The translations under genes and the position numbers were made by a program. From a bacterium (GTDB lineage Bacteria; ARS69), in NCBI GenBank assembly GCA_025774805.1, contig JALGZR010000046.1, positions 1 to 63,515 on the forward strand: a DNA stretch of 63,515 nt, in the 5' to 3' direction. Below the pieces are notes generated by a model. It had not been told where the DNA came from, made no database searches, and saw only the letters and a list, made by a program, of their open reading frames with translations. Shown one piece after another: positions 1-63,515 of this stretch (positions are counted from its first letter, which is position 1; each line of letters opens with the position of its first letter).

Positions 1-360
1 CGAAAGAAGGAGAAGGAAGAGGCGGGCGGGGCCGGCCTCCGGCCCGAAGAGGCGCGCCGGCAGGGAGAGCAGATAGGGGAGAAGCGGGGGCTTGTAGAAG
101 ACCGCCTCTCCCCCACCGCCGGACGCGATCGACAGCGCGTCGGCCCAGGCGAGCCCGGAGTCCACGACGGGCGAATCGAAGAGGGGCTCCCCCCGAAGGG
201 AGAGCCCGTAGAGCAAGCGAATCGAAAGTGCCGCCGCGAGGAGGATCCCGTCGTCCCATCGACCGGCCCCGCTCCGGCGTGACGGGGTCTCACGCCCGAG
301 CGAGCCGAAGGTCGACGCGGCCCTTCGGGAGGACCCCTGCGGTCGCCCCTCGGAGATCAG
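1..360 (-). CDS. GT-C family glycosyltransferase-like membrane protein, N-terminal part (runs off the window)
   Basis: An open minus-strand frame enters from the upstream gene and runs to base 1. It reads a hydrophobic helix (GILLAAALSIRLLYGLSL) followed by a luminal-type segment with VDSGLAWADAL and then FYKPPLLPYLL, and a second hydrophobic stretch. The order of first helix, acidic loop and a Y-K-P-P-L motif is what I see in PMT/ArnT-like (GT39, PMT_2) transferases, which use polyprenyl-phosphate sugars at the membrane. No ATG or GTG start is visible. A CTG at 358-360 overlaps the TGA of the preceding gene, or a later TTG could serve, so the start is uncertain. Only about 110 residues are present, so the substrate cannot be judged. 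It is co-directional with the kinase cluster upstream. Confidence 0.5.
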   Translation of the reverse strand, partial: MISEGRPQGSSRRAASTFGSLGRETPSRRSGAGRWDDGILLAAALSIRLLYGLSLRGEPLFDSPVVDSGLAWADALSIASGGGGEAVFYKPPLLPYLLSLPARLFGPEAGPARLFLLLLS

Positions 361-935
361 GGCGGGGTGGGGAAGTCGGGCAGAGGGCGGTCACCGCCGC
401 CTCCGTCGTCGTCCCCGCTCAGAGCCACCAGGAGCAGACCGCCGGCCGCGACCCCCAGGATCGGTCCGATGATCTTGGGCTTCTTGTACCAGGGCTTGGC
501 TCCGGCCCTGCGGTCGACCCCGCTGCCCACCGTCGTCGTCGGCGCCACGGTCTCGACCTCGGACGGCGGACAGGCTTCCTGCGCTTCCGCGAACGTCTTC
601 GTCTCGTCTGCGGGGATCATGACCGGATCCGGTCTCCACTCGGGCTTGAGAGCGATCGCTTCGCAGAAGGCGACGATCGCGTCGGACTTCCGATCGAGCG
701 AGGTCAGACAGCGTCCCTTGAGCACCCACGCCTCGTGCAACTCGCCGGTCGTCATCGTCCGGTTGGCGATCAGATCGTCCAGGATCCGGAGCGACCCGGA
801 GAAGTCCCCGTCCAGGTACGCGGTCTCGGCGTCCTCGAGCGTCGCGCTCCACGAACCCGTCGAGGTCCCGAGAATCGCGGCGAAGACGAGGGCCGCGACC
901 CGGATCCACGCTGTCTCGGCTCTCGGACCTCTCAT
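357..935 (-). CDS. secreted TPR-like protein with C-terminal membrane anchor
   Basis: This 192-residue protein has a positively charged start and a hydrophobic segment (IRVAALVFAAILGTSTGSWS) that looks like a signal peptide. A helical region of about 100 residues follows, with a TPR-like pattern (A-x-x-A-Y-L-D-G-D-F near residue 40 and A-I-V-A-F-C-E-A-I near residue 88). A linker leads to a second hydrophobic helix (IIGPILGVAAGGLLLVALS) and an acidic/Gly tail. The start is well supported: GGAGAC lies 5 bases upstream of the ATG. It lies downstream of the PEGA kinase on the same strand, 145 bp away. Small TPR-anchor proteins often accompany PEGA kinases, but I cannot assign a partner. The function is unknown and the TPR call is by pattern only. 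Confidence 0.6.
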   Translation of the reverse strand: MRGPRAETAWIRVAALVFAAILGTSTGSWSATLEDAETAYLDGDFSGSLRILDDLIANRTMTTGELHEAWVLKGRCLTSLDRKSDAIVAFCEAIALKPEWRPDPVMIPADETKTFAEAQEACPPSEVETVAPTTTVGSGVDRRAGAKPWYKKPKIIGPILGVAAGGLLLVALSGDDDGGGGDRPLPDFPTPP

Positions 936-1080
936 GTCGTCTCCTTTCTCAACCCGGGCTCTCTTCCCTCCGCCCGTTCCTCCCCGATCCTCACGGGGGA
1001 TCGGGGCCGGGCGTCGGGACGACCCGTTTCGGGAAGCCCCCGCAAGAGAGGGCTGCGAGAGAGGGCCATGCTCTCATGTC

Positions 1081-3654
1081 TCAGTCCACTTTTGCCAGGT
1101 GAAAGACCACCTTGACCGTACCGCTCTCCACGACGGTCACGGGCACCTGGCCGCCGCTCCGGGAGACATCGGAGATCAGGCTCGTCTCCCCGCCGTTCCC
1201 GTTCGTGATCTCGATCCGCTCCACGTCCCACCCGGCTCGCGCCACGCGGACGTTGTGGGTTCCGACCGCGATCTCCCGGTTGAAGGGAGTCTGGCGATCA
1301 CTCTTCTTTCCGTCCAGAATGACGTCGCAGGGACCCGGCGGCGAGTTCGTCACGATCAGCTTGCCCCACTTGAACCGGTACGTTCCGAGATCGAGCGTGT
1401 CTCCCCCGCTCGCCTCGATTCCCTTCCACAGGTGCGATCCGAGCAGTACCGGGTGCCGGACCTCCAGATCGTGCTTCTTCCCGCCCGCGATGCTCTGAAC
1501 GATTCGGGTCTTTCCCTCCGCGAGGAGCTTGCCGTCGAGGTAGACGTCCCCGTAGGGGTGAATCCTCAGGCTCACGAATCCCGGCTCCTTCGGTGTCTCC
1601 GCGGTCAGGCGGACCTCCAGTGCGGCCGTCTCCCCGTCACGAATCTCGAACCCTCCGATCCACGTCTGGTAGCCCGACTTTCGAATCCGGACCTGCCAGT
1701 CGCCCGCCGGCATCGGGTTCGTGGTCAGAGGGGTCGTCCGGGTCAGCTTCTGGAACCGGCTGCCCGCGCCCTTACGGCGGATCTCCACGGAGGCGCCCTC
1801 CACGGGAGCCGTCACGACCCGAAGTCGCCCTTCGGGCCCCGTCGTTTTCGTCAGCTCGACCTCCCATGGCGCCGTCCGCCCTCCGACGACCTCGAGGGTC
1901 CGGGTGGCGGTCTGGTACCCCGACTTGCTCAGCCGGATCTCCCAGCTGCCGGCGTCGAGAGTGGGGATCGTGGCCGGACTCGTCTCCGGGTGGCGGAGGA
2001 ACTCGCCCTCCCCGGACGTCCGGTACTCGATCGTCGCGCCCTCCGGGCTCGTCGCGATCTGGATCGCTCCCTGCGAGACGAGAGCCGACAGGCGAACGGA
2101 GAGGGACTCGGGGCCGTCTCCCACGGCGACCGACCGGGACAGGGGCTCGTATCCGTCCTTCTCGAGAAGCACCTCCCAGGTCCCGCTCTCCACGTCGCTC
2201 AGCAGGACCGGAGTGGTCCCCTCGACGCGTTCGTACGTTTCCTGCCCCGGCCCGCGCACGGAGACGAGCGCTCCGGCCGGATCGGTGGTCAGTTGAATCG
2301 CCGGACCGGTCGCGCCGCCGTCCGTGCCGGGCCACAGCCGCCAGATCGCGGCGACGATCGCGAAAACCGCGACCGCCCCGACGACGCCGAGCACCGCCTT
2401 CCGGCCCGCCCGCCGATCCCCGCCGCGAGGCCGGACCCCGGAGTCGGCGTCCCCCAGGACGAGAGTCTCGCCGGGTCTCCCCGGAGGAGCCGGAGCGGAG
2501 GGAACGGCGCTCTCCGCCCGAGGCGCGGCCTCGCCCTCCCCCTCGGCGGCCGCGGGCGGGCGGATCCCGCTCTCCTCGCGCTTCTTGCGCAGCCTCACGA
2601 CGGCGGATCTCGCCTTCTCGTTCTCCGGATCGAGAACCAGGACGGACTGGTAGGCTTGAATCGCGTCGTCGATGCGATCCAGTCCCATCTTCTCGAAGTA
2701 CGTGCCCTGACCCAGGTGGTGGGAGATGCTGATCTTCCTCATCTTGACCATCAAGTTGGCCGGGTCCTGCGCGAACTCCTTCAAGAACCGCTGGCGGTGT
2801 CTCACGAACGATCCCGACGGATCCAGGAGGTCCATGCACTCCTCGAGGTTCCTCCGCACCTGCTTCATCGATTGGAATCGCTTCTCGGGGTCCTTCGCCA
2901 GCATGCGGCGAATCAGGGCGTCCACCGGCTCGACGGGCAGAGGCCATTGCGAGTGGATCTTCGGAGGGTCTTTCGTCAGTACGGCCTCGCGCACTTCCGA
3001 GTAGCTGTTTCCCTGGAACGGCTTCTCGCCGGTGAGCATCTCGTAGGCCAAGACCCCGAGGGAGAAGATGTCGGTCCGATGATCCGTCTCCTTCCCCGAG
3101 GCCTGTTCGGGAGACATGTACGCGGGTGTTCCCAACACCGAGCCCGGTACCGTCAGGTTCGGAAGGAGCTGATCCCCTTGCCCCCCGACGTCGCGGGCCA
3201 GACCGAAGTCTCCGACCTTCACCTCGCCGTTCTTGTTGAGAAGGACGTTCCCCGGTTTGATGTCGCGATGGATGATCCTCTTCTCGTGCGCCGTCTCCAG
3301 GCCGTTCGTGATCTCCTCGAGAATGACGAGCACGATCTCGGGAGGAATGACGGGGTGCTCCTTCAGAATGACGCTCATGTCGACACCGTCTACGTACTCC
3401 ATGACGATGTAATACGTTTCGTCCTCGCTGCCGAAGTCGTGGATCGTGACGATGTTCCGATGTTCGAGGGAGGACGCCGCCCTCGCCTCCCGCTCGAAGC
3501 GGCTGATGAAGGACTCGTCGATGCCGAGGGAGGGGTGGAGGATCTTGATGGCGACCCGGCGTCCGAGGGTCTTCTGGAGCCCCAGGTAGATGGAGGCCAT
3601 GCCTCCCTCGCCCAGTTTCTTCTGGATCTCGTAACCGCGGAAGGATCTCGCCAA
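1081..3654 (-). CDS. membrane Ser/Thr protein kinase (Hanks type) with PEGA repeats, PpkA-like role
   Basis: The protein has 857 residues. Residues 8-275 form a complete Hanks kinase: glycine loop GEGGMAS at 15-21, catalytic Lys37 in AIK, HRDIKPGN with Asp131, and DFG at 149-151. A TPR-like helical stretch (about 285-360), a Pro/Ala-rich linker and a transmembrane helix near 420-440 follow. The outer part holds several PEGA-type repeats (for example LRVVTAPVEGASVEIRRKG and the terminal VTNSPPGPCDVILDGK). The start is a TTG with GGGAG 10 bases upstream. Known family behaviour is a cytoplasmic kinase with an external sensing region. Its neighbours are a PP2C phosphatase, three FHA proteins and T6SS genes, so a PpkA-like role in T6SS control is inferred. 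General PEGA kinases elsewhere have other roles. Confidence 0.9.
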   Translation of the reverse strand: MARSFRGYEIQKKLGEGGMASIYLGLQKTLGRRVAIKILHPSLGIDESFISRFEREARAASSLEHRNIVTIHDFGSEDETYYIVMEYVDGVDMSVILKEHPVIPPEIVLVILEEITNGLETAHEKRIIHRDIKPGNVLLNKNGEVKVGDFGLARDVGGQGDQLLPNLTVPGSVLGTPAYMSPEQASGKETDHRTDIFSLGVLAYEMLTGEKPFQGNSYSEVREAVLTKDPPKIHSQWPLPVEPVDALIRRMLAKDPEKRFQSMKQVRRNLEECMDLLDPSGSFVRHRQRFLKEFAQDPANLMVKMRKISISHHLGQGTYFEKMGLDRIDDAIQAYQSVLVLDPENEKARSAVVRLRKKREESGIRPPAAAEGEGEAAPRAESAVPSAPAPPGRPGETLVLGDADSGVRPRGGDRRAGRKAVLGVVGAVAVFAIVAAIWRLWPGTDGGATGPAIQLTTDPAGALVSVRGPGQETYERVEGTTPVLLSDVESGTWEVLLEKDGYEPLSRSVAVGDGPESLSVRLSALVSQGAIQIATSPEGATIEYRTSGEGEFLRHPETSPATIPTLDAGSWEIRLSKSGYQTATRTLEVVGGRTAPWEVELTKTTGPEGRLRVVTAPVEGASVEIRRKGAGSRFQKLTRTTPLTTNPMPAGDWQVRIRKSGYQTWIGGFEIRDGETAALEVRLTAETPKEPGFVSLRIHPYGDVYLDGKLLAEGKTRIVQSIAGGKKHDLEVRHPVLLGSHLWKGIEASGGDTLDLGTYRFKWGKLIVTNSPPGPCDVILDGKKSDRQTPFNREIAVGTHNVRVARAGWDVERIEITNGNGGETSLISDVSRSGGQVPVTVVESGTVKVVFHLAKVD

Positions 3655-3825
3655 GGGTCACTCGCTCCCGCAAGCCGAGCTCGCGTCGAGTGGATCGGAG
3701 CCCGCCCGAAACCCACGGGCAGACGGCGGCAGTGTCCGATGAGGCCCGGCCTCGTGTCAACGGTTCGCGGGAATCGCCCGGTCGACCCGGTGGCCGGTCG
3801 CCGAGAAGCGGTCGGATCCGCGACG

Positions 3826-4935
3826 TCAATTCCCGATGTAGTTGCTCTCGATCTCGCTCAGTCGACCCGCGATCTTGATCTCCAGGAGCGTCGCGTTGAT
3901 CTCCTCGCGGAGCACGTTTCGAACCGACTCCGCCGTCGGCCGAACGGCGATTCCGTACTCCTCTTCTCGGATGGGCTTCACCAGCACCTGAAGAGCCGTC
4001 CCCCAGTCCCGATTGCCGAGAATCTCGTACCTCAGCACCGGCTGGTCGTGCACGAACGCATCGATGTCCCCCGCGGCGAGCGCCTCGAGCCCCTCCGGAA
4101 TCGAGTCGAACGCGATCGCGCGGACTCCCCGGTTCCCGAGGATCTCCATCGGGCTCTCCCCGGCCTTGGCGCCGACGCGGGCATCGTAGAGATCCTCTTC
4201 CCCGGAGATTCTCGAGCTCAGTTGACGAGTGGTCAGGGAGGACGCGATCACGGCGGTGAAGCTCGAGATGAGAATGATGCTCGTGTACATCCAGACGAGG
4301 CCGACCAGGCGACCCCCTACCGATCGGGGCGCCTTGTCTCCGTAGCCGACCGTCGTCATGGTGACGGCCGACCACCAGAAGCCGGACCAGAGACCGCGCC
4401 GGGGGTCCTCTTCGAACTCCTCGGAGTTGGCCCGACGTTCCAGGCCCCACATCACGAGACCCACGAGGAAGAGGACCATCGCGAGACCCGCGATCGCCTT
4501 CAGGAAGTCCCCGGTGAAGAGAACGAGGAGCATCGAGAGCGCACTGGGCGCCTGGGCTCGCACCGCGATGCCCAGTCCCGACTTGTACATCGAGTTCGAG
4601 AAGTCGACCCGGCGAGCCCGGGACGGCTTCATCGTGATCGCGGCGATTCCGACGTCCAACTCGCCGGCGGCCACGAGGTCCACGAGCTCGTTCGTGTTGC
4701 GCGCTTCCCGCAACTCGTATTCGTACCCTTGCCTCCGCGCGATCTCCTCCCAGAGATCGATGCTGATCCCGGTCCAGCGACCCTCCGCGTCCTTGAAGGC
4801 GAAGGGCTTCACGACCTTCGTCCCGACGATCAAGTTTCGCGTTCGCGTCGACCCGGCCTCCTGGGCCGTCGACGCGAAGGGGTACGCGAGCGCGACCAGA
4901 ACCGCGACGAGCCCGAGACCCCGTTTCGTCCGCAT
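3826..4935 (-). CDS. GluR0-like prokaryotic ionotropic glutamate receptor (ligand-gated K+ channel)
   Basis: The protein has 369 residues when started at the ATG at 4935, which has GGAGGTG just upstream; an earlier in-frame ATG adds an Arg/Pro-rich leader and is less likely. The order is signal peptide (1-24), first half of a periplasmic amino-acid binding domain (about 34-130), helix M1 (about 148-165), a pore loop with the potassium selectivity filter TVGYGD at 195-200, helix M2 (about 210-232), then the second half of the binding domain. The ligand-binding arginine in the PSRARRVDFS motif appears to be Arg106, and Asp297 sits where the amino-group ligand usually lies. This is the inverted-pore layout of Synechocystis GluR0. 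It lies between the kinase and the phosphatase of the T6SS-linked operon, which suggests an amino-acid signal feeding the same pathway; that link is inference. Confidence 0.88.
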   Translation of the reverse strand: MRTKRGLGLVAVLVALAYPFASTAQEAGSTRTRNLIVGTKVVKPFAFKDAEGRWTGISIDLWEEIARRQGYEYELREARNTNELVDLVAAGELDVGIAAITMKPSRARRVDFSNSMYKSGLGIAVRAQAPSALSMLLVLFTGDFLKAIAGLAMVLFLVGLVMWGLERRANSEEFEEDPRRGLWSGFWWSAVTMTTVGYGDKAPRSVGGRLVGLVWMYTSIILISSFTAVIASSLTTRQLSSRISGEEDLYDARVGAKAGESPMEILGNRGVRAIAFDSIPEGLEALAAGDIDAFVHDQPVLRYEILGNRDWGTALQVLVKPIREEEYGIAVRPTAESVRNVLREEINATLLEIKIAGRLSEIESNYIGN

Positions 4936-5053
4936 TCCGGTCACCTCCGCGAAACGCTCACCGGCTCGCGGCCGGTGAATCCCGAGCCCGATGGCGCGGG
5001 GAATCCGGCTGCGGCTCGGCGGGCGGGGTCGGGAAGGAAGGGCGGTTCGCGGA

Positions 5054-5821
5054 TCACCCTCGCGTGATGCGAGCGATCTGCACCGTGATGTTGTCCGGAC
5101 CGCCACGCTCCCTCGCGAGCTCGACCAGCCTCTTGCACGCTCCCTCGGGAAGGTGCATCGAGATCGCGTGAAGGATCTCGTTGTCTTCGACCTGGTTCGT
5201 CAACCCGTCGGAGCACAGGACCAAAATTCCGGAGTCGGGGAGTCCGATCGCGGACTCGGAGACGTCGACCATCACGTCCGCTCTCACCCCGAGACAGCGC
5301 GTGAGGACGTTCTTCCCCCGGGACACGACGACGGCGGGTCCCCCCTGTCGCTGGGTCTCCGCCGCGAGCGAGTGGTCCTGCGTGAGCTGCTCGAGACTGC
5401 CCTCGAACGCCAGGTAGGCGCGGCTGTCGCCCACGTGACCGAACCAGATCTCGCGGCCGGCGACCGCCACCGCGGTGCAGGTGGTTCCCATTCCCCCGAG
5501 CCGCGGATCCCCGCTCGCCTTCTCGTAAATCGCCGAATTGGCTCCCTCGATCGCCTTCCGGAGCGCCTGCGCGGGTGTGTTCCCCGATCCGGCCCCGAAG
5601 TAGAGGTCGCTCACCTTTTCGACCGCCAGGCGACTCGCCACCTCTCCCCCGGCGGCGCCTCCCATCCCGTCGGCGACGACCATCAGGACTCCGCGGGCGG
5701 GATCCCGACCCGGGAACACCCCCTGGAAGTCCTCGTTGTTCTTCCGGACACAGCCGATGTCCGAGAGCGCGGCCACCGCCAGCTTATCTTCCCCACCCGG
5801 GGTCAGACGAATCTCCTCCAC
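5054..5821 (-). CDS. PP2C-family Ser/Thr protein phosphatase (PppA/Stp1-like)
   Basis: The protein has 255 residues, the usual length for bacterial PP2C enzymes. Metal-binding and structural motifs are intact: SDIGCVRKNNED near residue 20, ADGMGGAAGGE near 50, GHVGDSRAYL near 125, LCSDGLTN near 207 and GGPDNITV near the end. The start is a GTG with GGAGGAACG about 10 bases upstream. It is cytoplasmic, with no signal or membrane segment. It would remove phosphate from Ser/Thr residues of kinase targets such as FHA proteins. It sits in the minus-strand series between the GluR0-like channel and the FHA genes, matching the PpkA/PppA/Fha trio of T6SS regulation. Assignment to the family is secure; the T6SS role comes from context. 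Confidence 0.93.
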   Translation of the reverse strand: MEEIRLTPGGEDKLAVAALSDIGCVRKNNEDFQGVFPGRDPARGVLMVVADGMGGAAGGEVASRLAVEKVSDLYFGAGSGNTPAQALRKAIEGANSAIYEKASGDPRLGGMGTTCTAVAVAGREIWFGHVGDSRAYLAFEGSLEQLTQDHSLAAETQRQGGPAVVVSRGKNVLTRCLGVRADVMVDVSESAIGLPDSGILVLCSDGLTNQVEDNEILHAISMHLPEGACKRLVELARERGGPDNITVQIARITRG

Positions 5822-5910
5822 TCGGTCGTTCCTCCTCCGTGCTCGGACCGGGCTCTTCCGCGTTCGCTCAGGGCTCTCTCAAGGCGGCCCAGTGTCTCAT
5901 GTCATCTCCT

Positions 5911-6090
5911 GGCCCGGACTATTCATGAGAATCGTCGCGAGATCGCGGAGACGCCCACCGGACGGGCACCCGCAGGGGTTCGGACCCGAGGCGTATCTGG
6001 ACGATACGTCGCAGGGTACGGACCCCGAGGACGCCCGTCCAGTGGCGTGTATCCGCGATCGCAGCAGATTATTCATGAATGGTCCGGGCC
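5911..6090. repeat. 180-bp full-length imperfect palindrome, copy 1
   Basis: The left end starts GGCCCGGACTATTCATGA and the right end finishes TCATGAATGGTCCGGGCC, and the two arms are imperfect inverted repeats over the whole length. The centre is a small perfect hairpin, GTATC (5993-5997), loop TGGAC, GATAC (6003-6007), lying exactly at the midpoint. Two further copies of the same length and orientation lie at 9084-9263 and 47925-48104. All lie between minus-strand genes. The right end here supplies the last residues and TGA stop of the FHA gene to its right. No transposase is visible nearby. Confidence 0.9.
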
Positions 6091-7368
6091 GGGGCCGAAA
6101 CGAAATCCGCTCTCGTAGACCAATTCGACGGCGTCGGCCAGCAGGATTCGGTCTCCGTCCTTCAGGGGGGCGGTGGAGACGCGACGACCGTTCACCTTCG
6201 TCCCGTTGGCCGAGCGGGTGTCGACCAGGAGCACCTTTCCCCTCTCCATGCGGATCACGGCATGGTGACGCGAGATGCGGGGATCGGGAAGGACCAGACG
6301 ATTTCCGACCGCACCTCCCAGCGTCAGACCGGAGCGCGTGACGGGAGTGGTCCCGGGCGGGGCCCCCGAAACCGTGACCAGCCGTCCCACGGGAAGGAAG
6401 CGATGTCCCAGGAGGAGCGCGGCGACGAGCAGTGTCGCGAGACCGACGACGAACGGCACCCAGGGGAAGGGCTCACCTCCGGCGGCGACGACGGCACGCC
6501 GGGATCGAATCCACCCGGTCGAGGTGTTCGCCAACGCGACCCCCGGTCGCACGGTCACCGGGAAGGGAGGAGTCCCCTCCAGCCCCCGAATTCGTACCCC
6601 CCGCGTTCCCCGGATCTGGGCCAGGACGGAGCGGAGGCCGTCGACTCCGCCCTCCTGCCCCCCGACCACGAGACTCCCTCCGGTCCTCTCGGTCAGGACC
6701 CGGAGGCGAGCCGCCCCGGCCTCGGTGTCCTCGGCGGGAGGGCGCGGCATCACGGCGAAGACGGCCACGCGGGCCCGATCCGCGGCCTCGACACAGGTGA
6801 TCAGAACCCGTCGAACGGGGAGACCCGGTCCGGAGAGACCTTCGAGGGCCGCCAGAGTGCCGTCCCACAGGCGCCCCCTCTCGTCGGATCGCAGGAGGTC
6901 GGCGACGCGATCGACCGGGGGAGGCGTCCGGCCGCGCCCCGAAAGCACCCGGAGTCCCTCGCCGAGCCCGAGCAGCGAGGGGACCTCTTGATCGTCCGAG
7001 CCCTGCGCGAACGTGGCCAGCTCCGCGGCCCAGGCGGGAACATCCGCCTCTCGAAACGCCGCGGGATCGAGAAGGACGGCGAGCGCGAACGGCTCTCCTC
7101 CCCGACCGAAGGACACGAGCCCCGGATTCCGCACCGGCACGCCGTCCACCTCCACGAGCAGCTCCGCGAGGCGGAACCGATACGGCGCCCCGCTCGACTC
7201 CAGGAACCGGACGGGAAGGAGCGCCTCCCGGTTCTCCAGCATCACCCCCGGCTCGACGGTCACTCGGAGAGCACCGGTCTCGGAACGGACGGACGGGGCG
7301 GGAAGCAGTCCCCCGAGGAGGATCAGGGGGGCGACGGACCGACGCGTGATCCGCAACGTGATCCTCAA
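6073..7368 (-). CDS. exported/membrane FHA-domain protein (T6SS-associated)
   Basis: The protein has about 431 residues from a TTG that overlaps the TGA of the upstream gene (TTGA), which supports coupled translation. It begins with a signal-peptide-like segment (SVAPLILLGGLLPAPSVRS). A long central region with alternating strands and helices (PFALAVLLDP, VRRVLITCVE, VAVFAVMP) resembles a degenerate von Willebrand A fold, though no MIDAS motif is evident. A membrane helix follows (WVPFVVGLATLLVAALLLG, about residue 315). The C-terminal FHA domain has ISRHHAV and SANGTKVNG, the phosphothreonine-binding residues of the family. The last residues and stop codon fall inside palindrome copy 1. The FHA domain would be cytosolic and is a likely partner of the kinase and phosphatase. 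The central domain assignment is weak. Confidence 0.75.
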   Translation of the reverse strand: MRITLRITRRSVAPLILLGGLLPAPSVRSETGALRVTVEPGVMLENREALLPVRFLESSGAPYRFRLAELLVEVDGVPVRNPGLVSFGRGGEPFALAVLLDPAAFREADVPAWAAELATFAQGSDDQEVPSLLGLGEGLRVLSGRGRTPPPVDRVADLLRSDERGRLWDGTLAALEGLSGPGLPVRRVLITCVEAADRARVAVFAVMPRPPAEDTEAGAARLRVLTERTGGSLVVGGQEGGVDGLRSVLAQIRGTRGVRIRGLEGTPPFPVTVRPGVALANTSTGWIRSRRAVVAAGGEPFPWVPFVVGLATLLVAALLLGHRFLPVGRLVTVSGAPPGTTPVTRSGLTLGGAVGNRLVLPDPRISRHHAVIRMERGKVLLVDTRSANGTKVNGRRVSTAPLKDGDRILLADAVELVYESGFRFGPGPDHS

Positions 7369-9068
7369 CGGCCGCGCTCTCGCGCGTCGGTCAGGCCGAA
7401 TGCGCCCGGACGTCGCATGACGATGGCCGCCGCCAGGACTCGGGGAACGTACTCGATCGTCTCGGGCTTCAGGCATCCGCTTCCACTCTCGACCATGTCC
7501 CAGAACTTCCACTTCGACTTCCAGCTCCCCGGCTCGCCGGCGGCGTGCCTCTTCAGACAGGTCAGCATGCCGTACTCACCCTTGTTGTAGGCGGCGACGG
7601 CACACATGAACGCGTTCGCCCCGAACGAGAACAGGAGACCGTCGAGGTAACGACACGCCGCCTGCGTGGATCGCACGGGATCGCTCCTCTCGTCCACGCC
7701 CTCGTCCACCCGCAGGCCGTACGCGCGCGCCGTTTTCGGCATGAACTGCCACATGCCACCGGCCCCGGCCCGGCTCGAGACCTCGGTCCGGTAGCCGCTC
7801 TCGACGAACGGAATGTAACAGAAGACCTCCGGCAGACGGTTCTTCTTCAGCTCGGCGCGGATCATGTCCAGGTGCGGTTCGGCGCGACGCATGGACCTCA
7901 CCGTGTACCCGCGCATGTCGCCGGTCCAGTAGTCGACGAATCGCTTCACCTCGGCCAGGAGATCCGGAGGGATCTCTCCGTTCGCGGGGTCGATTCCGAA
8001 CTCGGCCAGGATTCTCGCCAACTGGCTCTCGACGATGCTCCCGGGGGCCGGCTCCTCCTCGAGGGCCCCGGCGGTCGCCAGCGACGTGTAGATGCGGTAG
8101 GGATTCCGTCCCCCGAGGCGCGCGGTCAGAGAGCGTGCCGCGGTTCGAAAGGCCGCGTCGATCTCCTCCGCGTCGCGCGGATCGGGAGGGAGAGCGTCCG
8201 CGGAGATCAGGGACCGGAGGGCGATGTCGAACTGGGCGCGCGCGACGTCCAGGGCGGGGGGGCTCCGGTCGTACGCCGCGATCGCGTCCGAGAGGCTCCG
8301 GGTGGCCTGCTCCTCGTACATTCGTCGGGTCCAGAGCTCATCGCCCGTCCCCCGTTCCGTCGAAAGGAGAGAGAGACCGACGATCACCAGGCTCGCCACG
8401 GCGGCGACCCCGGTCACGCCGACGATGCCGCGGGATGTCGGGTGTGCGGTGACGACGACGTCGAACGGGCGATCGGCGAAGGCGACCTCGTCCCCCGGCC
8501 GGAGAAGCTGCTCGCGGACCGGCTCCCCGTTGACGTAGGTCCCGTTCCGGCTCCGATGATCGGAGACCCAGGGGCGGCCCGCGCGGTTCTCCAGGCGGGC
8601 GTGGATGTCGGAGATCTGCGAGTACGGGAGGGTGAGGTTCGCGTTCGCGCTCCGGCCCACGATCGAGGTCGCTCTCCGAATCGGGAACCGGGCCGGCTCG
8701 AACTCCGGGTCGCGGGCCACGAGAGCGTGACGGAGGAAGGCGAGAAACGGTTCCTTCCAGCGGGCGGTCCCCGCTTCCCGGAGGAACCGGAACTCGGGGT
8801 GGGCGCCGAACCGGACGAGCTCCCCCCCCTTCAACCGGCGTTCCCGGACCGGGCGCCCGTTGACGAAGGTCCCGTTTGCGCTGTCGAGGTCACGGACCGT
8901 CCATCGGTCCCCGTCGATCTCGAGGATCGCGTGCTCCCGGCTGACGGACGGATCCCGGAGCGGCAGGTCGTTCGACTCCTCACGGCCGACGGTGAGTCGC
9001 CCCTCCGCCGGCAGCCGAATGGGCGCGCCGGCCTCGCTTCCGCGGGGCAACAGCTTGGCCCGGCTCAT
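7365..9068 (-). CDS. FHA-FHA-transmembrane-lytic transglycosylase (SLT) fusion
   Basis: The protein has 567 residues from the ATG at 9068; an upstream in-frame start lies inside palindrome copy 2 and is rejected. Residues 25-95 form one FHA domain (GRE at 28-30, SREHA at 43-47, NGT at 65-67). Residues 135-205 form a second (GRS at 138-140, NGTYVNG at 175-181). One membrane helix spans about 214-236, followed by a helical region. A family-1 lytic transglycosylase domain begins near 412, with catalytic Glu423 in FVESGYR, then GGMWQFMPKTA and AAYNKGEYG. The topology places the FHA pair in the cytosol and the muramidase-like domain in the periplasm. T6SS assembly needs local peptidoglycan cleavage, so phospho-regulated wall opening for the secretion complex is a reasonable inference. 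I know of no standard family with this architecture. Confidence 0.88.
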   Translation of the reverse strand: MSRAKLLPRGSEAGAPIRLPAEGRLTVGREESNDLPLRDPSVSREHAILEIDGDRWTVRDLDSANGTFVNGRPVRERRLKGGELVRFGAHPEFRFLREAGTARWKEPFLAFLRHALVARDPEFEPARFPIRRATSIVGRSANANLTLPYSQISDIHARLENRAGRPWVSDHRSRNGTYVNGEPVREQLLRPGDEVAFADRPFDVVVTAHPTSRGIVGVTGVAAVASLVIVGLSLLSTERGTGDELWTRRMYEEQATRSLSDAIAAYDRSPPALDVARAQFDIALRSLISADALPPDPRDAEEIDAAFRTAARSLTARLGGRNPYRIYTSLATAGALEEEPAPGSIVESQLARILAEFGIDPANGEIPPDLLAEVKRFVDYWTGDMRGYTVRSMRRAEPHLDMIRAELKKNRLPEVFCYIPFVESGYRTEVSSRAGAGGMWQFMPKTARAYGLRVDEGVDERSDPVRSTQAACRYLDGLLFSFGANAFMCAVAAYNKGEYGMLTCLKRHAAGEPGSWKSKWKFWDMVESGSGCLKPETIEYVPRVLAAAIVMRRPGAFGLTDARERGR

Positions 9069-9083
9069 CGGCGTCCCCGAGTC

Positions 9084-9263
9084 AGCCCGGACCACTCATG
9101 AGGATCGTCGCGAGATTGCGGAGACACCCACCGGTCGAGCACCCGCAGGGGTCCGGACCCGAGGCGTATCCCGACGATACGTCGCAGGGTACGGACCCCG
9201 AGGACGCCCGTCCGGTGGCGTGGTTCCGCGATCGCAGCAGATCAATCATGAGTAGTCCGGGCT
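9084..9263. repeat. 180-bp full-length imperfect palindrome, copy 2
   Basis: It is identical in design to the copy at 5911-6090: AGCCCGGACCACTCATGA at the left, CATGAGTAGTCCGGGCT at the right, and a central hairpin GTATC (9166-9170) with GATAC (9176-9180). It fills nearly the whole spacer between the short FHA gene and the FHA-transglycosylase gene. The right end overlaps the TAG stop of the short FHA gene. Sequence identity with copy 1 is high, including the central arms. Confidence 0.9.
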
Positions 9264-9867
9264 AGAGCCGAACGCTCTTGAAGACGAACGTGGACAGCCC
9301 GAATCGCACGCGATCGTCGTCCCGGAGGACGACTTCGGTGATTCGCTCTTCGTTGCGAAACGTCCCGTTCGTCGAGTTGAGGTCCCGGAGCACGTACTCG
9401 CCTTCCCGCACCCGCAGCTCCGCGTGGGACGTCGAGACGTATTGCTCTCGCGGCAGCCGAATGTGACATTCGGCGGCCGTCCCGACCCGGGTCACGCCGT
9501 CGGGGAGACGGTAGTCCCGACCCCGTGCGGCGCCGGTGACGGCCACGAGCCAGGCGACGGTCGTGACTCTCGGATCTACGGGAGGGCCGATGAACCGGGT
9601 GACGTCGGACCCCGCCTCCAGGTCGGCCTCACCACCGTGGAGCTCGGCATCCGGCGGAGGACCCTCCACGACGGTCGCCTGATCGAGGGGCCGCCCCGCT
9701 TCCGGAATCGGATCGGGAGGCGGCTCCCTCTCGATCCGGGCCGGGCGATCGTCGGGGACGGAAGACTCCTCCGAGACCTCCTCGAATCCGAAATCCTCAT
9801 CGTCGAACGGCTCGGACTCGGGGTCCGGTGCGGAACCTTTCCGGCGGCGGCGCTTTCCGAAGAACAT
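9262..9867 (-). CDS. FHA-domain protein, first gene of the T6SS regulatory operon
   Basis: The protein has 201 residues. The start MFFGKRRRRKG is basic, followed by about 100 residues of acidic, Pro-rich low-complexity linker containing threonines in acidic context (QATVVEG, SDVTRF) that could be kinase targets. The C-terminal 85 residues form an FHA domain with RVGTAAECHIRLP, STSHAEL and NSTNGTF. It is soluble, with no membrane segment. It resembles Fha-type adaptor proteins of T6SS, in which a phosphothreonine binds an FHA domain to drive assembly; that parallel is inference. It is the gene closest to the divergent promoter region and to tssJ, and is followed by palindrome copy 2. Confidence 0.85.
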   Translation of the reverse strand: MFFGKRRRRKGSAPDPESEPFDDEDFGFEEVSEESSVPDDRPARIEREPPPDPIPEAGRPLDQATVVEGPPPDAELHGGEADLEAGSDVTRFIGPPVDPRVTTVAWLVAVTGAARGRDYRLPDGVTRVGTAAECHIRLPREQYVSTSHAELRVREGEYVLRDLNSTNGTFRNEERITEVVLRDDDRVRFGLSTFVFKSVRL

Positions 9868-9938
9868 CTCAGCTCTCGACGTGTCGCGACGGGGCCGGGT
9901 CCGGTTTCTCCGGGTCGCAGCGGACCCGCGTCAGCTTC

Positions 9939-9968
9939 AAGCTAGCACCCGCCCGGAAGAGGTGTCAA
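9939..9968 (-). promoter_or_regulatory. sigma70-type promoter for the FHA/kinase operon
   Basis: Read on the minus strand, a perfect TTGACA (9963-9968) is followed after 18 bp by TAGCTT (9939-9944). The expected start of transcription is about 65 bp before the FHA start codon. It faces away from the tssJ promoter, with the two -35 boxes 28 bp apart. Confidence 0.6.
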
Positions 9969-9996
9969 ACGGCGCAATGCCCAGGGGTTTAGCGAC

Positions 9997-10025
9997 TTGA
10001 CCTCCCTGAACCCCCCACCTAGAAT
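9997..10025 (+). promoter_or_regulatory. sigma70-type promoter for tssJKLM
   Basis: TTGACC (9997-10002) and TAGAAT (10020-10025) are separated by 17 bp, close to the consensus. The predicted leader to the tssJ start codon is about 155 bases. Between this and the opposing promoter is a short shared segment (9969-9996) where one regulator could act on both operons. Confidence 0.7.
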
Positions 10026-10187
10026 CGGCCCCTCATCGGCCGGTCCGGCAACTCGGCAACGCAGAAGCCCAATCCTCATCCGCCGATAGAGAGTCGTTCG
10101 CTCTTCAGATCCCGCCGGATCGTCGCCGCGATCCGGACCGAAGGTGTGCGTCGGACGCCGGGGCGAAGACGAAAGGGACGCGCGCGA

Positions 10188-10652
10188 ATGGTCTCGACCG
10201 TGAGAGCCTTCCTCCGTGCCGCATGCGGAGGACTCTTGGCGATCGCCCTGCTCACCGGGTGCGCCGCCACGGATCACGTCTTCCTGAACAGCGACGCCAG
10301 GGTCAACATGTGCGAGGGAGCGGATCCCCATCCGGTCCTCGTGCGGATCTACCACCTCCGGGGGACGGACCGGTTCGACCAGGCCGAGTTCACCCTCCTG
10401 TGGGAAGATGAGCAGGCGGCCCTGGGCCCGACGTTTCTTCGCCGCGAACAGCAGGTCGTGAATCCCCGAGAGAGCCTGAAGATCTCGATTCCGCGAAAGG
10501 ACGAGGCGGAGGAGGCCACTCACCTCGGATTCGTGGCGAACTTCTGCGACTTGAGCGGTGACTGCTGGCGGGTCTCCGCTCCGGTCTCGGGCCGGAAGAC
10601 GGAGATCCATCTCGATCTCGAGATGACCTGCATCGAGGTGAGCGCTCCCTGA
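10188..10652 (+). CDS. tssJ: T6SS outer-membrane lipoprotein TssJ
   Basis: The protein has 154 residues from the ATG at 10188; a longer frame adds only an Arg-rich leader. The N-terminus is a lipoprotein signal (RAACGGLLAIALLTGC) with lipobox L-L-T-G-C, so the mature protein would be lipidated at that cysteine. The remainder shows the TssJ pattern: HPVLVRIYHLRGTDRFDQAEF, a transthyretin-like core and a loop with LRREQQVVNPRESL. In known systems TssJ anchors TssM to the outer membrane within the TssJLM envelope complex. It is the first gene of an operon with tssK, 14 bp upstream of the next start. The assignment rests on motif, size and operon context. Confidence 0.88.
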   Translation: MVSTVRAFLRAACGGLLAIALLTGCAATDHVFLNSDARVNMCEGADPHPVLVRIYHLRGTDRFDQAEFTLLWEDEQAALGPTFLRREQQVVNPRESLKISIPRKDEAEEATHLGFVANFCDLSGDCWRVSAPVSGRKTEIHLDLEMTCIEVSAP

Positions 10653-10666
10653 GGGGGGGTCGATCG

Positions 10667-12019
10667 ATGAACGGACAGCGCCGGGTGGTCTGGACGGAGG
10701 GAATGCTCCTCGGGCCCCACCACTTCCAGCAGATGGAGCGCAATCTCTTCGGGGAGATGGACTTCCGGATGAGGGTGGCGCTCCCCCACGCGTGGGGGGT
10801 CCGACGGCTCACGATCGATACGGACGCCCTCGCCAACGGGCGGTTCAGTCTTCTCGAGCTCGAAGCCGTCCTCTCGTGCGGCACGTCGGTGCGCCTCCCC
10901 GCCACGGATCCCCTGCCGGAAGGACGGAACCTGGCCGAGGTCTTCTCCGCCGACCGCTCCCGGCTGGACGTGTGGCTCGCCCTGCCCGAGGAGCGTCCGG
11001 GCACGCCCCGGTGCCGTCCGTCCGAGAACGGAGGCCCGACGGAGAGCCCGTTCTGGAGCGAGACGGCGAGGATCGCGGACGAGAACGCACCGAGCTCGCA
11101 GACGGAGGTCGAGGTCGCCCATCAGAATCTCCGACTTCTCGTCTCCGGAGACAACCAGGACGGGTACCGGACCCTGAAGATCGCCGAGCTCACCCGGGCG
11201 ACGGACGGCTCGATCGTTCTCAATCCCGACTATGCGCCTCCCAGCTTGACGCTCCCTCCCGCCGGCCCCGTCCCGGGCATTCTGCGACTGGTCCTCGAGA
11301 GTCTCACCGCGAAGAGCGACACCCTGAAGGTGCAGACACGGGAGGTCGGAGGGAAGATCCAGTACAGCACCAGCGACGTGATGCTGTTCTGGCAGGTTCA
11401 CACGGTCAACTCCTTCATTCCGGTGTTCGCCCACTACCTGCGATACCCGGACACGCATCCGGCCGAGCTGTACCTCGCGTTCGTCCGGCTCCTGGGTGCG
11501 CTGTCGACGTTCGCGGGCGATCACCACCCGAGGGACATCCCCTCTTACGAGCACGAGGACCTCGGCGGCACGTACCGTCGGCTGGAGTCCATGTTCCGCG
11601 ACCTCATCGAGATCTCGGACGTGAGCCGTCACGAGAACGTGCCGCTGGAGCGCGTGGACGAGTTCATGATGCGGGGCAACGTGCGGGACGATCTCCTGGA
11701 GGAGAACTACCTCTGGTTCCTCGCCGTCTCCGGACCGATGACGGAAGACCAAATCCGCAACGAGCTGCCGGGCAAGATCACGATCGGCTCGACCCACAAC
11801 ATCGATTTCCTCGTCCGGCGCGCGCTCCGGGGCGTACCGATCACCTACACCACCATCCCGTCCAGTGATTTCCCCATCAAGTCCGGGGTCGTCTACTTCC
11901 GGCTGGAGAGCCACGGCGAGACCTGGGACACGATCAAGGAGTCACGGACGATCGCGATCTATCTGCAGGGAGCGGAGCTCAAGGAGCTCGGTTTCGAGCT
12001 GATCGCGACCCGAAGCTAG
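10667..12019 (+). CDS. tssK: T6SS baseplate protein TssK
   Basis: The protein has 450 residues, the normal TssK length. The N-terminal signature VVWTEGMLLGPHHFQQME at residues 6-23 is diagnostic of the family. The middle shows the shell-like region with FRMRVALPHAWGVRRL, and the C-terminal head domain carries GKITIGSTHNIDFLVRRAL followed by FRLESHGETWDTI. TssK links the baseplate to the TssJLM membrane complex by binding TssL and TssM. A GGGGGGG run lies 10 bases upstream of the start. No frame damage is visible. It is the second gene in tssJKLM. Confidence 0.95.
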   Translation: MNGQRRVVWTEGMLLGPHHFQQMERNLFGEMDFRMRVALPHAWGVRRLTIDTDALANGRFSLLELEAVLSCGTSVRLPATDPLPEGRNLAEVFSADRSRLDVWLALPEERPGTPRCRPSENGGPTESPFWSETARIADENAPSSQTEVEVAHQNLRLLVSGDNQDGYRTLKIAELTRATDGSIVLNPDYAPPSLTLPPAGPVPGILRLVLESLTAKSDTLKVQTREVGGKIQYSTSDVMLFWQVHTVNSFIPVFAHYLRYPDTHPAELYLAFVRLLGALSTFAGDHHPRDIPSYEHEDLGGTYRRLESMFRDLIEISDVSRHENVPLERVDEFMMRGNVRDDLLEENYLWFLAVSGPMTEDQIRNELPGKITIGSTHNIDFLVRRALRGVPITYTTIPSSDFPIKSGVVYFRLESHGETWDTIKESRTIAIYLQGAELKELGFELIATRS

Positions 12020-12054
12020 CCCGGGTTGTCCGACCAACCGACCGGGATCGTGAC

Positions 12055-12743
12055 GTGATGGAAGAGCGCGAATCTCCAGCTCGCGGCGTCCGGAGCCTCC
12101 CCGACCTGGCGGGAAGCCTGCTCTCCCTGATCCTCTCCCTGCGCTCCAGTAAGATCAGCGGACAGGAGACCGAGCTCCGGGCCCGCATCGGCGAGTACCT
12201 CGACCGCATCGACCGGGAGGGTCAGCGGGCGGGAATCGCGCGCGACGATCTCGAAGAGGCCAAGTTCCCTCTCGTCGCCTTCATCGACGAGACCATCCTC
12301 AACTCCGACTGGTCCGGCCGGGACCAGTGGATGGAGCGGCCGCTCCAGTTGGAGCTCTACGGCGAGACGGTGTCCGGAGAGAAGTTCTTCGATCGCATGG
12401 AACGCGTCCGACGGGGCGGCGAGGCGAAGTCCGATCTCCTCGAGATCTACTACCTCTGCCTCGCCCTCGGTTTCGAGGGCAAGTACAAGATTCTCGGTCA
12501 GTCGAGGACGAGGTTCGGCGGGAGCTCGGTTACGCTCGAACCACTCCCGGCAAGGCCCCGATCTCCCCGAACGGCCGTCGGCGCGAGACGCTTCGACCTC
12601 CGAAACGAAGCGGCTTCCCGGTTCTCCGCGTGGTCCTGGGATCTCTCGCCGGGCTCCTCGTTCTCTACATCGCTCTCCAGTTGATCATGGGCTTCTCCGA
12701 GGGGGCGGCCCTCCAGCGGCTTCAGGCTCTCGCGGGAGGATGA
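12055..12743 (+). CDS. tssL: T6SS membrane protein TssL (DotU/IcmH), with a -1 frame break
   Basis: The cytoplasmic DotU domain is clear in the first frame: SLLSLILSLRSS, FPLVAFIDETILNSDW, FYD-type region with RMERVRRGG and YLCLALGFEGKYKILGQ. A GTG-ATG pair gives the start (12055 or 12058). At about 12499-12502 the frame breaks. The first frame runs on into low-quality Arg/Ser sequence to a TGA at 12684, while the next frame continues VEDEVRRELGYARTT and then the expected C-terminal membrane helix (VLRVVLGSLAGLLVLYIALQ), ending at 12743, just 4 bp before tssM. One missing G after CAG would restore GQVEDEV. It is therefore a sequencing or assembly deletion, a recent mutation, or a recoding site. 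An intact TssL is needed in known T6SS. Confidence 0.85.
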
Positions 12744-12747
12744 TCTC

Positions 12748-15700
12748 GTGCCCGGCACGAAGAAGCTGATCGACTCGTTCAAGGATCCGAAGAAGCTGTT
12801 CAGGATCGTGAGAAGCCCCCGGGTGATCGTCGGGCTTCTCGGGCTCACGTTCGCCTTCCAGGTCTTCCGATTCGGCAGGCGGCTCGGCATGAGGGGCGGT
12901 ATGCGTCTCTGGATCGCGATCGGAATCCTCGTCATCGCGATCGCGGTGATCATCATTCTGCGGATTCGGGAGAAGAAGAAGGCGAAGCAGATCGAGGACT
13001 CCCTACTCCTCGAGGCGGACAGCCAGGTCCTGACGTCGAGCGGGGCCCAGCGCGCCGCCGACGAGCGGGCCCGGGAGGAGATGGCGGAGGCGATCCAGCG
13101 ACTCAAGAGCTCCAAGGTCGCGAGCGGGCGGAGCGGCAAGGTCGCCCTTCACGTCCTCCCCTGGTACCTCGTCCTCGGGCGCGGCGAGTCGGGCAAGAGC
13201 AAGGCGATCCTCAACTCGGGGCTCACGTTTCCCGGCTCGAAGCCGGCCGACCTCCGGGAGAAGGAGGGAGTCGGCCCGGGGCGGATCTGCAAGTGGTGGT
13301 TCACGAGTCAGGCCGTCGTGCTCGAGGCGAACGGACGCTTCGTCGACGAGGAGGACGACGTGGAGGCGGGCCAAGACTGGAAGGGGATCCTCGAAGTCCT
13401 CCGGAAGGCCCGGGGGGACGTCCCGCTCCAGGGAATCGTGATCTCCCTGTCCGCGGAAGACCTCATCCGGCACGACTCCGCCCGGCTGGATGCGCAGGCC
13501 CGGGTCCTCCGCCAGCGCCTCGACGAGGCCATCACGACTCTCCAGTCGTTCGCTCCGGTCTACCTCATGATCACGAAGGTCGACCTCGTCCACGGTTTCG
13601 AGGAGTACTTCGCCGATCTCGAGGGAAACGCCCGGGACCAGGCGTTCGGTGCGACCCTGACCCAGGAACAGATCCGGACGGGGGATCCGCTGCGGGCCTT
13701 CTCCCGTGAGTTCGAGATCCTCTTCCGTTCCCTCTGCCAGCGGCGAATCCCCCGCATGGTCTCCGAGGTACGTCTCGACAAACGGGGTCACATCTATCTC
13801 TTCCCGCTCGAGCTGCTCGCCCTCCGTCCGAAACTGACCACGTTCGTGAAGACGCTCTTCGAGCCGAACCCGTACGGAGAGCGCCCGATGTTCCGGGGAT
13901 TCTACTTCTCCAGTGGAAGCCTCGAGGGCCGACCGGTGGAGATGGTGGTCAACGAGGTCAGCCGCGTCATCGGAATACCGCCCGGACTGGAGGACTCCGG
14001 AGACCTGACGCGGGTCATCGACCCCGCGTCCGACTCCGCGGACCAGGCCGGCCCGGACTCCTCCGCCCGACGGACCGAGGAATCGGAGCCCCGCTTCCTG
14101 CGGGAGGTCTTCACGCGCATCCTCCCCCGCAGCAGCGTCATCGCCCATCCCACGGAGCAGGCGTCTCAGAAGAGGAGGGCTCGAAGGCTCGGACTCCAGA
14201 TCGCCGGATACGCCTCGATCGCGGTCCTCGGAGTCCTCCTCCTGATCTCGTTCTTCAACAATCGCGGCCTGCTGAGCCGAACGGACGAGATGGCGCGGGA
14301 GGCGGCGAGCGTACAGCGGGCCTCGACGGCGGAGGAGGTGGAGACCCAGCTCCGGTTGCTGGAGAGCTTCCGACAGACGCTGGCCGATCTCGACGAGTAC
14401 GACCGGAGCCGCCCGCTCACCATGGGGTTCGGTCTGTACCGGGGCGCCGCGGTCAACGAGAGGGCCCGGCGCGTCTACCTCCGCAAGCTCTTCGACGCCC
14501 TGCTCCGGCCGAGCCAGGAGGCCCTCGGCAACTGGCTGGAGCGGAGTTACCTCTACTCCCCCACCCCCGCCGAGTTCGAGGAGTACTTCGACAACTACCG
14601 CGCCTACCGAATGCTCTCCGACCGCGATCCCGGGCGGGCGGACCCGGTCTTCCTGGCGGATCAGCTCGCCGACTTCTGGCTCACGTCGACGACCGGCCCG
14701 ACCGCGAACGAGGAGGGACTCCGCAATGCCATCAATCGTCACGTCACCTACGCCTGGAATCACGTTCCCGACGTGAGGTACCAGCTCGTGGAGTCGCGGA
14801 TGCCCGGGCCGAGCCGCACCATCATCGGAGAGGCCGACGCACAGATCCGCCAGCACTGGGACTATCGCGGTTTCTACGGCGCCATGATCTCGGCCGTGAA
14901 CGACGAGACGCCCGTGTACTCACTCGATCGCGTTCCGGGTGCGGTCGGGCTTCTCACCGCGGGCGCGGCGCTCGCGACCGACGAGACCTCTATCCCCGGC
15001 GTACCCGGGAGCTTCACGCGCGAGGGGTGGGAGCTGATCTCGCAGCGGATCGCGCAGAGCGAGAGCCTGTTGAGGGACGACTGGATCCTCGGGGAAGCGC
15101 TCCAGGGGGTCGAGTTCGAAGACATGAGAACCAGCCTCGTGGAGGACTACCGGAGGGACTACGTCGACCACTGGATCCGCTTCCTCTCCGCCGTAGATCT
15201 GGTGCCCGCCCGAGGCATCGCCGGAGCGGAGGAGCAGTTCCGGAAGCTGCTGGGGCAGGGCTCTCCCTTCCTCGTCCTTCTCCAGCGCACAGCGGCGAAC
15301 CTCCGCTTCGCGACGGCGGTGGACGAGACGCCGGAGGAGAGCGAAGAAGAAGAGGAGGGCGTGACGACCGACTCCCCGCTGGCCGACATTCAGACGCGCT
15401 TCGTGGCCCTGCACAAGCTGTGGGAGACCGCGGGAGAGGGAGAGGAGGCGGCGATCCGCTCCCTGGACGAGTACCTCGACCTCCTGGGAGAGGTTCGCAA
15501 GCTTCTGCGCGCCTTGCAGGAGGTCCCCGGCCCCTCCTCGATGGGCTACGCGGCCAAGATCTTCGGGTCCCTGGCCACCGACCCCTCTGCCCTCGCCGAG
15601 GACGCGATCTTCCGGACGATTCGATTCGCGGAGGATCGAACGGATCTGCTCGAAGGAGACCAGGACTGCGCCAAGGCGGTCCGCTCTCTCCTCCGCCGTC

Positions 15701-16494
15701 CGGCGGAAGGGGCCTGGGGATCGATTCTGCGGGAGTGCGAGCGGCACCTGAACGATCTCTGGAAGCAGGACGTCTACGACCGCTACCGGGACACGATCCT
15801 CGGAAAGTACCCGTTCAGCGGCGGGGGAGCCGACGCGGATCTGGGCGAGTTCGGCAGCTTCTTCACCCCGGGCGGGATCTTCTGGACCTTCTACGACAAC
15901 AATCTCGATCTCTTCCTCGATCAGGACGAGACCCCGATCGTCCGGTACCGCAAGGGCTTCTCTCTGACGTCGGAGGGCCGGGCGGCGATCCTCAAGGCCC
16001 GGGCGATCCGGGGGGCGCTGTTCGAGGAGTCGGGGGGGGGCATCGCCCTCTCCTTCCAGGTCACGCCGCGACAGACGAAGACGGTGGAGGGCAATCCTCC
16101 GTTCGTGCACCGCTCCGTGCTCGTCGTCGGAGACCGGGAGATCACGTACAACATGGGACCGCCCCGGGCCCGCCCTGTCGCGTGGCCGGGGGAGCCGGGA
16201 CGGGAGGGCGCGTCCGTCGGGATCATGGTCGACGTGGGGAGCCCCCCCGAGAAGGTCACCGCCGACGGTCCCTGGGCGCTCTTCCGGCTCCTGGAGGAGG
16301 CGCGGGTCGAGAGAGCCTCGAGCACGGAGTACACGATCAGCTGGGTCCTCGGGAGCCCGACCGAGAGGTACAGGGTCCGCGTCCCGTACGATCTCACCGC
16401 GTCCTCGGGGACGAACCCGTTCGATCCGGGCTTCTTCCGGTTCTCTCTGCCCGAGCAGATCGCGTCTCCGTCCGAGGCTCCCGCCCTACCCTAG
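12748..16494 (+). CDS. tssM: T6SS inner-membrane protein TssM (IcmF)
   Basis: The protein has 1248 residues, full length for TssM. The start is a GTG with GGGAGG about 9 bases upstream. Two N-terminal membrane helices (about 25-42 and 52-72) precede a cytoplasmic NTPase-like domain with Walker A GRGESGKS at 144-151. A third helix lies near 484-503 (IAGYASIAVLGVLLLIS). The large periplasmic part follows, with the IcmF-related helical region and a C-terminal beta domain (VTPRQTKTVEGNPPFV, then WALFRLLEEARVE). In known systems TssM spans the periplasm to bind TssJ and forms the export channel with TssL. It is the last gene of the operon here; other tss genes are not in the window. Confidence 0.95.
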   Translation: MPGTKKLIDSFKDPKKLFRIVRSPRVIVGLLGLTFAFQVFRFGRRLGMRGGMRLWIAIGILVIAIAVIIILRIREKKKAKQIEDSLLLEADSQVLTSSGAQRAADERAREEMAEAIQRLKSSKVASGRSGKVALHVLPWYLVLGRGESGKSKAILNSGLTFPGSKPADLREKEGVGPGRICKWWFTSQAVVLEANGRFVDEEDDVEAGQDWKGILEVLRKARGDVPLQGIVISLSAEDLIRHDSARLDAQARVLRQRLDEAITTLQSFAPVYLMITKVDLVHGFEEYFADLEGNARDQAFGATLTQEQIRTGDPLRAFSREFEILFRSLCQRRIPRMVSEVRLDKRGHIYLFPLELLALRPKLTTFVKTLFEPNPYGERPMFRGFYFSSGSLEGRPVEMVVNEVSRVIGIPPGLEDSGDLTRVIDPASDSADQAGPDSSARRTEESEPRFLREVFTRILPRSSVIAHPTEQASQKRRARRLGLQIAGYASIAVLGVLLLISFFNNRGLLSRTDEMAREAASVQRASTAEEVETQLRLLESFRQTLADLDEYDRSRPLTMGFGLYRGAAVNERARRVYLRKLFDALLRPSQEALGNWLERSYLYSPTPAEFEEYFDNYRAYRMLSDRDPGRADPVFLADQLADFWLTSTTGPTANEEGLRNAINRHVTYAWNHVPDVRYQLVESRMPGPSRTIIGEADAQIRQHWDYRGFYGAMISAVNDETPVYSLDRVPGAVGLLTAGAALATDETSIPGVPGSFTREGWELISQRIAQSESLLRDDWILGEALQGVEFEDMRTSLVEDYRRDYVDHWIRFLSAVDLVPARGIAGAEEQFRKLLGQGSPFLVLLQRTAANLRFATAVDETPEESEEEEEGVTTDSPLADIQTRFVALHKLWETAGEGEEAAIRSLDEYLDLLGEVRKLLRALQEVPGPSSMGYAAKIFGSLATDPSALAEDAIFRTIRFAEDRTDLLEGDQDCAKAVRSLLRRPAEGAWGSILRECERHLNDLWKQDVYDRYRDTILGKYPFSGGGADADLGEFGSFFTPGGIFWTFYDNNLDLFLDQDETPIVRYRKGFSLTSEGRAAILKARAIRGALFEESGGGIALSFQVTPRQTKTVEGNPPFVHRSVLVVGDREITYNMGPPRARPVAWPGEPGREGASVGIMVDVGSPPEKVTADGPWALFRLLEEARVERASSTEYTISWVLGSPTERYRVRVPYDLTASSGTNPFDPGFFRFSLPEQIASPSEAPALP

Positions 16495-16541
16495 CCCGCA
16501 TTTCTCACCAGGCTCGTCGCGGGGCCGGGGAGACGGGCAGG
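16492..16541 (+). repeat. stop-codon-linked hairpin repeat, copy a (after tssM)
   Basis: It begins with the TAG stop of tssM: TAGCCCGCATTTCTCACCAG, then CTCGTCGCG, then a degraded complementary arm GGGGAGACGGGC. It belongs to the same family as the near-perfect hairpin at 29070-29120 and the copies at 41564 and 54495. A transcription-terminator role is likely because it follows the operon directly. There is no U tract. Confidence 0.65.
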
Positions 16542-16573
16542 CCGGCCCTCTCCCGACCGAAGGCGGGGAAGCC

Positions 16574-16601
16574 TTGATCCGATCGGCTCCTCGGGTAGAT
16601 T
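16574..16601 (+). promoter_or_regulatory. possible sigma70-type promoter for mdh
   Basis: TTGATC (16574-16579) and TAGATT (16596-16601) are 16 bp apart, in a 250-bp gap after the tssM terminator-like repeat. The predicted leader before the mdh start is about 140 bases. The boxes are a moderate match only. Confidence 0.4.
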
Positions 16602-16745
16602 CACCTGGGTCCGTGCGCGCCGTCTGCGGCGCCTCCCTTCGGCGGGTCCGCGAGAGGATCCCGGGCGACTCGGGACGCGCGGGGTTCCGGTCTCGCCGTT
16701 TCTCACGGACTCATCGATCTACGTTGACAGAAAGGAGACAGACCG

Positions 16746-17765
16746 TTGCTCGACAAAATCGGCGTGATCGGCGCGGGGTATATCGGAGGAGTGCTCGTGC
16801 AGGAGCTGGTCCGGAGGCGCCTGGCCAAGACCGTCGCCGTCACCGACCCGGCTCCGTTCGTGAATCCGGACGATCCCCCCGAGCGGCAGGAGACGGCGAA
16901 GAAGCAGTCGGTCGCGAAGGGCAAGGCCCTCGACATCATGGAGGGGACCCCCCTGCTCGGCAGTGACACGATCCTCGAGGCGAGCAAGGGCTACGAGGTC
17001 CTCGACGGCTGCGACATGATCATCAACACGGCCGGCGTGCCTCGCAAGGCTCGACCCGACGGCAGCTTCCCCTCCCGTGAAGAGCTGCTCGAGATCAACC
17101 TCAAGGTTACCGGACAGGTCGCCGACGCCATTGCCCGCTACTGCAAGAACGCGATGATCATCTCCATCGCGAACCCGCTGGACGCGATCGTCTACACGCT
17201 GAACCGGAAGCTCGATCCCCCGAAGAACAAGATCGTGGGCATGGCGGGAATGCTCGACTCCTCGCGGTACCGCACGTTCGTCGCGCAGGCGGCCGGAGTG
17301 AGCGTGAGCAACGTCGAGGCGCTCGTGCTCGGCGGACACGGCGACACGATGGTTCCGGTCCGGAGCTGCTGCCGGATCGCGGGGATGCCGGTCGAGAAGT
17401 TCGTCCCCGCCGACGAGCTGGAGGCGATCGAGTCCCGCACGCGCAAGGCGGGCGGCGAGGTCGTCGGACTGCTCGGGTTCGGATCCGCGTTCGTCTCGCC
17501 GGCGCTCTCCGCCCTCGACATGGCGGAGGCGATCATCTACGACAAGAAGAAGATCGTCGCGGCCTGCGCGCGGCTGGAAGGCGAGTACGGCGTGAAGGGG
17601 CTCTTCGTCGGCGTGCCGGTCATCCTCGGCGCCGGCGGCGTGGAGCGGATCATCGAGCACGACCTGACCGACTCCGAGAAGAGCGCGCTCGACAAGTCCG
17701 TCGCCGCGGTCCGGAAGACCTGCGAGGAGGTCGACCGGATGCTCGGAGCGTCGGCGGCCGTCTGA
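16746..17765 (+). CDS. mdh: malate dehydrogenase (LDH-like type)
   Basis: The protein has 339 residues from a TTG preceded by AAAGGAGACA, a strong ribosome binding site. It would catalyse NAD-dependent interconversion of malate and oxaloacetate in the cytoplasm. Motifs seen are the nucleotide-binding GVIGAGYIGG near residue 6, INTAGVPRK, SIANPLDAIVY, the catalytic histidine in GGHGDTMVPV, and LGAGGVERI near the end. An insertion of about 15 residues rich in Pro and charge (PFVNPDDPPERQ) follows the first Asp of the dinucleotide fold, and the substrate loop RKARPDGSFPSREE is longer than in typical enzymes (which read close to RKPGMSREDL). These inserts explain a length above the usual 310-320. 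Lactate dehydrogenase is less likely because of the VPRK loop. Confidence 0.9.
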   Translation: MLDKIGVIGAGYIGGVLVQELVRRRLAKTVAVTDPAPFVNPDDPPERQETAKKQSVAKGKALDIMEGTPLLGSDTILEASKGYEVLDGCDMIINTAGVPRKARPDGSFPSREELLEINLKVTGQVADAIARYCKNAMIISIANPLDAIVYTLNRKLDPPKNKIVGMAGMLDSSRYRTFVAQAAGVSVSNVEALVLGGHGDTMVPVRSCCRIAGMPVEKFVPADELEAIESRTRKAGGEVVGLLGFGSAFVSPALSALDMAEAIIYDKKKIVAACARLEGEYGVKGLFVGVPVILGAGGVERIIEHDLTDSEKSALDKSVAAVRKTCEEVDRMLGASAAV

Positions 17766-17948
17766 CGGAACCGGCCGTCTCGTGGGTCGGGTCGCCCGCG
17801 GGACGGCGGGGCACCCGGCGCCCAGGGGGCGAGTCCGGTGGGCTCGCCCCTTCCCATGCCCGTCCGCGGCGGCGGCCCCGCGATGAGCGCCGGCGGGCCG
17901 GACGGACCCGCGATTCGCCCGTGCACGACGGGGAGGAGCGACGCTGAG

Positions 17949-19049
17949 GTGAGATCACGAGGCAGCGGAGGCGGAACGCTCGCGCTCCTGCTCTCCGCCG
18001 CGCTGCTCGCGCCCCCGGTCCGCGCGACCGCCGACGAGGAAGCCGAACCCGGCCACACCGTCATTCCGATTCCGATCTTCTTCTACACTCCGGAGACGGA
18101 GACGGGCTTCGGCGCGTCGGTCATCTGGTTTTTCCGGCTGTCCGAGGACGCTCCTCCCGATCGTCCCTCCTCCCTGGCCCCCGTTCTCATCTACACGATG
18201 AAGGAGCAGGTGATCGCGAATCTCGAAGCCGACCTCCACCTCCGGGGCGGGGCGTGGCGACTCGTCACCGAGATCGGAGGTGTCCGTTTCCCGAACACGT
18301 TTTGGGGGATCGGCAACGAGACGCCCGACTCGAACGAGGAGGATTTCACCCCTCGGGCTTACACGGGGCTCCTGCGTCTCCAGCGGCAGATCGCCCCCGC
18401 GTGGTTCGCCGGGATCACCGCCTCCTTCGCGTACCGGGAGCTGGAAGAGGTGGAGCCGGAGGGCCTTCTCGACCTCGGTCTCGTCGGCGGCACGGAGGAC
18501 GGCCGGGTGGCGGGGATCGGGCTCGTCGTCACGCGCGACACGCGGGACCGCTCCGTCTACCCGCGGGCCGGCGGCTATCAGGAGCTCGAGATTCGCGTCC
18601 ACGAGGCCGCCCTCGGGAGTGACTGGAGCTACACCAGCCTCTCCTCGGATCTGAAGGCGTACGTTTCGGTTCGCGAGTCCCAGGTGCTGGCTCTGCAGGC
18701 GGTCGGAACGGTCCAGAGCGCCGCGCCCCCCTTCGATCTCCTGCCGCAGATCGGCGGCGATTCGTTGCTTCGCGGTTACTTTGGCGGTCGCTGGCGGGAT
18801 CGCGCCCTGCTGGCATTCCAGGCGGAGTATCGCGTTCCCGTCAAGTGGCGGATCGGTGCCGTGGCGTTCGCCGGTGTGGGACAGGTCGCGCACGACGCGG
18901 ACGGGTTCCGCCTCGACGGCTTTCGGGCGTCGGGAGGGGCCGGGCTCCGATTCCTACTGAGCCCGGAGGAGGGATTCCAGCTCCGAGCGGACTGGGGGGC
19001 CGGCGACGGGTCGAGCGGCTTCTACCTCGCGTTCGGGGAGGCGTTCTGA
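17949..19049 (+). CDS. Omp85/BamA-type outer-membrane beta-barrel protein
   Basis: The GTG at 17949, preceded by GGAGGAG, gives 366 residues with a good signal peptide (GTLALLLSAALLAPPVRATA); a longer frame starting at 17838 adds an unlikely leader. The mature protein alternates aromatic and polar residues as in a barrel (FGASVIWFF, WRLVTEIGGVRFPNTFWGIGNETP, GIGLVVTRDTRDRSVYPRAGGY). LRGYFGGRWRDR matches the conserved L6-loop V-R-G-[FY] region of Omp85 barrels, and the last residues, FYLAFGEAF, end in Phe as needed for barrel insertion. No POTRA domain is present, so it is a barrel-only member (surface antigen D15 type). The cargo or role is unknown. The F-G-I-G-N-E pattern is frequent in this subgroup. 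Confidence 0.8.
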   Translation: MRSRGSGGGTLALLLSAALLAPPVRATADEEAEPGHTVIPIPIFFYTPETETGFGASVIWFFRLSEDAPPDRPSSLAPVLIYTMKEQVIANLEADLHLRGGAWRLVTEIGGVRFPNTFWGIGNETPDSNEEDFTPRAYTGLLRLQRQIAPAWFAGITASFAYRELEEVEPEGLLDLGLVGGTEDGRVAGIGLVVTRDTRDRSVYPRAGGYQELEIRVHEAALGSDWSYTSLSSDLKAYVSVRESQVLALQAVGTVQSAAPPFDLLPQIGGDSLLRGYFGGRWRDRALLAFQAEYRVPVKWRIGAVAFAGVGQVAHDADGFRLDGFRASGGAGLRFLLSPEEGFQLRADWGAGDGSSGFYLAFGEAF

Positions 19050-19205
19050 GGCGACTCCCGAAAGTGGCCGCCCGTCTGGACGCCCCGCCGACCCGGGTGC
19101 CATACTGCGTACGGGGCCTCCGTGCGAACGGGGAGAGGCGATGCCCCCCAGCGGAGCCCGCGGCCCGCGTCGATCCGCGAGTCGGAAGGAAGGAGCGCTG
19201 CGTCC

Positions 19206-20180
19206 GTGTCCGTCGTTCAGTGCGAGCTCTGTCCGAAGAGCTGCCGCGTCGAGCCGGGCCAGAGCGGTGAGTGCCGCATCCGGGTCAACGTCGACGGGAA
19301 GCTGTTGGCGGTCACCTACGGTCACCCCTGCTCCGTGCACGTCGATCCCATCGAGAAGAAGCCGCTGTTCCACGTCCTTCCGGGCACGCCGATCCTGTCC
19401 CTGGCGACCGTCGGGTGCAATCTCCACTGCAAGAACTGTCAGAACTGGGAGATCTCGCAGGAGAACCCGGAAAACGTGTCGGCCCGTCCCGTTCACCCGG
19501 CGGCGGTCCCGATTCTCGCCTACGATTACGGCTGTCGCTCCGTCGCGTACACCTACACCGATCCGGTGGTCTTCTACGAGTACGCGCGGGACAGCTCCGA
19601 GCGGGCGAAGGAGGCGAACCTGCGCAACGTGCTCGTCACGGCGGGCTACATCAACCAGGATCCGCTCGAGGAGCTCTGTCGATTCGTCGACGCCGCGAAC
19701 ATCGATCTCAAAGCACTCTCCGACACGTTCTACCGGGACGTCTGCGGGGCGACCCTCGCCCCGGTGCTGAATACGCTCGTCGTGGCCAAATCGCGGGGAG
19801 TGCTCGTCGAGGTCACGAACCTCGTGATCCCTACGCTCAACGATTCCGACGACGATCTGCTCCGCCTCTGCCGGTGGATCGCGGAGAATCTCGGCCGGGA
19901 GACGCCGCTTCACTTCTCCCGCTTCTTCCCCCACCATCAGATGAAAAACCTGCCCCCGACGCCGGCCGCCGCGCTCGATCGCGCCCGGGAGATCGCGCGC
20001 GGTGAGGGGATGCAGCACGTCTACATCGGCAACATCCAGCGACCCGAGGCGAGCAACACGTACTGTCCCTCGTGCGGAGAGCTGCTCATCGAGCGCGTGC
20101 GGTATCGCGTGAACCGGAACCGGGTGCGGTCGGGCAAGTGTCCCGACTGCGCGGCCGATATCTACGGAATCTGGTCGTGA
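19206..20180 (+). CDS. amrS: AmmeMemoRadiSam system radical SAM enzyme AmrS
   Basis: The protein has 324 residues from a GTG with GGAAGGAG upstream. The radical SAM 4Fe-4S motif is CNLHCKNCQNW (Cys71, Cys75, Cys78). An N-terminal cysteine cluster (CELCPKSC and GEC) and a C-terminal zinc-ribbon-like CPSC...CPDC are typical of the AmrS family, as are SVHVDPIEKKPLFH and HFSRFFPHHQM. The enzyme is cytosolic; its substrate is not established. It overlaps the next small gene by GTGA and is followed by MEMO and AMMECR1 coding sequence, the full AmmeMemoRadiSam set. PflA-type activases share the fold but lack this context. Confidence 0.92.
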   Translation: MSVVQCELCPKSCRVEPGQSGECRIRVNVDGKLLAVTYGHPCSVHVDPIEKKPLFHVLPGTPILSLATVGCNLHCKNCQNWEISQENPENVSARPVHPAAVPILAYDYGCRSVAYTYTDPVVFYEYARDSSERAKEANLRNVLVTAGYINQDPLEELCRFVDAANIDLKALSDTFYRDVCGATLAPVLNTLVVAKSRGVLVEVTNLVIPTLNDSDDDLLRLCRWIAENLGRETPLHFSRFFPHHQMKNLPPTPAAALDRAREIARGEGMQHVYIGNIQRPEASNTYCPSCGELLIERVRYRVNRNRVRSGKCPDCAADIYGIWS

Positions 20181-20365
20181 GACGACGGCGTTTTCTCGAA
20201 ATGGCCCTCGAGGGCTTGGCACTCGTCGTGATTCCGATCGGGCGGGTCGCGGGGCGGGTTCTTCCCCCCCGCGTGACGGAGGCGATCCGGACCCGGCGGT
20301 ATCCCGGAAAGGTGGTCGGGCTCGATCCGAAGGAGGTCCGGCGTCCGGGCCGGTGGGCCGGCTGA
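20177..20365 (+). CDS. small Tat-signal protein of the AmmeMemoRadiSam operon
   Basis: This is a 62-residue protein starting at a GTG that overlaps the amrS stop codon (GTGA). The N-terminus RRRRFLEMALEGLALVVIP looks like a twin-arginine signal, and the tail contains RRYPGKVVGLDPKEVRRPG and ends GRWAG. I recall short proteins of this design beside AmrS/AMMECR1 genes, but cannot check that here. It has no ATG start and is short, so it is easily missed. The mature part is very basic. The function is unknown; export to the periplasm or anchoring at the membrane is inferred from the signal. Confidence 0.65.
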   Translation: MRRRRFLEMALEGLALVVIPIGRVAGRVLPPRVTEAIRTRRYPGKVVGLDPKEVRRPGRWAG

Positions 20366-20442
20366 GCGTTCCGTCCGGCGGAGGACGCGAGGCATCCGGG
20401 GAACCGGCGCGTGCGACCGGCGGCCGGGGGGAGAGAAGAGCG

Positions 20443-21271
20443 ATGTCGAGAAGAGCGTGGATCCTCACCGCGGGACTCGCCGGAATCGTGGTGGCCGCCG
20501 TCGCTCTCCTCGCGCGGCTCGCACCCGACCGCTCCCTCGCTCCGCCTCCGTCGGATTCGGAGGTGGTGCCGGCCTCCGTGCCTTCGACGGCGCCCCCGAG
20601 ACGGGTCCTCGTGTCCTCTCTGGCCGGAAGCTGGTACACGGCGGATCGCGAGAAGCTGTCCGCCCAGCTCGAGGAGTTCCTGGTCCGGGCGCGCACGGAT
20701 GCCGACGCCGAGCCTCCCGAAGACGTGCTCGCCCTCATCCTGCCCCATGCGGGCTACCGATACTCCGGACAGACGGCCGCCTACGGGATTCGTGAGATCG
20801 AGGGAGGGGGATACCGTCGCGTCGTCGTTCTGGGACCGACTCACCGCGTCCCGCTGGAGAACGCGGCCAGCGTTCCGAACGCGACGCACTACGCGACTCC
20901 CCTCGGGGAGGTCCCGCTCGACCTCGAGTTCGTCGCCGCGCTCCGCAGGCACTCGCTCTTCCGCTCCGTTCCCGAGGCCCACGACGGAGAGCACAGCGTG
21001 CAGATCGAGATTCCCCTCCTCCAGGTGGCTCTCGAGGAGTTCTCCCTCGTGCCGATCGTCGTCGGTCAGCTCGACCTCGGGACGACCCGTCGGATGGCGG
21101 AGATCCTGCGCGGCCTCGTCGATCCGGCCACGCTCGTGATCGTGAGCAGCGATTTCACCCACTACGGCTCCCGTTTCGGCTACTTCCCGTTCACCGAGAA
21201 CGTCCCCGAGAACCTGCGGGAGCTCGATTTCGGCTCGTTCGAGCGGATCCGCGCCAAGGACCTGGCATCCG
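20443..21271 (+). CDS. amrB: MEMO-family protein (AmmeMemoRadiSam protein B), 5' part of a frame-broken gene
   Basis: From the ATG at 20443 the protein has a membrane anchor or uncleaved signal (WILTAGLAGIVVAAVALLARLA), a Pro-rich linker, then a MEMO domain: LAGSWYTAD, LPHAGYRYSG, VLGPTHRVPLENAA, EHSVQIEIPLLQ and SSDFTHYGSRFG. Histidines in these motifs line the metal site of the MEMO/extradiol dioxygenase-like fold. At about 21262-21266 the frame changes: this frame reads KDLASGG and then shadow sequence, while the next frame resumes with HPVGVLLAML. About 20 residues normally found between, including the conserved I-C-G cysteine segment, are absent. The downstream part is listed separately. 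Either a deletion in the genome or an assembly error is possible. Confidence 0.8.
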
Positions 21272-21997
21272 GTGGGTGTGCTGTTGGCGATGCTTCCCCC
21301 GAAGTCGGATCCGCGCCTTCTCCGCTACGACACGTCGGGAGAGATCATGAAAGACCATTCGAGTTCGGTGAGCTATCTCTCCGTATCGATCTCCGGCCGG
21401 TGGCCGAAACCCGCGAGGGCGGAACCGGCCGGCACCGCGGCCCTCCTCCCGGAGGAGCGCGAGTCGCTGCTGCGCCTGGCCCGGGGATCCATTCTCAACA
21501 CGCTCGAGAACGGAACGCTTCCCGAGCCGGAGGAGCTCGGGGTCGAGATCACGCCGACCCTGCAGTCCCTGCGGGGTGCGTTCGTCACCCTGACCCGGGG
21601 GGGGCAGCTTCGGGGATGTATCGGCGACATCTTTCCCCAGCAGCCGCTCTACCGATCCGTCATGGTGAACGCCGTTCACGCCGCGATCCACGACCGCCGA
21701 TTCCGACCGGTGACGCCGGAGGAGATCCCCGAGCTCCGCATCGAGATCTCGGTCCTCACGCCGCAGCGGACGATCGAGACGGTCGAGGAAATCGTCGTAG
21801 GGACCCACGGCGTGGTCCTGGAGAAGGCCGGCCGGCGCGCGGTCTTTCTTCCCCAGGTGGCCCCCGAGCAGGGGTGGGACCGCGACGAGATGCTCACGCA
21901 CCTCGCGCGCAAGGCGGGTCTTCGGGGGGACGCGTGGAGAGACGGCGCTTCCTTCACCGTCTTCGAGGCGCGCGTCTTTGGTGAGGAGGAAGGTTGA
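21266..21997 (+). CDS. amrA: MEMO C-terminus plus AMMECR1 domain (AmmeMemoRadiSam protein A), 3' part of the frame-broken gene
   Basis: This frame begins with the last MEMO strand-helix region (HPVGVLLAMLPPKSDPRLLRYDTSG and SSSVSYLSVSI, split here only by my excerpting). A linker leads to a complete AMMECR1 domain: LLPEERESLLRLARGSI, LRGAFVTLTRGGQLRGCIGD with the family's R-G-C-I-G motif, NAVHAAIHDRRF, ELRIEISVLTP and VFLPQVAPEQGWDRDEML. It ends in a TGA that overlaps the TTG start of the next gene. In the intact ancestor MEMO and AMMECR1 were one polypeptide. The AMMECR1 part itself is undamaged. It could still be made by internal initiation at the GTG at 21272, though I see no convincing ribosome binding site there. 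Confidence 0.8.
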   Translation, partial: HPVGVLLAMLPPKSDPRLLRYDTSGEIMKDHSSSVSYLSVSISGRWPKPARAEPAGTAALLPEERESLLRLARGSILNTLENGTLPEPEELGVEITPTLQSLRGAFVTLTRGGQLRGCIGDIFPQQPLYRSVMVNAVHAAIHDRRFRPVTPEEIPELRIEISVLTPQRTIETVEEIVVGTHGVVLEKAGRRAVFLPQVAPEQGWDRDEMLTHLARKAGLRGDAWRDGASFTVFEARVFGEEEG

Positions 21998-24900
21998 GCG
22001 TCGGTCCGTCTCTCCTCGTCTTTGCCCTCGGTTTCACCGCTCTCCTCGCCCAGACGCTTCTTTTCCGGGACTTCCTCACCGCCTTCGAAGGCAATGAAAT
22101 CGGCGTCGGGAGCTTTTTCGGCTCCTGGTTCCTCTGGATCGCCGTAGGGGCGTTGCTCGCGCGGGCCCGGCCGCGGACCGCGAACTGGCTCGTTCCGCTG
22201 ACCCTCCTCTACCTTCCCGCCTTCGCGATCGAGCACGAGTCGATCCGGTCCATCCGGGCGATCGCGGGGGTGGCCTCGTACGAGGTGTTTCCGTTTCGGG
22301 CCATGCTTCTCCTCTCGGTCGTGACGAACGCGCCGGTGAGTCTGGTGACGGGCGGGCTCTTCACGCTCGCCTGCCGCTGGTGGGAGTGGCGGGCTTCCCC
22401 GGGCGGACTCCCCGTGGCCCGGGTCTTCGTTCTCGAGACGCTGGGGGCGGCGGCCGGAGGAGCCGCCGTCACCGCGATGCTGGCGCGGGGCTGGCCGGGG
22501 CCGACCGCCTTCCTCGTCGGATCGGTCGTTCTCGTCGCGGCGGTGGCGGCGACCGGTTCGGGGCGCGTTCTCCGCTATCTTCCCCTGGCCGCGCTGCTCG
22601 CCGCGCACGCGGCCGGGATCGGTCCCCGGTGGGCCGAGGCGGACGCCCTCGGGGCGTGGACCCGGCTGCTTCCCGAGGACACCTACCGCGGACGCTTCGC
22701 CACACCGCAGGCCGAATACCTGCACGGCGAACGGGAGGGGCAGTTCCTGGTGATGAGCGGGGGAGGCGTCGTGGAGTCGCTGCCTGACGACGAACGGGGG
22801 GGCGAGATCACCGCCCTCGCCCTCTCCCAGCATCCGGAGACGCGACGGGCGCTCGTCGTGGGACCCGGATCGCTCGCGATCTGCCGCCAGCTCCGGGAGC
22901 TGCCCCGAATCACGGACGTGACGTGGCTGCACCCCGACCCCTCGTACCCGGCCGAGCTCGCGGGAATCCTGCCCGAGCCCCTTCGCGCCGATCTCGCCGG
23001 GCTCGACATTCCCGGCCTCGACGTGCGGGATCACCTGCGAAGCGGCGACGGCCGCTACGACCTCGTGCTGCTGAACCTCCCGGACGCGACCACGCTCGTG
23101 CTCAATCGCTACTTCACCCGGGAGTTCCTGACGCTCCTGAAGGAACGTCTCGAGCCCGACGGCGTCGTTGCCGTGCGCATCACGGGAGCGGCGAACTTTC
23201 TCGGAGGAGAGCTGGCCTTCCTCGGCGGCTCGGCGCTGGCGACGCTGCGGGCGTCGTTCGACCGGGTCGCGCTCAAGCCCGGGGACGAGAGCTGGTTGTT
23301 CGCCTCGGACGGAACCGCCCTCAGCGAGTCGCCCGCACTCCTTCGCGATCGGTTCGCCGCGCTCGAGGGCGCCGATCGGATCTTCCCCCCGGACGGAATC
23401 CTGTCTCTGGTCCCGCCCGATCGCATCGCGTTCCAGTACGCGAAGTACCGCGAGGCCGCCGAACGGGCCGGTCCGGAGATGCTCGTCAACACCGACGACC
23501 GCCCCAAGGCGCTTCTCTTCGCTCTGCTCGTCTCCCTGCGGCAGGCGGGGGTGAAGGGCCTGACCCGGATCGTGAGCGCACTCCTCTCCGGAGGGGTGTG
23601 GATGCTGGCGGGGGCGATCCTCCTCTACCCTCTCCTTCGCCTCGGTTACGTGCTCACCGATCGCTCGATCCGCGCGCGCCGTTCGCACCACGGTTTCGAC
23701 GCGGGGGCTCTCGTTTTCGCGACCGGGCTCGTCGGGATGGCGTTGAGCGTCTGGCTCATGTTCGCCTACCAGTCACGCTTCGGCTCGCTCTTCCTCCACG
23801 TCGGACTTCTCTCCGCCCTCTTCATGCTCGGCTCCTTCGGAGGCGCCCTCACCGCGGAGCGGGCCCTCCGCCGGTGGACCGACGAGCCCCCGGCTCTCCT
23901 TCCCGGGATTCTCGCGGTCCACGTCGTCGCGATCGCCGGGATCGTGGCCGTCGCGGGGGACTCGTCTCCCGCGCTCTTCGGCCTCTCGTTCGGGATCGCG
24001 GGACTCCTGACCGGCGTGTACTTCCCGATCGCGGCCCACCGCCTCCGGGCCGCGGGGCGGGAGTCGGCGGAGTCGGGCGCCGTTCTCGAGACCGTCGACC
24101 ACCTCGGCGCGGCGGCCGGGGCGGTGCTCACCGGTCTCTTCCTCCTGCCGCTCTTCGGCGGGACGGTGTCGGGAGCGCTGCTCGCCCTTCCCGTGGCGAT
24201 CCAGCTGCCGATCGCCCTCGTGCGTCGAGGCGCGCCGATCTCCGCCGAGCACGGGGACCCGGCGGATCGAGCCGACCGCTTCGTGCGGGCGGCCGGCTAC
24301 ACGATCTTCGGGATCGGTGCCGCCGCGCTCCTCGCGTCCGGAATCGCCGCCGGCCTCCGGCGCGGTCAGGAGGGAGAGCGTCTGCTCGCGGCGGCGCACG
24401 AGATGGCCGGAGGAGAGGAGCCGGAGCCGCAGGACGTCCGGCCCGCGGACGGGCCCCCGTTCCGGTACTGGAAGGGGACGGATCCCGAGGACGCGTCCGT
24501 GACGCTGGTCTTCAGCAGTGCCGGTCTGGCCGAAGGGATTCACGGCTACGGAGGTCCGCTGACGCTCGGGGTCGCGGTGAGTTCCGAGGGAGAGCTCCGG
24601 GGGTTCAAGATCCTCCGCTCACGCGAGACCCCGGCCTACCTGGAGCTGCTCCACCCGTGGAGAGACCGACTTCTCGGGAGAGACCTGTTCGCGTCGGAGG
24701 TTTTCCGCGACGTCGACGGCGTGACGGGGGCCACTCTCACGTCGAACGCGATTCTCGCGACGCTCTCCGCCGCGGGGCGGGGGTTCGCCTCGCGGGCGCT
24801 CGGACGGGAGATCGGCGAACCGGCCCCGCCGCGCACGGAGCGCGGGATCGACCCGTCGTTCGCGTGGGTCGCCGCGTTTCTCGCCGCCGCGATCCTCGTC

Positions 24901-25548
24901 CGGTTCCGGCCGGGGAGGTGGCGGCGGCGCGGCTTTCTCCTGGCGGCCTTCCTCGTTCTCGGCCTTCAGAAGAACCTGCAGTACTCCTCTCACCACGTGT
25001 TCTCGCTGCTGGGCGGAACCCTTCCGGCGGCGGGAGCCAGCGCGGCGTTTCTTCTCGTCGTCGGGGTTCCGGTCCTCACCCTGCTCGTCGGCAACGTCTA
25101 CTGCGGCTGGGTCTGTCCCTTCGGCGCGCTGCAGGAGCTTGTGGGCGAGCTCCGCCCACGACGGCTCGTCACCGATCCGGAGAAGGGAATCTGGCGGACC
25201 GGCCGACTCGTGAAGTACGGCCTGCTGTTTCTCCTCGTTCTCTCCTTCGCGCTCACCCGCGATCCCTCCGTTCTGGCCGCCGATCCGCTGACGACGTTCT
25301 ACGGGGCCGTCCGGCGCAACGCGGTCTGGGTGGTCGGGGTCGGCGCGATCGCACTGTCGATCCCGTTCCGCCGCTTCTGGTGCCGGAACCTCTGCCCGGC
25401 GGGCGCGTTCCTCTCTCTGCTCAATCTCGTGCGACTCGTCCGGAAGCTGAGCCCCGCGACCCAGCCGGGCCGCTGCGATCTCGGAGTCCGCAATCCGCGC
25501 GAGCTCGACTGCCTCCGCTGCGACCGGTGCTTCCATGCGACGGATTGA
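21994..25548 (+). CDS. giant membrane fusion: spermidine-synthase-like / FMN-binding / NapH-like 4Fe-4S protein
   Basis: The protein has 1184 residues from a TTG overlapping the previous stop, with GAGGAGGAAGG upstream. Residues 1-200 hold about seven membrane helices. Residues 215-510 form a Rossmann domain like membrane-bound spermidine synthases (ALVVGPGSLAICRQL, YDLVLLNLPDATTLVLNRY). Residues 525-790 are a second multi-helix block. Residues 820-945 form an FMN-binding domain with TGATLT at 911-916; Thr916 is the expected covalent FMN site, as in RnfG/NqrC/NosR. The C-terminal part has membrane helices and cysteine motifs CGWVC (1037-1041) and CRNLC (1130-1134), as in NapH/NosR polyferredoxins, ending CLRCDRC. 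It looks like a transmembrane electron-transfer protein fused to a methyltransferase-like fold. Lack of acidic substrate residues makes true spermidine synthesis doubtful. Confidence 0.88.
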   Translation: MSVGPSLLVFALGFTALLAQTLLFRDFLTAFEGNEIGVGSFFGSWFLWIAVGALLARARPRTANWLVPLTLLYLPAFAIEHESIRSIRAIAGVASYEVFPFRAMLLLSVVTNAPVSLVTGGLFTLACRWWEWRASPGGLPVARVFVLETLGAAAGGAAVTAMLARGWPGPTAFLVGSVVLVAAVAATGSGRVLRYLPLAALLAAHAAGIGPRWAEADALGAWTRLLPEDTYRGRFATPQAEYLHGEREGQFLVMSGGGVVESLPDDERGGEITALALSQHPETRRALVVGPGSLAICRQLRELPRITDVTWLHPDPSYPAELAGILPEPLRADLAGLDIPGLDVRDHLRSGDGRYDLVLLNLPDATTLVLNRYFTREFLTLLKERLEPDGVVAVRITGAANFLGGELAFLGGSALATLRASFDRVALKPGDESWLFASDGTALSESPALLRDRFAALEGADRIFPPDGILSLVPPDRIAFQYAKYREAAERAGPEMLVNTDDRPKALLFALLVSLRQAGVKGLTRIVSALLSGGVWMLAGAILLYPLLRLGYVLTDRSIRARRSHHGFDAGALVFATGLVGMALSVWLMFAYQSRFGSLFLHVGLLSALFMLGSFGGALTAERALRRWTDEPPALLPGILAVHVVAIAGIVAVAGDSSPALFGLSFGIAGLLTGVYFPIAAHRLRAAGRESAESGAVLETVDHLGAAAGAVLTGLFLLPLFGGTVSGALLALPVAIQLPIALVRRGAPISAEHGDPADRADRFVRAAGYTIFGIGAAALLASGIAAGLRRGQEGERLLAAAHEMAGGEEPEPQDVRPADGPPFRYWKGTDPEDASVTLVFSSAGLAEGIHGYGGPLTLGVAVSSEGELRGFKILRSRETPAYLELLHPWRDRLLGRDLFASEVFRDVDGVTGATLTSNAILATLSAAGRGFASRALGREIGEPAPPRTERGIDPSFAWVAAFLAAAILVRFRPGRWRRRGFLLAAFLVLGLQKNLQYSSHHVFSLLGGTLPAAGASAAFLLVVGVPVLTLLVGNVYCGWVCPFGALQELVGELRPRRLVTDPEKGIWRTGRLVKYGLLFLLVLSFALTRDPSVLAADPLTTFYGAVRRNAVWVVGVGAIALSIPFRRFWCRNLCPAGAFLSLLNLVRLVRKLSPATQPGRCDLGVRNPRELDCLRCDRCFHATD

Positions 25549-25843
25549 GATCGCCTTCCTCGCGGCCGTGACGCTCTTCGGGCTGTTCTTCGTCCGGATC
25601 ACCCTGGACCACGCCGACCGGGCGCTTTCGCGAATCGTCGCCGCAGACGAGATCCCGAGGGGATCGGCGGGTCAGCCGCGCGACGTCGATCTCGACGTCA
25701 TTCGCCGGCAGATCCGGCGCGGCCGGCTCTCCGACCACGAGGCACGGTACTACCGGACGGAGCCGTTCGACGGCGTCGTGGAGGAGGCGTCCTCGAGTGA
25801 GAACTCGAAGCCGTCCTCGCCGACGACGAGCTCACCTCCGTAG
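25535..25843 (+). CDS. small membrane-anchored protein, last gene of the AmmeMemoRadiSam operon
   Basis: The ATG lies within the last codons of the preceding gene (14-base overlap), suggesting coupled translation. The predicted 102 residues start with one membrane helix (IEIAFLAAVTLFGLFFVRITL) and continue into a charged region, DLDVIRRQIRRGRLSDHEARYYR, which looks like a natural domain. The last 30 residues are Ser/Pro-rich and overlap, on the opposite strand, the C-terminal codons of the MBL hydrolase gene, so the real protein may be of low complexity there. I recognise no family. Coupling to the giant redox fusion suggests an accessory subunit. Confidence 0.6.
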   Translation: MRRIEIAFLAAVTLFGLFFVRITLDHADRALSRIVAADEIPRGSAGQPRDVDLDVIRRQIRRGRLSDHEARYYRTEPFDGVVEEASSSENSKPSSPTTSSPP

Positions 25844-26529
25844 CCCTCCCGGCTCGCACGGGCGTTCAGGACCTCGCCGTCGAGCTCCCCGTAGAGATGT
25901 GTGCAGATGATCCGTGGAATCCGGGTGCGGATGGCCAGCTCGACGAGCTCGGACTCGGTCGGGTGGCCCGCGTCCACGACCGCGAGATCGACGCCGCGAA
26001 GGAACGCCAGCTCCTGCGGATGGAACTCGGAGTCCCCGGTGAGGGCGACCGTCGTCCCTTCCCAGGTGAAACGGACGCCCTGGTTTCCGGCCGGGGGTAG
26101 CTCGCAGAACGTGAAGTCCATCGGCCCGATGCGGTGCTTGCCCTCCGCGAGCTCGTGCAGGTGCAGCTCGAACCCTTCCTCCGGCACGAGGCTGGGTGCG
26201 CCGAACGCGTCGAGGATTCCCTGCACGCGGAGAGTCAGCCCCGGCGGACCGTAGAGGTGCAGGTCGCGGCTCCGCGGATCGATCCGCGAGTGGGACGCCG
26301 CGTGGAGATAGGGAACGAGATCGGACAAGTGATCGGGATGGAAATGGGATAGGATGACGTGCTCGATGTCGTCCTGCCGAAGCCCTCGCGCGGCCAGGCG
26401 GTCGGCGACTCCCCTTCCGAGGTCGAAGAGCACGCGCAGGTCGCCCACCTCGATCAGAACCGAGGACGCGATCCGCCGGGGTTGGAGCTGGCACGTGCCG
26501 GTCCCGAGAAGGACGATGCGATCGCTCAC
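25750..26529 (-). CDS. MBL-fold metallohydrolase (RNase Z-like)
   Basis: The protein has 259 residues from a GTG at 26529 with GAGG five bases upstream. The dizinc motif SHFHPDH (His62, His64, Asp66, His67) is intact. GTGTCQLQPRR near the start, LTGDSEF and the terminal ICTHLY with its histidine complete the site. The overall pattern, with LLGTGT at the N-terminus, is that of RNase Z-like beta-lactamase folds, which hydrolyse phosphodiesters or related bonds in the cytosol. No substrate can be assigned. It is divergent from the nucleotidyltransferase gene, 39 bp away, and its last codons overlap a convergent small gene by 94 bp. Confidence 0.85.
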   Translation of the reverse strand: MSDRIVLLGTGTCQLQPRRIASSVLIEVGDLRVLFDLGRGVADRLAARGLRQDDIEHVILSHFHPDHLSDLVPYLHAASHSRIDPRSRDLHLYGPPGLTLRVQGILDAFGAPSLVPEEGFELHLHELAEGKHRIGPMDFTFCELPPAGNQGVRFTWEGTTVALTGDSEFHPQELAFLRGVDLAVVDAGHPTESELVELAIRTRIPRIICTHLYGELDGEVLNARASREGYGGELVVGEDGFEFSLEDASSTTPSNGSVR

Positions 26530-26568
26530 GATTCCTCGGCCACGAACGGTTCGGGTGGGTCGGGCCCC

Positions 26569-27339
26569 ATGGTAGCTCTCCTGCTCGCGGCCGGCTACGG
26601 GACCCGGATGGGAGAGGCCGCCGGGTCGACCCCCAAAGCGCTGCTCCCCGTGGCGGACCGGCCCCTCGTCGACTATCTGCTCGAGCAGATCGCCGGGCTC
26701 CCGGAGATCACGGGCGTCCATCTCGTCACGAATCGCCGCTACGTGGCGGTCCTCCGGGAGTGGGCCGACTTCTGGCGGAAGCCGCTCGGAGGACAGCGTA
26801 GGCATCTCGAGATCCACGACGACGGGAGCACGACCCCCGAAAATCGAAGGGGAGCCGCGGGAGATCTGGCCTTCCTCCTCGAGGAGATCGGAATCCCCGA
26901 GGGCGCCCTCGTGGCGGGAACGGACAACATCCTGCGGTTTTCGCTGCAGCCGTTCTGGAAGGCGTTCCGGACCCGGCGGGAGAACCTGCTGCTCGCCGTG
27001 CGTGAGGAGAATCGGGACTCGCTGCGGCGAAGCGGAGTCCTCGAGATCGCGGAGGAGGACCGCGTGCTCTGCATCCACGAGAAGCCCGACGACCCTCCCT
27101 CCGAGTGGGCCTGTCCGTGCATCTACGCGATGCGCGGATCCGCCCTGGAGCGCATCCGGCCCCGACTCGAGGCGGGTCATCCGCCCGACGACCTGGGTCA
27201 ACTGATGGATGCGCTGACCCGTCAGGCGACGTTCCGCGCATTCCGATCGAGCGGCTCGCGCCTTCACGTCGGGACTCCGGCCGAGTGGGCGGAGGCGGAT
27301 CGGATCCTCCGGGTCGAGCCGGCGGTTCTCGATGCCTGA
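26569..27339 (+). CDS. sugar-phosphate nucleotidyltransferase (RmlA/GlmU-like)
   Basis: The protein has 256 residues from the ATG at 26569. The N-terminal motif LLLAAGYGTRMG with STPKALLPV is the nucleotide-binding signature of the NTP_transferase family. Later motifs are GTDNILRF (Asp coordinating the metal) and VLCIHEKP. No left-handed hexapeptide domain follows, so it is a single-domain enzyme of the RmlA/ManC/HddC size. It would activate a sugar-1-phosphate with dTTP, UTP or GTP; the sugar cannot be read from sequence. Its stop overlaps the start of the adjacent GT-C gene, which suggests a shared role in glycan or cell-surface synthesis. Confidence 0.85.
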   Translation: MVALLLAAGYGTRMGEAAGSTPKALLPVADRPLVDYLLEQIAGLPEITGVHLVTNRRYVAVLREWADFWRKPLGGQRRHLEIHDDGSTTPENRRGAAGDLAFLLEEIGIPEGALVAGTDNILRFSLQPFWKAFRTRRENLLLAVREENRDSLRRSGVLEIAEEDRVLCIHEKPDDPPSEWACPCIYAMRGSALERIRPRLEAGHPPDDLGQLMDALTRQATFRAFRSSGSRLHVGTPAEWAEADRILRVEPAVLDA

Positions 27340-29071
27340 GCGGGGGGATGCGGCCGGCGGCCCGCGGAGCGGCCGGAGCGCCGGGTGGATCCGGCGTGCG
27401 CTCCGCTATCCCGATCGACCCGGGTTCGCGGTGGGCGCGGAACGCGGGCTGCTCGGCGTGCTCCTCCTGCTCGCCGCGTTTCTGCTCGGCAACCTGATCG
27501 CGTTCGGATCCGGGCGGGATCAGGGTGTCTTCCTGGCGGTGGCCGATGCCATGCTGCGCGGGGAGGCTCCGTATCGGGGGGCGTGGGACATCAAGCCCCC
27601 CGGAATCTACTTCCTCTATGCGTGGGTGCGCGCGCTCTTCGGCCCGGGGATGACGGCGGTACGCGTGTTCGAGGCGATCGGGCTTGCCTCCGTGATCCTC
27701 GCCGCTGCGCTGTATTCCCGGCGCCACGCGGGATCGGCGCGAGCGGGAGTGCTGGCGGGAGTATCGGCAATTGCCGCCTACGTCCCGCTCGAGTTCTGGG
27801 ATACCGCCCAGCCGGAGGGCTACGGCGCGATGGCTCTCGTTTGGGCGCTCGTTCTGGCCACGTACCGTTCACCGGGTGTCGTTCCGGACGGCTCCGGACC
27901 CCCCGCGCGACAGCTCCTCGCTTGGATCGGCGCGGCCTCGCTCACCACGATCGCCGCCCTGCTCAAGCCTCCGCTCGGAGGTGCGTTCGTCGTGGGTCTG
28001 GCGTTCGTCCTTCTCGATCGGTGGCGCCAGAACGCCTCCTCCGGAGGGAAGCCCCGGGACCCGGCGCGCCGTCTCGTTCCGCCGCTTCTGGCCTTCCTGG
28101 TCGGCGGGGCGATTCCGCTGCTCGCCACGCTCGGCTACTTCATCGCGAAGGGCGCGCTGGGAGACCTGATCGAGACCCTCTTCGTGTTCGTGCCCCGGTA
28201 TGCGGAGTCCCAGTTCCGTCTCGCGCCGATGACGGTCCACCTGGGCCGGACGCTTCAGGGCGTACTGATCGGATTCGCCCTCTACAACCTGCCCGGTCTC
28301 GTGGCCTTCGTCCTCCTGCCTCCCCTCCACCGCCGCGAGCGATCGGCGGCGCTCCATGCCGCGGCCGTCGCCGCGGTGGCTCTGCTGGGGGTGGCCCTGC
28401 AGGCCCGCTTCTTTCCCTATCACTACACCGCAGCGATCGTGCTGCTGGCGATTCCCGCCGGATGGGGATACTGGAAGATCTGGCGGCGGGTTCGCGCGTC
28501 GCTCCCCGGCACGACCGCGCTGGTCGTCGGGCTCGCCCTCCTTCCCCGACTCGAGACCCCGGCCGCCCGGGGGATCCGGCACTTCGGGAGGCTCGCCACC
28601 CAAAGGGTCGAGGTCCTTCGCAATCCCGAGGAGTGGCCGGCGGTGAGCGACCGGCTCTCCCGAAAGAAGTGGACCGCCGACCCCGCGACCGTCCGTCGCG
28701 CCGCCGAGTGGCTCACCACGCATACCCCCCCCGGGTCGGCGATCTACGTGTGGGGTTACGCGCCGCTCATTTACATTCACGCTCGCCGCCCCTGCGCGAG
28801 CCGCTACGTCTACAACTACCCTCAGCGGGTGGAGTGGGGACGCGAGGAGGCCCGGCGGCGCCTCATCGAGGATCTGCGCCGCTCGCCTCCCGCCGCGATC
28901 GTGATCGAGAGGGGCGACGTGATGCCGTGGATCACCGGGACGCTCGTCGACAGCTTCCAGGAACTGCGCGGCTTCCCCGAGCTGGTCGAGCTTCTCGCCT
29001 TGGAGTACCGGCTCGCGGAGAAGATCGACTGTCTCGACGTCTGGGCGCGGTCGGCCGAGGGGCCCGGATAG
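27332..29071 (+). CDS. GT-C/PMT-like integral membrane glycosyltransferase
   Basis: The protein has 579 residues with about ten to twelve hydrophobic helices. The first loop carries the acidic signature RDQGVFLAVADAMLRGEAPY followed by WDIKPPG, similar to the catalytic loop and Lys-Pro-Pro motif of GT39/ArnT proteins. A soluble C-terminal region includes IYVWGYAPLIYIHARR. The start overlaps the upstream nucleotidyltransferase by eight bases. It would transfer a sugar from a polyprenyl-phosphate donor on the outer face of the inner membrane. The acceptor is unknown. A terminator-like hairpin begins at its TAG stop. Confidence 0.8.
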   Translation: MPERGDAAGGPRSGRSAGWIRRALRYPDRPGFAVGAERGLLGVLLLLAAFLLGNLIAFGSGRDQGVFLAVADAMLRGEAPYRGAWDIKPPGIYFLYAWVRALFGPGMTAVRVFEAIGLASVILAAALYSRRHAGSARAGVLAGVSAIAAYVPLEFWDTAQPEGYGAMALVWALVLATYRSPGVVPDGSGPPARQLLAWIGAASLTTIAALLKPPLGGAFVVGLAFVLLDRWRQNASSGGKPRDPARRLVPPLLAFLVGGAIPLLATLGYFIAKGALGDLIETLFVFVPRYAESQFRLAPMTVHLGRTLQGVLIGFALYNLPGLVAFVLLPPLHRRERSAALHAAAVAAVALLGVALQARFFPYHYTAAIVLLAIPAGWGYWKIWRRVRASLPGTTALVVGLALLPRLETPAARGIRHFGRLATQRVEVLRNPEEWPAVSDRLSRKKWTADPATVRRAAEWLTTHTPPGSAIYVWGYAPLIYIHARRPCASRYVYNYPQRVEWGREEARRRLIEDLRRSPPAAIVIERGDVMPWITGTLVDSFQELRGFPELVELLALEYRLAEKIDCLDVWARSAEGPG

Positions 29072-29120
29072 CCTGCATATCTCACCAGACTCGTCGCGAG
29101 GCTGGTGGGATATGCAGGCT
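29070..29120. terminator. bidirectional hairpin between convergent genes (repeat family copy b)
   Basis: AGCCTGCATATCTCACCAG (29070-29088) pairs with CTGGTGGGATATGCAGGCT (29102-29120), a 19-bp stem with a single G-T pair and a 13-base loop. It starts inside the TAG of the plus-strand gene and ends inside the TAG of the minus-strand gene. There is no T tract, so intrinsic termination is uncertain. Related copies follow the stops at 16492, 41564 and 54495. Confidence 0.85.
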
Positions 29121-30489
29121 AGAGCCCGAGCAGCTCCGCAACGTGGGGAAGGAGCTCCCCGGCGAGGAGTCGGTGCCCCTCGGGCGTCGGGTGGCAGTGG
29201 TCGACGAAGAGCTCCTTCGCCCTCTCCGGGGAGATCGTTCTCCGCAGGACGGGACGAAGATCGACGACGGGAGCCCCGGCCGAGCGGGCGCCCTCGAAGA
29301 TCGCCCGCTCGAGGGAGCTGGTGATGCGGTGGGTGCGGACGTCGCGGTCGACCGCCGTCTGCAGATCGGAAATCGCGGCGGAACGGTTCCCGATCTGCGC
29401 GTGGGACAGCCCCCGCCAGTAGTAGAGCCCGGCGTCCTCCGGCGAGGCGCCGATGGCCTCGTCGAGCCAGCGAAGCGCCTCCGGGAAACGCTCCGCCTCC
29501 ATCGCCGTGAACCCGCGGGACACCGGTCCCGAGTCCGCGGCCCGATCGTCTTCGAGATGGGCCCCGGCCGTGACCGCGGGCGGTCTCAGGAGGTTGGCGA
29601 CCGGCACCGTGAAGAGGATCGGCACGCCCGCCTCCCGGCAGCGCGCGGCCATGCCCGCGACGTGGTCTCGGAAGCGCTCCGCCGCCAGATGGACGATCAC
29701 GTCGTCGAGGGGCGGGCGGTCTTCCACCGGCACGATGAGGGGTTCGTAAACGAGGATCTCCCCCGCCTCGACCGCCGCGAGATCCTCTACCCGACCGGGA
29801 TCCTTGGCCCCCCGGCTCCATGACGCGACCGCGTGGTGGAGCCACCCGTAGAGATTGGAGACCGAGAGCATCGTCTCGTCGATGCGGCCGAGCTTCCCCA
29901 GTCCGGGTCCCCGGTCCACCGCGCCGCGGAGCAGCTCGTTGTGCCCGGCGTAGACGAGGACGAGGTCCGGCTCCAGACGCAGGAGCGCGGGCAGCAGGTT
30001 GAGAATCCGGTTGCTGGCCCACCCGGGGCAGCCGAGGTTGAGGACCTCGAAGCGATGTTCCGGATACCGTTCCGTGAGCCCGGCCTCGAGCTGCCCGACG
30101 AACGCCTCGTCCTCGCCCACGTAGAGGCCGAAAACGCTCGACCCCCCGACTACGAAGATCCGCTTCGTCCCGGCCGGTTTGCTCTCCGGGAACCGGACCG
30201 AACGGAAACCGGGAAAGACGAAGAACCGGCCCTCCCCGGTGCCCCGCCGGACGCGCAGATCGTTCCCCTCGTTGATCCAGTCGGATCGGATCGTGAGGTC
30301 GCCCTCCGGGGAGCGAGCGAACGGCGTGAAGTCCTCTTCGTACGTCCTTGCGTGGAAGACCAGCGGATCTTCGGGAGGGACGAGGCCGACGAGTCCGAGC
30401 CCCCGGTCCACGACGGCGAACACCACGAACGGCAGAAGGACCGCCGCCACCCGGAAGGACCGTTCCCGGCCCGAGCGCGAGGGGGTCAC
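29119..30489 (-). CDS. membrane-anchored SGNH/GDSL hydrolase
   Basis: The protein has 456 residues. An N-terminal helix (VAAVLLPFVVFAVVDRGLGL) anchors it. The catalytic serine block is FVVGGSSVFGLYVGEDEAF with the nucleophile at about residue 117-118; block II is LNLGCPGWASN, block III is YAGHNELL, and the Asp-His pair is in VDHCHPTPEGH near the end. A TPR-like stretch (EAERFPEALRWLDEAIG, GLYYWRGLSHAQIG) lies before the C-terminal block. Such enzymes remove acetyl or acyl groups from cell-surface glycans. It faces the GT-C gene across the hairpin, so a surface-glycan role is suggested by context only. Confidence 0.82.
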   Translation of the reverse strand: MTPSRSGRERSFRVAAVLLPFVVFAVVDRGLGLVGLVPPEDPLVFHARTYEEDFTPFARSPEGDLTIRSDWINEGNDLRVRRGTGEGRFFVFPGFRSVRFPESKPAGTKRIFVVGGSSVFGLYVGEDEAFVGQLEAGLTERYPEHRFEVLNLGCPGWASNRILNLLPALLRLEPDLVLVYAGHNELLRGAVDRGPGLGKLGRIDETMLSVSNLYGWLHHAVASWSRGAKDPGRVEDLAAVEAGEILVYEPLIVPVEDRPPLDDVIVHLAAERFRDHVAGMAARCREAGVPILFTVPVANLLRPPAVTAGAHLEDDRAADSGPVSRGFTAMEAERFPEALRWLDEAIGASPEDAGLYYWRGLSHAQIGNRSAAISDLQTAVDRDVRTHRITSSLERAIFEGARSAGAPVVDLRPVLRRTISPERAKELFVDHCHPTPEGHRLLAGELLPHVAELLGL

Positions 30490-30869
30490 GGATCTCCATT
30501 CCCCCGGATGCCGGCCGGTTTCCGTCGGTGGGGACCGGAGTCGTGCTTGGGAGACATCGTCGGGACGGACTTCGGGGGCACCGGGGCGCGGAGTCTACAC
30601 GCTGGGGGGGGGGCGCACAAGACGGGCCCGCCGCCGCCCGGCCCGCACGCAAGCGTGCCCGAGGACCCCCGATTTGAGCTCTTCAGCCCCGATTTCTCGT
30701 TGTCAGGGCTCAAAAAGCCTTCGCGGATGCCGATATTCCCTGGCAGGAGATAGTTAAGTTTTGCATCGCTGGGGGCTAAGGCGAGCGCCGCTCCAGCGGT
30801 CCGAGCTCGAGGAAATCGTGGCGTGGCGATCGGGGAGGCGAGCGATCGTGCCGGGGCCAGGGGACGGGC
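30490..30869. other. divergent intergenic region upstream of the globin-GlgC gene
   Basis: This 380-bp gap lies between two divergent genes. It contains an A/T-richer patch (30735-30765), a small GGCT/AGCC inverted repeat around 30707-30720, and G-runs near 30602. I could not find a convincing -35/-10 pair. No coding frame with family features is present. Confidence 0.4.
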
Positions 30870-32762
30870 ATGACCCCACGCATTGACGAGATTCGCGAAG
30901 CCTATTCGGAGCAGCTGCGGACCTTCCAGAATCGACGATCCCCCGATCTCTTCGAGTCCGTGTGCGGCATCGTCCGGGCCGCGGCGGAGGACGTGGCCGA
31001 GCGCCTCTTCGACGAGATGCTCCCGGACCCCGCGGTGCGCCGTTACCTGACCCCGGACCGCGTCGAGAACGGGCTTCTCGAATCGCTGGCGGATTGGATC
31101 CGCGATCTCTTCCGCCGGCGTTCCGACTCCGAGATCGTCGCGTTCATCGAGCGGCAGCTCCGCGTCGGCCACGTCCACGCGGAGGCGAACGTCCCGATCC
31201 GCTTCATGGATCGCGGCATCCGGATCCTCAAGCGGGAGATCCACCAGCGTCTCACCTCGTCCTCGCTTTCCCGCCGCGACCTCGGACCCGCCGTCGCCAG
31301 CGTCGGCGAGATTCTCGACATCGGATCTTCTCTGATTCGGGAGAGCTTCTACAGCGACATCCTGGTGCGGGAGGGAGAGTACCGACTTCAGCAGGCCCTC
31401 AAGCGCACGCTGGCTCTCGTCCTCGCGGGGGGGCGAGGATCGCGTCTCGGACTGCTGACCGCGGCTCAGGCCAAGCCCGCCGTCCCGTTCGGCGGGAAGT
31501 TCCGGCTGATCGACTTCCCACTCTCGAGCTGCCTGAACTCGGGGATTCGCCGGGTCGGCGTCCTCACGCAGTACCGCTCTCACGATCTGATCCAGCACGT
31601 GCAGCGGGGCTGGGGGTTCTTTCGAAGGGAGCTCAGCGAGTTCATCGAGATCTGGCCGGCCCACCAGCAGACGCCGTCGGGTTCCTGGTACCGCGGCACC
31701 GCGGACGCGACCTTCCAGAATCTGGGAACGATCACCGCGCACGATCCGGATCACGTACTCGTCCTGGCGGGCGACCACGTCTACAAGCAGGACTACAGCC
31801 GGATGCTGGCGCAGCACCTCGAGCGCGGCACGCAGGTGACGGTCTGCTGCACGGAGGTGTCGAGGGAGATGGCGTCGTCGTTCGGGATCGTCACCGTCGA
31901 CGCCAACGACAACATCACCGGTTTCGTCGAAAAGCCGACCGATCCCGCGACGATCCCCGGGCGTCCCGACCGGTGCCTGGCGAGCATGGGGATCTACATC
32001 TTCGAGGCGGGCTTCCTCATTCGAGAGCTCCGGCGGGACGCGGGAGATCCCGACTCCTCCCACGACTTCGGAAAGGACCTCATCCCCTACCTGGTCGGAA
32101 AGTCGCGCATGACGGCGCACCGCTTCGAAAAGAGCTGCATCCGGAACCAGGGAACCGGCGAGTCCTACTGGCGCGACGTGGGCACCGTGGATGCGTATTG
32201 GGCCGCGAACATGGATCTCGTGACCGTCACTCCTCCTCTCGACCTCTACGATCCCGGCTGGCCGATCTGGACCTGCCAGGAGCAGAGTCCCCCCGCGAAG
32301 TTCGTCTTCGACGAAGACGGTCGCCGCGGTCACGCCGTCGATTCGATGGTCTCTTCGGGGTGCATCGTCTCCGGAGGGATCGCCCGTCGATCGCTCCTCT
32401 TCAACGACGTCCGCCTGCACTCGCAGAGCCTGGCGGAGGATTCGGTGATCCTTCCCCGCGTGGACGTGGGCAACGGCTGCCGCCTCCGCAAGGCCGTCGT
32501 GGATCGGGACTGTGTCCTCCCCGCCGGCCTGATCGTGGGAGAGGATCCCGAGGAGGACGCGAGGCGGTTCCACCGCACACGAGCGGGGGTGACCCTGATC
32601 ACGGCGTCCGCGCTCCAGCGGCTCTCTCCCGGGGACAGAGGCCCCTTCTCGGATCTGCTCCGATCGGTCTCTTCCGGGGGCGCCCGTTCGGGTCGAGAGA
32701 CTCCGGTCGCCTCCACTCCGGTCGGTCGGGGCGATGGGGCGTATTCTCGCTCTGCCGGGTGA
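30870..32762 (+). CDS. glgC: globin-coupled sensor domain fused to glucose-1-phosphate adenylyltransferase (GlgC)
   Basis: The protein has 630 residues. Residues 1-170 match the globin-coupled-sensor pattern known from E. coli DosC and HemAT: AERLFDEMLPDP (helix B/C region), FIERQLRVGHVHAEANVPI and RFMDRGIRILKREI. His103 in the VGHVH motif aligns with the heme-binding proximal histidine; the distal position usually held by Tyr appears to be Phe47. Residues 178 to about 590 are a full GlgC: LAGGRGSRLGLLTAAQAKPA, GGKFRLIDFPLSSCLNSGIR, TADATFQNL, VLVLAGDHVY, FVEKP and a beta-helix tail (SMVSSGCIVSGG). GlgC makes ADP-glucose for glycogen. An oxygen, NO or redox signal sensed by heme could gate glycogen synthesis; this is inference. 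The usual Arg of R-A-K-P-A is Gln here. Confidence 0.88.
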   Translation: MTPRIDEIREAYSEQLRTFQNRRSPDLFESVCGIVRAAAEDVAERLFDEMLPDPAVRRYLTPDRVENGLLESLADWIRDLFRRRSDSEIVAFIERQLRVGHVHAEANVPIRFMDRGIRILKREIHQRLTSSSLSRRDLGPAVASVGEILDIGSSLIRESFYSDILVREGEYRLQQALKRTLALVLAGGRGSRLGLLTAAQAKPAVPFGGKFRLIDFPLSSCLNSGIRRVGVLTQYRSHDLIQHVQRGWGFFRRELSEFIEIWPAHQQTPSGSWYRGTADATFQNLGTITAHDPDHVLVLAGDHVYKQDYSRMLAQHLERGTQVTVCCTEVSREMASSFGIVTVDANDNITGFVEKPTDPATIPGRPDRCLASMGIYIFEAGFLIRELRRDAGDPDSSHDFGKDLIPYLVGKSRMTAHRFEKSCIRNQGTGESYWRDVGTVDAYWAANMDLVTVTPPLDLYDPGWPIWTCQEQSPPAKFVFDEDGRRGHAVDSMVSSGCIVSGGIARRSLLFNDVRLHSQSLAEDSVILPRVDVGNGCRLRKAVVDRDCVLPAGLIVGEDPEEDARRFHRTRAGVTLITASALQRLSPGDRGPFSDLLRSVSSGGARSGRETPVASTPVGRGDGAYSRSAG

Positions 32763-32866
32763 GGGGAGCCGCCCCTCGTGCTCCCTCCGATCGGGGTGCG
32801 AGAGGGTGGCCCGCCCCCCGCGCAAAATGCCCTATCGAGTTATGAATCAATACGTTGGACGGTCAG

Positions 32867-32896
32867 TTGACACCCGACTCGGCAATCCGGTATTCT
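32867..32896 (+). promoter_or_regulatory. sigma70-type promoter upstream of ridA
   Basis: TTGACA (32867-32872) is a perfect -35, followed after 18 bp by TATTCT (32891-32896). The surrounding sequence is A/T-richer than the rest. The predicted transcript would have a leader of about 280 bases before the RidA start, with an inverted repeat inside it. Confidence 0.65.
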
Positions 32897-32978
32897 CACC
32901 ATCAGTGCGTCTTCATCACTGTCGGAACTTCGACTCATCGATTGGTCCCCTTCGAGCTCGGGCATCCGTGGCGAGTAG

Positions 32979-33025
32979 CCGAGGGCTCACCGAGGCGAGA
33001 GGTTCCCATTGTCGAGAGCCCTCGG
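32979..33025 (+). promoter_or_regulatory. leader hairpin upstream of ridA
   Basis: CCGAGGGCTC (32979-32988) and GAGCCCTCGG (33016-33025) form a perfect 10-bp inverted repeat around a 27-base loop. It lies in the long leader after the promoter at 32867. It has no T tract. It could be a structured leader or a dyad operator. Confidence 0.45.
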
Positions 33026-33184
33026 TCCACCCCGCGACCGATCCCGCCCCCAACCCGATACCTCCATCGGGCCTCGAATCGGACGACGACTCCGCCAGGG
33101 AGCGTTCGGATCCGTGAGCGCAGGGGACGCACCGGCTTTCGGAAGACGTGAACGAGATTCAGGTACGAACCAGGAGAATAACCC

Positions 33185-33787
33185 ATGAGTACGACCCAGA
33201 GGCCGACGGAGAGCCGAGATCTTCGGACGCGCCCCCGCTCCGAGGACGAGGCCCACGAGATGCGTCTCCTCGGGCTTCTCGACGAAAACGGGGACGTCCT
33301 CCCCTTCGACAAGACGGGACCGAAGGACGAAGGCCGGCCTTCGATCGCGAAGGGTCAAATCACGAACTACGGGGTTCTCAACGAGGCCTACTCCTACGAC
33401 GTTCCGTCGTCGTTCACCCGAGGTCTGCGCATCACGCCCAAGGCGGGATCGTCCATCCTCTACATCTCGGGCACCGCGAGCATCGACGGCAATGGAGACA
33501 CGGTCTACCGGGGGGACCTGCGGGCGCAGTGCTGGAGAACGTTCCGGAACATCACCGAGCTCCTCGCGTCGCAGGGCGCGAACTGGCACGACATCGTGAG
33601 AACGACGTGCTACCTGCGCGACATCGAGCGGGACTACCAGGACTTCAACCAGATCCGCACCCACTTCTACGCGGCCATGCACCTCGATCCGCTTCCGGCC
33701 AGCACGGGGATTCAGGCCCGCCTCTGCCGTGAGGACCTGCTCGTCGAGATCGAGGCGATCGCGGTCCTCGAGAACGAGGCCGACTGA
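33185..33787 (+). CDS. RidA/YjgF-family protein (extended)
   Basis: The protein has 200 residues, longer than the typical 130 of RidA because of about 60 extra N-terminal residues (charged, DEAHEMRLLGLLDENG). The start has CAGGAGA ten bases upstream. The conserved core has LYISGTASIDGNGDTVYRGDL, QCWRTFRNITELL, ANWHDIVRTTCYLRDI and a terminal LPASTGIQARLCREDLLVEIEAIA, where the arginine of the T-G-x-x-A-R motif normally binds substrate carboxylate. RidA proteins hydrolyse reactive imines and enamines in the cytosol. The downstream aromatic-pathway gene may share its promoter. The specific substrate is unknown. Confidence 0.85.
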   Translation: MSTTQRPTESRDLRTRPRSEDEAHEMRLLGLLDENGDVLPFDKTGPKDEGRPSIAKGQITNYGVLNEAYSYDVPSSFTRGLRITPKAGSSILYISGTASIDGNGDTVYRGDLRAQCWRTFRNITELLASQGANWHDIVRTTCYLRDIERDYQDFNQIRTHFYAAMHLDPLPASTGIQARLCREDLLVEIEAIAVLENEAD

Positions 33788-34336
33788 GATGGTCCGTCGC
33801 GGCGTCGCCCTTCCGTCGATCCGGAGCCCCTCCCTGCGCGGAAGTCGCCCGGGCCGGGGAGGGTCGGGGCCGAGGACGGCCGGCGGATGCTCCTCGCGCC
33901 ACGTCCGTTTCCGATTCCGGGATGTCCCCCCCCGGCATTCGGCGGGCGGGCCCCGAAGTGGAGGAATCTCCTTGTCTTCGGATGGAGATCTCGCCAAATC
34001 GGGTGTCGAGCGGCACCCGCCGACGGCCGATTCCGCCCGGGGGGGCCCTGCCGGTCGCGGTCCGAGGGGGGCTCCGAGACGGTTCTTCGGAGGGAATATC
34101 GCACCGGGAGTGACTCGGAGGGCCCGAAAGGAGTATCCTGAGTGGGAAGTCAGGGTTCCGCGGGCCGCTGCGGATCCTCCGTCGATGACGGCGGGGCTCG
34201 GGGGGCGGGAAAGCGGGGGAGGTCGCCGTGGCGCATGGCGGGAATGCAGGCACGTCGGAAGCGGGGCCGCAGCGGGGAGGTTCGTTCCCCGTCCGGCCCG
34301 TCGTGACTGGCGGAAGACTCCGGGAGAACGAACGAG
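33788..34336. other. 549-bp gap with no supported gene
   Basis: The gap between ridA and the DAHP synthase gene is G/C-rich. Several long frames cross it on both strands, but they are Arg/Pro/Ser-rich shadows with no family motif. I see no promoter of quality. An AAAGGAG followed only by unsuitable codons occurs near 34128. Confidence 0.4.
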
Positions 34337-35206
34337 ATGAGTTCGAACGCACCTCGGCTCAAGGTCGCTGCGGAGAACCTTCCCGTCGAAAACGGAAAGA
34401 GACCCATCCGCCCCGTTCGTGTCGGCAACGTTGAGTTCGGGGGAAACAGGCCGATCCTCATTGCCGGACCCTGCGCCGTCGAGAGCCGAGAGCAGACGTT
34501 GGAGATCGCGAAGCACGTCCGCGACGCGGGCGGCGACATGCTTCGCGGCGGGGCCTTCAAGCCCCGAACGAGCCCGTACAGTTTCCAGGGACTCGGTGAG
34601 AGGGGCCTGGAGATCCTGGCCGAGGCGAGGGAGGTCACGGGCCTGCCCGTCGTCACCGAGGTCATGGATCCGCGCCTCGTGGACCTCGTCGGCCAGTACG
34701 CGGACATGCTCCAGATCGGCTCCCGCAACATGCACAACTACCCGATCCTGATCGAGGCGGGCAAGTCCGGCAAACCCGTCCTCCTCAAGAGGGGATGGAG
34801 CGCCACGCTCCAGGAGTGGCTGTACGCGGCGGAGTACGTCGCTCTCCAGGGCAATCTCGACATCGTGATGTGCGAGCGGGGAATCCGGACGTTCTCGCGC
34901 GGCGAGTACAACCGGAACACGATCGATCTGAACGTCGTTCCGGCTCTGCGCGCGCAGACGTTCCTTCCCATCATCGTGGACCCGAGCCACGCGACGGGTG
35001 ACGACGAGCTCGTTCCTCCGATCGCGAAGGCCGCCCTGGCGGTCGGCGCGGACGGGCTCATCATCGAGGTGCTCGACCACCACATCGACCGGGCCCGGGT
35101 CAAGTGCGACGGGGCGCAGAGCATCCGGCCACCGGCCCTCGAGGAGATCGTCCGCGAGGCGCGGTGGATCGAGACCCGGCGATCGGAGACCCCCGCCTCC
35201 TCCTGA
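34337..35206 (+). CDS. aroF: 3-deoxy-7-phosphoheptulonate (DAHP) synthase, type I-beta
   Basis: The protein has 289 residues. It would condense phosphoenolpyruvate with erythrose-4-phosphate in the first step of the shikimate pathway, in the cytoplasm. Motifs seen are [76 protein letters not shown] and CDGAQSIRP. These match the I-beta class, without the N-terminal regulatory ferredoxin-like domain of Thermotoga-type enzymes, so simple rather than feedback-regulated activity is expected. KdsA is related, but the [11 protein letters not shown] motif favours DAHP synthase. It stands alone before a convergent efflux operon. Confidence 0.92.
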
Positions 35207-35294
35207 GCCCCTCTCCCGCGGGCCGAGTCCGGGCCGATCCCGGATCCCGATGCGCCCCGGACCCCTGCGTGAAAGCCTGCGTTCGCACTTCCGC

Positions 35295-36497
35295 TCACTC
35301 CTCCGCCAGCGCCCGTACCGGGTTCATCGCCGCCGCCCTTCTCGCCGGCAGAATGCCGCTCAGGATTCCAGCGGCCAGGCTCGTCACGAGGGCGAGAACC
35401 ACGTACTCGATCGGCGTGTGCACGGGAATCCCCGCGAACAGCAGGCGGATCGCCTGCGCGATCCCCATGCCCGTCGCGAGCCCCAGAACGCCGCCCGCGG
35501 TGGAGATCATCGCCGCCTCGCTCAGGTAGAGCATGAGGATCTCGCGCGGCGTCGCGCCGAGGGCCTTGGCCAGGCCGATCTCCGTCGTCCGCTCGTTGAC
35601 CGAGATCCACATCATGGTGAGGATGCCGATGGCGCCGACGAGCAGGGAGATGGCCCCGATCCCCGCCACCGCCAGGCTCACGATGCCGAGCACGCGATCG
35701 AGGCTGTCCAGCATGCCGGTCTGGGTCGTGATGGTGAAGTCCTCCTCACCGCCGTGGCGGTCGACGAGGACTCGCTCCATTTTCGCCACCACCGAATCGA
35801 CGACCGAGGCGTTCGAGACGAGCACGTCGATCTCCTGGAGATCGTCGCGGTTGAACAGCGGCATCGAGAGCGCGATCGGAATGTAGGCGGAATCGTCGAT
35901 GTCGAATCCGAGAAACTGTCCCTTCGATTCCATCACTCCGATGACCCGGAACCGCTGTCCCGCGATCCGCACATGCTGTCCGAGGGCGTTCCCCTCTCCG
36001 AACAGCTCCTGTTTGAGCTTCGGTCCGAGAACGGTCAGCGGGGAGCCGGTCCGCGGGTCTCCCGCGGGGAGAAACCGCCCGGTCCGGATGCGCATCGACC
36101 AGACCTCGGGCCCGGAGGCGGAGAGACCGTAGACGAACACGTTTCTCTCCCGACCGGCCCACTCGACTCCCGCGGTTCCCATGTTCACCGGGACCACCTC
36201 GCGCACTCCGGGAATCCGGGAGAGAGCCTCGGCGTCCTCCAGGGTGAGCGGGTGAACGGTCCCTCCGAGAGCGCCCGGAACCCCGGTCGTCTCGATCCGC
36301 CCCGGGTTCACGGCGACGAGGTTCGTTCCGAATTGCGTGAACTCGGAGACGATCCTCCGCCGCGTTCCCTCGCCGACCGACGTCAGGAGAATCACCGACG
36401 CGATCCCGATGAGGATGCCCAGCATCGTGAGCAGCGAGCGCTGACGGTGCGCGAGGACCGCACGCCACCCGTGCCGGAGGACGTCGTCGAAGATCAC
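35295..36497 (-). CDS. ABC transporter permease, MacB/FtsX type
   Basis: The protein has 400 residues. One N-terminal helix (LTMLGILIGIASVILLTSVG) is followed by a large periplasmic domain (MacB_PCD type, VNPGRIETTGV, RIPGVREVVPVNMG). Three C-terminal helices follow (VAGIGAISLLVGAIGILTMM, then EAAMISTAGGVLGLATGMGI, then the last), with ITEIGLAKALGATPREIL, the FtsX coupling region. The order of four helices is that of MacB permease parts. The start ATG overlaps the stop of the upstream permease by four bases. With the second permease, ATPase and MacA-like adaptor it forms one export system; the substrate is unknown. Confidence 0.9.
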   Translation of the reverse strand: MIFDDVLRHGWRAVLAHRQRSLLTMLGILIGIASVILLTSVGEGTRRRIVSEFTQFGTNLVAVNPGRIETTGVPGALGGTVHPLTLEDAEALSRIPGVREVVPVNMGTAGVEWAGRERNVFVYGLSASGPEVWSMRIRTGRFLPAGDPRTGSPLTVLGPKLKQELFGEGNALGQHVRIAGQRFRVIGVMESKGQFLGFDIDDSAYIPIALSMPLFNRDDLQEIDVLVSNASVVDSVVAKMERVLVDRHGGEEDFTITTQTGMLDSLDRVLGIVSLAVAGIGAISLLVGAIGILTMMWISVNERTTEIGLAKALGATPREILMLYLSEAAMISTAGGVLGLATGMGIAQAIRLLFAGIPVHTPIEYVVLALVTSLAAGILSGILPARRAAAMNPVRALAEE

Positions 36498-37714
36498 GCC
36501 CGCCTCCTCATGAGTGCCTCCACCGGATCGAGGCGCGTCGCGTTCCGCGCGGGGAGCGCTCCGAAGAGAACCCCGACGGAGACGGACACGGCCAGCGCCA
36601 TCGCGATCGCCCAGAGGGGCGGGTGCACGGGGAGGTCGGGATAGAGGTGATGGACGAATCGCCCGGCGGCGAGACCGCCGCCCACGCCGAGCAGCCCCCC
36701 CGCCGTGGAGATGACCGACGCCTCGAGCAGGAACACTCCCAGGACCTGGGATCGGGTCACCCCGACGGCCTTGAGCAGGCCGATCTCCCGCGTGCGTTCC
36801 GACACCGAGACGAGCATCACGTTCATGATGCCGATCCCGGCCACCGTGAGCGAAATCGCCGCGATGACCGAGAGCGCGGCGGTCAGAACGCGCAGCACGG
36901 TGTCGAACGTGGAGATGACGGCGTCCTGCGTGAGGACCGTCACGTCCTCCTCACCGCCGTGACGCTCCTTCAGCACGGCGAGCACCGCGCCTGTGGCGGA
37001 GTCCAAATCCTCCGGCGAGCGCACCTCCGCGAGGACGCGGAAGAGGGAGGTCCGATTGAACATGCGCAGCCCGGTCTCGACCGGAATGTCCACGACCTCG
37101 TCGAGGTCCACCCCGATGGAGGTGCCGCGGGGAGCCAGAACTCCGATCACCCGGCAGCGCGTTTCTCCGACGCGGACCATCTTGCCCAGCGGGTTCTCGC
37201 TGCCGAAGAGCTCGGACTGGATCTTGGACCCGATCACACAGATCGGCGCGTCGAGCTCCCCCTCGGGAAGAAACCGCCCGATGCCCATCTCGATCTTCCG
37301 GATCTCCTGGATCGCGTGCGTCGTTCCGAACACGGTGACCTCCCGCCGGCGCTCACCGTAACGGATCGGCGCGGCCCCGAGCGAGACGGGAGCGGCCCGC
37401 CGAATCTGCGGAACGCGCCGTTCGAGTGCCTCCACGTCGGCCACCGTCAGGTCGTGCGGCGCCGTGCTGATCAGAGGCGCGTGACCCACGGTCTCGGTCT
37501 TCCCCGGTATGATGATGAGCAGGTTCGACCCGAGGGAGGCGAACTCGCCCGTGATGTAGAGTCGTGCCCCTTCTCCCAGGCTCGTGATGAGGATGACGGA
37601 GGCCACTCCGATCGCGACGCCCAGAAGGGAGAGCGACGTACGGAGGCGGTGCCCGCGCAGACCTCCCGCCGCGTAGCGGAGGAGGTCGAGCGCCCCGGCC
37701 CCGCCCGCGGTCAT
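36494..37714 (-). CDS. ABC transporter permease, MacB/FtsX type (second copy)
   Basis: The protein has 406 residues, with the same four-helix MacB layout as its downstream neighbour: SLLGVAIGVASVILITSLGEG, periplasmic domain with IIIPGKTETVG, then SVIAAISLTVAGIGIMNVM and ISTAGGLLGVGGGLAAG. The region TREIGLLKAVGVTRSQVLG is the cytosolic coupling helix. Its start overlaps the ATPase stop (ATGA). The two permeases are clearly paralogous (similar length and motifs) but diverged, so the transporter is probably a heterodimer rather than the homodimeric MacB. Confidence 0.9.
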   Translation of the reverse strand: MTAGGAGALDLLRYAAGGLRGHRLRTSLSLLGVAIGVASVILITSLGEGARLYITGEFASLGSNLLIIIPGKTETVGHAPLISTAPHDLTVADVEALERRVPQIRRAAPVSLGAAPIRYGERRREVTVFGTTHAIQEIRKIEMGIGRFLPEGELDAPICVIGSKIQSELFGSENPLGKMVRVGETRCRVIGVLAPRGTSIGVDLDEVVDIPVETGLRMFNRTSLFRVLAEVRSPEDLDSATGAVLAVLKERHGGEEDVTVLTQDAVISTFDTVLRVLTAALSVIAAISLTVAGIGIMNVMLVSVSERTREIGLLKAVGVTRSQVLGVFLLEASVISTAGGLLGVGGGLAAGRFVHHLYPDLPVHPPLWAIAMALAVSVSVGVLFGALPARNATRLDPVEALMRRRA

Positions 37715-38397
37715 GTCCCGTCCCCTCTCCGCTCGTCGGAGATCGTCTCCCCGTCGGCGAGTCGGATCCGCCGGCGCGCCCGCTCTCCCACGACCCGGTT
37801 GTGCGTCACGACCAGAAGGGTGATGCCCCGCGCGTGCATGCTCTCGATGAGCTCCACGATCTCCTCACCCGAGGTCCGATCCAGGTTGCCCGTGGGCTCG
37901 TCGGCGAGAAGGATCGAGGGCTCCATCACGACCGCGCGCGCGATGGCCACCCGCTGGCGCTCGCCCCCCGAGAGCTGATCGGGTCGGTGCTCGGCGCGCT
38001 CGCTCAGCCCGACGGAATCCAGGGCCCGCGTGATTCGGGCCCTTCGATCTTCCGGGGCGATGCCGGCGAACACGAGGGGGAGCTCGACGTTCTCGGCCGC
38101 GGTCAGCCGAGGCACGAGATGGAAGAACTGGAAGACGAATCCGATCCGGTGCCGGCGGATCCGGGAGAGCTCGAGCTCCGAGAGCTCGGCGACCTCCCTC
38201 CCGTCGAGAACGTACGATCCCGACGTGGGACGGTCCAGGCAGCCGATGATGTTCAGAAGGGTCGACTTCCCCGACCCGGAGGGACCCATGAAAGAGACGT
38301 ACTCGCCCGGGTCGATCCGGAGATCGATCCCCTTGAGCGCGTGAACGGCCTGTCCTCCGACGTGAAATGTACGGTGAATTCCCGAGAGCGTGATCAC
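37711..38397 (-). CDS. ABC transporter ATP-binding protein (MacB/LolD type)
   Basis: The protein has 228 residues from a GTG that overlaps the adaptor stop codon. The motifs are complete: Walker A GPSGSGKST near residue 39, Q-loop FVFQFFHLVP, signature LSGGERQRVAIARA, Walker B ILLADEPTGNLD, and H-loop VVTHN. A longer frame beginning within the adaptor gene is a shadow. This is the classic LolD/MacB-class ATPase that powers mechanotransmission to periplasmic substrates. It is the second gene in the operon adaptor-ATPase-permease-permease. Confidence 0.93.
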   Translation of the reverse strand: MITLSGIHRTFHVGGQAVHALKGIDLRIDPGEYVSFMGPSGSGKSTLLNIIGCLDRPTSGSYVLDGREVAELSELELSRIRRHRIGFVFQFFHLVPRLTAAENVELPLVFAGIAPEDRRARITRALDSVGLSERAEHRPDQLSGGERQRVAIARAVVMEPSILLADEPTGNLDRTSGEEIVELIESMHARGITLLVVTHNRVVGERARRRIRLADGETISDERRGDGT

Positions 38398-39545
38398 CGT
38401 ACCGTCTCGCCCGCGATCACGACCCGCGCCCCCGACCGCACCTCGGGCCGGTCGAGGGAGACGACGATGCGATCGCCCTCCTCGAGCCCGGCGGTGATCT
38501 CGATGAAGTCCCAGTTCCGCAGGCCGACCGAGACGCCCACCTCCTCCAGCCGATCCTCCGTCACCGCGAGCACGCGATCGCCTTCCAGCAACGCATAGGT
38601 GGGGGCGCGAAGCACGTCCTCCCGGGCGTCGAGGATCACCTCGACGTCGGCGGACAGGCCGGGGAGCAGATTCCGGGGCAGGGACCCCTCGTCGAACTCT
38701 GCCTCCACGGTGAGGACGCGGTTCTGCTCCTGGCGCGCCTCCACGTGCGAGGCCACGTACGTGAGCTTCCCCGGAAACGCCCGATCGCGAAACGCATCGA
38801 GCGTGATCCGGACCGGGAGACCGATGACGACGGGAGCGACATCGGCCTCGTCGATCGGGGCGCTGACGTAGAGAGCGCCCGGATCGATCACCTCGACCAC
38901 CGGGGGGATGAACACCCCCGGCGGAGAGGGACTGATCCACTCGCCGACCTCGGTGGTGACGTCCAGCACGACTCCGTCGAAGGGGGCGACGACGATGGTC
39001 TTCTGAAGAAGGGCGCGCGCCACCGCGAGCGCCGCCTCCGCTTCTCGGGCCTTCTCCCGGGCGGCCAGACACTCCGCCTCCAGGGAGAGGGCCGCGGTCC
39101 GGGCGTCCTCGAGCCGTTGCTCGGAGAGGAGATCCTCGTCGGCGAGTGCCTCCGCCCGGACCCGATCGCGCTCCGCCTGCGCGGCCGAGAAGCAGGCCTC
39201 CCTCGCGATCGCCCGGGCCGCGTCGTGGGAGCGGGCGGCGAGCGTCACCTGCGCGCGGTGCTCCTCGTCGTCCAACCGAAGGAGCACGTCGCCCCGGCCG
39301 ACCTCCCGCCCCTTTCCGGCCGGAATCTCCGCCACGAGCCCGGCGATCGCCGGGCTCATCTCGGCGTGAAGGCGCGACTCCACCTTGCCCGCGCGCGAGT
39401 TCACGACGGTCGCCTCGACCCGACCCCGATCGACGCGGTAGACGGTCACGGACACGGGCTCGGGTCGGAAGACCGTGAGCCGGAGGACGGCGATCACGAC
39501 GACCACCGCCCCCAGCAGCAGGAGCCTCCGGGACCAACGACCCAT
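38394..39545 (-). CDS. periplasmic adaptor (membrane fusion) protein, MacA/HlyD type
   Basis: The protein has 383 residues. An N-terminal helix (RLLLLGAVVVVIAVLRL) anchors it. The biotinyl-lipoyl halves are IAGLVAEIPAGKGREVGRGD and IVVAPFDGVVLDV. A coiled-coil hairpin lies between them (about 100-185, rich in Ala/Arg/Glu: SHDAARAIAREACFSAAQAE). Beta-barrel and membrane-proximal domains follow (YVSAPIDEADVAPV, VLRAPTYALLEGDRVL). Such adaptors bridge the MacB-like pump to an outer-membrane channel; no TolC gene is in the window. It is the first gene of its operon, divergent from the radical SAM gene across a 420-bp gap. Confidence 0.92.
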   Translation of the reverse strand: MGRWSRRLLLLGAVVVVIAVLRLTVFRPEPVSVTVYRVDRGRVEATVVNSRAGKVESRLHAEMSPAIAGLVAEIPAGKGREVGRGDVLLRLDDEEHRAQVTLAARSHDAARAIAREACFSAAQAERDRVRAEALADEDLLSEQRLEDARTAALSLEAECLAAREKAREAEAALAVARALLQKTIVVAPFDGVVLDVTTEVGEWISPSPPGVFIPPVVEVIDPGALYVSAPIDEADVAPVVIGLPVRITLDAFRDRAFPGKLTYVASHVEARQEQNRVLTVEAEFDEGSLPRNLLPGLSADVEVILDAREDVLRAPTYALLEGDRVLAVTEDRLEEVGVSVGLRNWDFIEITAGLEEGDRIVVSLDRPEVRSGARVVIAGETVR

Positions 39546-39821
39546 GAGAACGTCCTCCGGGAGACCCGCACTCCCGTGCGCCGGGGAGGTGGGGACACCC
39601 TCGTCACCGCCAGCGTATGCCGCGGTGCAAAAGGTGACAAGTCGCGTGACTATTGGAGCCGGGTAAGGCTACCACCGGGCGGGGACCCGACCTCCTTCCG
39701 GACCGCGCGGACAGACGAAGATGTCTCGGGCTTCCTTGCCGCTTCCGGCCCCTTCCGGGGCGATGTGGCAAACCTCCACGATTCCGTCTTGACGGCTCCG
39801 GAGCGGGGTCCCGGGCCCGAT

Positions 39822-39851
39822 TTGACCCGATTCCCCCGCTCCTGGTAACCT
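39822..39851 (+). promoter_or_regulatory. possible sigma70-type promoter for the radical SAM gene
   Basis: TTGACC (39822-39827) and TAACCT (39846-39851) are 18 bp apart, about 115 bp before the start codon at 39968. The rest of the 420-bp divergent gap (39546-39967) holds a TGACAAGTCGCGTGAC-like patch at 39636 but nothing else I can identify. Confidence 0.4.
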
Positions 39852-39967
39852 CTTGGAGATCGTGGTTTTCCTCGCCAAACCGTGCTGGGCCTCGGCGCGG
39901 ACCGATCCGGGCGTCTCGTTCCTCGCCCACTTCGGGTTGGGCAACTCCGATCGAGGAGCCGCTTCGG

Positions 39968-41566
39968 ATGCGTGTGACGCTCGTCAATCCTCCGACCATC
40001 GTGACCTTGACCAACTACCTGAGCACGGTCGCCATGGCCCCGGTCGGGCCGGCCTACATTGCCGCGCAGCTTCGCCGGGCAGGTCACGACGTCGAGGTCG
40101 TGGACGGTACCGGAAGCGCGCTCGAGCACTTCGAGAAGCGGGAGCGCTTCTACGTCCGCGGCCTCTCGATCCCTGATCTCCTCGACCGGATCCATCCGGA
40201 TACGCAAGTCATCGGACTGGGCTGCATGTTCACGCCGCAGTGGATTCTCGTCCGCGAGCTGGTGAACGCCATCAAGCAGAGATTTCCCCACGCGACGATG
40301 GTTCTCGGGGGTGAGCACCCGACCGGTCTGCCCGAGTACTGTCTCCAGACGAGCCCCGCGGACGTCATCGTCCTCGGGGAGGGAGAGCGGATCGCGGTCG
40401 ACCTCCTCGAGGCCCTCGACCGCGGCACGGGTCTCGAGGACGTTCTCGGAATCGTGTACCGGGGCGAGAACGGAGAGATCCGGATCAATCCGCGGGCGCC
40501 CCGCATTCGGGACGTGGACGCACTGCCCTGGCCCGCCTGGGATCTCTTCCCGATCGACGAGTACATCGAGAACGGCGTCCCGCACGGAGCCCGCCTCGGG
40601 AGGGCGATGCCGATGCTGGCGACCCGCGGCTGCCCCTACCAGTGCACGTACTGCTCCAGCCCGCAGATGTGGACGACGCGCTGGTTCGCCCGATCGGTCC
40701 GGGACGTTGTCGACGAGATGGTGGCGTACCAGGACCGGTACGGGGCGGACGACTTCCACTTCGAGGACCTCACGTTCGTCATCAAGCGGGACTGGATCAT
40801 CGCGTTCTGCAGGGAGGTGGTCGAACGGGGGCTCGTCTGCTCCTGGCAGCTCCCGTCCGGCACGCGCAGTGAGGCGATCGACGAGGAGGTCATCGAGTGG
40901 ATGAAGAGAGCGGGCTGCAAGGTCCTCTCCTACGCTCCCGAGAGCGGATCGACCCGCCTTCTCAAGGACATCAAAAAGAAGATCAACATCGATCGGATGC
41001 TCGCGGCCTCCCGTCCCGCGATCAAGCACCGCCTACGACTCCAGGCGAACATGCTCATCGCCTATCCGGGCGAGACGTGGAGGGATGTCTTCAGCACCTA
41101 CTGGCTGCTCTTCCGGATGGCACTGCTGGGGTTCCAGGAGATCAACCTGAGCGCCTTTTATCCGCTCCCGAACACGGAGATCTGGCACCAACTGAGGAGG
41201 GAGGGGAAGCTCGTCCTCGACGACGACTTCTTTCTGCGGATCTTCCGGGGCCACGACCCGCGCAACCCCGCGAGCTGGAATCCTCTGATGTCGGACGGCC
41301 AGCTCCGTATCGCGATCTGGGTCGGCTACCTCCTCTTCTTCTTCACGTCGTGGATCACCCACCCCTGGCGTCCGATTCGCCTGATCTTCAACACCGCCCG
41401 CGGGAAGTCGGCCACGAAGTTCGAGCGCATCGTCGGGGAGTTCGCCGGGAAAGCCCTTCGCCTCCGCCGGGCCGAGGACAAGACCCGCCGCGGAATCCGG
41501 CGCGCGCAGGAGGCCACGCCGGTCCCGCAGGCGTCGAGTCCCGTTCGGGAGCCGGTGGAGAACTAG
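39968..41566 (+). CDS. B12-binding-domain radical SAM protein
   Basis: The protein has 532 residues from the ATG at 39968; an upstream extension from 39653 is rejected because it lies in the promoter region. Residues 1-140 form a cobalamin-binding fold (MRVTLVNPP, HDVEVVDGTG, IGLGCMFTP, GGEHPT). The radical SAM motif is ATRGCPYQCTYCSSPQMW, about residues 218-235, followed by FHFEDLTF and SYAPESGS. A hydrophobic segment near the C-terminus (AIWVGYLLFFFTSWI) and a basic tail suggest membrane contact, as in lipid-modifying members (for example hopanoid or magnesium-protoporphyrin enzymes). The substrate is not determined. It stands alone before the GH13 gene, with a repeat-family hairpin at its stop. 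Confidence 0.88.
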   Translation: MRVTLVNPPTIVTLTNYLSTVAMAPVGPAYIAAQLRRAGHDVEVVDGTGSALEHFEKRERFYVRGLSIPDLLDRIHPDTQVIGLGCMFTPQWILVRELVNAIKQRFPHATMVLGGEHPTGLPEYCLQTSPADVIVLGEGERIAVDLLEALDRGTGLEDVLGIVYRGENGEIRINPRAPRIRDVDALPWPAWDLFPIDEYIENGVPHGARLGRAMPMLATRGCPYQCTYCSSPQMWTTRWFARSVRDVVDEMVAYQDRYGADDFHFEDLTFVIKRDWIIAFCREVVERGLVCSWQLPSGTRSEAIDEEVIEWMKRAGCKVLSYAPESGSTRLLKDIKKKINIDRMLAASRPAIKHRLRLQANMLIAYPGETWRDVFSTYWLLFRMALLGFQEINLSAFYPLPNTEIWHQLRREGKLVLDDDFFLRIFRGHDPRNPASWNPLMSDGQLRIAIWVGYLLFFFTSWITHPWRPIRLIFNTARGKSATKFERIVGEFAGKALRLRRAEDKTRRGIRRAQEATPVPQASSPVREPVEN

Positions 41567-41587
41567 CCGGCATATCTCACCAGTCTC
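41564..41587 (+). repeat. stop-codon-linked hairpin repeat, copy c
   Basis: It begins at the TAG stop of the radical SAM gene: TAGCCGGCATATCTCACCAG. A degraded complementary arm (CTGGTAATCGCCGTGGCC, 41622-41639) follows after about 35 bases. It shares its first 20 bases with copy b at 29069 apart from two positions. Confidence 0.65.
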
Positions 41588-41706
41588 TGCTCCGATCGCC
41601 CGGGGCGCCGCTGCCCTCTGGCTGGTAATCGCCGTGGCCGATAGAATGGACCGCCACGGGAGCGCACCGTTCCCTCAGGATCACCATCGAACCGAGAACG
41701 ATCGCT

Positions 41707-44700
41707 ATGATGCAGTCCCCGCGCATGGAGTTCCACGTCTCCCGTCGCGCCCGCGACACGTACGGGTTTGACGCGAGCCTCTTCTCTCTGACAGAAAACG
41801 TCGTCTTCGCCGACTTCCGGGCGGCGCGCGTGTTCGCCGAACGAATGAACCGCAAGCGCGACCTCGTTCGTTTCCCGGAGCGCGCGGTGACGGCGGGCTC
41901 GATCAACGCGATGGGGCTCATCGACGAGATTCTGCACTACGTCGTCGGCCTGTTCCGCCGGCAGAGAAACGCGAAGGTGCTCGGGGAAGCCGCCGAGTGG
42001 CTGACCGCGAGGATCGGCGAGACCGAGTTGGACCGAACGTTGCGGGAATTCATCCGGGAGTTCCCGCCGGTCGCGGTGTACCGGGGTGAGATCCGGTGGG
42101 AGGACTGGCTCACCGGTGAATCCGGCGGCGTGCCGCATCGGCAGGTGGCGCTGGAAGAGCTGCTGATGCTCTGGCTGGCCAACGCGAATCCGGCGTACGC
42201 ACCGTACGGAGAGCTGTTCGACGACGCACGACTGACGACGAGGACGGCCTACGGCCGGATCCTGGCGAGTCTCCACGATTTCTTCGACGGACAGCCCGTT
42301 TTCGGCCCCGATCATCAGAACCTGATCGACATGCTCCGCGCGCCGGCGGTCGCCGTGCCCCACTCGTTGCCCGGGCAGCTCGAGTACATCCGCACGCGCT
42401 GGGGTCATCTGCTCGGCGACTTCCTCCCCCGGCTGCTGAGCAGTCTGGACCTCGTCAAAGAGGAGGGGAAGGCACGGTTCCTCGGGCCCGGCCCCGTGGG
42501 AGCGCATGACCTCTCCGGGCTGGCGCTCGAGCCCCGACGGTTCAGTCCGGATCGGGACTGGATGCCGAAGCTGGTCCTGATTGCCAAGAACGTCTACGTG
42601 TGGATGGACCAGCTCTCCCGGTGGACCGGGCGTTCGCTCACCCGGCTCGATCAAATCCCCGAGGAGGAGCTCGACCGACTTGCGCGCTGGGGCTTCACGG
42701 GTCTGTGGCTGATCGGGCTGTGGGAGCGCAGCGCCGCCTCCCGCCGCATCAAGCAGCTCCGTGGCAACCCGGAGGCGGTCGCCTCGGCATACTCGCTCTT
42801 CGCCTACGAGATCGCCGCGGACCTCGGGGGGGACGACGCCCTCCGGACGCTTCGCGAGCGAGCCGGGCGGCGGGGGATCCGGCTCGCCTCCGATATGGTG
42901 CCGAATCATGTCGGCATCGACGGGCGCTGGGTCGTCGAGCATCCCGACTGGTTCGTCGGGCTCGACCACAGCCCCTTCCCCGCGTACACGTTTCAGGGCC
43001 CGAATCTATCGCAGGACGATCGCGTCGGGATCTTCCTGGAGGATCACTACTACGACCACAGCGACGCCGCGGTCGTCTTCAAACGCGTGGACCTCTGGAC
43101 GGGATCGGAACGGTTCCTCTACCACGGCAACGACGGAACCTCGATGCCCTGGAACGACACCGCGCAGCTCGACTACCTGAAGGCCGAGGTCCGCGAGGCG
43201 GCCATCCAGACCATCCTGAGCGTGGCGCGGCGCTTCCCCGTGATCCGGTTCGACGCGGCGATGACGCTGGCGAAGCGCCACTTCCAGCGGCTCTGGTACC
43301 CGGAGCCGGGGAGCGGCGGTGACATCCCCTCGCGCGCCGAGCACGGTCTCACGAAGGCGGAATTCGACCGGGCCATGCCGCGCGAATTCTGGAGGGAGGT
43401 CGTCGACCGGGTGGCGGCGGACGTGCCGGACACCCTGTTGCTGGCGGAGGCCTTCTGGTTGATGGAAGGCTACTTCGTGCGGACGCTCGGCATGCACCGG
43501 GTCTACAACAGCGCGTTCATGGTCATGCTCCGCGACGAGAGGAACCAGGACTACCGTCAGCTCATCAAGAACACCCTGGAGTTCGATCCGGAGATCCTGA
43601 AACGCTACGTCAACTTCATGAACAACCCGGACGAGCGCACGGCCGTCGACCAGTTCGGGAAGGAGGACAAGTTCTTCGGCGTGTGTACGATGATGGTCAC
43701 CCTCCCGGGTCTGCCGATGTTCGGCCACGGACAGATCGAAGGATTCACCGAGAAGTACGGAATGGAATACCGGCGGGCCTACCATGATGAGCGACCCGAC
43801 GACCATCTCGTCTCGCGCCACGAGCGCGAGATCTTTCCCCTGCTGCGCCGCCGCCACGTGTTCGCGGAGGCCAGGGACTTCCTCCTCTACGACTTCTTCC
43901 TTGCCGAGGGGCGGGTCAACGAGGACGTCTTCGCGTACTCGAACCGCGCGGGCGACGAGCGGGCTCTCCTGATCTACCACAACCGTTACGCGTCGACGGG
44001 CGGCTGGATCCGGACCTCCACGCCGTGCCCCGTGGCGAAGGGATCCGACGGCCGATTCGTCCTCGTACAGAAGACGCTCGGCGAAGGGCTCGGCCTGAAT
44101 CCCGAGGCGGGCTTCTTCACGGTCTTCCGGGATCACCACTCCGGACTCGAGTATCTGCGCAGCAACCGGGAGCTGCTCGAACGGGGCCTGTACGTGGAGC
44201 TGGACGCGTACAAGTGCCACGTGTTCCTGGACTTCCGAGAGGTGCGCGACGACGGGCGGAACCCCTGGGCGCGCCTCTCGGAACGGCTCGACGGGCGCGG
44301 TGTCCCGAGCGTCGACGAGGCGCTTCAGGCTCTCGTGCTGGAGCCGGTCCACGGTCCACTCCGGGAGCTGGCCCGTCCTGAACGGTTTCGGAGACTCGCC
44401 GCGCTCGCGATCGGCGCCGGGCCGGCGGACGAAGTGGAGAGCGCCCTCGATGACGTGAAGACGGCGGCGCGAACGCTGGCCGGGGCGGCGCGGGACTTCT
44501 GCGGGGGAACCGGCACTCCGGAGGAGATCGCCGCGCGGGTGCGGGACGACGTGGCCGTCGCGCTCCGGTTGCCGGCCATCCTCGGCAAGACACACGACAC
44601 GGAGGCGGCCGATCCGTGGCAGGGGGACGACCCGGTCTTTTGGGCCCCGTTGCTCGGATGGCTGTTCCTTCACCGCCTGGGCGAGGCGACCGGCGGGAAG

Positions 44701-45207
44701 GAAGCGACCGCCGTCAGTCGTGCGTGGATCGACGAGTGGCGACTGGGGACCCCGCTGATCGGATCGATGCGTGCGCTCGGACTCGAGGAAGATCGAGCCG
44801 AGCATGCCGTCTCGCTCGTGAAGATCCTGATCGGGCAGCAGGACTGGGCGCGCGCGGTGGTGCCGCCGTCGAAGTCTCGGGAGAAGAGCCCGGCCTCCGG
44901 GATTCTCCGCGCCTGGCTGGGCGACGAGGAGATGCAGCGGTTCCTGAACGTGAATCGCGCCGGTGGCAAAGTCTGGTTCGGCCGCGAGCCGTTCCGGGAG
45001 TGGCTCGAATGGGCGCTCGTGATTGCCGGGCACCGAGCGGGCGCGGACACCAGCGACTCCGTTCAGGCCGCGCGACGCCTCCGGGACGCGCTCGAGGTCA
45101 TCCGGAGCCTGCGCGAGGCGGAGAGCCGGTCCGGGTACGAAGTGGATCGGTTGCTGGAGGCGGTGGACGCGGGTCGGACGCTCGAGGGCGAGCGTCGCGG
45201 CCGGTAA
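41707..45207 (+). CDS. very large GH13 alpha-amylase-family enzyme with unique N- and C-terminal domains
   Basis: The protein has 1166 residues, cytosolic (no signal peptide). Residues 1-270 form a helical domain I do not recognise. The TIM-barrel begins near residue 285. The GH13 regions are ASDMVPNHVG (region I), VIRFDAAMTLAK with nucleophile Asp516, LLLAEAFWL with acid/base Glu581, and NFMNNPDERTA with Asp642. GHGQIEGFTEKYGMEYRRA follows, then a C-terminal domain of about 380 residues with no family features. The unusual FMNNPDE (usually N-H-D) and the long insertions set it apart from usual amylases and branching enzymes. The substrate is likely an alpha-glucan such as glycogen, fitting the globin-GlgC gene 10 kb away, but this is inference. 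Confidence 0.85.
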   Translation: MMQSPRMEFHVSRRARDTYGFDASLFSLTENVVFADFRAARVFAERMNRKRDLVRFPERAVTAGSINAMGLIDEILHYVVGLFRRQRNAKVLGEAAEWLTARIGETELDRTLREFIREFPPVAVYRGEIRWEDWLTGESGGVPHRQVALEELLMLWLANANPAYAPYGELFDDARLTTRTAYGRILASLHDFFDGQPVFGPDHQNLIDMLRAPAVAVPHSLPGQLEYIRTRWGHLLGDFLPRLLSSLDLVKEEGKARFLGPGPVGAHDLSGLALEPRRFSPDRDWMPKLVLIAKNVYVWMDQLSRWTGRSLTRLDQIPEEELDRLARWGFTGLWLIGLWERSAASRRIKQLRGNPEAVASAYSLFAYEIAADLGGDDALRTLRERAGRRGIRLASDMVPNHVGIDGRWVVEHPDWFVGLDHSPFPAYTFQGPNLSQDDRVGIFLEDHYYDHSDAAVVFKRVDLWTGSERFLYHGNDGTSMPWNDTAQLDYLKAEVREAAIQTILSVARRFPVIRFDAAMTLAKRHFQRLWYPEPGSGGDIPSRAEHGLTKAEFDRAMPREFWREVVDRVAADVPDTLLLAEAFWLMEGYFVRTLGMHRVYNSAFMVMLRDERNQDYRQLIKNTLEFDPEILKRYVNFMNNPDERTAVDQFGKEDKFFGVCTMMVTLPGLPMFGHGQIEGFTEKYGMEYRRAYHDERPDDHLVSRHEREIFPLLRRRHVFAEARDFLLYDFFLAEGRVNEDVFAYSNRAGDERALLIYHNRYASTGGWIRTSTPCPVAKGSDGRFVLVQKTLGEGLGLNPEAGFFTVFRDHHSGLEYLRSNRELLERGLYVELDAYKCHVFLDFREVRDDGRNPWARLSERLDGRGVPSVDEALQALVLEPVHGPLRELARPERFRRLAALAIGAGPADEVESALDDVKTAARTLAGAARDFCGGTGTPEEIAARVRDDVAVALRLPAILGKTHDTEAADPWQGDDPVFWAPLLGWLFLHRLGEATGGKEATAVSRAWIDEWRLGTPLIGSMRALGLEEDRAEHAVSLVKILIGQQDWARAVVPPSKSREKSPASGILRAWLGDEEMQRFLNVNRAGGKVWFGREPFREWLEWALVIAGHRAGADTSDSVQAARRLRDALEVIRSLREAESRSGYEVDRLLEAVDAGRTLEGERRGR

Positions 45208-45264
45208 CTGCGGCGGTTCGTCGGTTCCGACTTCGTCGCTCCGGCGCTTCCGCACGGTGGCGAG

Positions 45265-47200
45265 CTAACCTTCATTCCTCATCGGCCTCTGCTGCGGCAG
45301 CGGCACCCCGAGCCCCGCGCAGATCGCCCGAAGCAGCTCCGCCTCGTGCGGGGTCACCACGCCGTCGTGCCCGACCGCGCTCGCGAGGGCCTCGACGAGG
45401 CGCTCGAGATCGAGGGGGCGGAGGTCGGACAGGGCGTCGATCGCTTCGTCGAGCGCGGGGGCCCAGGGGTCGGCGGGAGCGAAGTCTCCCCACTCGCCGG
45501 CGGGGAGCCGGACCAGAGCCGTGGCGTACGCCGCGCGCGCCGCCTCCAAGTCGGGAGCGCCGATCTGCGTGAGGACCGAAAGGAGGGCGCGGACCGCCGG
45601 CCCTCGCTGTGCGAGCCGGATCCGACCCGCGCCGACCGCCTTCGGCTCCCGCACCGACTTGCGGTAGCGCTCCAGGAGCTTTCCGAGCGCGAACTCGAAC
45701 GGCTCGACGCGCCGGTCGGCCAGGATGAGCGCGCGCGCGACGCCCGCCAGGCGGTCGAGCGCCTCCGGATCCTGCTCGCGCAGTGCAGGCAGGGCGAGCT
45801 CGAACAGGGGGAGGCGGGCCTCCGGCGCGAGGCGGTCGACCTCGGCGCCCCGCGCCTCCACCCGTGCCGCGACGGCCTCCCCGAGCGATCGCGCGATCTC
45901 GTTCCGCTGCCGCCCGCGCACCCCGGCTTCGTTCGAGAGGAGCAGCGCCAGCACCAGCGCCGGCGCCTCGTCCCCGGAGGCCGCCGCCCCGCGCAGCGAG
46001 GGAGAGAGCGAGTCGAGGACGGCCGCGGCCCACGCCACCCGTCCCGGCGCCAGCGTGCCGGCGGCGCCGATCAGGATCGCGGCCGGAATCGGCCGCGGCA
46101 GGCCCGAGGCGGGATCGAGCACATCCGCCACCTGCCGCGCCATGGCCCGCGCCTTCTCCGCCCGTGCGGCCTCCCGCGCCGCCGCCGCCTCTTCGGACGC
46201 GAGGCGCGCCTCGCGGCGCCGCTCCCATCGCCGCCGCACGTCCTCGAGCTCCTCCCGACGGAAGGACGGCTCGATGGCGCGGATGCGCTCCACGATCGGC
46301 GGGTGGGTCGACCATGCCCCGCGGAGGGAGCTCAATCCCTTGCCGAAGAGCATGTGGCTCACCTCCTCGGCCTTCGGCGACCCGAGCCGCGACCCGGGCC
46401 CGGCAGCGATGATCTTGAGCGCACCCCCGATCCCCTCCGGGTTGCGCGTGTACTGCACCGCCGACGCGTCGGCGAGGAACTCGCGCTGGCGCGAGAGGGC
46501 CGCCTTGATGAGCCGGCCGAAGAACACGCCGATCGCGCCCACGATCATCAGCCCCAGCCCGAGGATCACGATCGCGGCTCCGATGCGGCCGTCGCCGCGC
46601 CGTCTCCCGCGTCCCCCTCCCGTCCAGCGCGCCCCGCGCAGCAGGACACGGCCCGCGATCGCGAGGAAGAGGATTCCGTACACGATCCCCGCGAGCCGCA
46701 GGTTGAGTCGCATGTCACCGTGGAGGATGTGGCTGAACTCGTGGGCGACGATGCCCTGGAGCTCGTCGCGGGAGAGCGTCGTCATCGTCCCGCGCGTCAC
46801 GCCGATCGCCGCGCCCTCCGGAGAGAGTCCGGCCGCGAACGCGTTGATGCCGTGCTCCTCGTCGAGCACCCAGACGCGCGGCGGGGGAATCCCCGACGCG
46901 ATCGCCATCTCCTCGACGACGTTGAGAAGGCGGCGCTCGTCGGGATCGACGGTGTCGGGGGGAACGGGCCGGCCACCGAGGCTCTTCGATCGCCGCGACG
47001 GTGCAGAGGAAGCCGGCGTTCCTCTCGAGCCAAACGACGTCGAGAGGCGGCAGGCCCGCGCGGCGACCGGTCGCGGGTCCGATCGTCAGCGCGGCGATGG
47101 CGGTCACCGACACCACGATGCCGAGCACCGCCAGGGTGAACAGGAGGACAAGGAGACCCGTGTTGCGACGGGCCCGGTCCTGGTGCTCGAAGAAGTTCAT
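45265..47200 (-). pseudogene. M48-family (HtpX-like) metalloprotease with an N-terminal frame break
   Basis: The main frame (45265-46908, 547 residues from an internal Met) has the zinc motif VAHEFSHILHG with His56, Glu57, His60, upstream GINAFAAG, membrane helices and a long Ala/Arg-rich C-terminal extension ending PLPQQRPMRNEG. Canonical upstream sequence (VDPDERRLLNVVEE) reads in the same frame before that Met. The expected N-terminus (MNFFEHQDRARRNTGLLVLL) lies in a different frame from 47200. The break falls near 46985-47080, where the second N-terminal helix is also shortened. A downstream internal start could still give a protease without its first helix, or this is an assembly error. 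The gene forms the common LemA-M48 pair. Confidence 0.8.
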
Positions 47201-47247
47201 GATGCGCGTCCCGCGGGGGGGTGCGAGCGTCGCCGGAGAATCGTCGC

Positions 47248-47838
47248 CTACGAAAAGGAGACCTTCGGCGCTTCCCGGATCTCCTCGGTCTCGACCTCGA
47301 ACAGCGTGGCCGGGCCGAACCCGAACATCCCCGCGATGATCGAGCGCGGGAACGTCTCGCGCGCGATGTTGTAGGTCATCACCGCGTCGTTGAACGCCTG
47401 CCGGGCGAACGAGACCTTGTTCTCCGTGGACGTCAGCTCCTCGGTCAGCTGCATCATGTTCTCGTTCGCCTTGAGATCGGGGTACGCCTCGGCGACGGCG
47501 AGGAGCCGACCGAGCGCGCCGGTGAGCCCGGCCTCGGCGGCGCCCAGCTTGCGGACGGCGTCGGGGTCGGTGGGGTTCGCGGACGCGGCCTTCAGTCCGG
47601 AGACCGCGAGGCTGCGCGCCTCGACCACCGCCTCGAGAGTCTCGCGCTCGTGTTTCAGGTAGCCCTTCGCGGTCTCGACGAGATTCGGGATGAGATCGTA
47701 GCGGCGCTGGAGCTGGACGTCGATCTGGGCGAACGCGTTCTTGAATCGGTTGCGCAGCGTCACCAGGCCATTGTACATGCCGACGACGATCGCCCCGAGC
47801 AGCACGATGAGGCCGATGAGGACGAGGATTCCGGTCAT
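47248..47838 (-). CDS. lemA: LemA family protein
   Basis: The protein has 196 residues from the ATG at 47838 with GGGAGGAGTC immediately upstream; the longer frame from 47973 would read through palindrome copy 3 and is rejected. An N-terminal helix (ILVLIGLIVLLGAIVVGMYNGLV) is followed by the diagnostic FKNAFAQIDVQLQRRYDLIPNLVE (split by my excerpting). EAYPDLKANENMMQLTEEL and FARQAFNDAVMTYN complete the family pattern. LemA proteins have a short periplasmic N-terminus and a helical cytosolic bundle of unclear function, and are usually paired with an M48 or HtpX protease, as here (47 bp apart, same strand). Confidence 0.93.
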   Translation of the reverse strand: MTGILVLIGLIVLLGAIVVGMYNGLVTLRNRFKNAFAQIDVQLQRRYDLIPNLVETAKGYLKHERETLEAVVEARSLAVSGLKAASANPTDPDAVRKLGAAEAGLTGALGRLLAVAEAYPDLKANENMMQLTEELTSTENKVSFARQAFNDAVMTYNIARETFPRSIIAGMFGFGPATLFEVETEEIREAPKVSFS

Positions 47839-47924
47839 GACTCCTCCCGGGGTAGGCGTTCCGGCTGATCCGGAGGTCCGGAGATTCGATTCCGGAAGAT
47901 GGAGCAAGGAGGAGGGGTAGGTCC

Positions 47925-48104
47925 AGCCCGGATTATTCAGGAAGGGCCGTCGCGAGATCGTGGAGACGCCCACCGGGCGGGCACCCGCAGGGGCTCGAAC
48001 CCGAGCCGTATCTTGACGATACGTCGCAGGGTGCGAGACGCGAGGACGCCCGTCCGGTGGTGCGGATCCGCGATCGCAGCAGGTCGTTCATGAATGATCC
48101 GGGC
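47925..48104. repeat. 180-bp full-length imperfect palindrome, copy 3
   Basis: It has the same length, orientation and centre as copies 1 and 2: central GTATC (48008-48012), loop TTGAC, GATAC (48018-48022). Ends are AGCCCGGATTATTCAGGA and CATGAATGATCCGGGC. Divergence from the other copies is greater (for example GGGCTCGAACCCGAGCC in the arm). It lies in the 335-bp gap between LemA and the GT-C gene. The remaining 150 bp hold no gene. Confidence 0.88.
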
Positions 48105-48173
48105 GGAATCAATCCGTCAATGGGGATTACGGGAGGGACGGGGATCAGGTTGCGGGGGCCGTGCACGAACCGC

Positions 48174-49784
48174 TCACGCCTCGGACTCGATTTCGCCGCC
48201 GGCTCCCGCCACCTCGAGCAGCCGAAACCCGTTCCCCTCCGCCGCCACCGGAAGCCGATCGTCGACGGCCCGCCCCGATCCGAGCGTGTCCAGCGCGGCG
48301 CGACCGGCGGGCAGGACGACGTAGTCGATGCGGTACCGCCCCGCGGCTTCCAGAATCATTTCGAGGTCGTCGCTCGGGGCCATGATTCCGCGTACACCGT
48401 AGCTGTCGAAGAGGAACGGATCCCCGGTCATCAATCGCACCTCGCCGTCGCCGTTGGCGTCCCCCCGGCTCCGGGCGGCGCTCACGACTGCCCTCGCCCA
48501 GTCGCACGCGTCGCGCAGCTCGGCGAACTCCGCACGGATGCGCTCCCGGCCGCCCACGAGCATCCAGATACCGATCACGGCCACCGCCAGCCCGGCCACG
48601 GCCCGCCCTCGGAGAATCGCCACCAAACCACCCACCCCCGCGACGGCCAGGAACGGCACGACGCTCAGCGCGCTCTTCCGAAAGCTCCCTCCCTCCGAGT
48701 GGAACGGGGCGACGACGCTGTAGAAGAGGAACAGCCCTCCCAGGAAGAGGAGAGGCGGTGTCACGAGCGAGAGCCGGTGCCGATCCCGCCGCCTGATCCA
48801 CGCGACGAGACCGACGGCGGCGAGCAACGCGAGCGGCAGGCCGAGGAACTCTGCGAACGATCGCCCATTGGCTCCGGCCATGCTCCCCACGTTGCGGAGG
48901 ATGTTCCCGATTCCCCAGGAGAGGAAGTGCTCCGCATCGAGGGTTCGACCGTATGTGAACTGGTCGATGAAGCTCCGGAGAAAGAGCGTACGGCCTCCCC
49001 CCGAGGGCCACGCCCGGCCGAGGATCAGCCGGTTGCGCACGATCCACGGCAGCAGCACGCCGATCCACGCGACCGCCCCGCCGAGGACCCATTGCCGCGG
49101 AGGCCATGGATCGCCTCTTTGCCGAAACAGAAGCAATCCGAGCAGCAGGGCGGGAGCGATCAGGACGCCGTCCTGCCGGGACAAATGCGCCAGCCCCGCG
49201 AGCGCCCCCGCCGCTCCCAGAAGCGCCGGACGTCCGCACCGACCGTGATGAAACGCGAGGAACGCCCCCCCGGCGAAGAGGGCGGAGGAGACCGCGGAAT
49301 CCGTGCGCACCGACTGGAGAAGGAGATCCGGGAAAAAGATGACCGCACCCGCCGCCATCATGCGAACCGCGTGCGGCTGGCGTGCCGCCGCGGCCACTCC
49401 GTACGCGAGCAGCGCGACCAGCGTCCCGAGGACCGCCGAGGGGACGAGCGCAGAGAGGAGTCCGTCCCCGGACACGAAGATCCCGAGCGCGGGCCACACC
49501 GCGGGGAGGGGCATCCAGTAGTCGATCGCGTGGGTCGGGGAGTCGGGCGCGTGGTGGTACTGCCACACGTAGTCGATGACGAAGCCGCGCCCGGCGGCGA
49601 GACTGCGGCCCAGATTGTAGTAGTGATTGGGATCGACCCGGCCGGGGTGAGGGGCTTGCGCCGCGAACGCGAGGCGGACCGCGAACCCCGCGAGCAGGAG
49701 GATCCCCACGTGGAGCCGCGGGTCTCTCCCGACCGCGTGCAACGCGCGGGGAATCCGGGAGCCCCCGGGCGTCATCGAAGACAC
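48174..49784 (-). CDS. GT-C family membrane glycosyltransferase
   Basis: The protein has 536 residues (a start at an internal ATG three residues later is equally possible). It has about ten membrane helices. The first periplasmic loop reads HPGRVDPNHYYNLGRSLAAGRGFV, the acidic/aromatic motif of GT39/PMT_2 members, with HAIDYWMPLPAVWP resembling the second conserved motif. The soluble C-terminal part carries VRLMTGDPFLFDSYG. It is the third gene of a minus-strand set of three polytopic GT-C-like proteins (spacing 57 bp, then a 4-base overlap). The donor is probably a polyprenyl-phosphate sugar; the acceptor is unknown. Confidence 0.78.
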   Translation of the reverse strand: MSSMTPGGSRIPRALHAVGRDPRLHVGILLLAGFAVRLAFAAQAPHPGRVDPNHYYNLGRSLAAGRGFVIDYVWQYHHAPDSPTHAIDYWMPLPAVWPALGIFVSGDGLLSALVPSAVLGTLVALLAYGVAAAARQPHAVRMMAAGAVIFFPDLLLQSVRTDSAVSSALFAGGAFLAFHHGRCGRPALLGAAGALAGLAHLSRQDGVLIAPALLLGLLLFRQRGDPWPPRQWVLGGAVAWIGVLLPWIVRNRLILGRAWPSGGGRTLFLRSFIDQFTYGRTLDAEHFLSWGIGNILRNVGSMAGANGRSFAEFLGLPLALLAAVGLVAWIRRRDRHRLSLVTPPLLFLGGLFLFYSVVAPFHSEGGSFRKSALSVVPFLAVAGVGGLVAILRGRAVAGLAVAVIGIWMLVGGRERIRAEFAELRDACDWARAVVSAARSRGDANGDGEVRLMTGDPFLFDSYGVRGIMAPSDDLEMILEAAGRYRIDYVVLPAGRAALDTLGSGRAVDDRLPVAAEGNGFRLLEVAGAGGEIESEA

Positions 49785-49841
49785 CTTCGCGCGAGCCCGC
49801 GCGCGGGCATCGCGTGCATATCTCCCCCGCCTCCGCCGCGG

Positions 49842-51248
49842 TCAACCGGGCACATTCACGTACATGCGCAGGGCGAGGAGCACGAGGAGCTGGGCCCCGG
49901 CCAGCGCCCCGAGGACGCGGTCCCGGCGGGCCCACGGCGACGACGCGACCCCGGCCACCGCGAGCGGCATCAGGAACATCCAGATCCGTCCCGTCTCCCC
50001 CCGGATCTTCCCGGAGAGATCGAGGAGCAGAATCATCCCGAGAAGGACGATCCCGAACGGGATCGTCCACCGGCCGTCGTGTTCCTCTTCGCGCGGCCTC
50101 CTTCGAATGATCCCCCACTCCGAGTGGATTCGCACCGTCCACGCGATCGCGAGCGGCGGGCCGAGAAAGAGGACGAAGTCCCACAGATTCCCGATCACCC
50201 AGGTGGAGTACTCGCGGCCAAAGATGACGTTCTGGAATCTCTCCGCGGCCGCCGAGGACTCCCGGAACACGGCCGGCCAGTTCATGCCGACCGCGGTCGT
50301 GATCGCCGGGACGACCGCGAAGCCGGCGACGCCGGCGAATGCGAGACGGACGAGCTGCCCTCGGGTGGGAACCGGATCGCCCCGCCACCGCGCGAGAACG
50401 AGCATGCCCGCGAAGGCGACGGACCAGGCGAACAACGCGGCGAACGTCGTGAAGGAGACGAAGAGGCAGACCCCCGCGACGAGACCTCCGGCGAGGCAGA
50501 GTCCCGTCGCGCGAGGGCGGCTCGCGTGACGGAGGCCCTCCGCGACGAGCGCCGCGGCCGTCAGGGAGAGAAGGAGAATGAGGTGATCGGTCTCCGGAGT
50601 GAAGAGCAGGAAGCTCGGGAGACCGGCCATCAGAAGAACCGCGGCGCCGGCTGCCCCAGGCGCGCACCGCCCCCCCACGAGCACGACCAGTGGCACGACG
50701 GCGAGGGCGCCGATCGCCATGAGGAGAAAGCCCGCGACGGCGGGACCCGCCTCCGGGCCGACGACGCGGGTCACGGACCAGAAGTAGAGGACGCGTCCGG
50801 GAGGCTGGGACGGTCCGTGAATGGGAAAGCGCCGCTGAATGCGATGGTAGCGACGGAGGAAATCGACGGGGTCGCCCACGTTTTCCGCGATCGTGTGGTA
50901 GCTCGTGAACGCAGGGTCCTTCACGCGCCGGGGCACGTTCGAGAGCCCGCCCGGCTCGACCGCGGTGAGAAGGACCATTTGCGCGAAGAGGAGCAGCACG
51001 GCGGCGCCGAGAAGAGGGACGCGCCGCCGATCGGGCGCCTCGCCCCACACCCGGCGCACGCGGAACGCGACGGCCGCCGTGGCCAGGAAGACGGCCACCA
51101 CGCTGAGCAGGGGGAACGGCGAATCGAGGGCGCGACGGGCCCACTGCCAGCTTTCCGGCCCGCGCATCAGAGGGATCGCGTCGGTGGCGATGAGGAGAGC
51201 GGTGATCAATCCGGCGCCGATCGCGAGGACCTCTCCCGTCCGCCTCAC
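49842..51248 (-). CDS. polytopic membrane protein, probable GT-C glycosyltransferase
   Basis: The protein has 468 residues and about eleven hydrophobic helices from the first residues (VLAIGAGLITALLIATDAIP). A loop with FLRRYHRIQRRFPIHGPSQPPGRVLYFW looks like the periplasmic motif seen in several uncharacterised bacterial mannosyltransferase-like families (split by my excerpting). No catalytic Asp-rich signature as clear as in its neighbours is present, so the family call is tentative. Its start overlaps the stop of the upstream GT-C gene by four bases, indicating one operon. The C-terminal end, ALRMYVNVPG, is soluble and short. Confidence 0.6.
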   Translation of the reverse strand: MRRTGEVLAIGAGLITALLIATDAIPLMRGPESWQWARRALDSPFPLLSVVAVFLATAAVAFRVRRVWGEAPDRRRVPLLGAAVLLLFAQMVLLTAVEPGGLSNVPRRVKDPAFTSYHTIAENVGDPVDFLRRYHRIQRRFPIHGPSQPPGRVLYFWSVTRVVGPEAGPAVAGFLLMAIGALAVVPLVVLVGGRCAPGAAGAAVLLMAGLPSFLLFTPETDHLILLLSLTAAALVAEGLRHASRPRATGLCLAGGLVAGVCLFVSFTTFAALFAWSVAFAGMLVLARWRGDPVPTRGQLVRLAFAGVAGFAVVPAITTAVGMNWPAVFRESSAAAERFQNVIFGREYSTWVIGNLWDFVLFLGPPLAIAWTVRIHSEWGIIRRRPREEEHDGRWTIPFGIVLLGMILLLDLSGKIRGETGRIWMFLMPLAVAGVASSPWARRDRVLGALAGAQLLVLLALRMYVNVPG

Positions 51249-52894
51249 CGGTCCCCCTCTCCCTTCGTCTCCCGTTCCACCCTCCGCCAGATCTCGATTC
51301 TCGGATGATCGAACCCGCGCATCAAGATCTCCGCCTGGTCGTCGTTCAGGACGATCGGGCCGAGGCGGGGATAGGTCTTGAACTCCGCGACCTTCTCGAA
51401 CGGAAGCCGACCGGCATCGAGGTCGGCGTAGAACGCGCTCTCGACCGGCCGAAGGTCTCCCGCGACCGTGAACTCCTCCCGGTGCTGCTCGGAGAGCGCG
51501 AGATAGTCCGCCCGCCGGAGAACCTTGTCGAGGTGCCGGCGGCGCTCCTCCTCCGTCGACCTCTCGTGAATCACGTAGAAGCCCTTCCAGAGCATCTCGA
51601 GGCGGAGGAGTGGTCGCTCGAGCTTCCGGCTCGGGGAGCCGATCGGCGGACCGTACCCGGGCGGATCCTCGATCGCCACGATGTCGCGTTCCCCGACGTT
51701 CTCATCGACCCAGCGGGCCGCGCGAACCCGGGAATCGGTCTCGGCGTACACGGCGCTGAACGCGAGACCGTGCAGCAGCGTGAGCGCGGCGACCGCGGCG
51801 GGGACGGTCCGGAGGAGGCGTGTGCGCTTCGCCAGGGCCCTCGTCGCCTCCGCCGCGAGAATCGCGAGCCCGGGGAGAGCGGGCAGCAGGAAGCGCACCG
51901 TCTTGACCCGAGCGGGCAGGAACAGGAGAAGGATCGGCACGACGAGCAGAAGCAGGCGCACATCGCTCGAGCTCCGCCGGCGCGCCACGATCACGAGCCC
52001 GATCAGCGCGAGCGCCTCCGGAACGAGCCCGACCGCGTACGGCAGGATGCGGGTCAGCTCGGTCCAGACGGGGACGTCGTGCCGGTAGGGCAGCGTCCAG
52101 TCCCGGAACTCCCCCGAGTAGACGCGGCTCAGATTCCCGAAAAGCGTCAGGTGCTCCCCCGTTCTCGCGGACGGACCGGGAGGAACGAAGAGGCCGGGAT
52201 TGAGCGCCAGAAGGATCAGGAGAGCCGCACCCGCGATCAGCGCCGCTCGGCCGAGAAAACGACTTCCGCCGCCGCCCCGGGCCGCGTGGAGCGCCGGTAG
52301 GGCGAGAATCGCCCCCGGCGCCTTCACCGAGACGGCCATTCCGAGAATCACCCCCGCGACGAGGGAGCGACGAAGCGTGCGATCTTCCGCGAGGCGCTCG
52401 CTCGCCAGCATGCCCCCGGTGAGAAGGGCGAGAAGCGGAGCCTCCACCGTCCCGAAATGGGAGGCCTGCACCAGCGCGGGAAAGCCGGCGACGAGCGCGG
52501 CGGCGACGAGACCGGTCGTCGGTCCCCACCTCCTCCCCCAGAGCCCCGCGAGAAGAACGGTGCCCGTTCCCCAGAGCGCCGAGATCCCGCGGGCCAGCAG
52601 GACCGTGCCCGCGAAGTCGCTCCCGTACGTCGGCGCCCCGCTCCCCGTGACCCAGCCGAGCAGGAGCTTGCGCGCGGCGACGAGCAGCCAGAGGGGCAGG
52701 ATGCCGTATGACGTGATTCCCGGATCGGGGATCCCCTCCCCCGCGAGCGACCTCTCGAGCCGGATCGCCTTGGCCACGACGAACAGCCGCTCGTCGATGT
52801 GCAGCGCCCAGGGGAGTCCCCAGTCGAGACCGCGCAGGCGGAGCGCCGCGCCGGCGAGAACGAGGGCGAGGAGGACGTAAGTCCGTCGGTTCAT
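51245..52894 (-). CDS. GT39-family (PMT/ArnT-like) membrane glycosyltransferase
   Basis: The protein has 549 residues from the ATG at 52894 (GGGAG seven bases upstream); a longer start at 52945 is less likely. The first loop RGLDWGLPWALHIDERLFVVAKAI contains the acidic motif (D-E) of GT39 proteins, followed by about ten helices including GLVAAALVAGFPALVQASHFGTVE, typical of PMT_2. The C-terminal soluble part reads VVAIEDPPGYGPP and ends in an Arg/Glu-rich tail. It is the first gene of the three-gene set; the divergent permease gene is 223 bp away. The acceptor is not identified. Confidence 0.82.
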   Translation of the reverse strand: MNRRTYVLLALVLAGAALRLRGLDWGLPWALHIDERLFVVAKAIRLERSLAGEGIPDPGITSYGILPLWLLVAARKLLLGWVTGSGAPTYGSDFAGTVLLARGISALWGTGTVLLAGLWGRRWGPTTGLVAAALVAGFPALVQASHFGTVEAPLLALLTGGMLASERLAEDRTLRRSLVAGVILGMAVSVKAPGAILALPALHAARGGGGSRFLGRAALIAGAALLILLALNPGLFVPPGPSARTGEHLTLFGNLSRVYSGEFRDWTLPYRHDVPVWTELTRILPYAVGLVPEALALIGLVIVARRRSSSDVRLLLLVVPILLLFLPARVKTVRFLLPALPGLAILAAEATRALAKRTRLLRTVPAAVAALTLLHGLAFSAVYAETDSRVRAARWVDENVGERDIVAIEDPPGYGPPIGSPSRKLERPLLRLEMLWKGFYVIHERSTEEERRRHLDKVLRRADYLALSEQHREEFTVAGDLRPVESAFYADLDAGRLPFEKVAEFKTYPRLGPIVLNDDQAEILMRGFDHPRIEIWRRVERETKGEGDR

Positions 52895-53117
52895 CCGTGC
52901 TCCCGGTGGAGTCGGGAGCATTCTCCCACGGACTTCACGATTCATGAACTTCGATTGCGACCCGGGCGGGACGTCCGTCGCCGGCGGGCCCCTCGCGGCG
53001 TGTCTCCGCCCCTATTGACCGTCGCCGCGGGATCCTCCATCGTCGCCACCGATCGTACCCGTGCCGCTCCCCACCTCCGGAGCCCTCTCTCCCCTCCATT
53101 CGAAGGGAGTCCGTCGC

Positions 53118-54497
53118 GTGAGCCCTCGGCTGATCTACTCGATCGACGACGTCCCCCCCGCACGTGAGACCCTCTTCCTCGGATTCCAGCACTATCTGAC
53201 GATGTTCGGGTCGACCGTGGCCATTCCTCTGGTGCTGTCCGAACCGCTCGGCATCGCCGGAGATCCGATCGCCCTCGGCTGGTTGATCGGGACCATGTTC
53301 TTCGTCTCCGGAATCACGACCCTGCTCCAGACGACGTGGGGCAATAGGCTGCCCCTCGTGCAGGGCGGGACTTTTTCCTTCCTGACTCCGGCGATCGCGA
53401 TCTGCGGCATGGCCGCCCTGGCCGACGCGGGGTGGGAGGTCCGGATGCGCCACGTGCAGGGCGCGGTCATTCTCGGCTCGGTCTTCGAGATCGTGATCGG
53501 CTTCACCGGGCTGGTCGGGAGACTCCTCCGCTTCGTGGGACCGGTGACCATCGCGCCGACGATCGCCTTGATCGGGCTCTCCCTGTTCAAGTTCGGCGCC
53601 CCGGTGGCCGGCACTCACTGGGGAGTCGGCGGGCTGACGATCGGGCTGATCATCCTCTTCAGTCAGTACCTGCGCCGCACCCACCGCGCCTTCGAGCTCT
53701 TTCCGATCATGCTGGGAATCCTGCTCGCGTGGGGTCTCTCCGCGATCCTGACCCTGGCCGGCGTCTTCGGCCCCGAGCACCCGGCGCACGTGTCGGGAGG
53801 GGAGATCGCGGCCGCCCCCTGGTTCCGCCTGCCCCTTCCCTTTCAATGGGGCGTTCCCGTTTTCGGCGCGGCCGCCGCGGTCGGGATGCTGGCAGGATAT
53901 CTCGCCTCGATCGTGGAATCGGTCGGCGACTACTACGCCTGCGCCCGGCTCGCCGGGGCTTCGATTCCCGACGCGAAGACGGTCAATCGCGGGATCGGAA
54001 TGGAGGGCATCGGCTGTCTCGTCGCGGGCGTCTTCGGAACGGCGAACGGGACGACGTCCTACAGCGAGAACATCGGCGCCATCGGTCTCACCCGGGTCGG
54101 CAGCCGTCGCGTCGTTCAGACGGGAGCGTGGCTGATGATCGGCCTCGCGGCTTTCGGGAAGTTCGGGGCGCTCTTCACGACGATTCCCCAGCCGATCGTG
54201 GGGGGAATGTACTGCGCGATGTTCGGGATGATCGCCTCCGTCGGCCTGTCCAATCTGCAGTTCGTCGATCTGAACTCGGCCCGCAACCTGTTCATCCTCG
54301 GGTTCGCGTTCTTCATGGGTCTCTCGGTGCCGGAGTACTTCGCGACCCACACCGTCGAGTTCGCTCCGAGATGGGTGGCGGACATCGTGAACACGCTGGG
54401 CAAGACCGGCATGGCCGTCGGCGCTCTGGCGGCGCTGGTGCTCGACAACACGATCCCGGGAACCGACGAGGAGCGCGGCCTCACGGCATGGCGGTAG
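53118..54497 (+). CDS. NCS2 family uracil/xanthine permease
   Basis: The protein has 459 residues from a GTG with GGGAG nine bases upstream. About twelve to fourteen helices are visible. Family motifs are QHYLTMFGSTVAIPLVL, LPLVQGGTFSFLTPA, VGPVTIAPTIALIGLSLF, ESVGDYYACARLAG, GIGMEGIGCLVAGVFGTANGTTSYSENIGAI (quoted in part) and VGGMYCAMFGMIASVGLSNL. The ESVGDY and G-T-x-x-G-x-T-x-x-x-E-N segments are those of the nucleobase-ascorbate transporter group, so proton-linked uptake of uracil, xanthine or a related base across the inner membrane is expected. The substrate cannot be settled from sequence. A repeat-family element begins at its stop. Confidence 0.93.
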   Translation: MSPRLIYSIDDVPPARETLFLGFQHYLTMFGSTVAIPLVLSEPLGIAGDPIALGWLIGTMFFVSGITTLLQTTWGNRLPLVQGGTFSFLTPAIAICGMAALADAGWEVRMRHVQGAVILGSVFEIVIGFTGLVGRLLRFVGPVTIAPTIALIGLSLFKFGAPVAGTHWGVGGLTIGLIILFSQYLRRTHRAFELFPIMLGILLAWGLSAILTLAGVFGPEHPAHVSGGEIAAAPWFRLPLPFQWGVPVFGAAAAVGMLAGYLASIVESVGDYYACARLAGASIPDAKTVNRGIGMEGIGCLVAGVFGTANGTTSYSENIGAIGLTRVGSRRVVQTGAWLMIGLAAFGKFGALFTTIPQPIVGGMYCAMFGMIASVGLSNLQFVDLNSARNLFILGFAFFMGLSVPEYFATHTVEFAPRWVADIVNTLGKTGMAVGALAALVLDNTIPGTDEERGLTAWR

Positions 54498-54518
54498 GCC
54501 GCGTATCTCACCAAGTCC
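54495..54518 (+). repeat. stop-codon-linked hairpin repeat, copy d
   Basis: It begins at the TAG stop of the permease gene: TAGGCCGCGTATCTCACCAA. It is followed by GCAGCAACGAAGC and a weak complementary arm ending near 54571 (CGCTGGTACACTTCC). It is the most diverged of the four copies. Confidence 0.5.
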
Positions 54519-54665
54519 CTGCTTGCGCAGCAACGAAGCCCGGCCTGGCGTCGTCGCTGGTACACTTCCGCCCTGCGACGCATCCGAGCGAAGGACATCG
54601 GTCCGCGAGCCGGACCTCGAGCCGAGAGGGCTCCCCCGAATCAATCATGACTCCATCCTCAGGAC

Positions 54666-57434
54666 ATGATCTCAGTTCCCTTCCTCCCCACAGAAGACGA
54701 ATCCCCGCGCGAATTCGATGCCGCCCCGTCATTTCGCTGTGAGGAAGCGAATTCCTACTCCTACGACATCCCCCGGATCCGCTACCCTCCCCCCCCGGCC
54801 CTGCATCTCGTCCCCGGGAGGCCTCCGGTCTTGGGATTCCTGCCTCGCTTCTCCGCCCTTCGACCGCTCATCGCCACGCTGCTGGTGCTGGCCCTTCCGC
54901 TGGTCGCGGGGCCCGGCCTGCAACGCCTGACGCTCCGCACGGATGGGAACGCCCTCGTGCCCGACAGCCCTGCGGCGATTACCGCGGAGCGACTGCGGGA
55001 GGAGTTCGGTTTCCATGATCCCGTGGTTCTCCTGCTGCGGTCGAGCCACGAGAGCGGCGTGTACTGTCCCGAGGCGCTGCGCGCCCTCGCCGATCTGACC
55101 GCTCGTGCGAATGGGCTCCTCGGACCGGAGTCCGACGCGGCGGTCAGCCTGGCCACGGAAACCGGGGATCGCTTCCAGCCGGGTACGCTGCGGTTCCGAC
55201 GGCTCCTCGATCCGATACCGGAAACACCGGCCGCGATCGCCGAGCTCCGATCCGATCTCGCCGCCCTGGAGGTCTACGACGGCACTCTCGTGTCTCGAGA
55301 CGGAAGCGCGGCGGCCGTGCTCCTTCCGGTCCCGTCCGGAGTCGACCGCGTCAGCTTCCTGGGGCGTGCCGGCGATGTGGCGCGGGCCACTCTCACGGAT
55401 TCGCTGCGCGTGGACGTGATCGGTGCCCCGGTCGCCGAAGCGCTCCTCGGCTCGCATCTGCTCGCCGACCTGAGCCGCCTGATACCGATCACCCTCGCGC
55501 TGATGGCCCTCGTGTTCGCGCTCTGCTTCCGAAATGCGCTTGCCGTCGCGCTGCCGCTCGTCGAGATCGGGGCGTGCCTTGCGTTCGTGCTGGGCGCGGC
55601 CGGCTGGTTGGGCGCGCCGATCTATCTCACGACCGCCGTGCTTCCGGTGATTCTGAGCATGATCGCGGTGGCGGACGAGATTCACCTGTTCGCGCGGTTT
55701 GCCCAGCTTCGTCGCCAGGATGTGGATTTGTCGGCCACCGCTGCCGCCGCGAGCACGATGAAGGAAATGAAGGCTCCGCTCGTCAAAACTTCGCTGACCA
55801 CGGCGATCGGCTTCCTGTCCTTCGCCATCTCCCCGCTGGCCCCCGTGCGCGCGTTCGGAGTGATGGCGGCCGCGGGCATTCTCTACTGTCTGCTGTTCTC
55901 GTTGATCGTGGTGCCGGCAGCGCTCGCACAGTTCGGCGGCGGCGCCATCCGGGCGCCGTTCGAGGGGATATCCCGTCTTGCCGACGCCCACCCGTTGGGA
56001 GGCAAGCAGGCACCGGCAGGCGTCGGGCGACGGCGTCTCCTGACGTGGGCCGCGGCGGGGCTGATCCTCGTGGCGGGGGTCGGCGGTGTGCAGCGTCTCC
56101 GGGTGCAGGACAGCTGGATCGACGGTTTCGCGAAGGAGAGTGCGTTTCGCCGGGCGTCCGAGTTCTTCGACGAGCAATTCCTGGGATCACATCTCCTGCG
56201 CTTCGTCATGCGGACCGATCCGGTCCGTCTCGCCGGGAAGGTCCCCGGGCGGACCGTGGGGGACCACGAGGTCCGCGTCGACCCCGCCAACATGGGGGAT
56301 CCCGCGACGCTCCGCGGCTGCCGGTTCACCATAGGACGCGATTCGATTCCCGAGGGGGCCGGTCGAATCCGGAGCATGCCCAACGCGCTCCGGAACTGGA
56401 CCGCCGCCGTCGATAGCGTGCGCATCGAAGCCGGGGAGGCCGTCATCGCCCTGCCTCCCGGGAGGGGATCCCCGCGACTTCTCCTGGGGCCGCGCGACGA
56501 CGAACTGCTGGACTGGTCCATCGAGTCGCGGCGGTTCGCCGACCCGCGCTTCCTGGGAGAGACGGAGCGCTTCGAGGAGTTCCTCGCGGCCCAGCGCGAG
56601 CGCTCGGTGGGCGGGGTCCTTGGGCCGGCGACGTTCCTGAGGACGACGAACTTCATCGTGCGACGGCGAGGGGAGGGATCCCGCGTCATCCCCGACACGC
56701 CCTACGACATCGATCGGCTCTGGTCGAACTACGCCCGCATCCGCGGCGTGGACGAGCTGAACGAACTGATCACCACCGATCGCTCCGCCGGCGTGGTCAC
56801 GGCCTATCTGCGCCACGCGAACTTCGTGGATACCGCTGCCCTGATCGACACCGTTCGCGCGTACGAGCGGGATCACCTGGCTCCGGCCGGGATCCGCGTG
56901 GAGCTCGGCGGGGACATCGCGGTGAGCCAGACGTTGATCACCGCGATCGTGGATACGCAGGTGCGATCGCTGCTCCTCTCGCTGATCGGAGTGCTGGCTG
57001 TGGCCTCCTGGCTGAACCGGTCGCTTCGCTGGGGGCTTCTTTGTGTATTGCCGTGTGCGTTCGCCGTCTTCGCGGTTTTCGCCGGCATGGGATGGAGCGG
57101 CATGCCGTTGGGCGTCGCCACGTCCATGTTCGCGGGGATGTGCCTGGGCATCGGCGTGGATTTCGCGATCCATTTCGTGGATCGCTTCCGCCGCGAACGG
57201 ACGGGGGGCGAGGTTTCGCCGCACGTCGCCCTGCGGAACACCGCGTCGGTTGCCGGACCGCCCGTCCTCGTCGATGCGCTCGTGGTCACGATCGGGTTCG
57301 GTGCGATGACGATGTCGGCGGTTCCTCTGAACGCCCGTCTCGGCGTCATCACGGCCATCACCGTGGCGGCAGCCCTCGTGGCCACGCTCGTCCTGTTGCC
57401 CTCGCTGCTCCCCGCCGGGCGCGACCTCGAATAG
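54666..57434 (+). CDS. RND superfamily (MMPL/HpnN-like) transporter
   Basis: The 922 residues open with an unlikely 55-residue leader; a TTG at 54831 with GGGAGG upstream would begin LGFLPRFSALRPLIATLLV, directly before the first helix, and may be the true start. The layout is two repeated halves: periplasmic domain, then helices with VADEIHLFARFAQL and LVKTSLTTAIGFLSFA, and in the second half GIGVDFAIHFVDRFRRE and ALVVTIGFGAMTMS. These are the family's conserved Asp-containing helix motifs, so it is a proton-coupled exporter of lipids or hydrophobic compounds. There is no adaptor gene beside it, which fits MMPL/HpnN-type rather than multidrug efflux systems. Confidence 0.88.
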   Translation: MISVPFLPTEDESPREFDAAPSFRCEEANSYSYDIPRIRYPPPPALHLVPGRPPVLGFLPRFSALRPLIATLLVLALPLVAGPGLQRLTLRTDGNALVPDSPAAITAERLREEFGFHDPVVLLLRSSHESGVYCPEALRALADLTARANGLLGPESDAAVSLATETGDRFQPGTLRFRRLLDPIPETPAAIAELRSDLAALEVYDGTLVSRDGSAAAVLLPVPSGVDRVSFLGRAGDVARATLTDSLRVDVIGAPVAEALLGSHLLADLSRLIPITLALMALVFALCFRNALAVALPLVEIGACLAFVLGAAGWLGAPIYLTTAVLPVILSMIAVADEIHLFARFAQLRRQDVDLSATAAAASTMKEMKAPLVKTSLTTAIGFLSFAISPLAPVRAFGVMAAAGILYCLLFSLIVVPAALAQFGGGAIRAPFEGISRLADAHPLGGKQAPAGVGRRRLLTWAAAGLILVAGVGGVQRLRVQDSWIDGFAKESAFRRASEFFDEQFLGSHLLRFVMRTDPVRLAGKVPGRTVGDHEVRVDPANMGDPATLRGCRFTIGRDSIPEGAGRIRSMPNALRNWTAAVDSVRIEAGEAVIALPPGRGSPRLLLGPRDDELLDWSIESRRFADPRFLGETERFEEFLAAQRERSVGGVLGPATFLRTTNFIVRRRGEGSRVIPDTPYDIDRLWSNYARIRGVDELNELITTDRSAGVVTAYLRHANFVDTAALIDTVRAYERDHLAPAGIRVELGGDIAVSQTLITAIVDTQVRSLLLSLIGVLAVASWLNRSLRWGLLCVLPCAFAVFAVFAGMGWSGMPLGVATSMFAGMCLGIGVDFAIHFVDRFRRERTGGEVSPHVALRNTASVAGPPVLVDALVVTIGFGAMTMSAVPLNARLGVITAITVAAALVATLVLLPSLLPAGRDLE

Positions 57435-57438
57435 GAAA

Positions 57439-57464
57439 CGCCGTCCCCGCGAACGGGGACGGCG
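57439..57464. terminator. stem-loop between convergent genes
   Basis: CGCCGTCCCCG (57439-57449), loop CGAA, CGGGGACGGCG (57454-57464): a perfect 11-bp stem with a stable tetraloop, five bases after the RND gene stop and 28 bp before the end of the convergent secreted-protein gene. No T tract follows, but position and strength suggest a bidirectional terminator. Confidence 0.7.
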
Positions 57465-57492
57465 CGGATCGTGCGTCCAAGCTGCGCGCTCA

Positions 57493-58281
57493 CTATTCGC
57501 GGTAGCGCGTCTTCACCCGACCCCACGTGTCGCCCTCGATTTGTCCATCCGGGGCTGCCGTCGCGGCAGGGTCGCCCGACTGCATGCGAACCGTGCCTAT
57601 CGTGCTCCCGGACATCCCGTCCAGGGCTCCGCCCGGGGCTCCCACGAAATCGATCCGGTACGCGATGTCGAAGAAGCTGTCGACAGCGAAGTCGCTCCCC
57701 GGAGGCCCGAGCCGCGTGAGCGTCGTGTGCCCCGGGCTCGGCAGACCGAACGCACCGCCGGCGGTGATCTGGAACTGGTCGAAGTCGGGGTCACCGAAGA
57801 GACCACCCTGGAGCTGGATCATCTCGTTGTCGAACTCTTGCACAGGGGAGCCGGGGTCGCGCGGACCGGTGGCGGCCACGCACATGACCGGCACCTGGAT
57901 GTTTCGACTGAACGTGCCCAGGTCGCCCGTTCCGACCATATCCATCTCGATGATCGACTCGAACTCCTCGATGTCCCCGCCGAGCGGACCGCCCGGAGTG
58001 ATGCACGAGTCCATCGGCGCGTTCGGGTCGCCTTGGGCACGGCAGATGAAGTCCCGGTGGATTCCCGTGATCTCGATCGTGGTGCCGGGCGGGAGACCGT
58101 CGACGACCTCGTGGAACTCCGTGGGGCTGAGGTACGGGCACGCCGGGTTCGGCAGTACCACGGTTCCGGAGCCATCGTCAGGGATGATGCAGGGGTCGGC
58201 GCTCGCGCCGATCGCAGTCAAGATCGTGAACGGAACGGCCAGTAGGCCGGTAACGAAGAGCTGACGGACGGGGATTCGCAT
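57493..58281 (-). CDS. secreted protein of unknown function with C-terminal W-x-R-x-K-x-x-Y-R tail
   Basis: The protein has 262 residues with a signal peptide (LFVTGLLAVPFTILTAIGASA) and likely cleavage before DPCIIPDDG. The mature part has several cysteines (PCII, ACPY, FICRAQ, DSCITPGG, MCVAATG) that could form disulphides. It reads like a beta-rich domain with GTTIEITGIHRDF and FRQ-type repeats, with no family I recognise. The end is GDTWGRVKTRYRE. The same W-[GA]-R-[VI]-K-x-x-Y-R pattern ends the unrelated secreted beta-helix protein at 61298, which suggests a shared sorting or anchoring signal. A promoter lies 77 bp upstream. Confidence 0.75.
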   Translation of the reverse strand: MRIPVRQLFVTGLLAVPFTILTAIGASADPCIIPDDGSGTVVLPNPACPYLSPTEFHEVVDGLPPGTTIEITGIHRDFICRAQGDPNAPMDSCITPGGPLGGDIEEFESIIEMDMVGTGDLGTFSRNIQVPVMCVAATGPRDPGSPVQEFDNEMIQLQGGLFGDPDFDQFQITAGGAFGLPSPGHTTLTRLGPPGSDFAVDSFFDIAYRIDFVGAPGGALDGMSGSTIGTVRMQSGDPAATAAPDGQIEGDTWGRVKTRYRE

Positions 58282-58357
58282 CAGAGGCCTCTGTAGGCAG
58301 TGGGTTCCGTTGTGAGTTCGGAAGTGAGTTGCGCGATGGTGCCGATGCAGTTCCGGA

Positions 58358-58387
58358 AAGATACAGGATAACGATGCTCCCGATCAA
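58358..58387 (-). promoter_or_regulatory. possible sigma70-type promoter for the secreted-protein gene
   Basis: On the minus strand TTGATC (58382-58387) and TATCTT (58358-58363) are 18 bp apart, about 70 bp before the start codon of the gene at 57493-58281. The surrounding sequence is lower in G/C than its flanks. Confidence 0.5.
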
Positions 58388-58699
58388 CGCGCAAAGAGAA
58401 AGCACGAGTGGCAGACCATCTATGCGCGTTAACTTCGATCCTCCAGGAGATCGAGGTCAATGCGGATCGAGAAACGTAAGGACCGTGTCGATGGGGCGGT
58501 CGAGCCGGTGAGTTACTTGGATCAAGTCGAGCAGTGCCGGCTCGGACGGCGAAGCAGAAGCCCGCCTGAGGCGTCCCGCCACACCTCTCCGGTTCCATCA
58601 AGACCGAGTGGACGAGGGGGTTCGCCTCCAGGGCCTGCTTGGCGCGACGGGCGCGGCCCACCGGATCGCCCTCGCCCTCCACGAGCTCCCGGACCGCCG

Positions 58700-58951
58700 G
58701 CGCAGGGAAACGTCGAGGTCGACTTCCTGTTGAAGCGCGGGAGGAGGGCCGTCGCGATCGAGGTGAAGTCCACCCGGCGCCTCCCGCGAGCCGCAACCTC
58801 GGGGCTGCGGGCCATCGTCGATCTTCCGGGCATCGTCCGGAGAGTCCTGGTCTACACGGGGACCCGGCGCGCGAGGACCGGGGACGGTGTCGAGATCTGG
58901 CCGGTGCGCGCGTTCGTGGAAGCGCTCGAGGAGAGTTCCCTCTGGCCGTGA
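58700..58951 (+). pseudogene. C-terminal remnant of a DUF4143-type AAA+ ATPase
   Basis: The frame ending at 58951 contains NVEVDFLLKRGRRAVAIEVK, then STRRLPRAATSGLRAIVDLP, VRRVLVYTG and VEIWPVRAFVEALEE. This is the PD-(D/E)xK-like C-terminal domain (E-V-D ... I-E-V-K) of DUF4143 ATPases. The ATPase core and the first part of the protein are absent: upstream of 58700 this frame changes to low-quality sequence, while the opposite strand there reads VRELVEGEGDPVGRARRAKQ, apparently part of another gene. It is a remnant left by deletion or rearrangement. No functional start is visible. Confidence 0.6.
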
Positions 58952-59364
58952 GGACCCGACGTCGATCGCGGCGCGCGGGCGCGGATCGCGTATCTTCCCC
59001 TGCGCCTCGATGTCGGCCGGCAGAGCGAGGAATCGGAGGTGCCGCTGGCTGAATCCCTCATGCTCCCCTGCCTCACCGCGGTCTGTCCATCTCGCGCCCG
59101 GTGTCTCTGCGCCGGAGCCCGTGCCTAACCTCCGATCGAAGATTACCGTAACTCCTCATTCAGGAGCAGCGAAGTCCGCCGGATCAACCATCAGTTCAGA
59201 TGATTCTTCACGGCCCTTCCGGACGGCCATTCCGCACCCCCCCGGCCGCCATCCCCCGTGTTTCTCGCGGGAAGTGCTCGCGACCCCGCCCCACATCGAC
59301 GACAACACGCACCTCCCCCGACCGGCCAGCGAAGCGATGTCCTTGCATATACTCCTTGCATGTT
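58952..59364. other. 413-bp gap without a supported gene
   Basis: This gap between the ATPase remnant and the TPR glycosyltransferase gene has a lower-G/C stretch at 59130-59200 and again at 59335-59370. Small frames here are shadows. I see no hairpin or promoter that stands out. Confidence 0.4.
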
Positions 59365-61272
59365 TCATGGAGTACCGGTGCCGCGCAGCACCTCCAACCG
59401 ATCCCGGGCGGGCTGCAGGGCGGGCTCCCGCGCCAGCGCTGCCTCGAACGCACGGGCCGCGCCGCCGTCCGCCCCGCGAGCCTCCAGCACCAGCCCGAGG
59501 TTGTACCAGACCACGGCCGACTCCCCCGCGAGCTCGACCGCGCGCCTCATGGTCGCCTCGGCCGCACCTGGATTCCCGCTGGCCAGCTGAGCACATCCCA
59601 AATCGTTGACGAACTGCGCGTTCTCGGGCCGCGCTGCCACGACGCGTGCATAGTGATACACGGCGTCCTCCCACCGTTCCAGCACCTCGTAGCACTTCCC
59701 GAGATCATACCGGGCAACCACCGAAGTCGAGTCCAACTCCAGCGCCTTCCGATAGAACCCCTCCGCCGACCACGCGTCGCCCCGGTCCATCGCCAGATTG
59801 CCGAGATTCACGTACGGCTCCAGGTAGTGGGGGCTCGACTCCACCGCCGCGCGAAGCAGGCGCTCCGCCTCCGCCGCTTCGCCCCGTGAACGGTAGATGT
59901 TTCCCAGATTGTTCAGCGCCGGTGGGTGGTCCGGATCAAGCTCGAGAGCCCGCCGGTACTCGCCCTCGGCGCCGTGCAACATCTCGGTGCTCTGCAGGGC
60001 CAGGCCGAGATTCACATGGGGACGCGCCTTGTCGGGCGACTTTGCGACGACGTCCGACCACAGGCTCAACTCCGTGTCCCAGACCGTGTTTCTGCGCCAG
60101 GTCGCCGATCCCAGTGCAAGCGTCAGCCCGATGGGTATCACCCATGCCGCCGCTCCCCAGCGGTTCCGGATCACCGACAAGACGTCTCCAACGACAAGGG
60201 CGAAGCCCACCAGCGGTACGTAGACCCGGTGCTCGAACAGAAGATCCCGGCTCGCGATCACACTCGACGTCGGAGCGAGGGCGACGAAGGCCAGAAGCAC
60301 GCCGAAGGACAGGACAGGCCGGCGACGCCGCAGACCCCACGCCGAGCCGGCAATGGCCGCGATCAGCAACAGCGAGAAGGCTACACGTGGGTCCCTCGCG
60401 CTCACGGAGGAATCCACATCATGGTCGAGGTTCTGCCCGACGGGCAGAACGAGCAGCCGGAAATACGTCGCGATGACCCGTGGTTGGGTCATCGCATACT
60501 CCCGCGTCGAGTACCGTGGCGCGACCAGCTGCACCTGCGTCGTCGACGTCGCGACCACCGTCTCGCCCGGCCGCGCGGTGACCAGCCGGGCGATCCACGG
60601 CGCGTAGACGCTGGCCCGCCACGCGGTCAAGAGCAGGAAGGCGACCGTGGCGATGGCCACGGCCCGCCGGCCCGAACCATGGGCCGGAAACACGAGCTCG
60701 TATCCGAGCAGGAGGACCGGCACGACGAACGCCACGTGTTTCGTGTGTGTTCCGGACAGGAACGCCGCCAGGCTGGCCGCCAGCCAGACCCACTTCCTCG
60801 CTCCCACGGACTTCCGGAGGGCGATCCAGCAGACCAGCGATGCCAGCAGGAAGAAGGCCGCCAGCGACGTGGACCGCTGCGTCACGTACGTCACGGCCTG
60901 AGTCGCGATCGGGTGTGCGCAGAAGACGAGTCCCGCTGTCACCGCCACGATGCGAGGCCGGGACCCGATCCTGCCCGCGAGCATCCACGCCATCGCATAC
61001 ACGAGCACCGCGTTGGCCAGGTGGATCAGTACGTTGAGCAGGTGGTAGCTCCACCCATCCTCGCCCGAGACTCGGTAGTTGAGCGCCCACAGGTAGAGCG
61101 GGAGGACGCCCCGGTAGTGGGCCGGGCTCGTCTCGGGCGCGAACTGTCGGACGCCGGGCCAGTCGAGCTCGGACGCGTCGTCGAAGTGCCACTCGTCATC
61201 GAGCGTCTGCGCGTAGAGGACGGCGCCCACGACGACGAGCGCCAGAACGGCACCGACGTGTCCGCGTCTCAT
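59365..61272 (-). CDS. TMTC-like membrane glycosyltransferase with C-terminal TPR repeats
   Basis: The protein has 635 residues. Residues 1-410 form about ten helices with the GT-C motif near the start (DDEWHFDDASELDWPGVRQF) and YHLLNVLIHLANAVLVY, VFCAHPIATQAVTYVTQRS and a Lys-rich loop; the acidic pair in WHFDD is the likely catalytic site. Residues 425-630 hold six TPR repeats (PHVNLGLALQSTE, PALNNLGNIYRSRGEAAEAE, EPYVNLGNLAMDRGDAW, VARYDLGKCYEVLERWEDAV). This pairing resembles eukaryotic TMTC O-mannosyltransferases and many bacterial relatives. It follows the secreted beta-helix gene by 25 bp on the same strand, so that protein could be its substrate; this is inference. Confidence 0.88.
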   Translation of the reverse strand: MRRGHVGAVLALVVVGAVLYAQTLDDEWHFDDASELDWPGVRQFAPETSPAHYRGVLPLYLWALNYRVSGEDGWSYHLLNVLIHLANAVLVYAMAWMLAGRIGSRPRIVAVTAGLVFCAHPIATQAVTYVTQRSTSLAAFFLLASLVCWIALRKSVGARKWVWLAASLAAFLSGTHTKHVAFVVPVLLLGYELVFPAHGSGRRAVAIATVAFLLLTAWRASVYAPWIARLVTARPGETVVATSTTQVQLVAPRYSTREYAMTQPRVIATYFRLLVLPVGQNLDHDVDSSVSARDPRVAFSLLLIAAIAGSAWGLRRRRPVLSFGVLLAFVALAPTSSVIASRDLLFEHRVYVPLVGFALVVGDVLSVIRNRWGAAAWVIPIGLTLALGSATWRRNTVWDTELSLWSDVVAKSPDKARPHVNLGLALQSTEMLHGAEGEYRRALELDPDHPPALNNLGNIYRSRGEAAEAERLLRAAVESSPHYLEPYVNLGNLAMDRGDAWSAEGFYRKALELDSTSVVARYDLGKCYEVLERWEDAVYHYARVVAARPENAQFVNDLGCAQLASGNPGAAEATMRRAVELAGESAVVWYNLGLVLEARGADGGAARAFEAALAREPALQPARDRLEVLRGTGTP

Positions 61273-61297
61273 CGATGCGGCAATCCCTGGCGCAGGA

Positions 61298-62560
61298 TCA
61301 CCGATACTGGGCCTTGATGCGGGCCCAGGACGACGCCTCGACCGACACCAGACAACCTACCCCAAGCGCCCCGATCAGGCCGCAGTTCGGCGCGTTCAGG
61401 GCCGGTGAGCCTTTGCGCAAGCTGTAGACTCCGTCGATTGATGGAACCAGAGGGCAATCGGCCGGCTCACACAGAAGCGGATCCGTGAACAAGTTGTCCG
61501 CCACCCACACCACGCTCCCCGGTCCTGCGACTCCGGCGGAGTCCACATCGGAGCACTGGAACTCGGCCGTGAAGGCCGCGGCAACGTACGCCTCCCTCCC
61601 CTCTACGGAGGCGCAATTCCCCCAGAGGATCGTCCGCTCCAGGACGGCGACCCCGGGTGCCCCATGGTAGTCGCCCCGGACATAGATCCCACCGCCTGTC
61701 GCCGCCTCGTTCGACGCGATCGTGCATCCCACGATTTCCGGACCGGAAGCGCCGGAGGCGGCGTAGATCCCTCCGCCCTCGTGGGTGGCCCAGTTCTCCG
61801 CGATCACGCTGTTGCGGATGACAGGCGCGCCCCTTCCGATGAAGATGCCCCCTCCCCGGTGGGGTCCGCCGGCGAAGTAGGCGCTATTGCGCCGAATGTC
61901 GCAGTTCTCGATGGTCGCGTCGGAGCCCGACAGGAACATGCCCCCACCGTGGCTGCGGCTGGAGCTGTTCGCCGCGATCACACCGCCGGTGATCGTTGCC
62001 GACGCGCTCATCAGGCTGAGTCCCGTTCCGTAGTTGTTGACGATCGAGCAATCCTCGAGAACCGGCGCACCGCCATCCACGTAGATGCCGTCACCCGAGC
62101 ACTCCGAGACCGTCACGTTGCGAATCGTGGGAGATGCACCGGCGATGTGAATCGCCCCCGGAAACTTGCAGAACACGCAGATAACGCCGTCGTCGGAGCG
62201 CAGGACGGACACACCTTCCAGAACCGATGCCTCCGTCTCTCCGCTCTGGAAGACGATGCACTCACAGTACGTCCACTCGAGATCGATCGCACAGAGGTCC
62301 GGGTTTCCGCTCATCGAGCGAACGGTGATCGCTCTCCCGAGATAGTCGATGTTGCGGTTCCCGTAGCCGCGGTACACGCCGTCGGCCAGCACGATCTCGT
62401 CGCCGTCGGCGGCGGCCTCTACCGCATCCTGGATGGTCGGAAAGTCCCCCGTGCTGTCCGGCTTCACGACGTAGGTGACGGCCGCCGAGGGGGTCGTAAT
62501 CGCGGCCAGGGCAAGGATCGACAGCGACAGGGCTACGGTGGGTGACCAGGTGCCCTTCAC
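61298..62560 (-). CDS. secreted right-handed parallel beta-helix protein with C-terminal W-x-R-x-K-x-x-Y-R tail
   Basis: The protein has 420 residues from a GTG at 62560 with GGAGGTG upstream; a longer frame to 62935 is a shadow. A signal peptide (TVALSLSILALAAITTPSAA) precedes TYVVKPDSTGDFPTIQDAVE, the entry segment of pectate-lyase-like/NosD beta-helices. About ten coils follow, with repeating I-R-N, I-E-N-C and GGGI(F/Y) motifs (SPTIRNVTVSECSGDGIYVDG, GGGMFLSGSDATIENC). The C-terminus has paired cysteines (LLCEPADCPL) and ends EASSWARIKAQYR. The substrate is unknown; surface-exposed polysaccharide binding or cleavage is possible. A -10/-35 pair lies upstream. Confidence 0.85.
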   Translation of the reverse strand: MKGTWSPTVALSLSILALAAITTPSAAVTYVVKPDSTGDFPTIQDAVEAAADGDEIVLADGVYRGYGNRNIDYLGRAITVRSMSGNPDLCAIDLEWTYCECIVFQSGETEASVLEGVSVLRSDDGVICVFCKFPGAIHIAGASPTIRNVTVSECSGDGIYVDGGAPVLEDCSIVNNYGTGLSLMSASATITGGVIAANSSSRSHGGGMFLSGSDATIENCDIRRNSAYFAGGPHRGGGIFIGRGAPVIRNSVIAENWATHEGGGIYAASGASGPEIVGCTIASNEAATGGGIYVRGDYHGAPGVAVLERTILWGNCASVEGREAYVAAAFTAEFQCSDVDSAGVAGPGSVVWVADNLFTDPLLCEPADCPLVPSIDGVYSLRKGSPALNAPNCGLIGALGVGCLVSVEASSWARIKAQYR

Positions 62561-62605
62561 GGCGCACCTCCAGCGCCACGGACAGCCACTCGGGAGAGCA
62601 TATCC

Positions 62606-62634
62606 AGTGTAACCGCGGCGGCCACGGGCTGCAA
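62606..62634 (-). promoter_or_regulatory. possible sigma70-type promoter for the beta-helix gene
   Basis: On the minus strand TTGCAG (62629-62634) and TACACT (62606-62611) are 17 bp apart, 45 bp before the GTG start at 62560. The match is moderate. Confidence 0.45.
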
Positions 62635-62750
62635 GGAAGGGCGACCGAGACTCGGGCAAGGCAAGCCCGAGTGAGCGATCCGAGTACCCCGCCGCTCCGG
62701 CTCCCCGCACATCCTCGTGGCTCCCGAAAAGCGGGCCACGAGCGGAAAGA

Positions 62751-63515
62751 TCAGCGCTCCTTCTGCTCCCCGAGTCCGCCCGGAACGTAGTCGGTCCCCT
62801 TCGCGACGCGGTCGTTCCAGCTCTCCACTTCCGGCGCGCGGCGGCGCTCCACCATCTCGATGCAACCGTCGACCGGACAGACGAGCTGGCAGAGGTTGCA
62901 GCCGACGCACTCCGTCTCGTCGACCCAGGGCACACGGTAGGGCCGCTCGGGGGGCGCCTCCTCGGCCCGGCGCGCGGCGATCGCGGCGCCCGGGGCCACG
63001 TGTCCGGGAGCGGGCTCGGCCCCCGGCAGGTGGATGCACTGGTGCGCTCCGTCGTGGCAGGCCACGTAGCAGAGCTGACACTCGATGCACTTGTCCGCGT
63101 CGATCTCCGCCACGACGTGGTAGTTGAGATCGAGATCGCCCCACTCGCGAAAGGCGGGGAGCGCCGCCCCCACGAGATCGGTCACGCTCTTCATGTCCTT
63201 GGAGGCGAGGAAGCCGTCCAGCCCCTCGATGAGATCCTCGACGATCCGGTAGCCGTGGTGCATCACCGCGGTGCAGACCTGCACGTTCGAGGCGCCGAGC
63301 GCCAGGAACTCGGCGGCGTCCCTCCAGGACGTGATCCCGCCGATGCCGCTGATCGGGATCGTGAACTCCGGCTCGCGCGCGAGCTGCGCGACCATTCTCA
63401 ACGCGATCGGCTTCACCGCCGGCCCGCAGTATCCGCCGTGCGTGGACGCGTTCCCGACGACGGGGCGGGGGACGAGGCGGTCGAGGTCGACGCCCATCAG
63501 GCTCTGCAACGTGTT
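62751..63515 (-). CDS. preA: dihydropyrimidine dehydrogenase subunit PreA, C-terminal part (runs off the window)
   Basis: The frame is open from the window edge to the stop at 62751; the visible 254 residues are the C-terminal portion. ISGIGGITSWRDAAEFLALGA and VQVCTAVMHHGYRIVEDLIEGL form the FMN-binding barrel end of the dihydroorotate-dehydrogenase-like domain. Two 4Fe-4S ferredoxin clusters follow: DKCIECQLCYVAC and ECVGCNLCQLVCP. These are the hallmarks of PreA, which with PreT reduces uracil and thymine using NADH. An insert (PGAEPAPGHVAPGAAIAARR) between the clusters is longer than usual. The N-terminal part is not in this window. Confidence 0.9.
   Translation of the reverse strand, partial: NTLQSLMGVDLDRLVPRPVVGNASTHGGYCGPAVKPIALRMVAQLAREPEFTIPISGIGGITSWRDAAEFLALGASNVQVCTAVMHHGYRIVEDLIEGLDGFLASKDMKSVTDLVGAALPAFREWGDLDLNYHVVAEIDADKCIECQLCYVACHDGAHQCIHLPGAEPAPGHVAPGAAIAARRAEEAPPERPYRVPWVDETECVGCNLCQLVCPVDGCIEMVERRRAPEVESWNDRVAKGTDYVPGGLGEQKER

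Follow-up and report, generated by a model that had tools for sequence, protein, structure and literature searches.

A sensor globin fused to ADP-glucose pyrophosphorylase in a rare bacterial protein

The gene at positions 30870–32762 of the window, by which we mean the whole 63,515-nucleotide stretch of DNA analysed here, encodes an N-terminal sensor globin and a complete ADP-glucose pyrophosphorylase (GlgC) in one polypeptide. The protein has the architecture of a globin-coupled sensor, with a sensor globin at its N terminus, a proximal histidine in the F helix and an output domain at the C terminus of the same chain. From these features we somewhat favour the reading that it is a haem-based globin-coupled sensor with a metabolic enzyme as its output. 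With slightly less confidence than doubt, we propose further that a sensor globin derived from those of cyclases has lost the tyrosine that stabilizes O2 and that, in a rare module common to two phyla, it now switches the committed step of α-glucan storage according to haem redox state or NO.

The globin-coupled sensors known so far control second messengers, chemotaxis or kinases, and the fusion would define a new type characterized by a metabolic enzyme as output and lying outside the subset that binds O2 through a distal tyrosine. If the reading is correct, one protein links gas or redox state to metabolism, with a rate-setting enzyme of carbon storage as the output. GlgC is among the best-studied allosteric enzymes: structures are available, its effector sites are known and it is simple to assay. 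The transfer of a signal from a sensor globin to its output can therefore be tested here on a quantitative enzyme. The fusion is relevant, too, to the question of why some sensor globins have no distal tyrosine. The features of the gene are as follows.

30870..32762, plus strand: globin–GlgC fusion, complete gene, a single open frame of 630 aa (stop included)
30870..31343, plus strand: N-terminal sensor-globin domain, residues 1–158 (PF11563, Foldseek, VIA-align)
31008..31010, plus strand: codon of F47, at the distal B10 tyrosine position (Y43 in DosC and BpeGReg), placed by the gapless BpeGReg alignment
31083..31085, plus strand: codon of S72, at the distal serine position (S68 in BpeGReg, S82 in PccGCS), retained in the gapless alignment
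31176..31178, plus strand: codon of H103, predicted proximal haem ligand in a VGHVHA motif, identical in all 12 aligned sensor globins, that of the second fusion among them
31272..31403, plus strand: long H or signal helix, residues 135–178, entering the first GlgC strand (residues 180–185) in the full-length AlphaFold2 model (pLDDT of around 60–85)
31383..32624, plus strand: GlgC, ADP-glucose pyrophosphorylase, residues 172–585, nucleotidyltransferase and left-handed β-helix (NF001947, TIGR02091)

Architecture of the fusion protein

A first-pass annotation, made from the sequence alone, had described a single 630-residue frame joining a globin to GlgC. The frame is indeed uninterrupted, starting at an ATG at 30870 with an AGGGGA stretch around 8 bases 5′ of it, and profile models bore out the proposed architecture: PF11563 is followed by NTP_transferase and the hexapeptide β-helix, and a Pfam search found no GGDEF model match in the protein. 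For practical purposes, we can dismiss the possibility that two genes were joined by a frame error, as GC3 is 0.85 throughout the frame, both halves match the genome in DNA composition and a homologous fusion occurs in another phylum. The annotation had also singled out the output enzyme as unusual for a globin sensor, and this assessment stands, with kinases, MCPs and DGCs being the outputs named in a study of PccGCS (PMC12805357).

The Protoglobin profile PF11563 matched residues 28–157 with 44.2 bits when the whole protein was searched and with 48.1 bits when the domain was searched by itself (cut-off of 25 bits). Searching the PDB by sequence with the first 177 residues returned globin-coupled sensors, including BpeGReg (4uiq, E-value of 1.4e-9), 6m9a, an Azotobacter sensor (4uii), E. 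coli DosC (4zva) and a Geobacter sensor (2w31). The BpeGReg alignment has no gaps over the span of helices B to F. The VGHVH motif noted earlier occupies residues 99–103, and H103 aligns, again without gaps, to the proximal histidine of BpeGReg and DosC; across 12 aligned sensor globins, all 12 of which match PF11563, only G100 and H103 are invariant. On the distal side, the suspected replacement of tyrosine by phenylalanine proved correct: the B10 tyrosine of O2-binding sensors is absent, its position being occupied by F47 here and by leucine in the second fusion described below. A second distal hydrogen-bond donor, the serine found in PccGCS and BpeGReg but not in DosC, is present as S72, and the position of BpeGReg Met69 is taken by L73.

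The closest non-fused globins belong to signalling proteins, namely globin-coupled diguanylate cyclases, with DosC (YddV, EcGReg), BpeGReg and PccGCS the nearest relatives in both sequence and structure. Like these proteins, the fusion has an N-terminal sensor globin, a proximal histidine in a VGxVHA motif and a long H helix that connects to an enzyme domain; unlike them, it lacks a middle domain and a GGDEF domain, has a metabolic pyrophosphorylase as output and carries phenylalanine for the distal tyrosine. HemAT and AfGcHK likewise use the H helix to couple a sensor globin to its output (fold match with a Z-score of around 10), but their outputs are signal-transduction domains, a chemoreceptor and a histidine kinase, respectively, and their globins are less similar to that of the fusion. 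Phenylalanine at the distal tyrosine position is also found in a globin-coupled sensor of Acidithiobacillus sp. YTS05 (L109:11517-13589, minus strand, a 690-aa frame), so the fusion is not alone in this change. Another relative, an alphaproteobacterial globin-coupled cyclase in a 469-aa frame (L153, G131:C161), has a GGDEF motif that seems degenerate, with FCCRPER in its place.

Structure prediction, which the first-pass annotation had proposed as a check, gave a sensor-globin fold for the globin part, with the BpeGReg and DosC globins as the best Foldseek matches (E-value of 4.3e-5, TM-score of 0.60–0.72). The globin-only AlphaFold2 model, computed from the single sequence, has the helix order of sensor globins and a long final helix spanning residues 135–176 (pLDDT of 68, falling below 50 for residues 99–106 around H103). 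VIA-align again puts the BpeGReg and DosC sensor globins closest (Z-score of 13.4 to 4uiq, with 150 residues aligned), and its structural neighbours include stressosome and pXO sensor globins that lack haem (Z-scores of 10.3–10.9). In the full-length model, built from an alignment of 43 rows that, apart from the query, cover GlgC only, the long helix passes directly into the enzyme and is predicted to leave no room for a middle domain between globin and GlgC. The junction enters the N-terminal region of GlgC that matters for allostery; in the E. coli enzyme this region is important for activation and inhibition, to judge by the titles of Wu and Preiss (1998, 2001) as cited in PMC6773804.

The enzyme half was called a complete GlgC, which both family models uphold: NF001947 scored 630 bits (cut-off of 470) and TIGR02091 465 bits (cut-off of 424.9). 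As in the E. coli (5l6s) and A. tumefaciens (5w6j) enzymes of the NF001947/PRK00725 group, to which the GlgC part of the full-length model superimposes with a TM-score of around 0.90, the catalytic residues are kept, with all six of R189, R192, K202, D302, K355 and D436 corresponding to E. coli R29, R32, K42, D142, K195 and D276. What sets the protein apart from an ordinary GlgC is the roughly 170 additional N-terminal residues that form the sensor globin.

The activator site is partly conserved. E. coli K39, R40, R52 and R386 correspond to A199, Q200, R212 and R546, with two of the four kept at a site that is variable in 42 unfused relatives too, and at two further activator-site positions R419 is replaced by Ala and R423 by Gln. 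In E. coli GlgC, R40A and R52A abolish activation by FBP and R130A pre-activates the enzyme (PMC6773804). Among the 42 unfused relatives R40 is not universal, and Ala, the residue of the fusion at the R130 position, is the commonest one there. We considered whether the loss of activator residues signals that the globin has taken over control and dropped the idea because the same variation occurs in ordinary relatives. The enzyme half is 62–66% identical to GlgC of the Rhodospirillales type, and by sequence it looks like proteobacterial enzymes and not like the phylum's own GlgC.

Rarity of the fusion and a second example

Globin–GlgC fusions are very rare. The upstream frames of the 80 nearest GlgCs contain no globin, and the matches listed for genomes of Alphaproteobacteria (385), Gammaproteobacteria (369) and Planctomycetota (343) included no fusion. 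Another 377 genomes of Myxococcota yielded at least one, giving at least one in around 1,470 genomes sampled across four large groups, a sample that could miss a diverged globin fused to another type of GlgC. The fusion occurs in one of five genomes of the window's phylum and in one of 63 genomes of the order that contains the second example. Scans of genome contigs with the globin domain alone, and of viral contigs with the globin, found no relative. GlgC frames that were long or matched early (G769, G714, G492, G766, G760, G679, G589 and others) had upstream parts without a globin match, which we read as frame lying outside the gene, and Protoglobin matches in an Acidithiobacillus genome that holds a near GlgC were separate sensors. 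Our literature search found no paper that links globin-coupled sensors to GlgC or ADP-glucose pyrophosphorylase, although an unremarked annotation in UniProt or InterPro may exist, and the available part of a 2024 review of prokaryotic α-glucan enzymes mentions neither globin nor heme.

The second fusion, a single gene in the Myxococcota sample (G720:C840, locus L112:434-2206), encodes 590 aa with the same architecture. Its enzyme half scored 631 bits with the GlgC model, and its globin scored 25.7 bits with PF11563 for the domain alone and 21.8 bits for the whole protein (cut-off of 25). The two fusions align end to end with the junction at the same place and are 53% identical over the whole alignment, with 64% identity between the GlgC halves and around a third between the globins. 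The second globin (L112:434-930, plus strand) lacks six residues in the C–E region and keeps the proximal histidine and the G and H helices. Identity between the two proteins is 39–40% in the F, G and H helices versus 15–26% in earlier segments, so the side that bears the ligand and would pass on the signal is better kept, and in the second fusion the distal pocket appears from this comparison to decay faster than the output side. The two fusion globins match each other with 70.8 bits, whereas the second matches the other sensor globins compared with at most 39 bits, and we therefore consider a single origin of the fused globin likely. For the GlgC halves, a quick tree joined the two fusions (SH-aLRT of 94) and a more careful tree did not, with an AU test P value of 0.35.

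Possible signals and alternative readings

The first suggestion, that glycogen synthesis is under direct control of O2, NO or redox state, is plausible from the sequence, with stable O2 sensing appearing the least likely of the three by analogy with PccGCS. In that protein the equivalent substitution, Y57F, abolishes stable binding and leads to rapid auto-oxidation, such that O2 titration was impossible, and cooperative O2 binding depends on the distal serine (PMC12805357). The behaviour of Y57F suggests that NO, CO or the redox state of the haem is a likelier signal for the fusion than stable O2 binding. In the mechanism that we propose, haem would bind at H103, and with phenylalanine in place of the distal tyrosine it would not hold O2 stably; the globin would instead sense NO (or CO), or else the Fe(III)/Fe(II) state, itself set indirectly by O2 through auto-oxidation. 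The change would travel along helices G and H, also the dimer interface of the sensor, into the N-terminal allostery region of GlgC and shift the GlgC tetramer between low- and high-activity forms, so that ADP-glucose and α-glucan storage would follow gas or redox state with no second messenger or transcription between them.

The main rival, which we think unlikely but take seriously, is a structural, non-signalling globin, a leftover whose fold has been kept and helps GlgC to dimerize or stabilizes it, with no functional haem signal. RsbR-type stressosome globin sensors, which are haem-less, offer the precedent: in them, as in the fusion, a long helix comes after the sensor-globin fold (7b0u, 3zta), and haem-less globins are among the structural neighbours of our model. 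The best argument for such a role is the eroded pocket of the second fusion, which with its retained histidine leaves room for a structural or haem-only function; the distal side of the window protein is non-canonical as well, and the best-kept parts include helices G and H, through which sensor globins dimerize. Yet both fusions carry the proximal histidine despite divergence of their globins to around a third identity, the window protein retains S72, and the best structural matches are haem-binding sensors. A globin that binds O2 reversibly, with S72 and other distal contacts replacing the tyrosine and with binding raising or lowering ADP-glucose synthesis, is in our view improbable. The alignment of S72 to the distal serine of BpeGReg and PccGCS fits this possibility, as does the close relationship to O2-regulated diguanylate cyclases, but stable O2 binding is lost in PccGCS Y57F, and the second fusion also lacks the tyrosine and part of the distal region.

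We give still less credence to a globin that is attached to GlgC but exerts no allosteric control over it, serving instead to sense haem availability or to scavenge NO or peroxide. Auto-oxidizing or NO-reacting chemistry would be compatible with a distal pocket that is hydrophobic and has an intact histidine; however, the long connecting helix and the nearest non-fused relatives are those of signalling proteins, and no reductase domain, or reductase gene among the neighbours tested, was seen. To an artefact, whether a chimeric contig, a contaminant contig or two genes joined by a frame error, we attach almost no weight. The genome is a draft of 284 contigs with 5% estimated contamination, and the enzyme half is proteobacterial-like, unlike the GlgC typical of the phylum. 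Against this, the contig carries, 13 kb from the fusion, a malate dehydrogenase gene that is single-copy in the genome and 75–82% identical to those of genomes of the same family, and tetranucleotide usage is genome-like, with a correlation of around 0.96 between the window and four other stretches of the genome and of 0.87 between the fusion gene and the genome, compared with 0.57 for Rhodospira. On the strength of the malate dehydrogenase and the tetranucleotide profile we rejected a contaminant contig, and a homologous fusion with the same junction in another genome argues against artefacts of assembly or frame.

Genomic setting

A GlgC of around 424 aa from a different subfamily (PRK02862-like) is native to the family, being found in three of four other family genomes and on a separate contig of the fusion genome. 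The fusion is thus an extra copy with a proteobacterial-looking enzyme half, probably acquired, and the presence of the native type leaves it free to specialize. The native gene (G000:C137:7485-8750, equivalent to L150:7485-8750, minus strand) lies outside a glycogen cluster, beside PIG-L and MmgE/PrpD genes.

The fusion gene stands alone, with an opposite-strand GDSL/TPR gene upstream and, 420 bases downstream, a Rid-family gene followed by a DAHP synthase gene that has a paralogue; no glycogen cluster is present among the neighbours tested. GlgA and GlgB were not found by tblastn in 1.45 of 5.1 Mb (28% of the genome) with E. coli queries, which are approximate, and a link to glycogen, as opposed to another use of ADP-glucose, is therefore one that we infer.

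Elsewhere in the window, 9 kb downstream of the fusion, a GH13-like protein of 1166 aa (41707–45207, plus strand) gave weak α-amylase matches (27 bits with Pfam and 33 bits to haloarchaeal MalA) and is far larger than that family. At 21994–25548 (plus strand), a protein of 1184 aa combines a spermidine-synthase-like part (a weak match) with FMN-binding and 4Fe-4S parts in one frame, an unusual combination. The region 1081–16494 holds the Type VI secretion genes TssJ, TssK and TssM/IcmF beside Ser/Thr kinase, PP2C phosphatase and FHA genes, and the FHA gene also bears an SLT transglycosylase domain.
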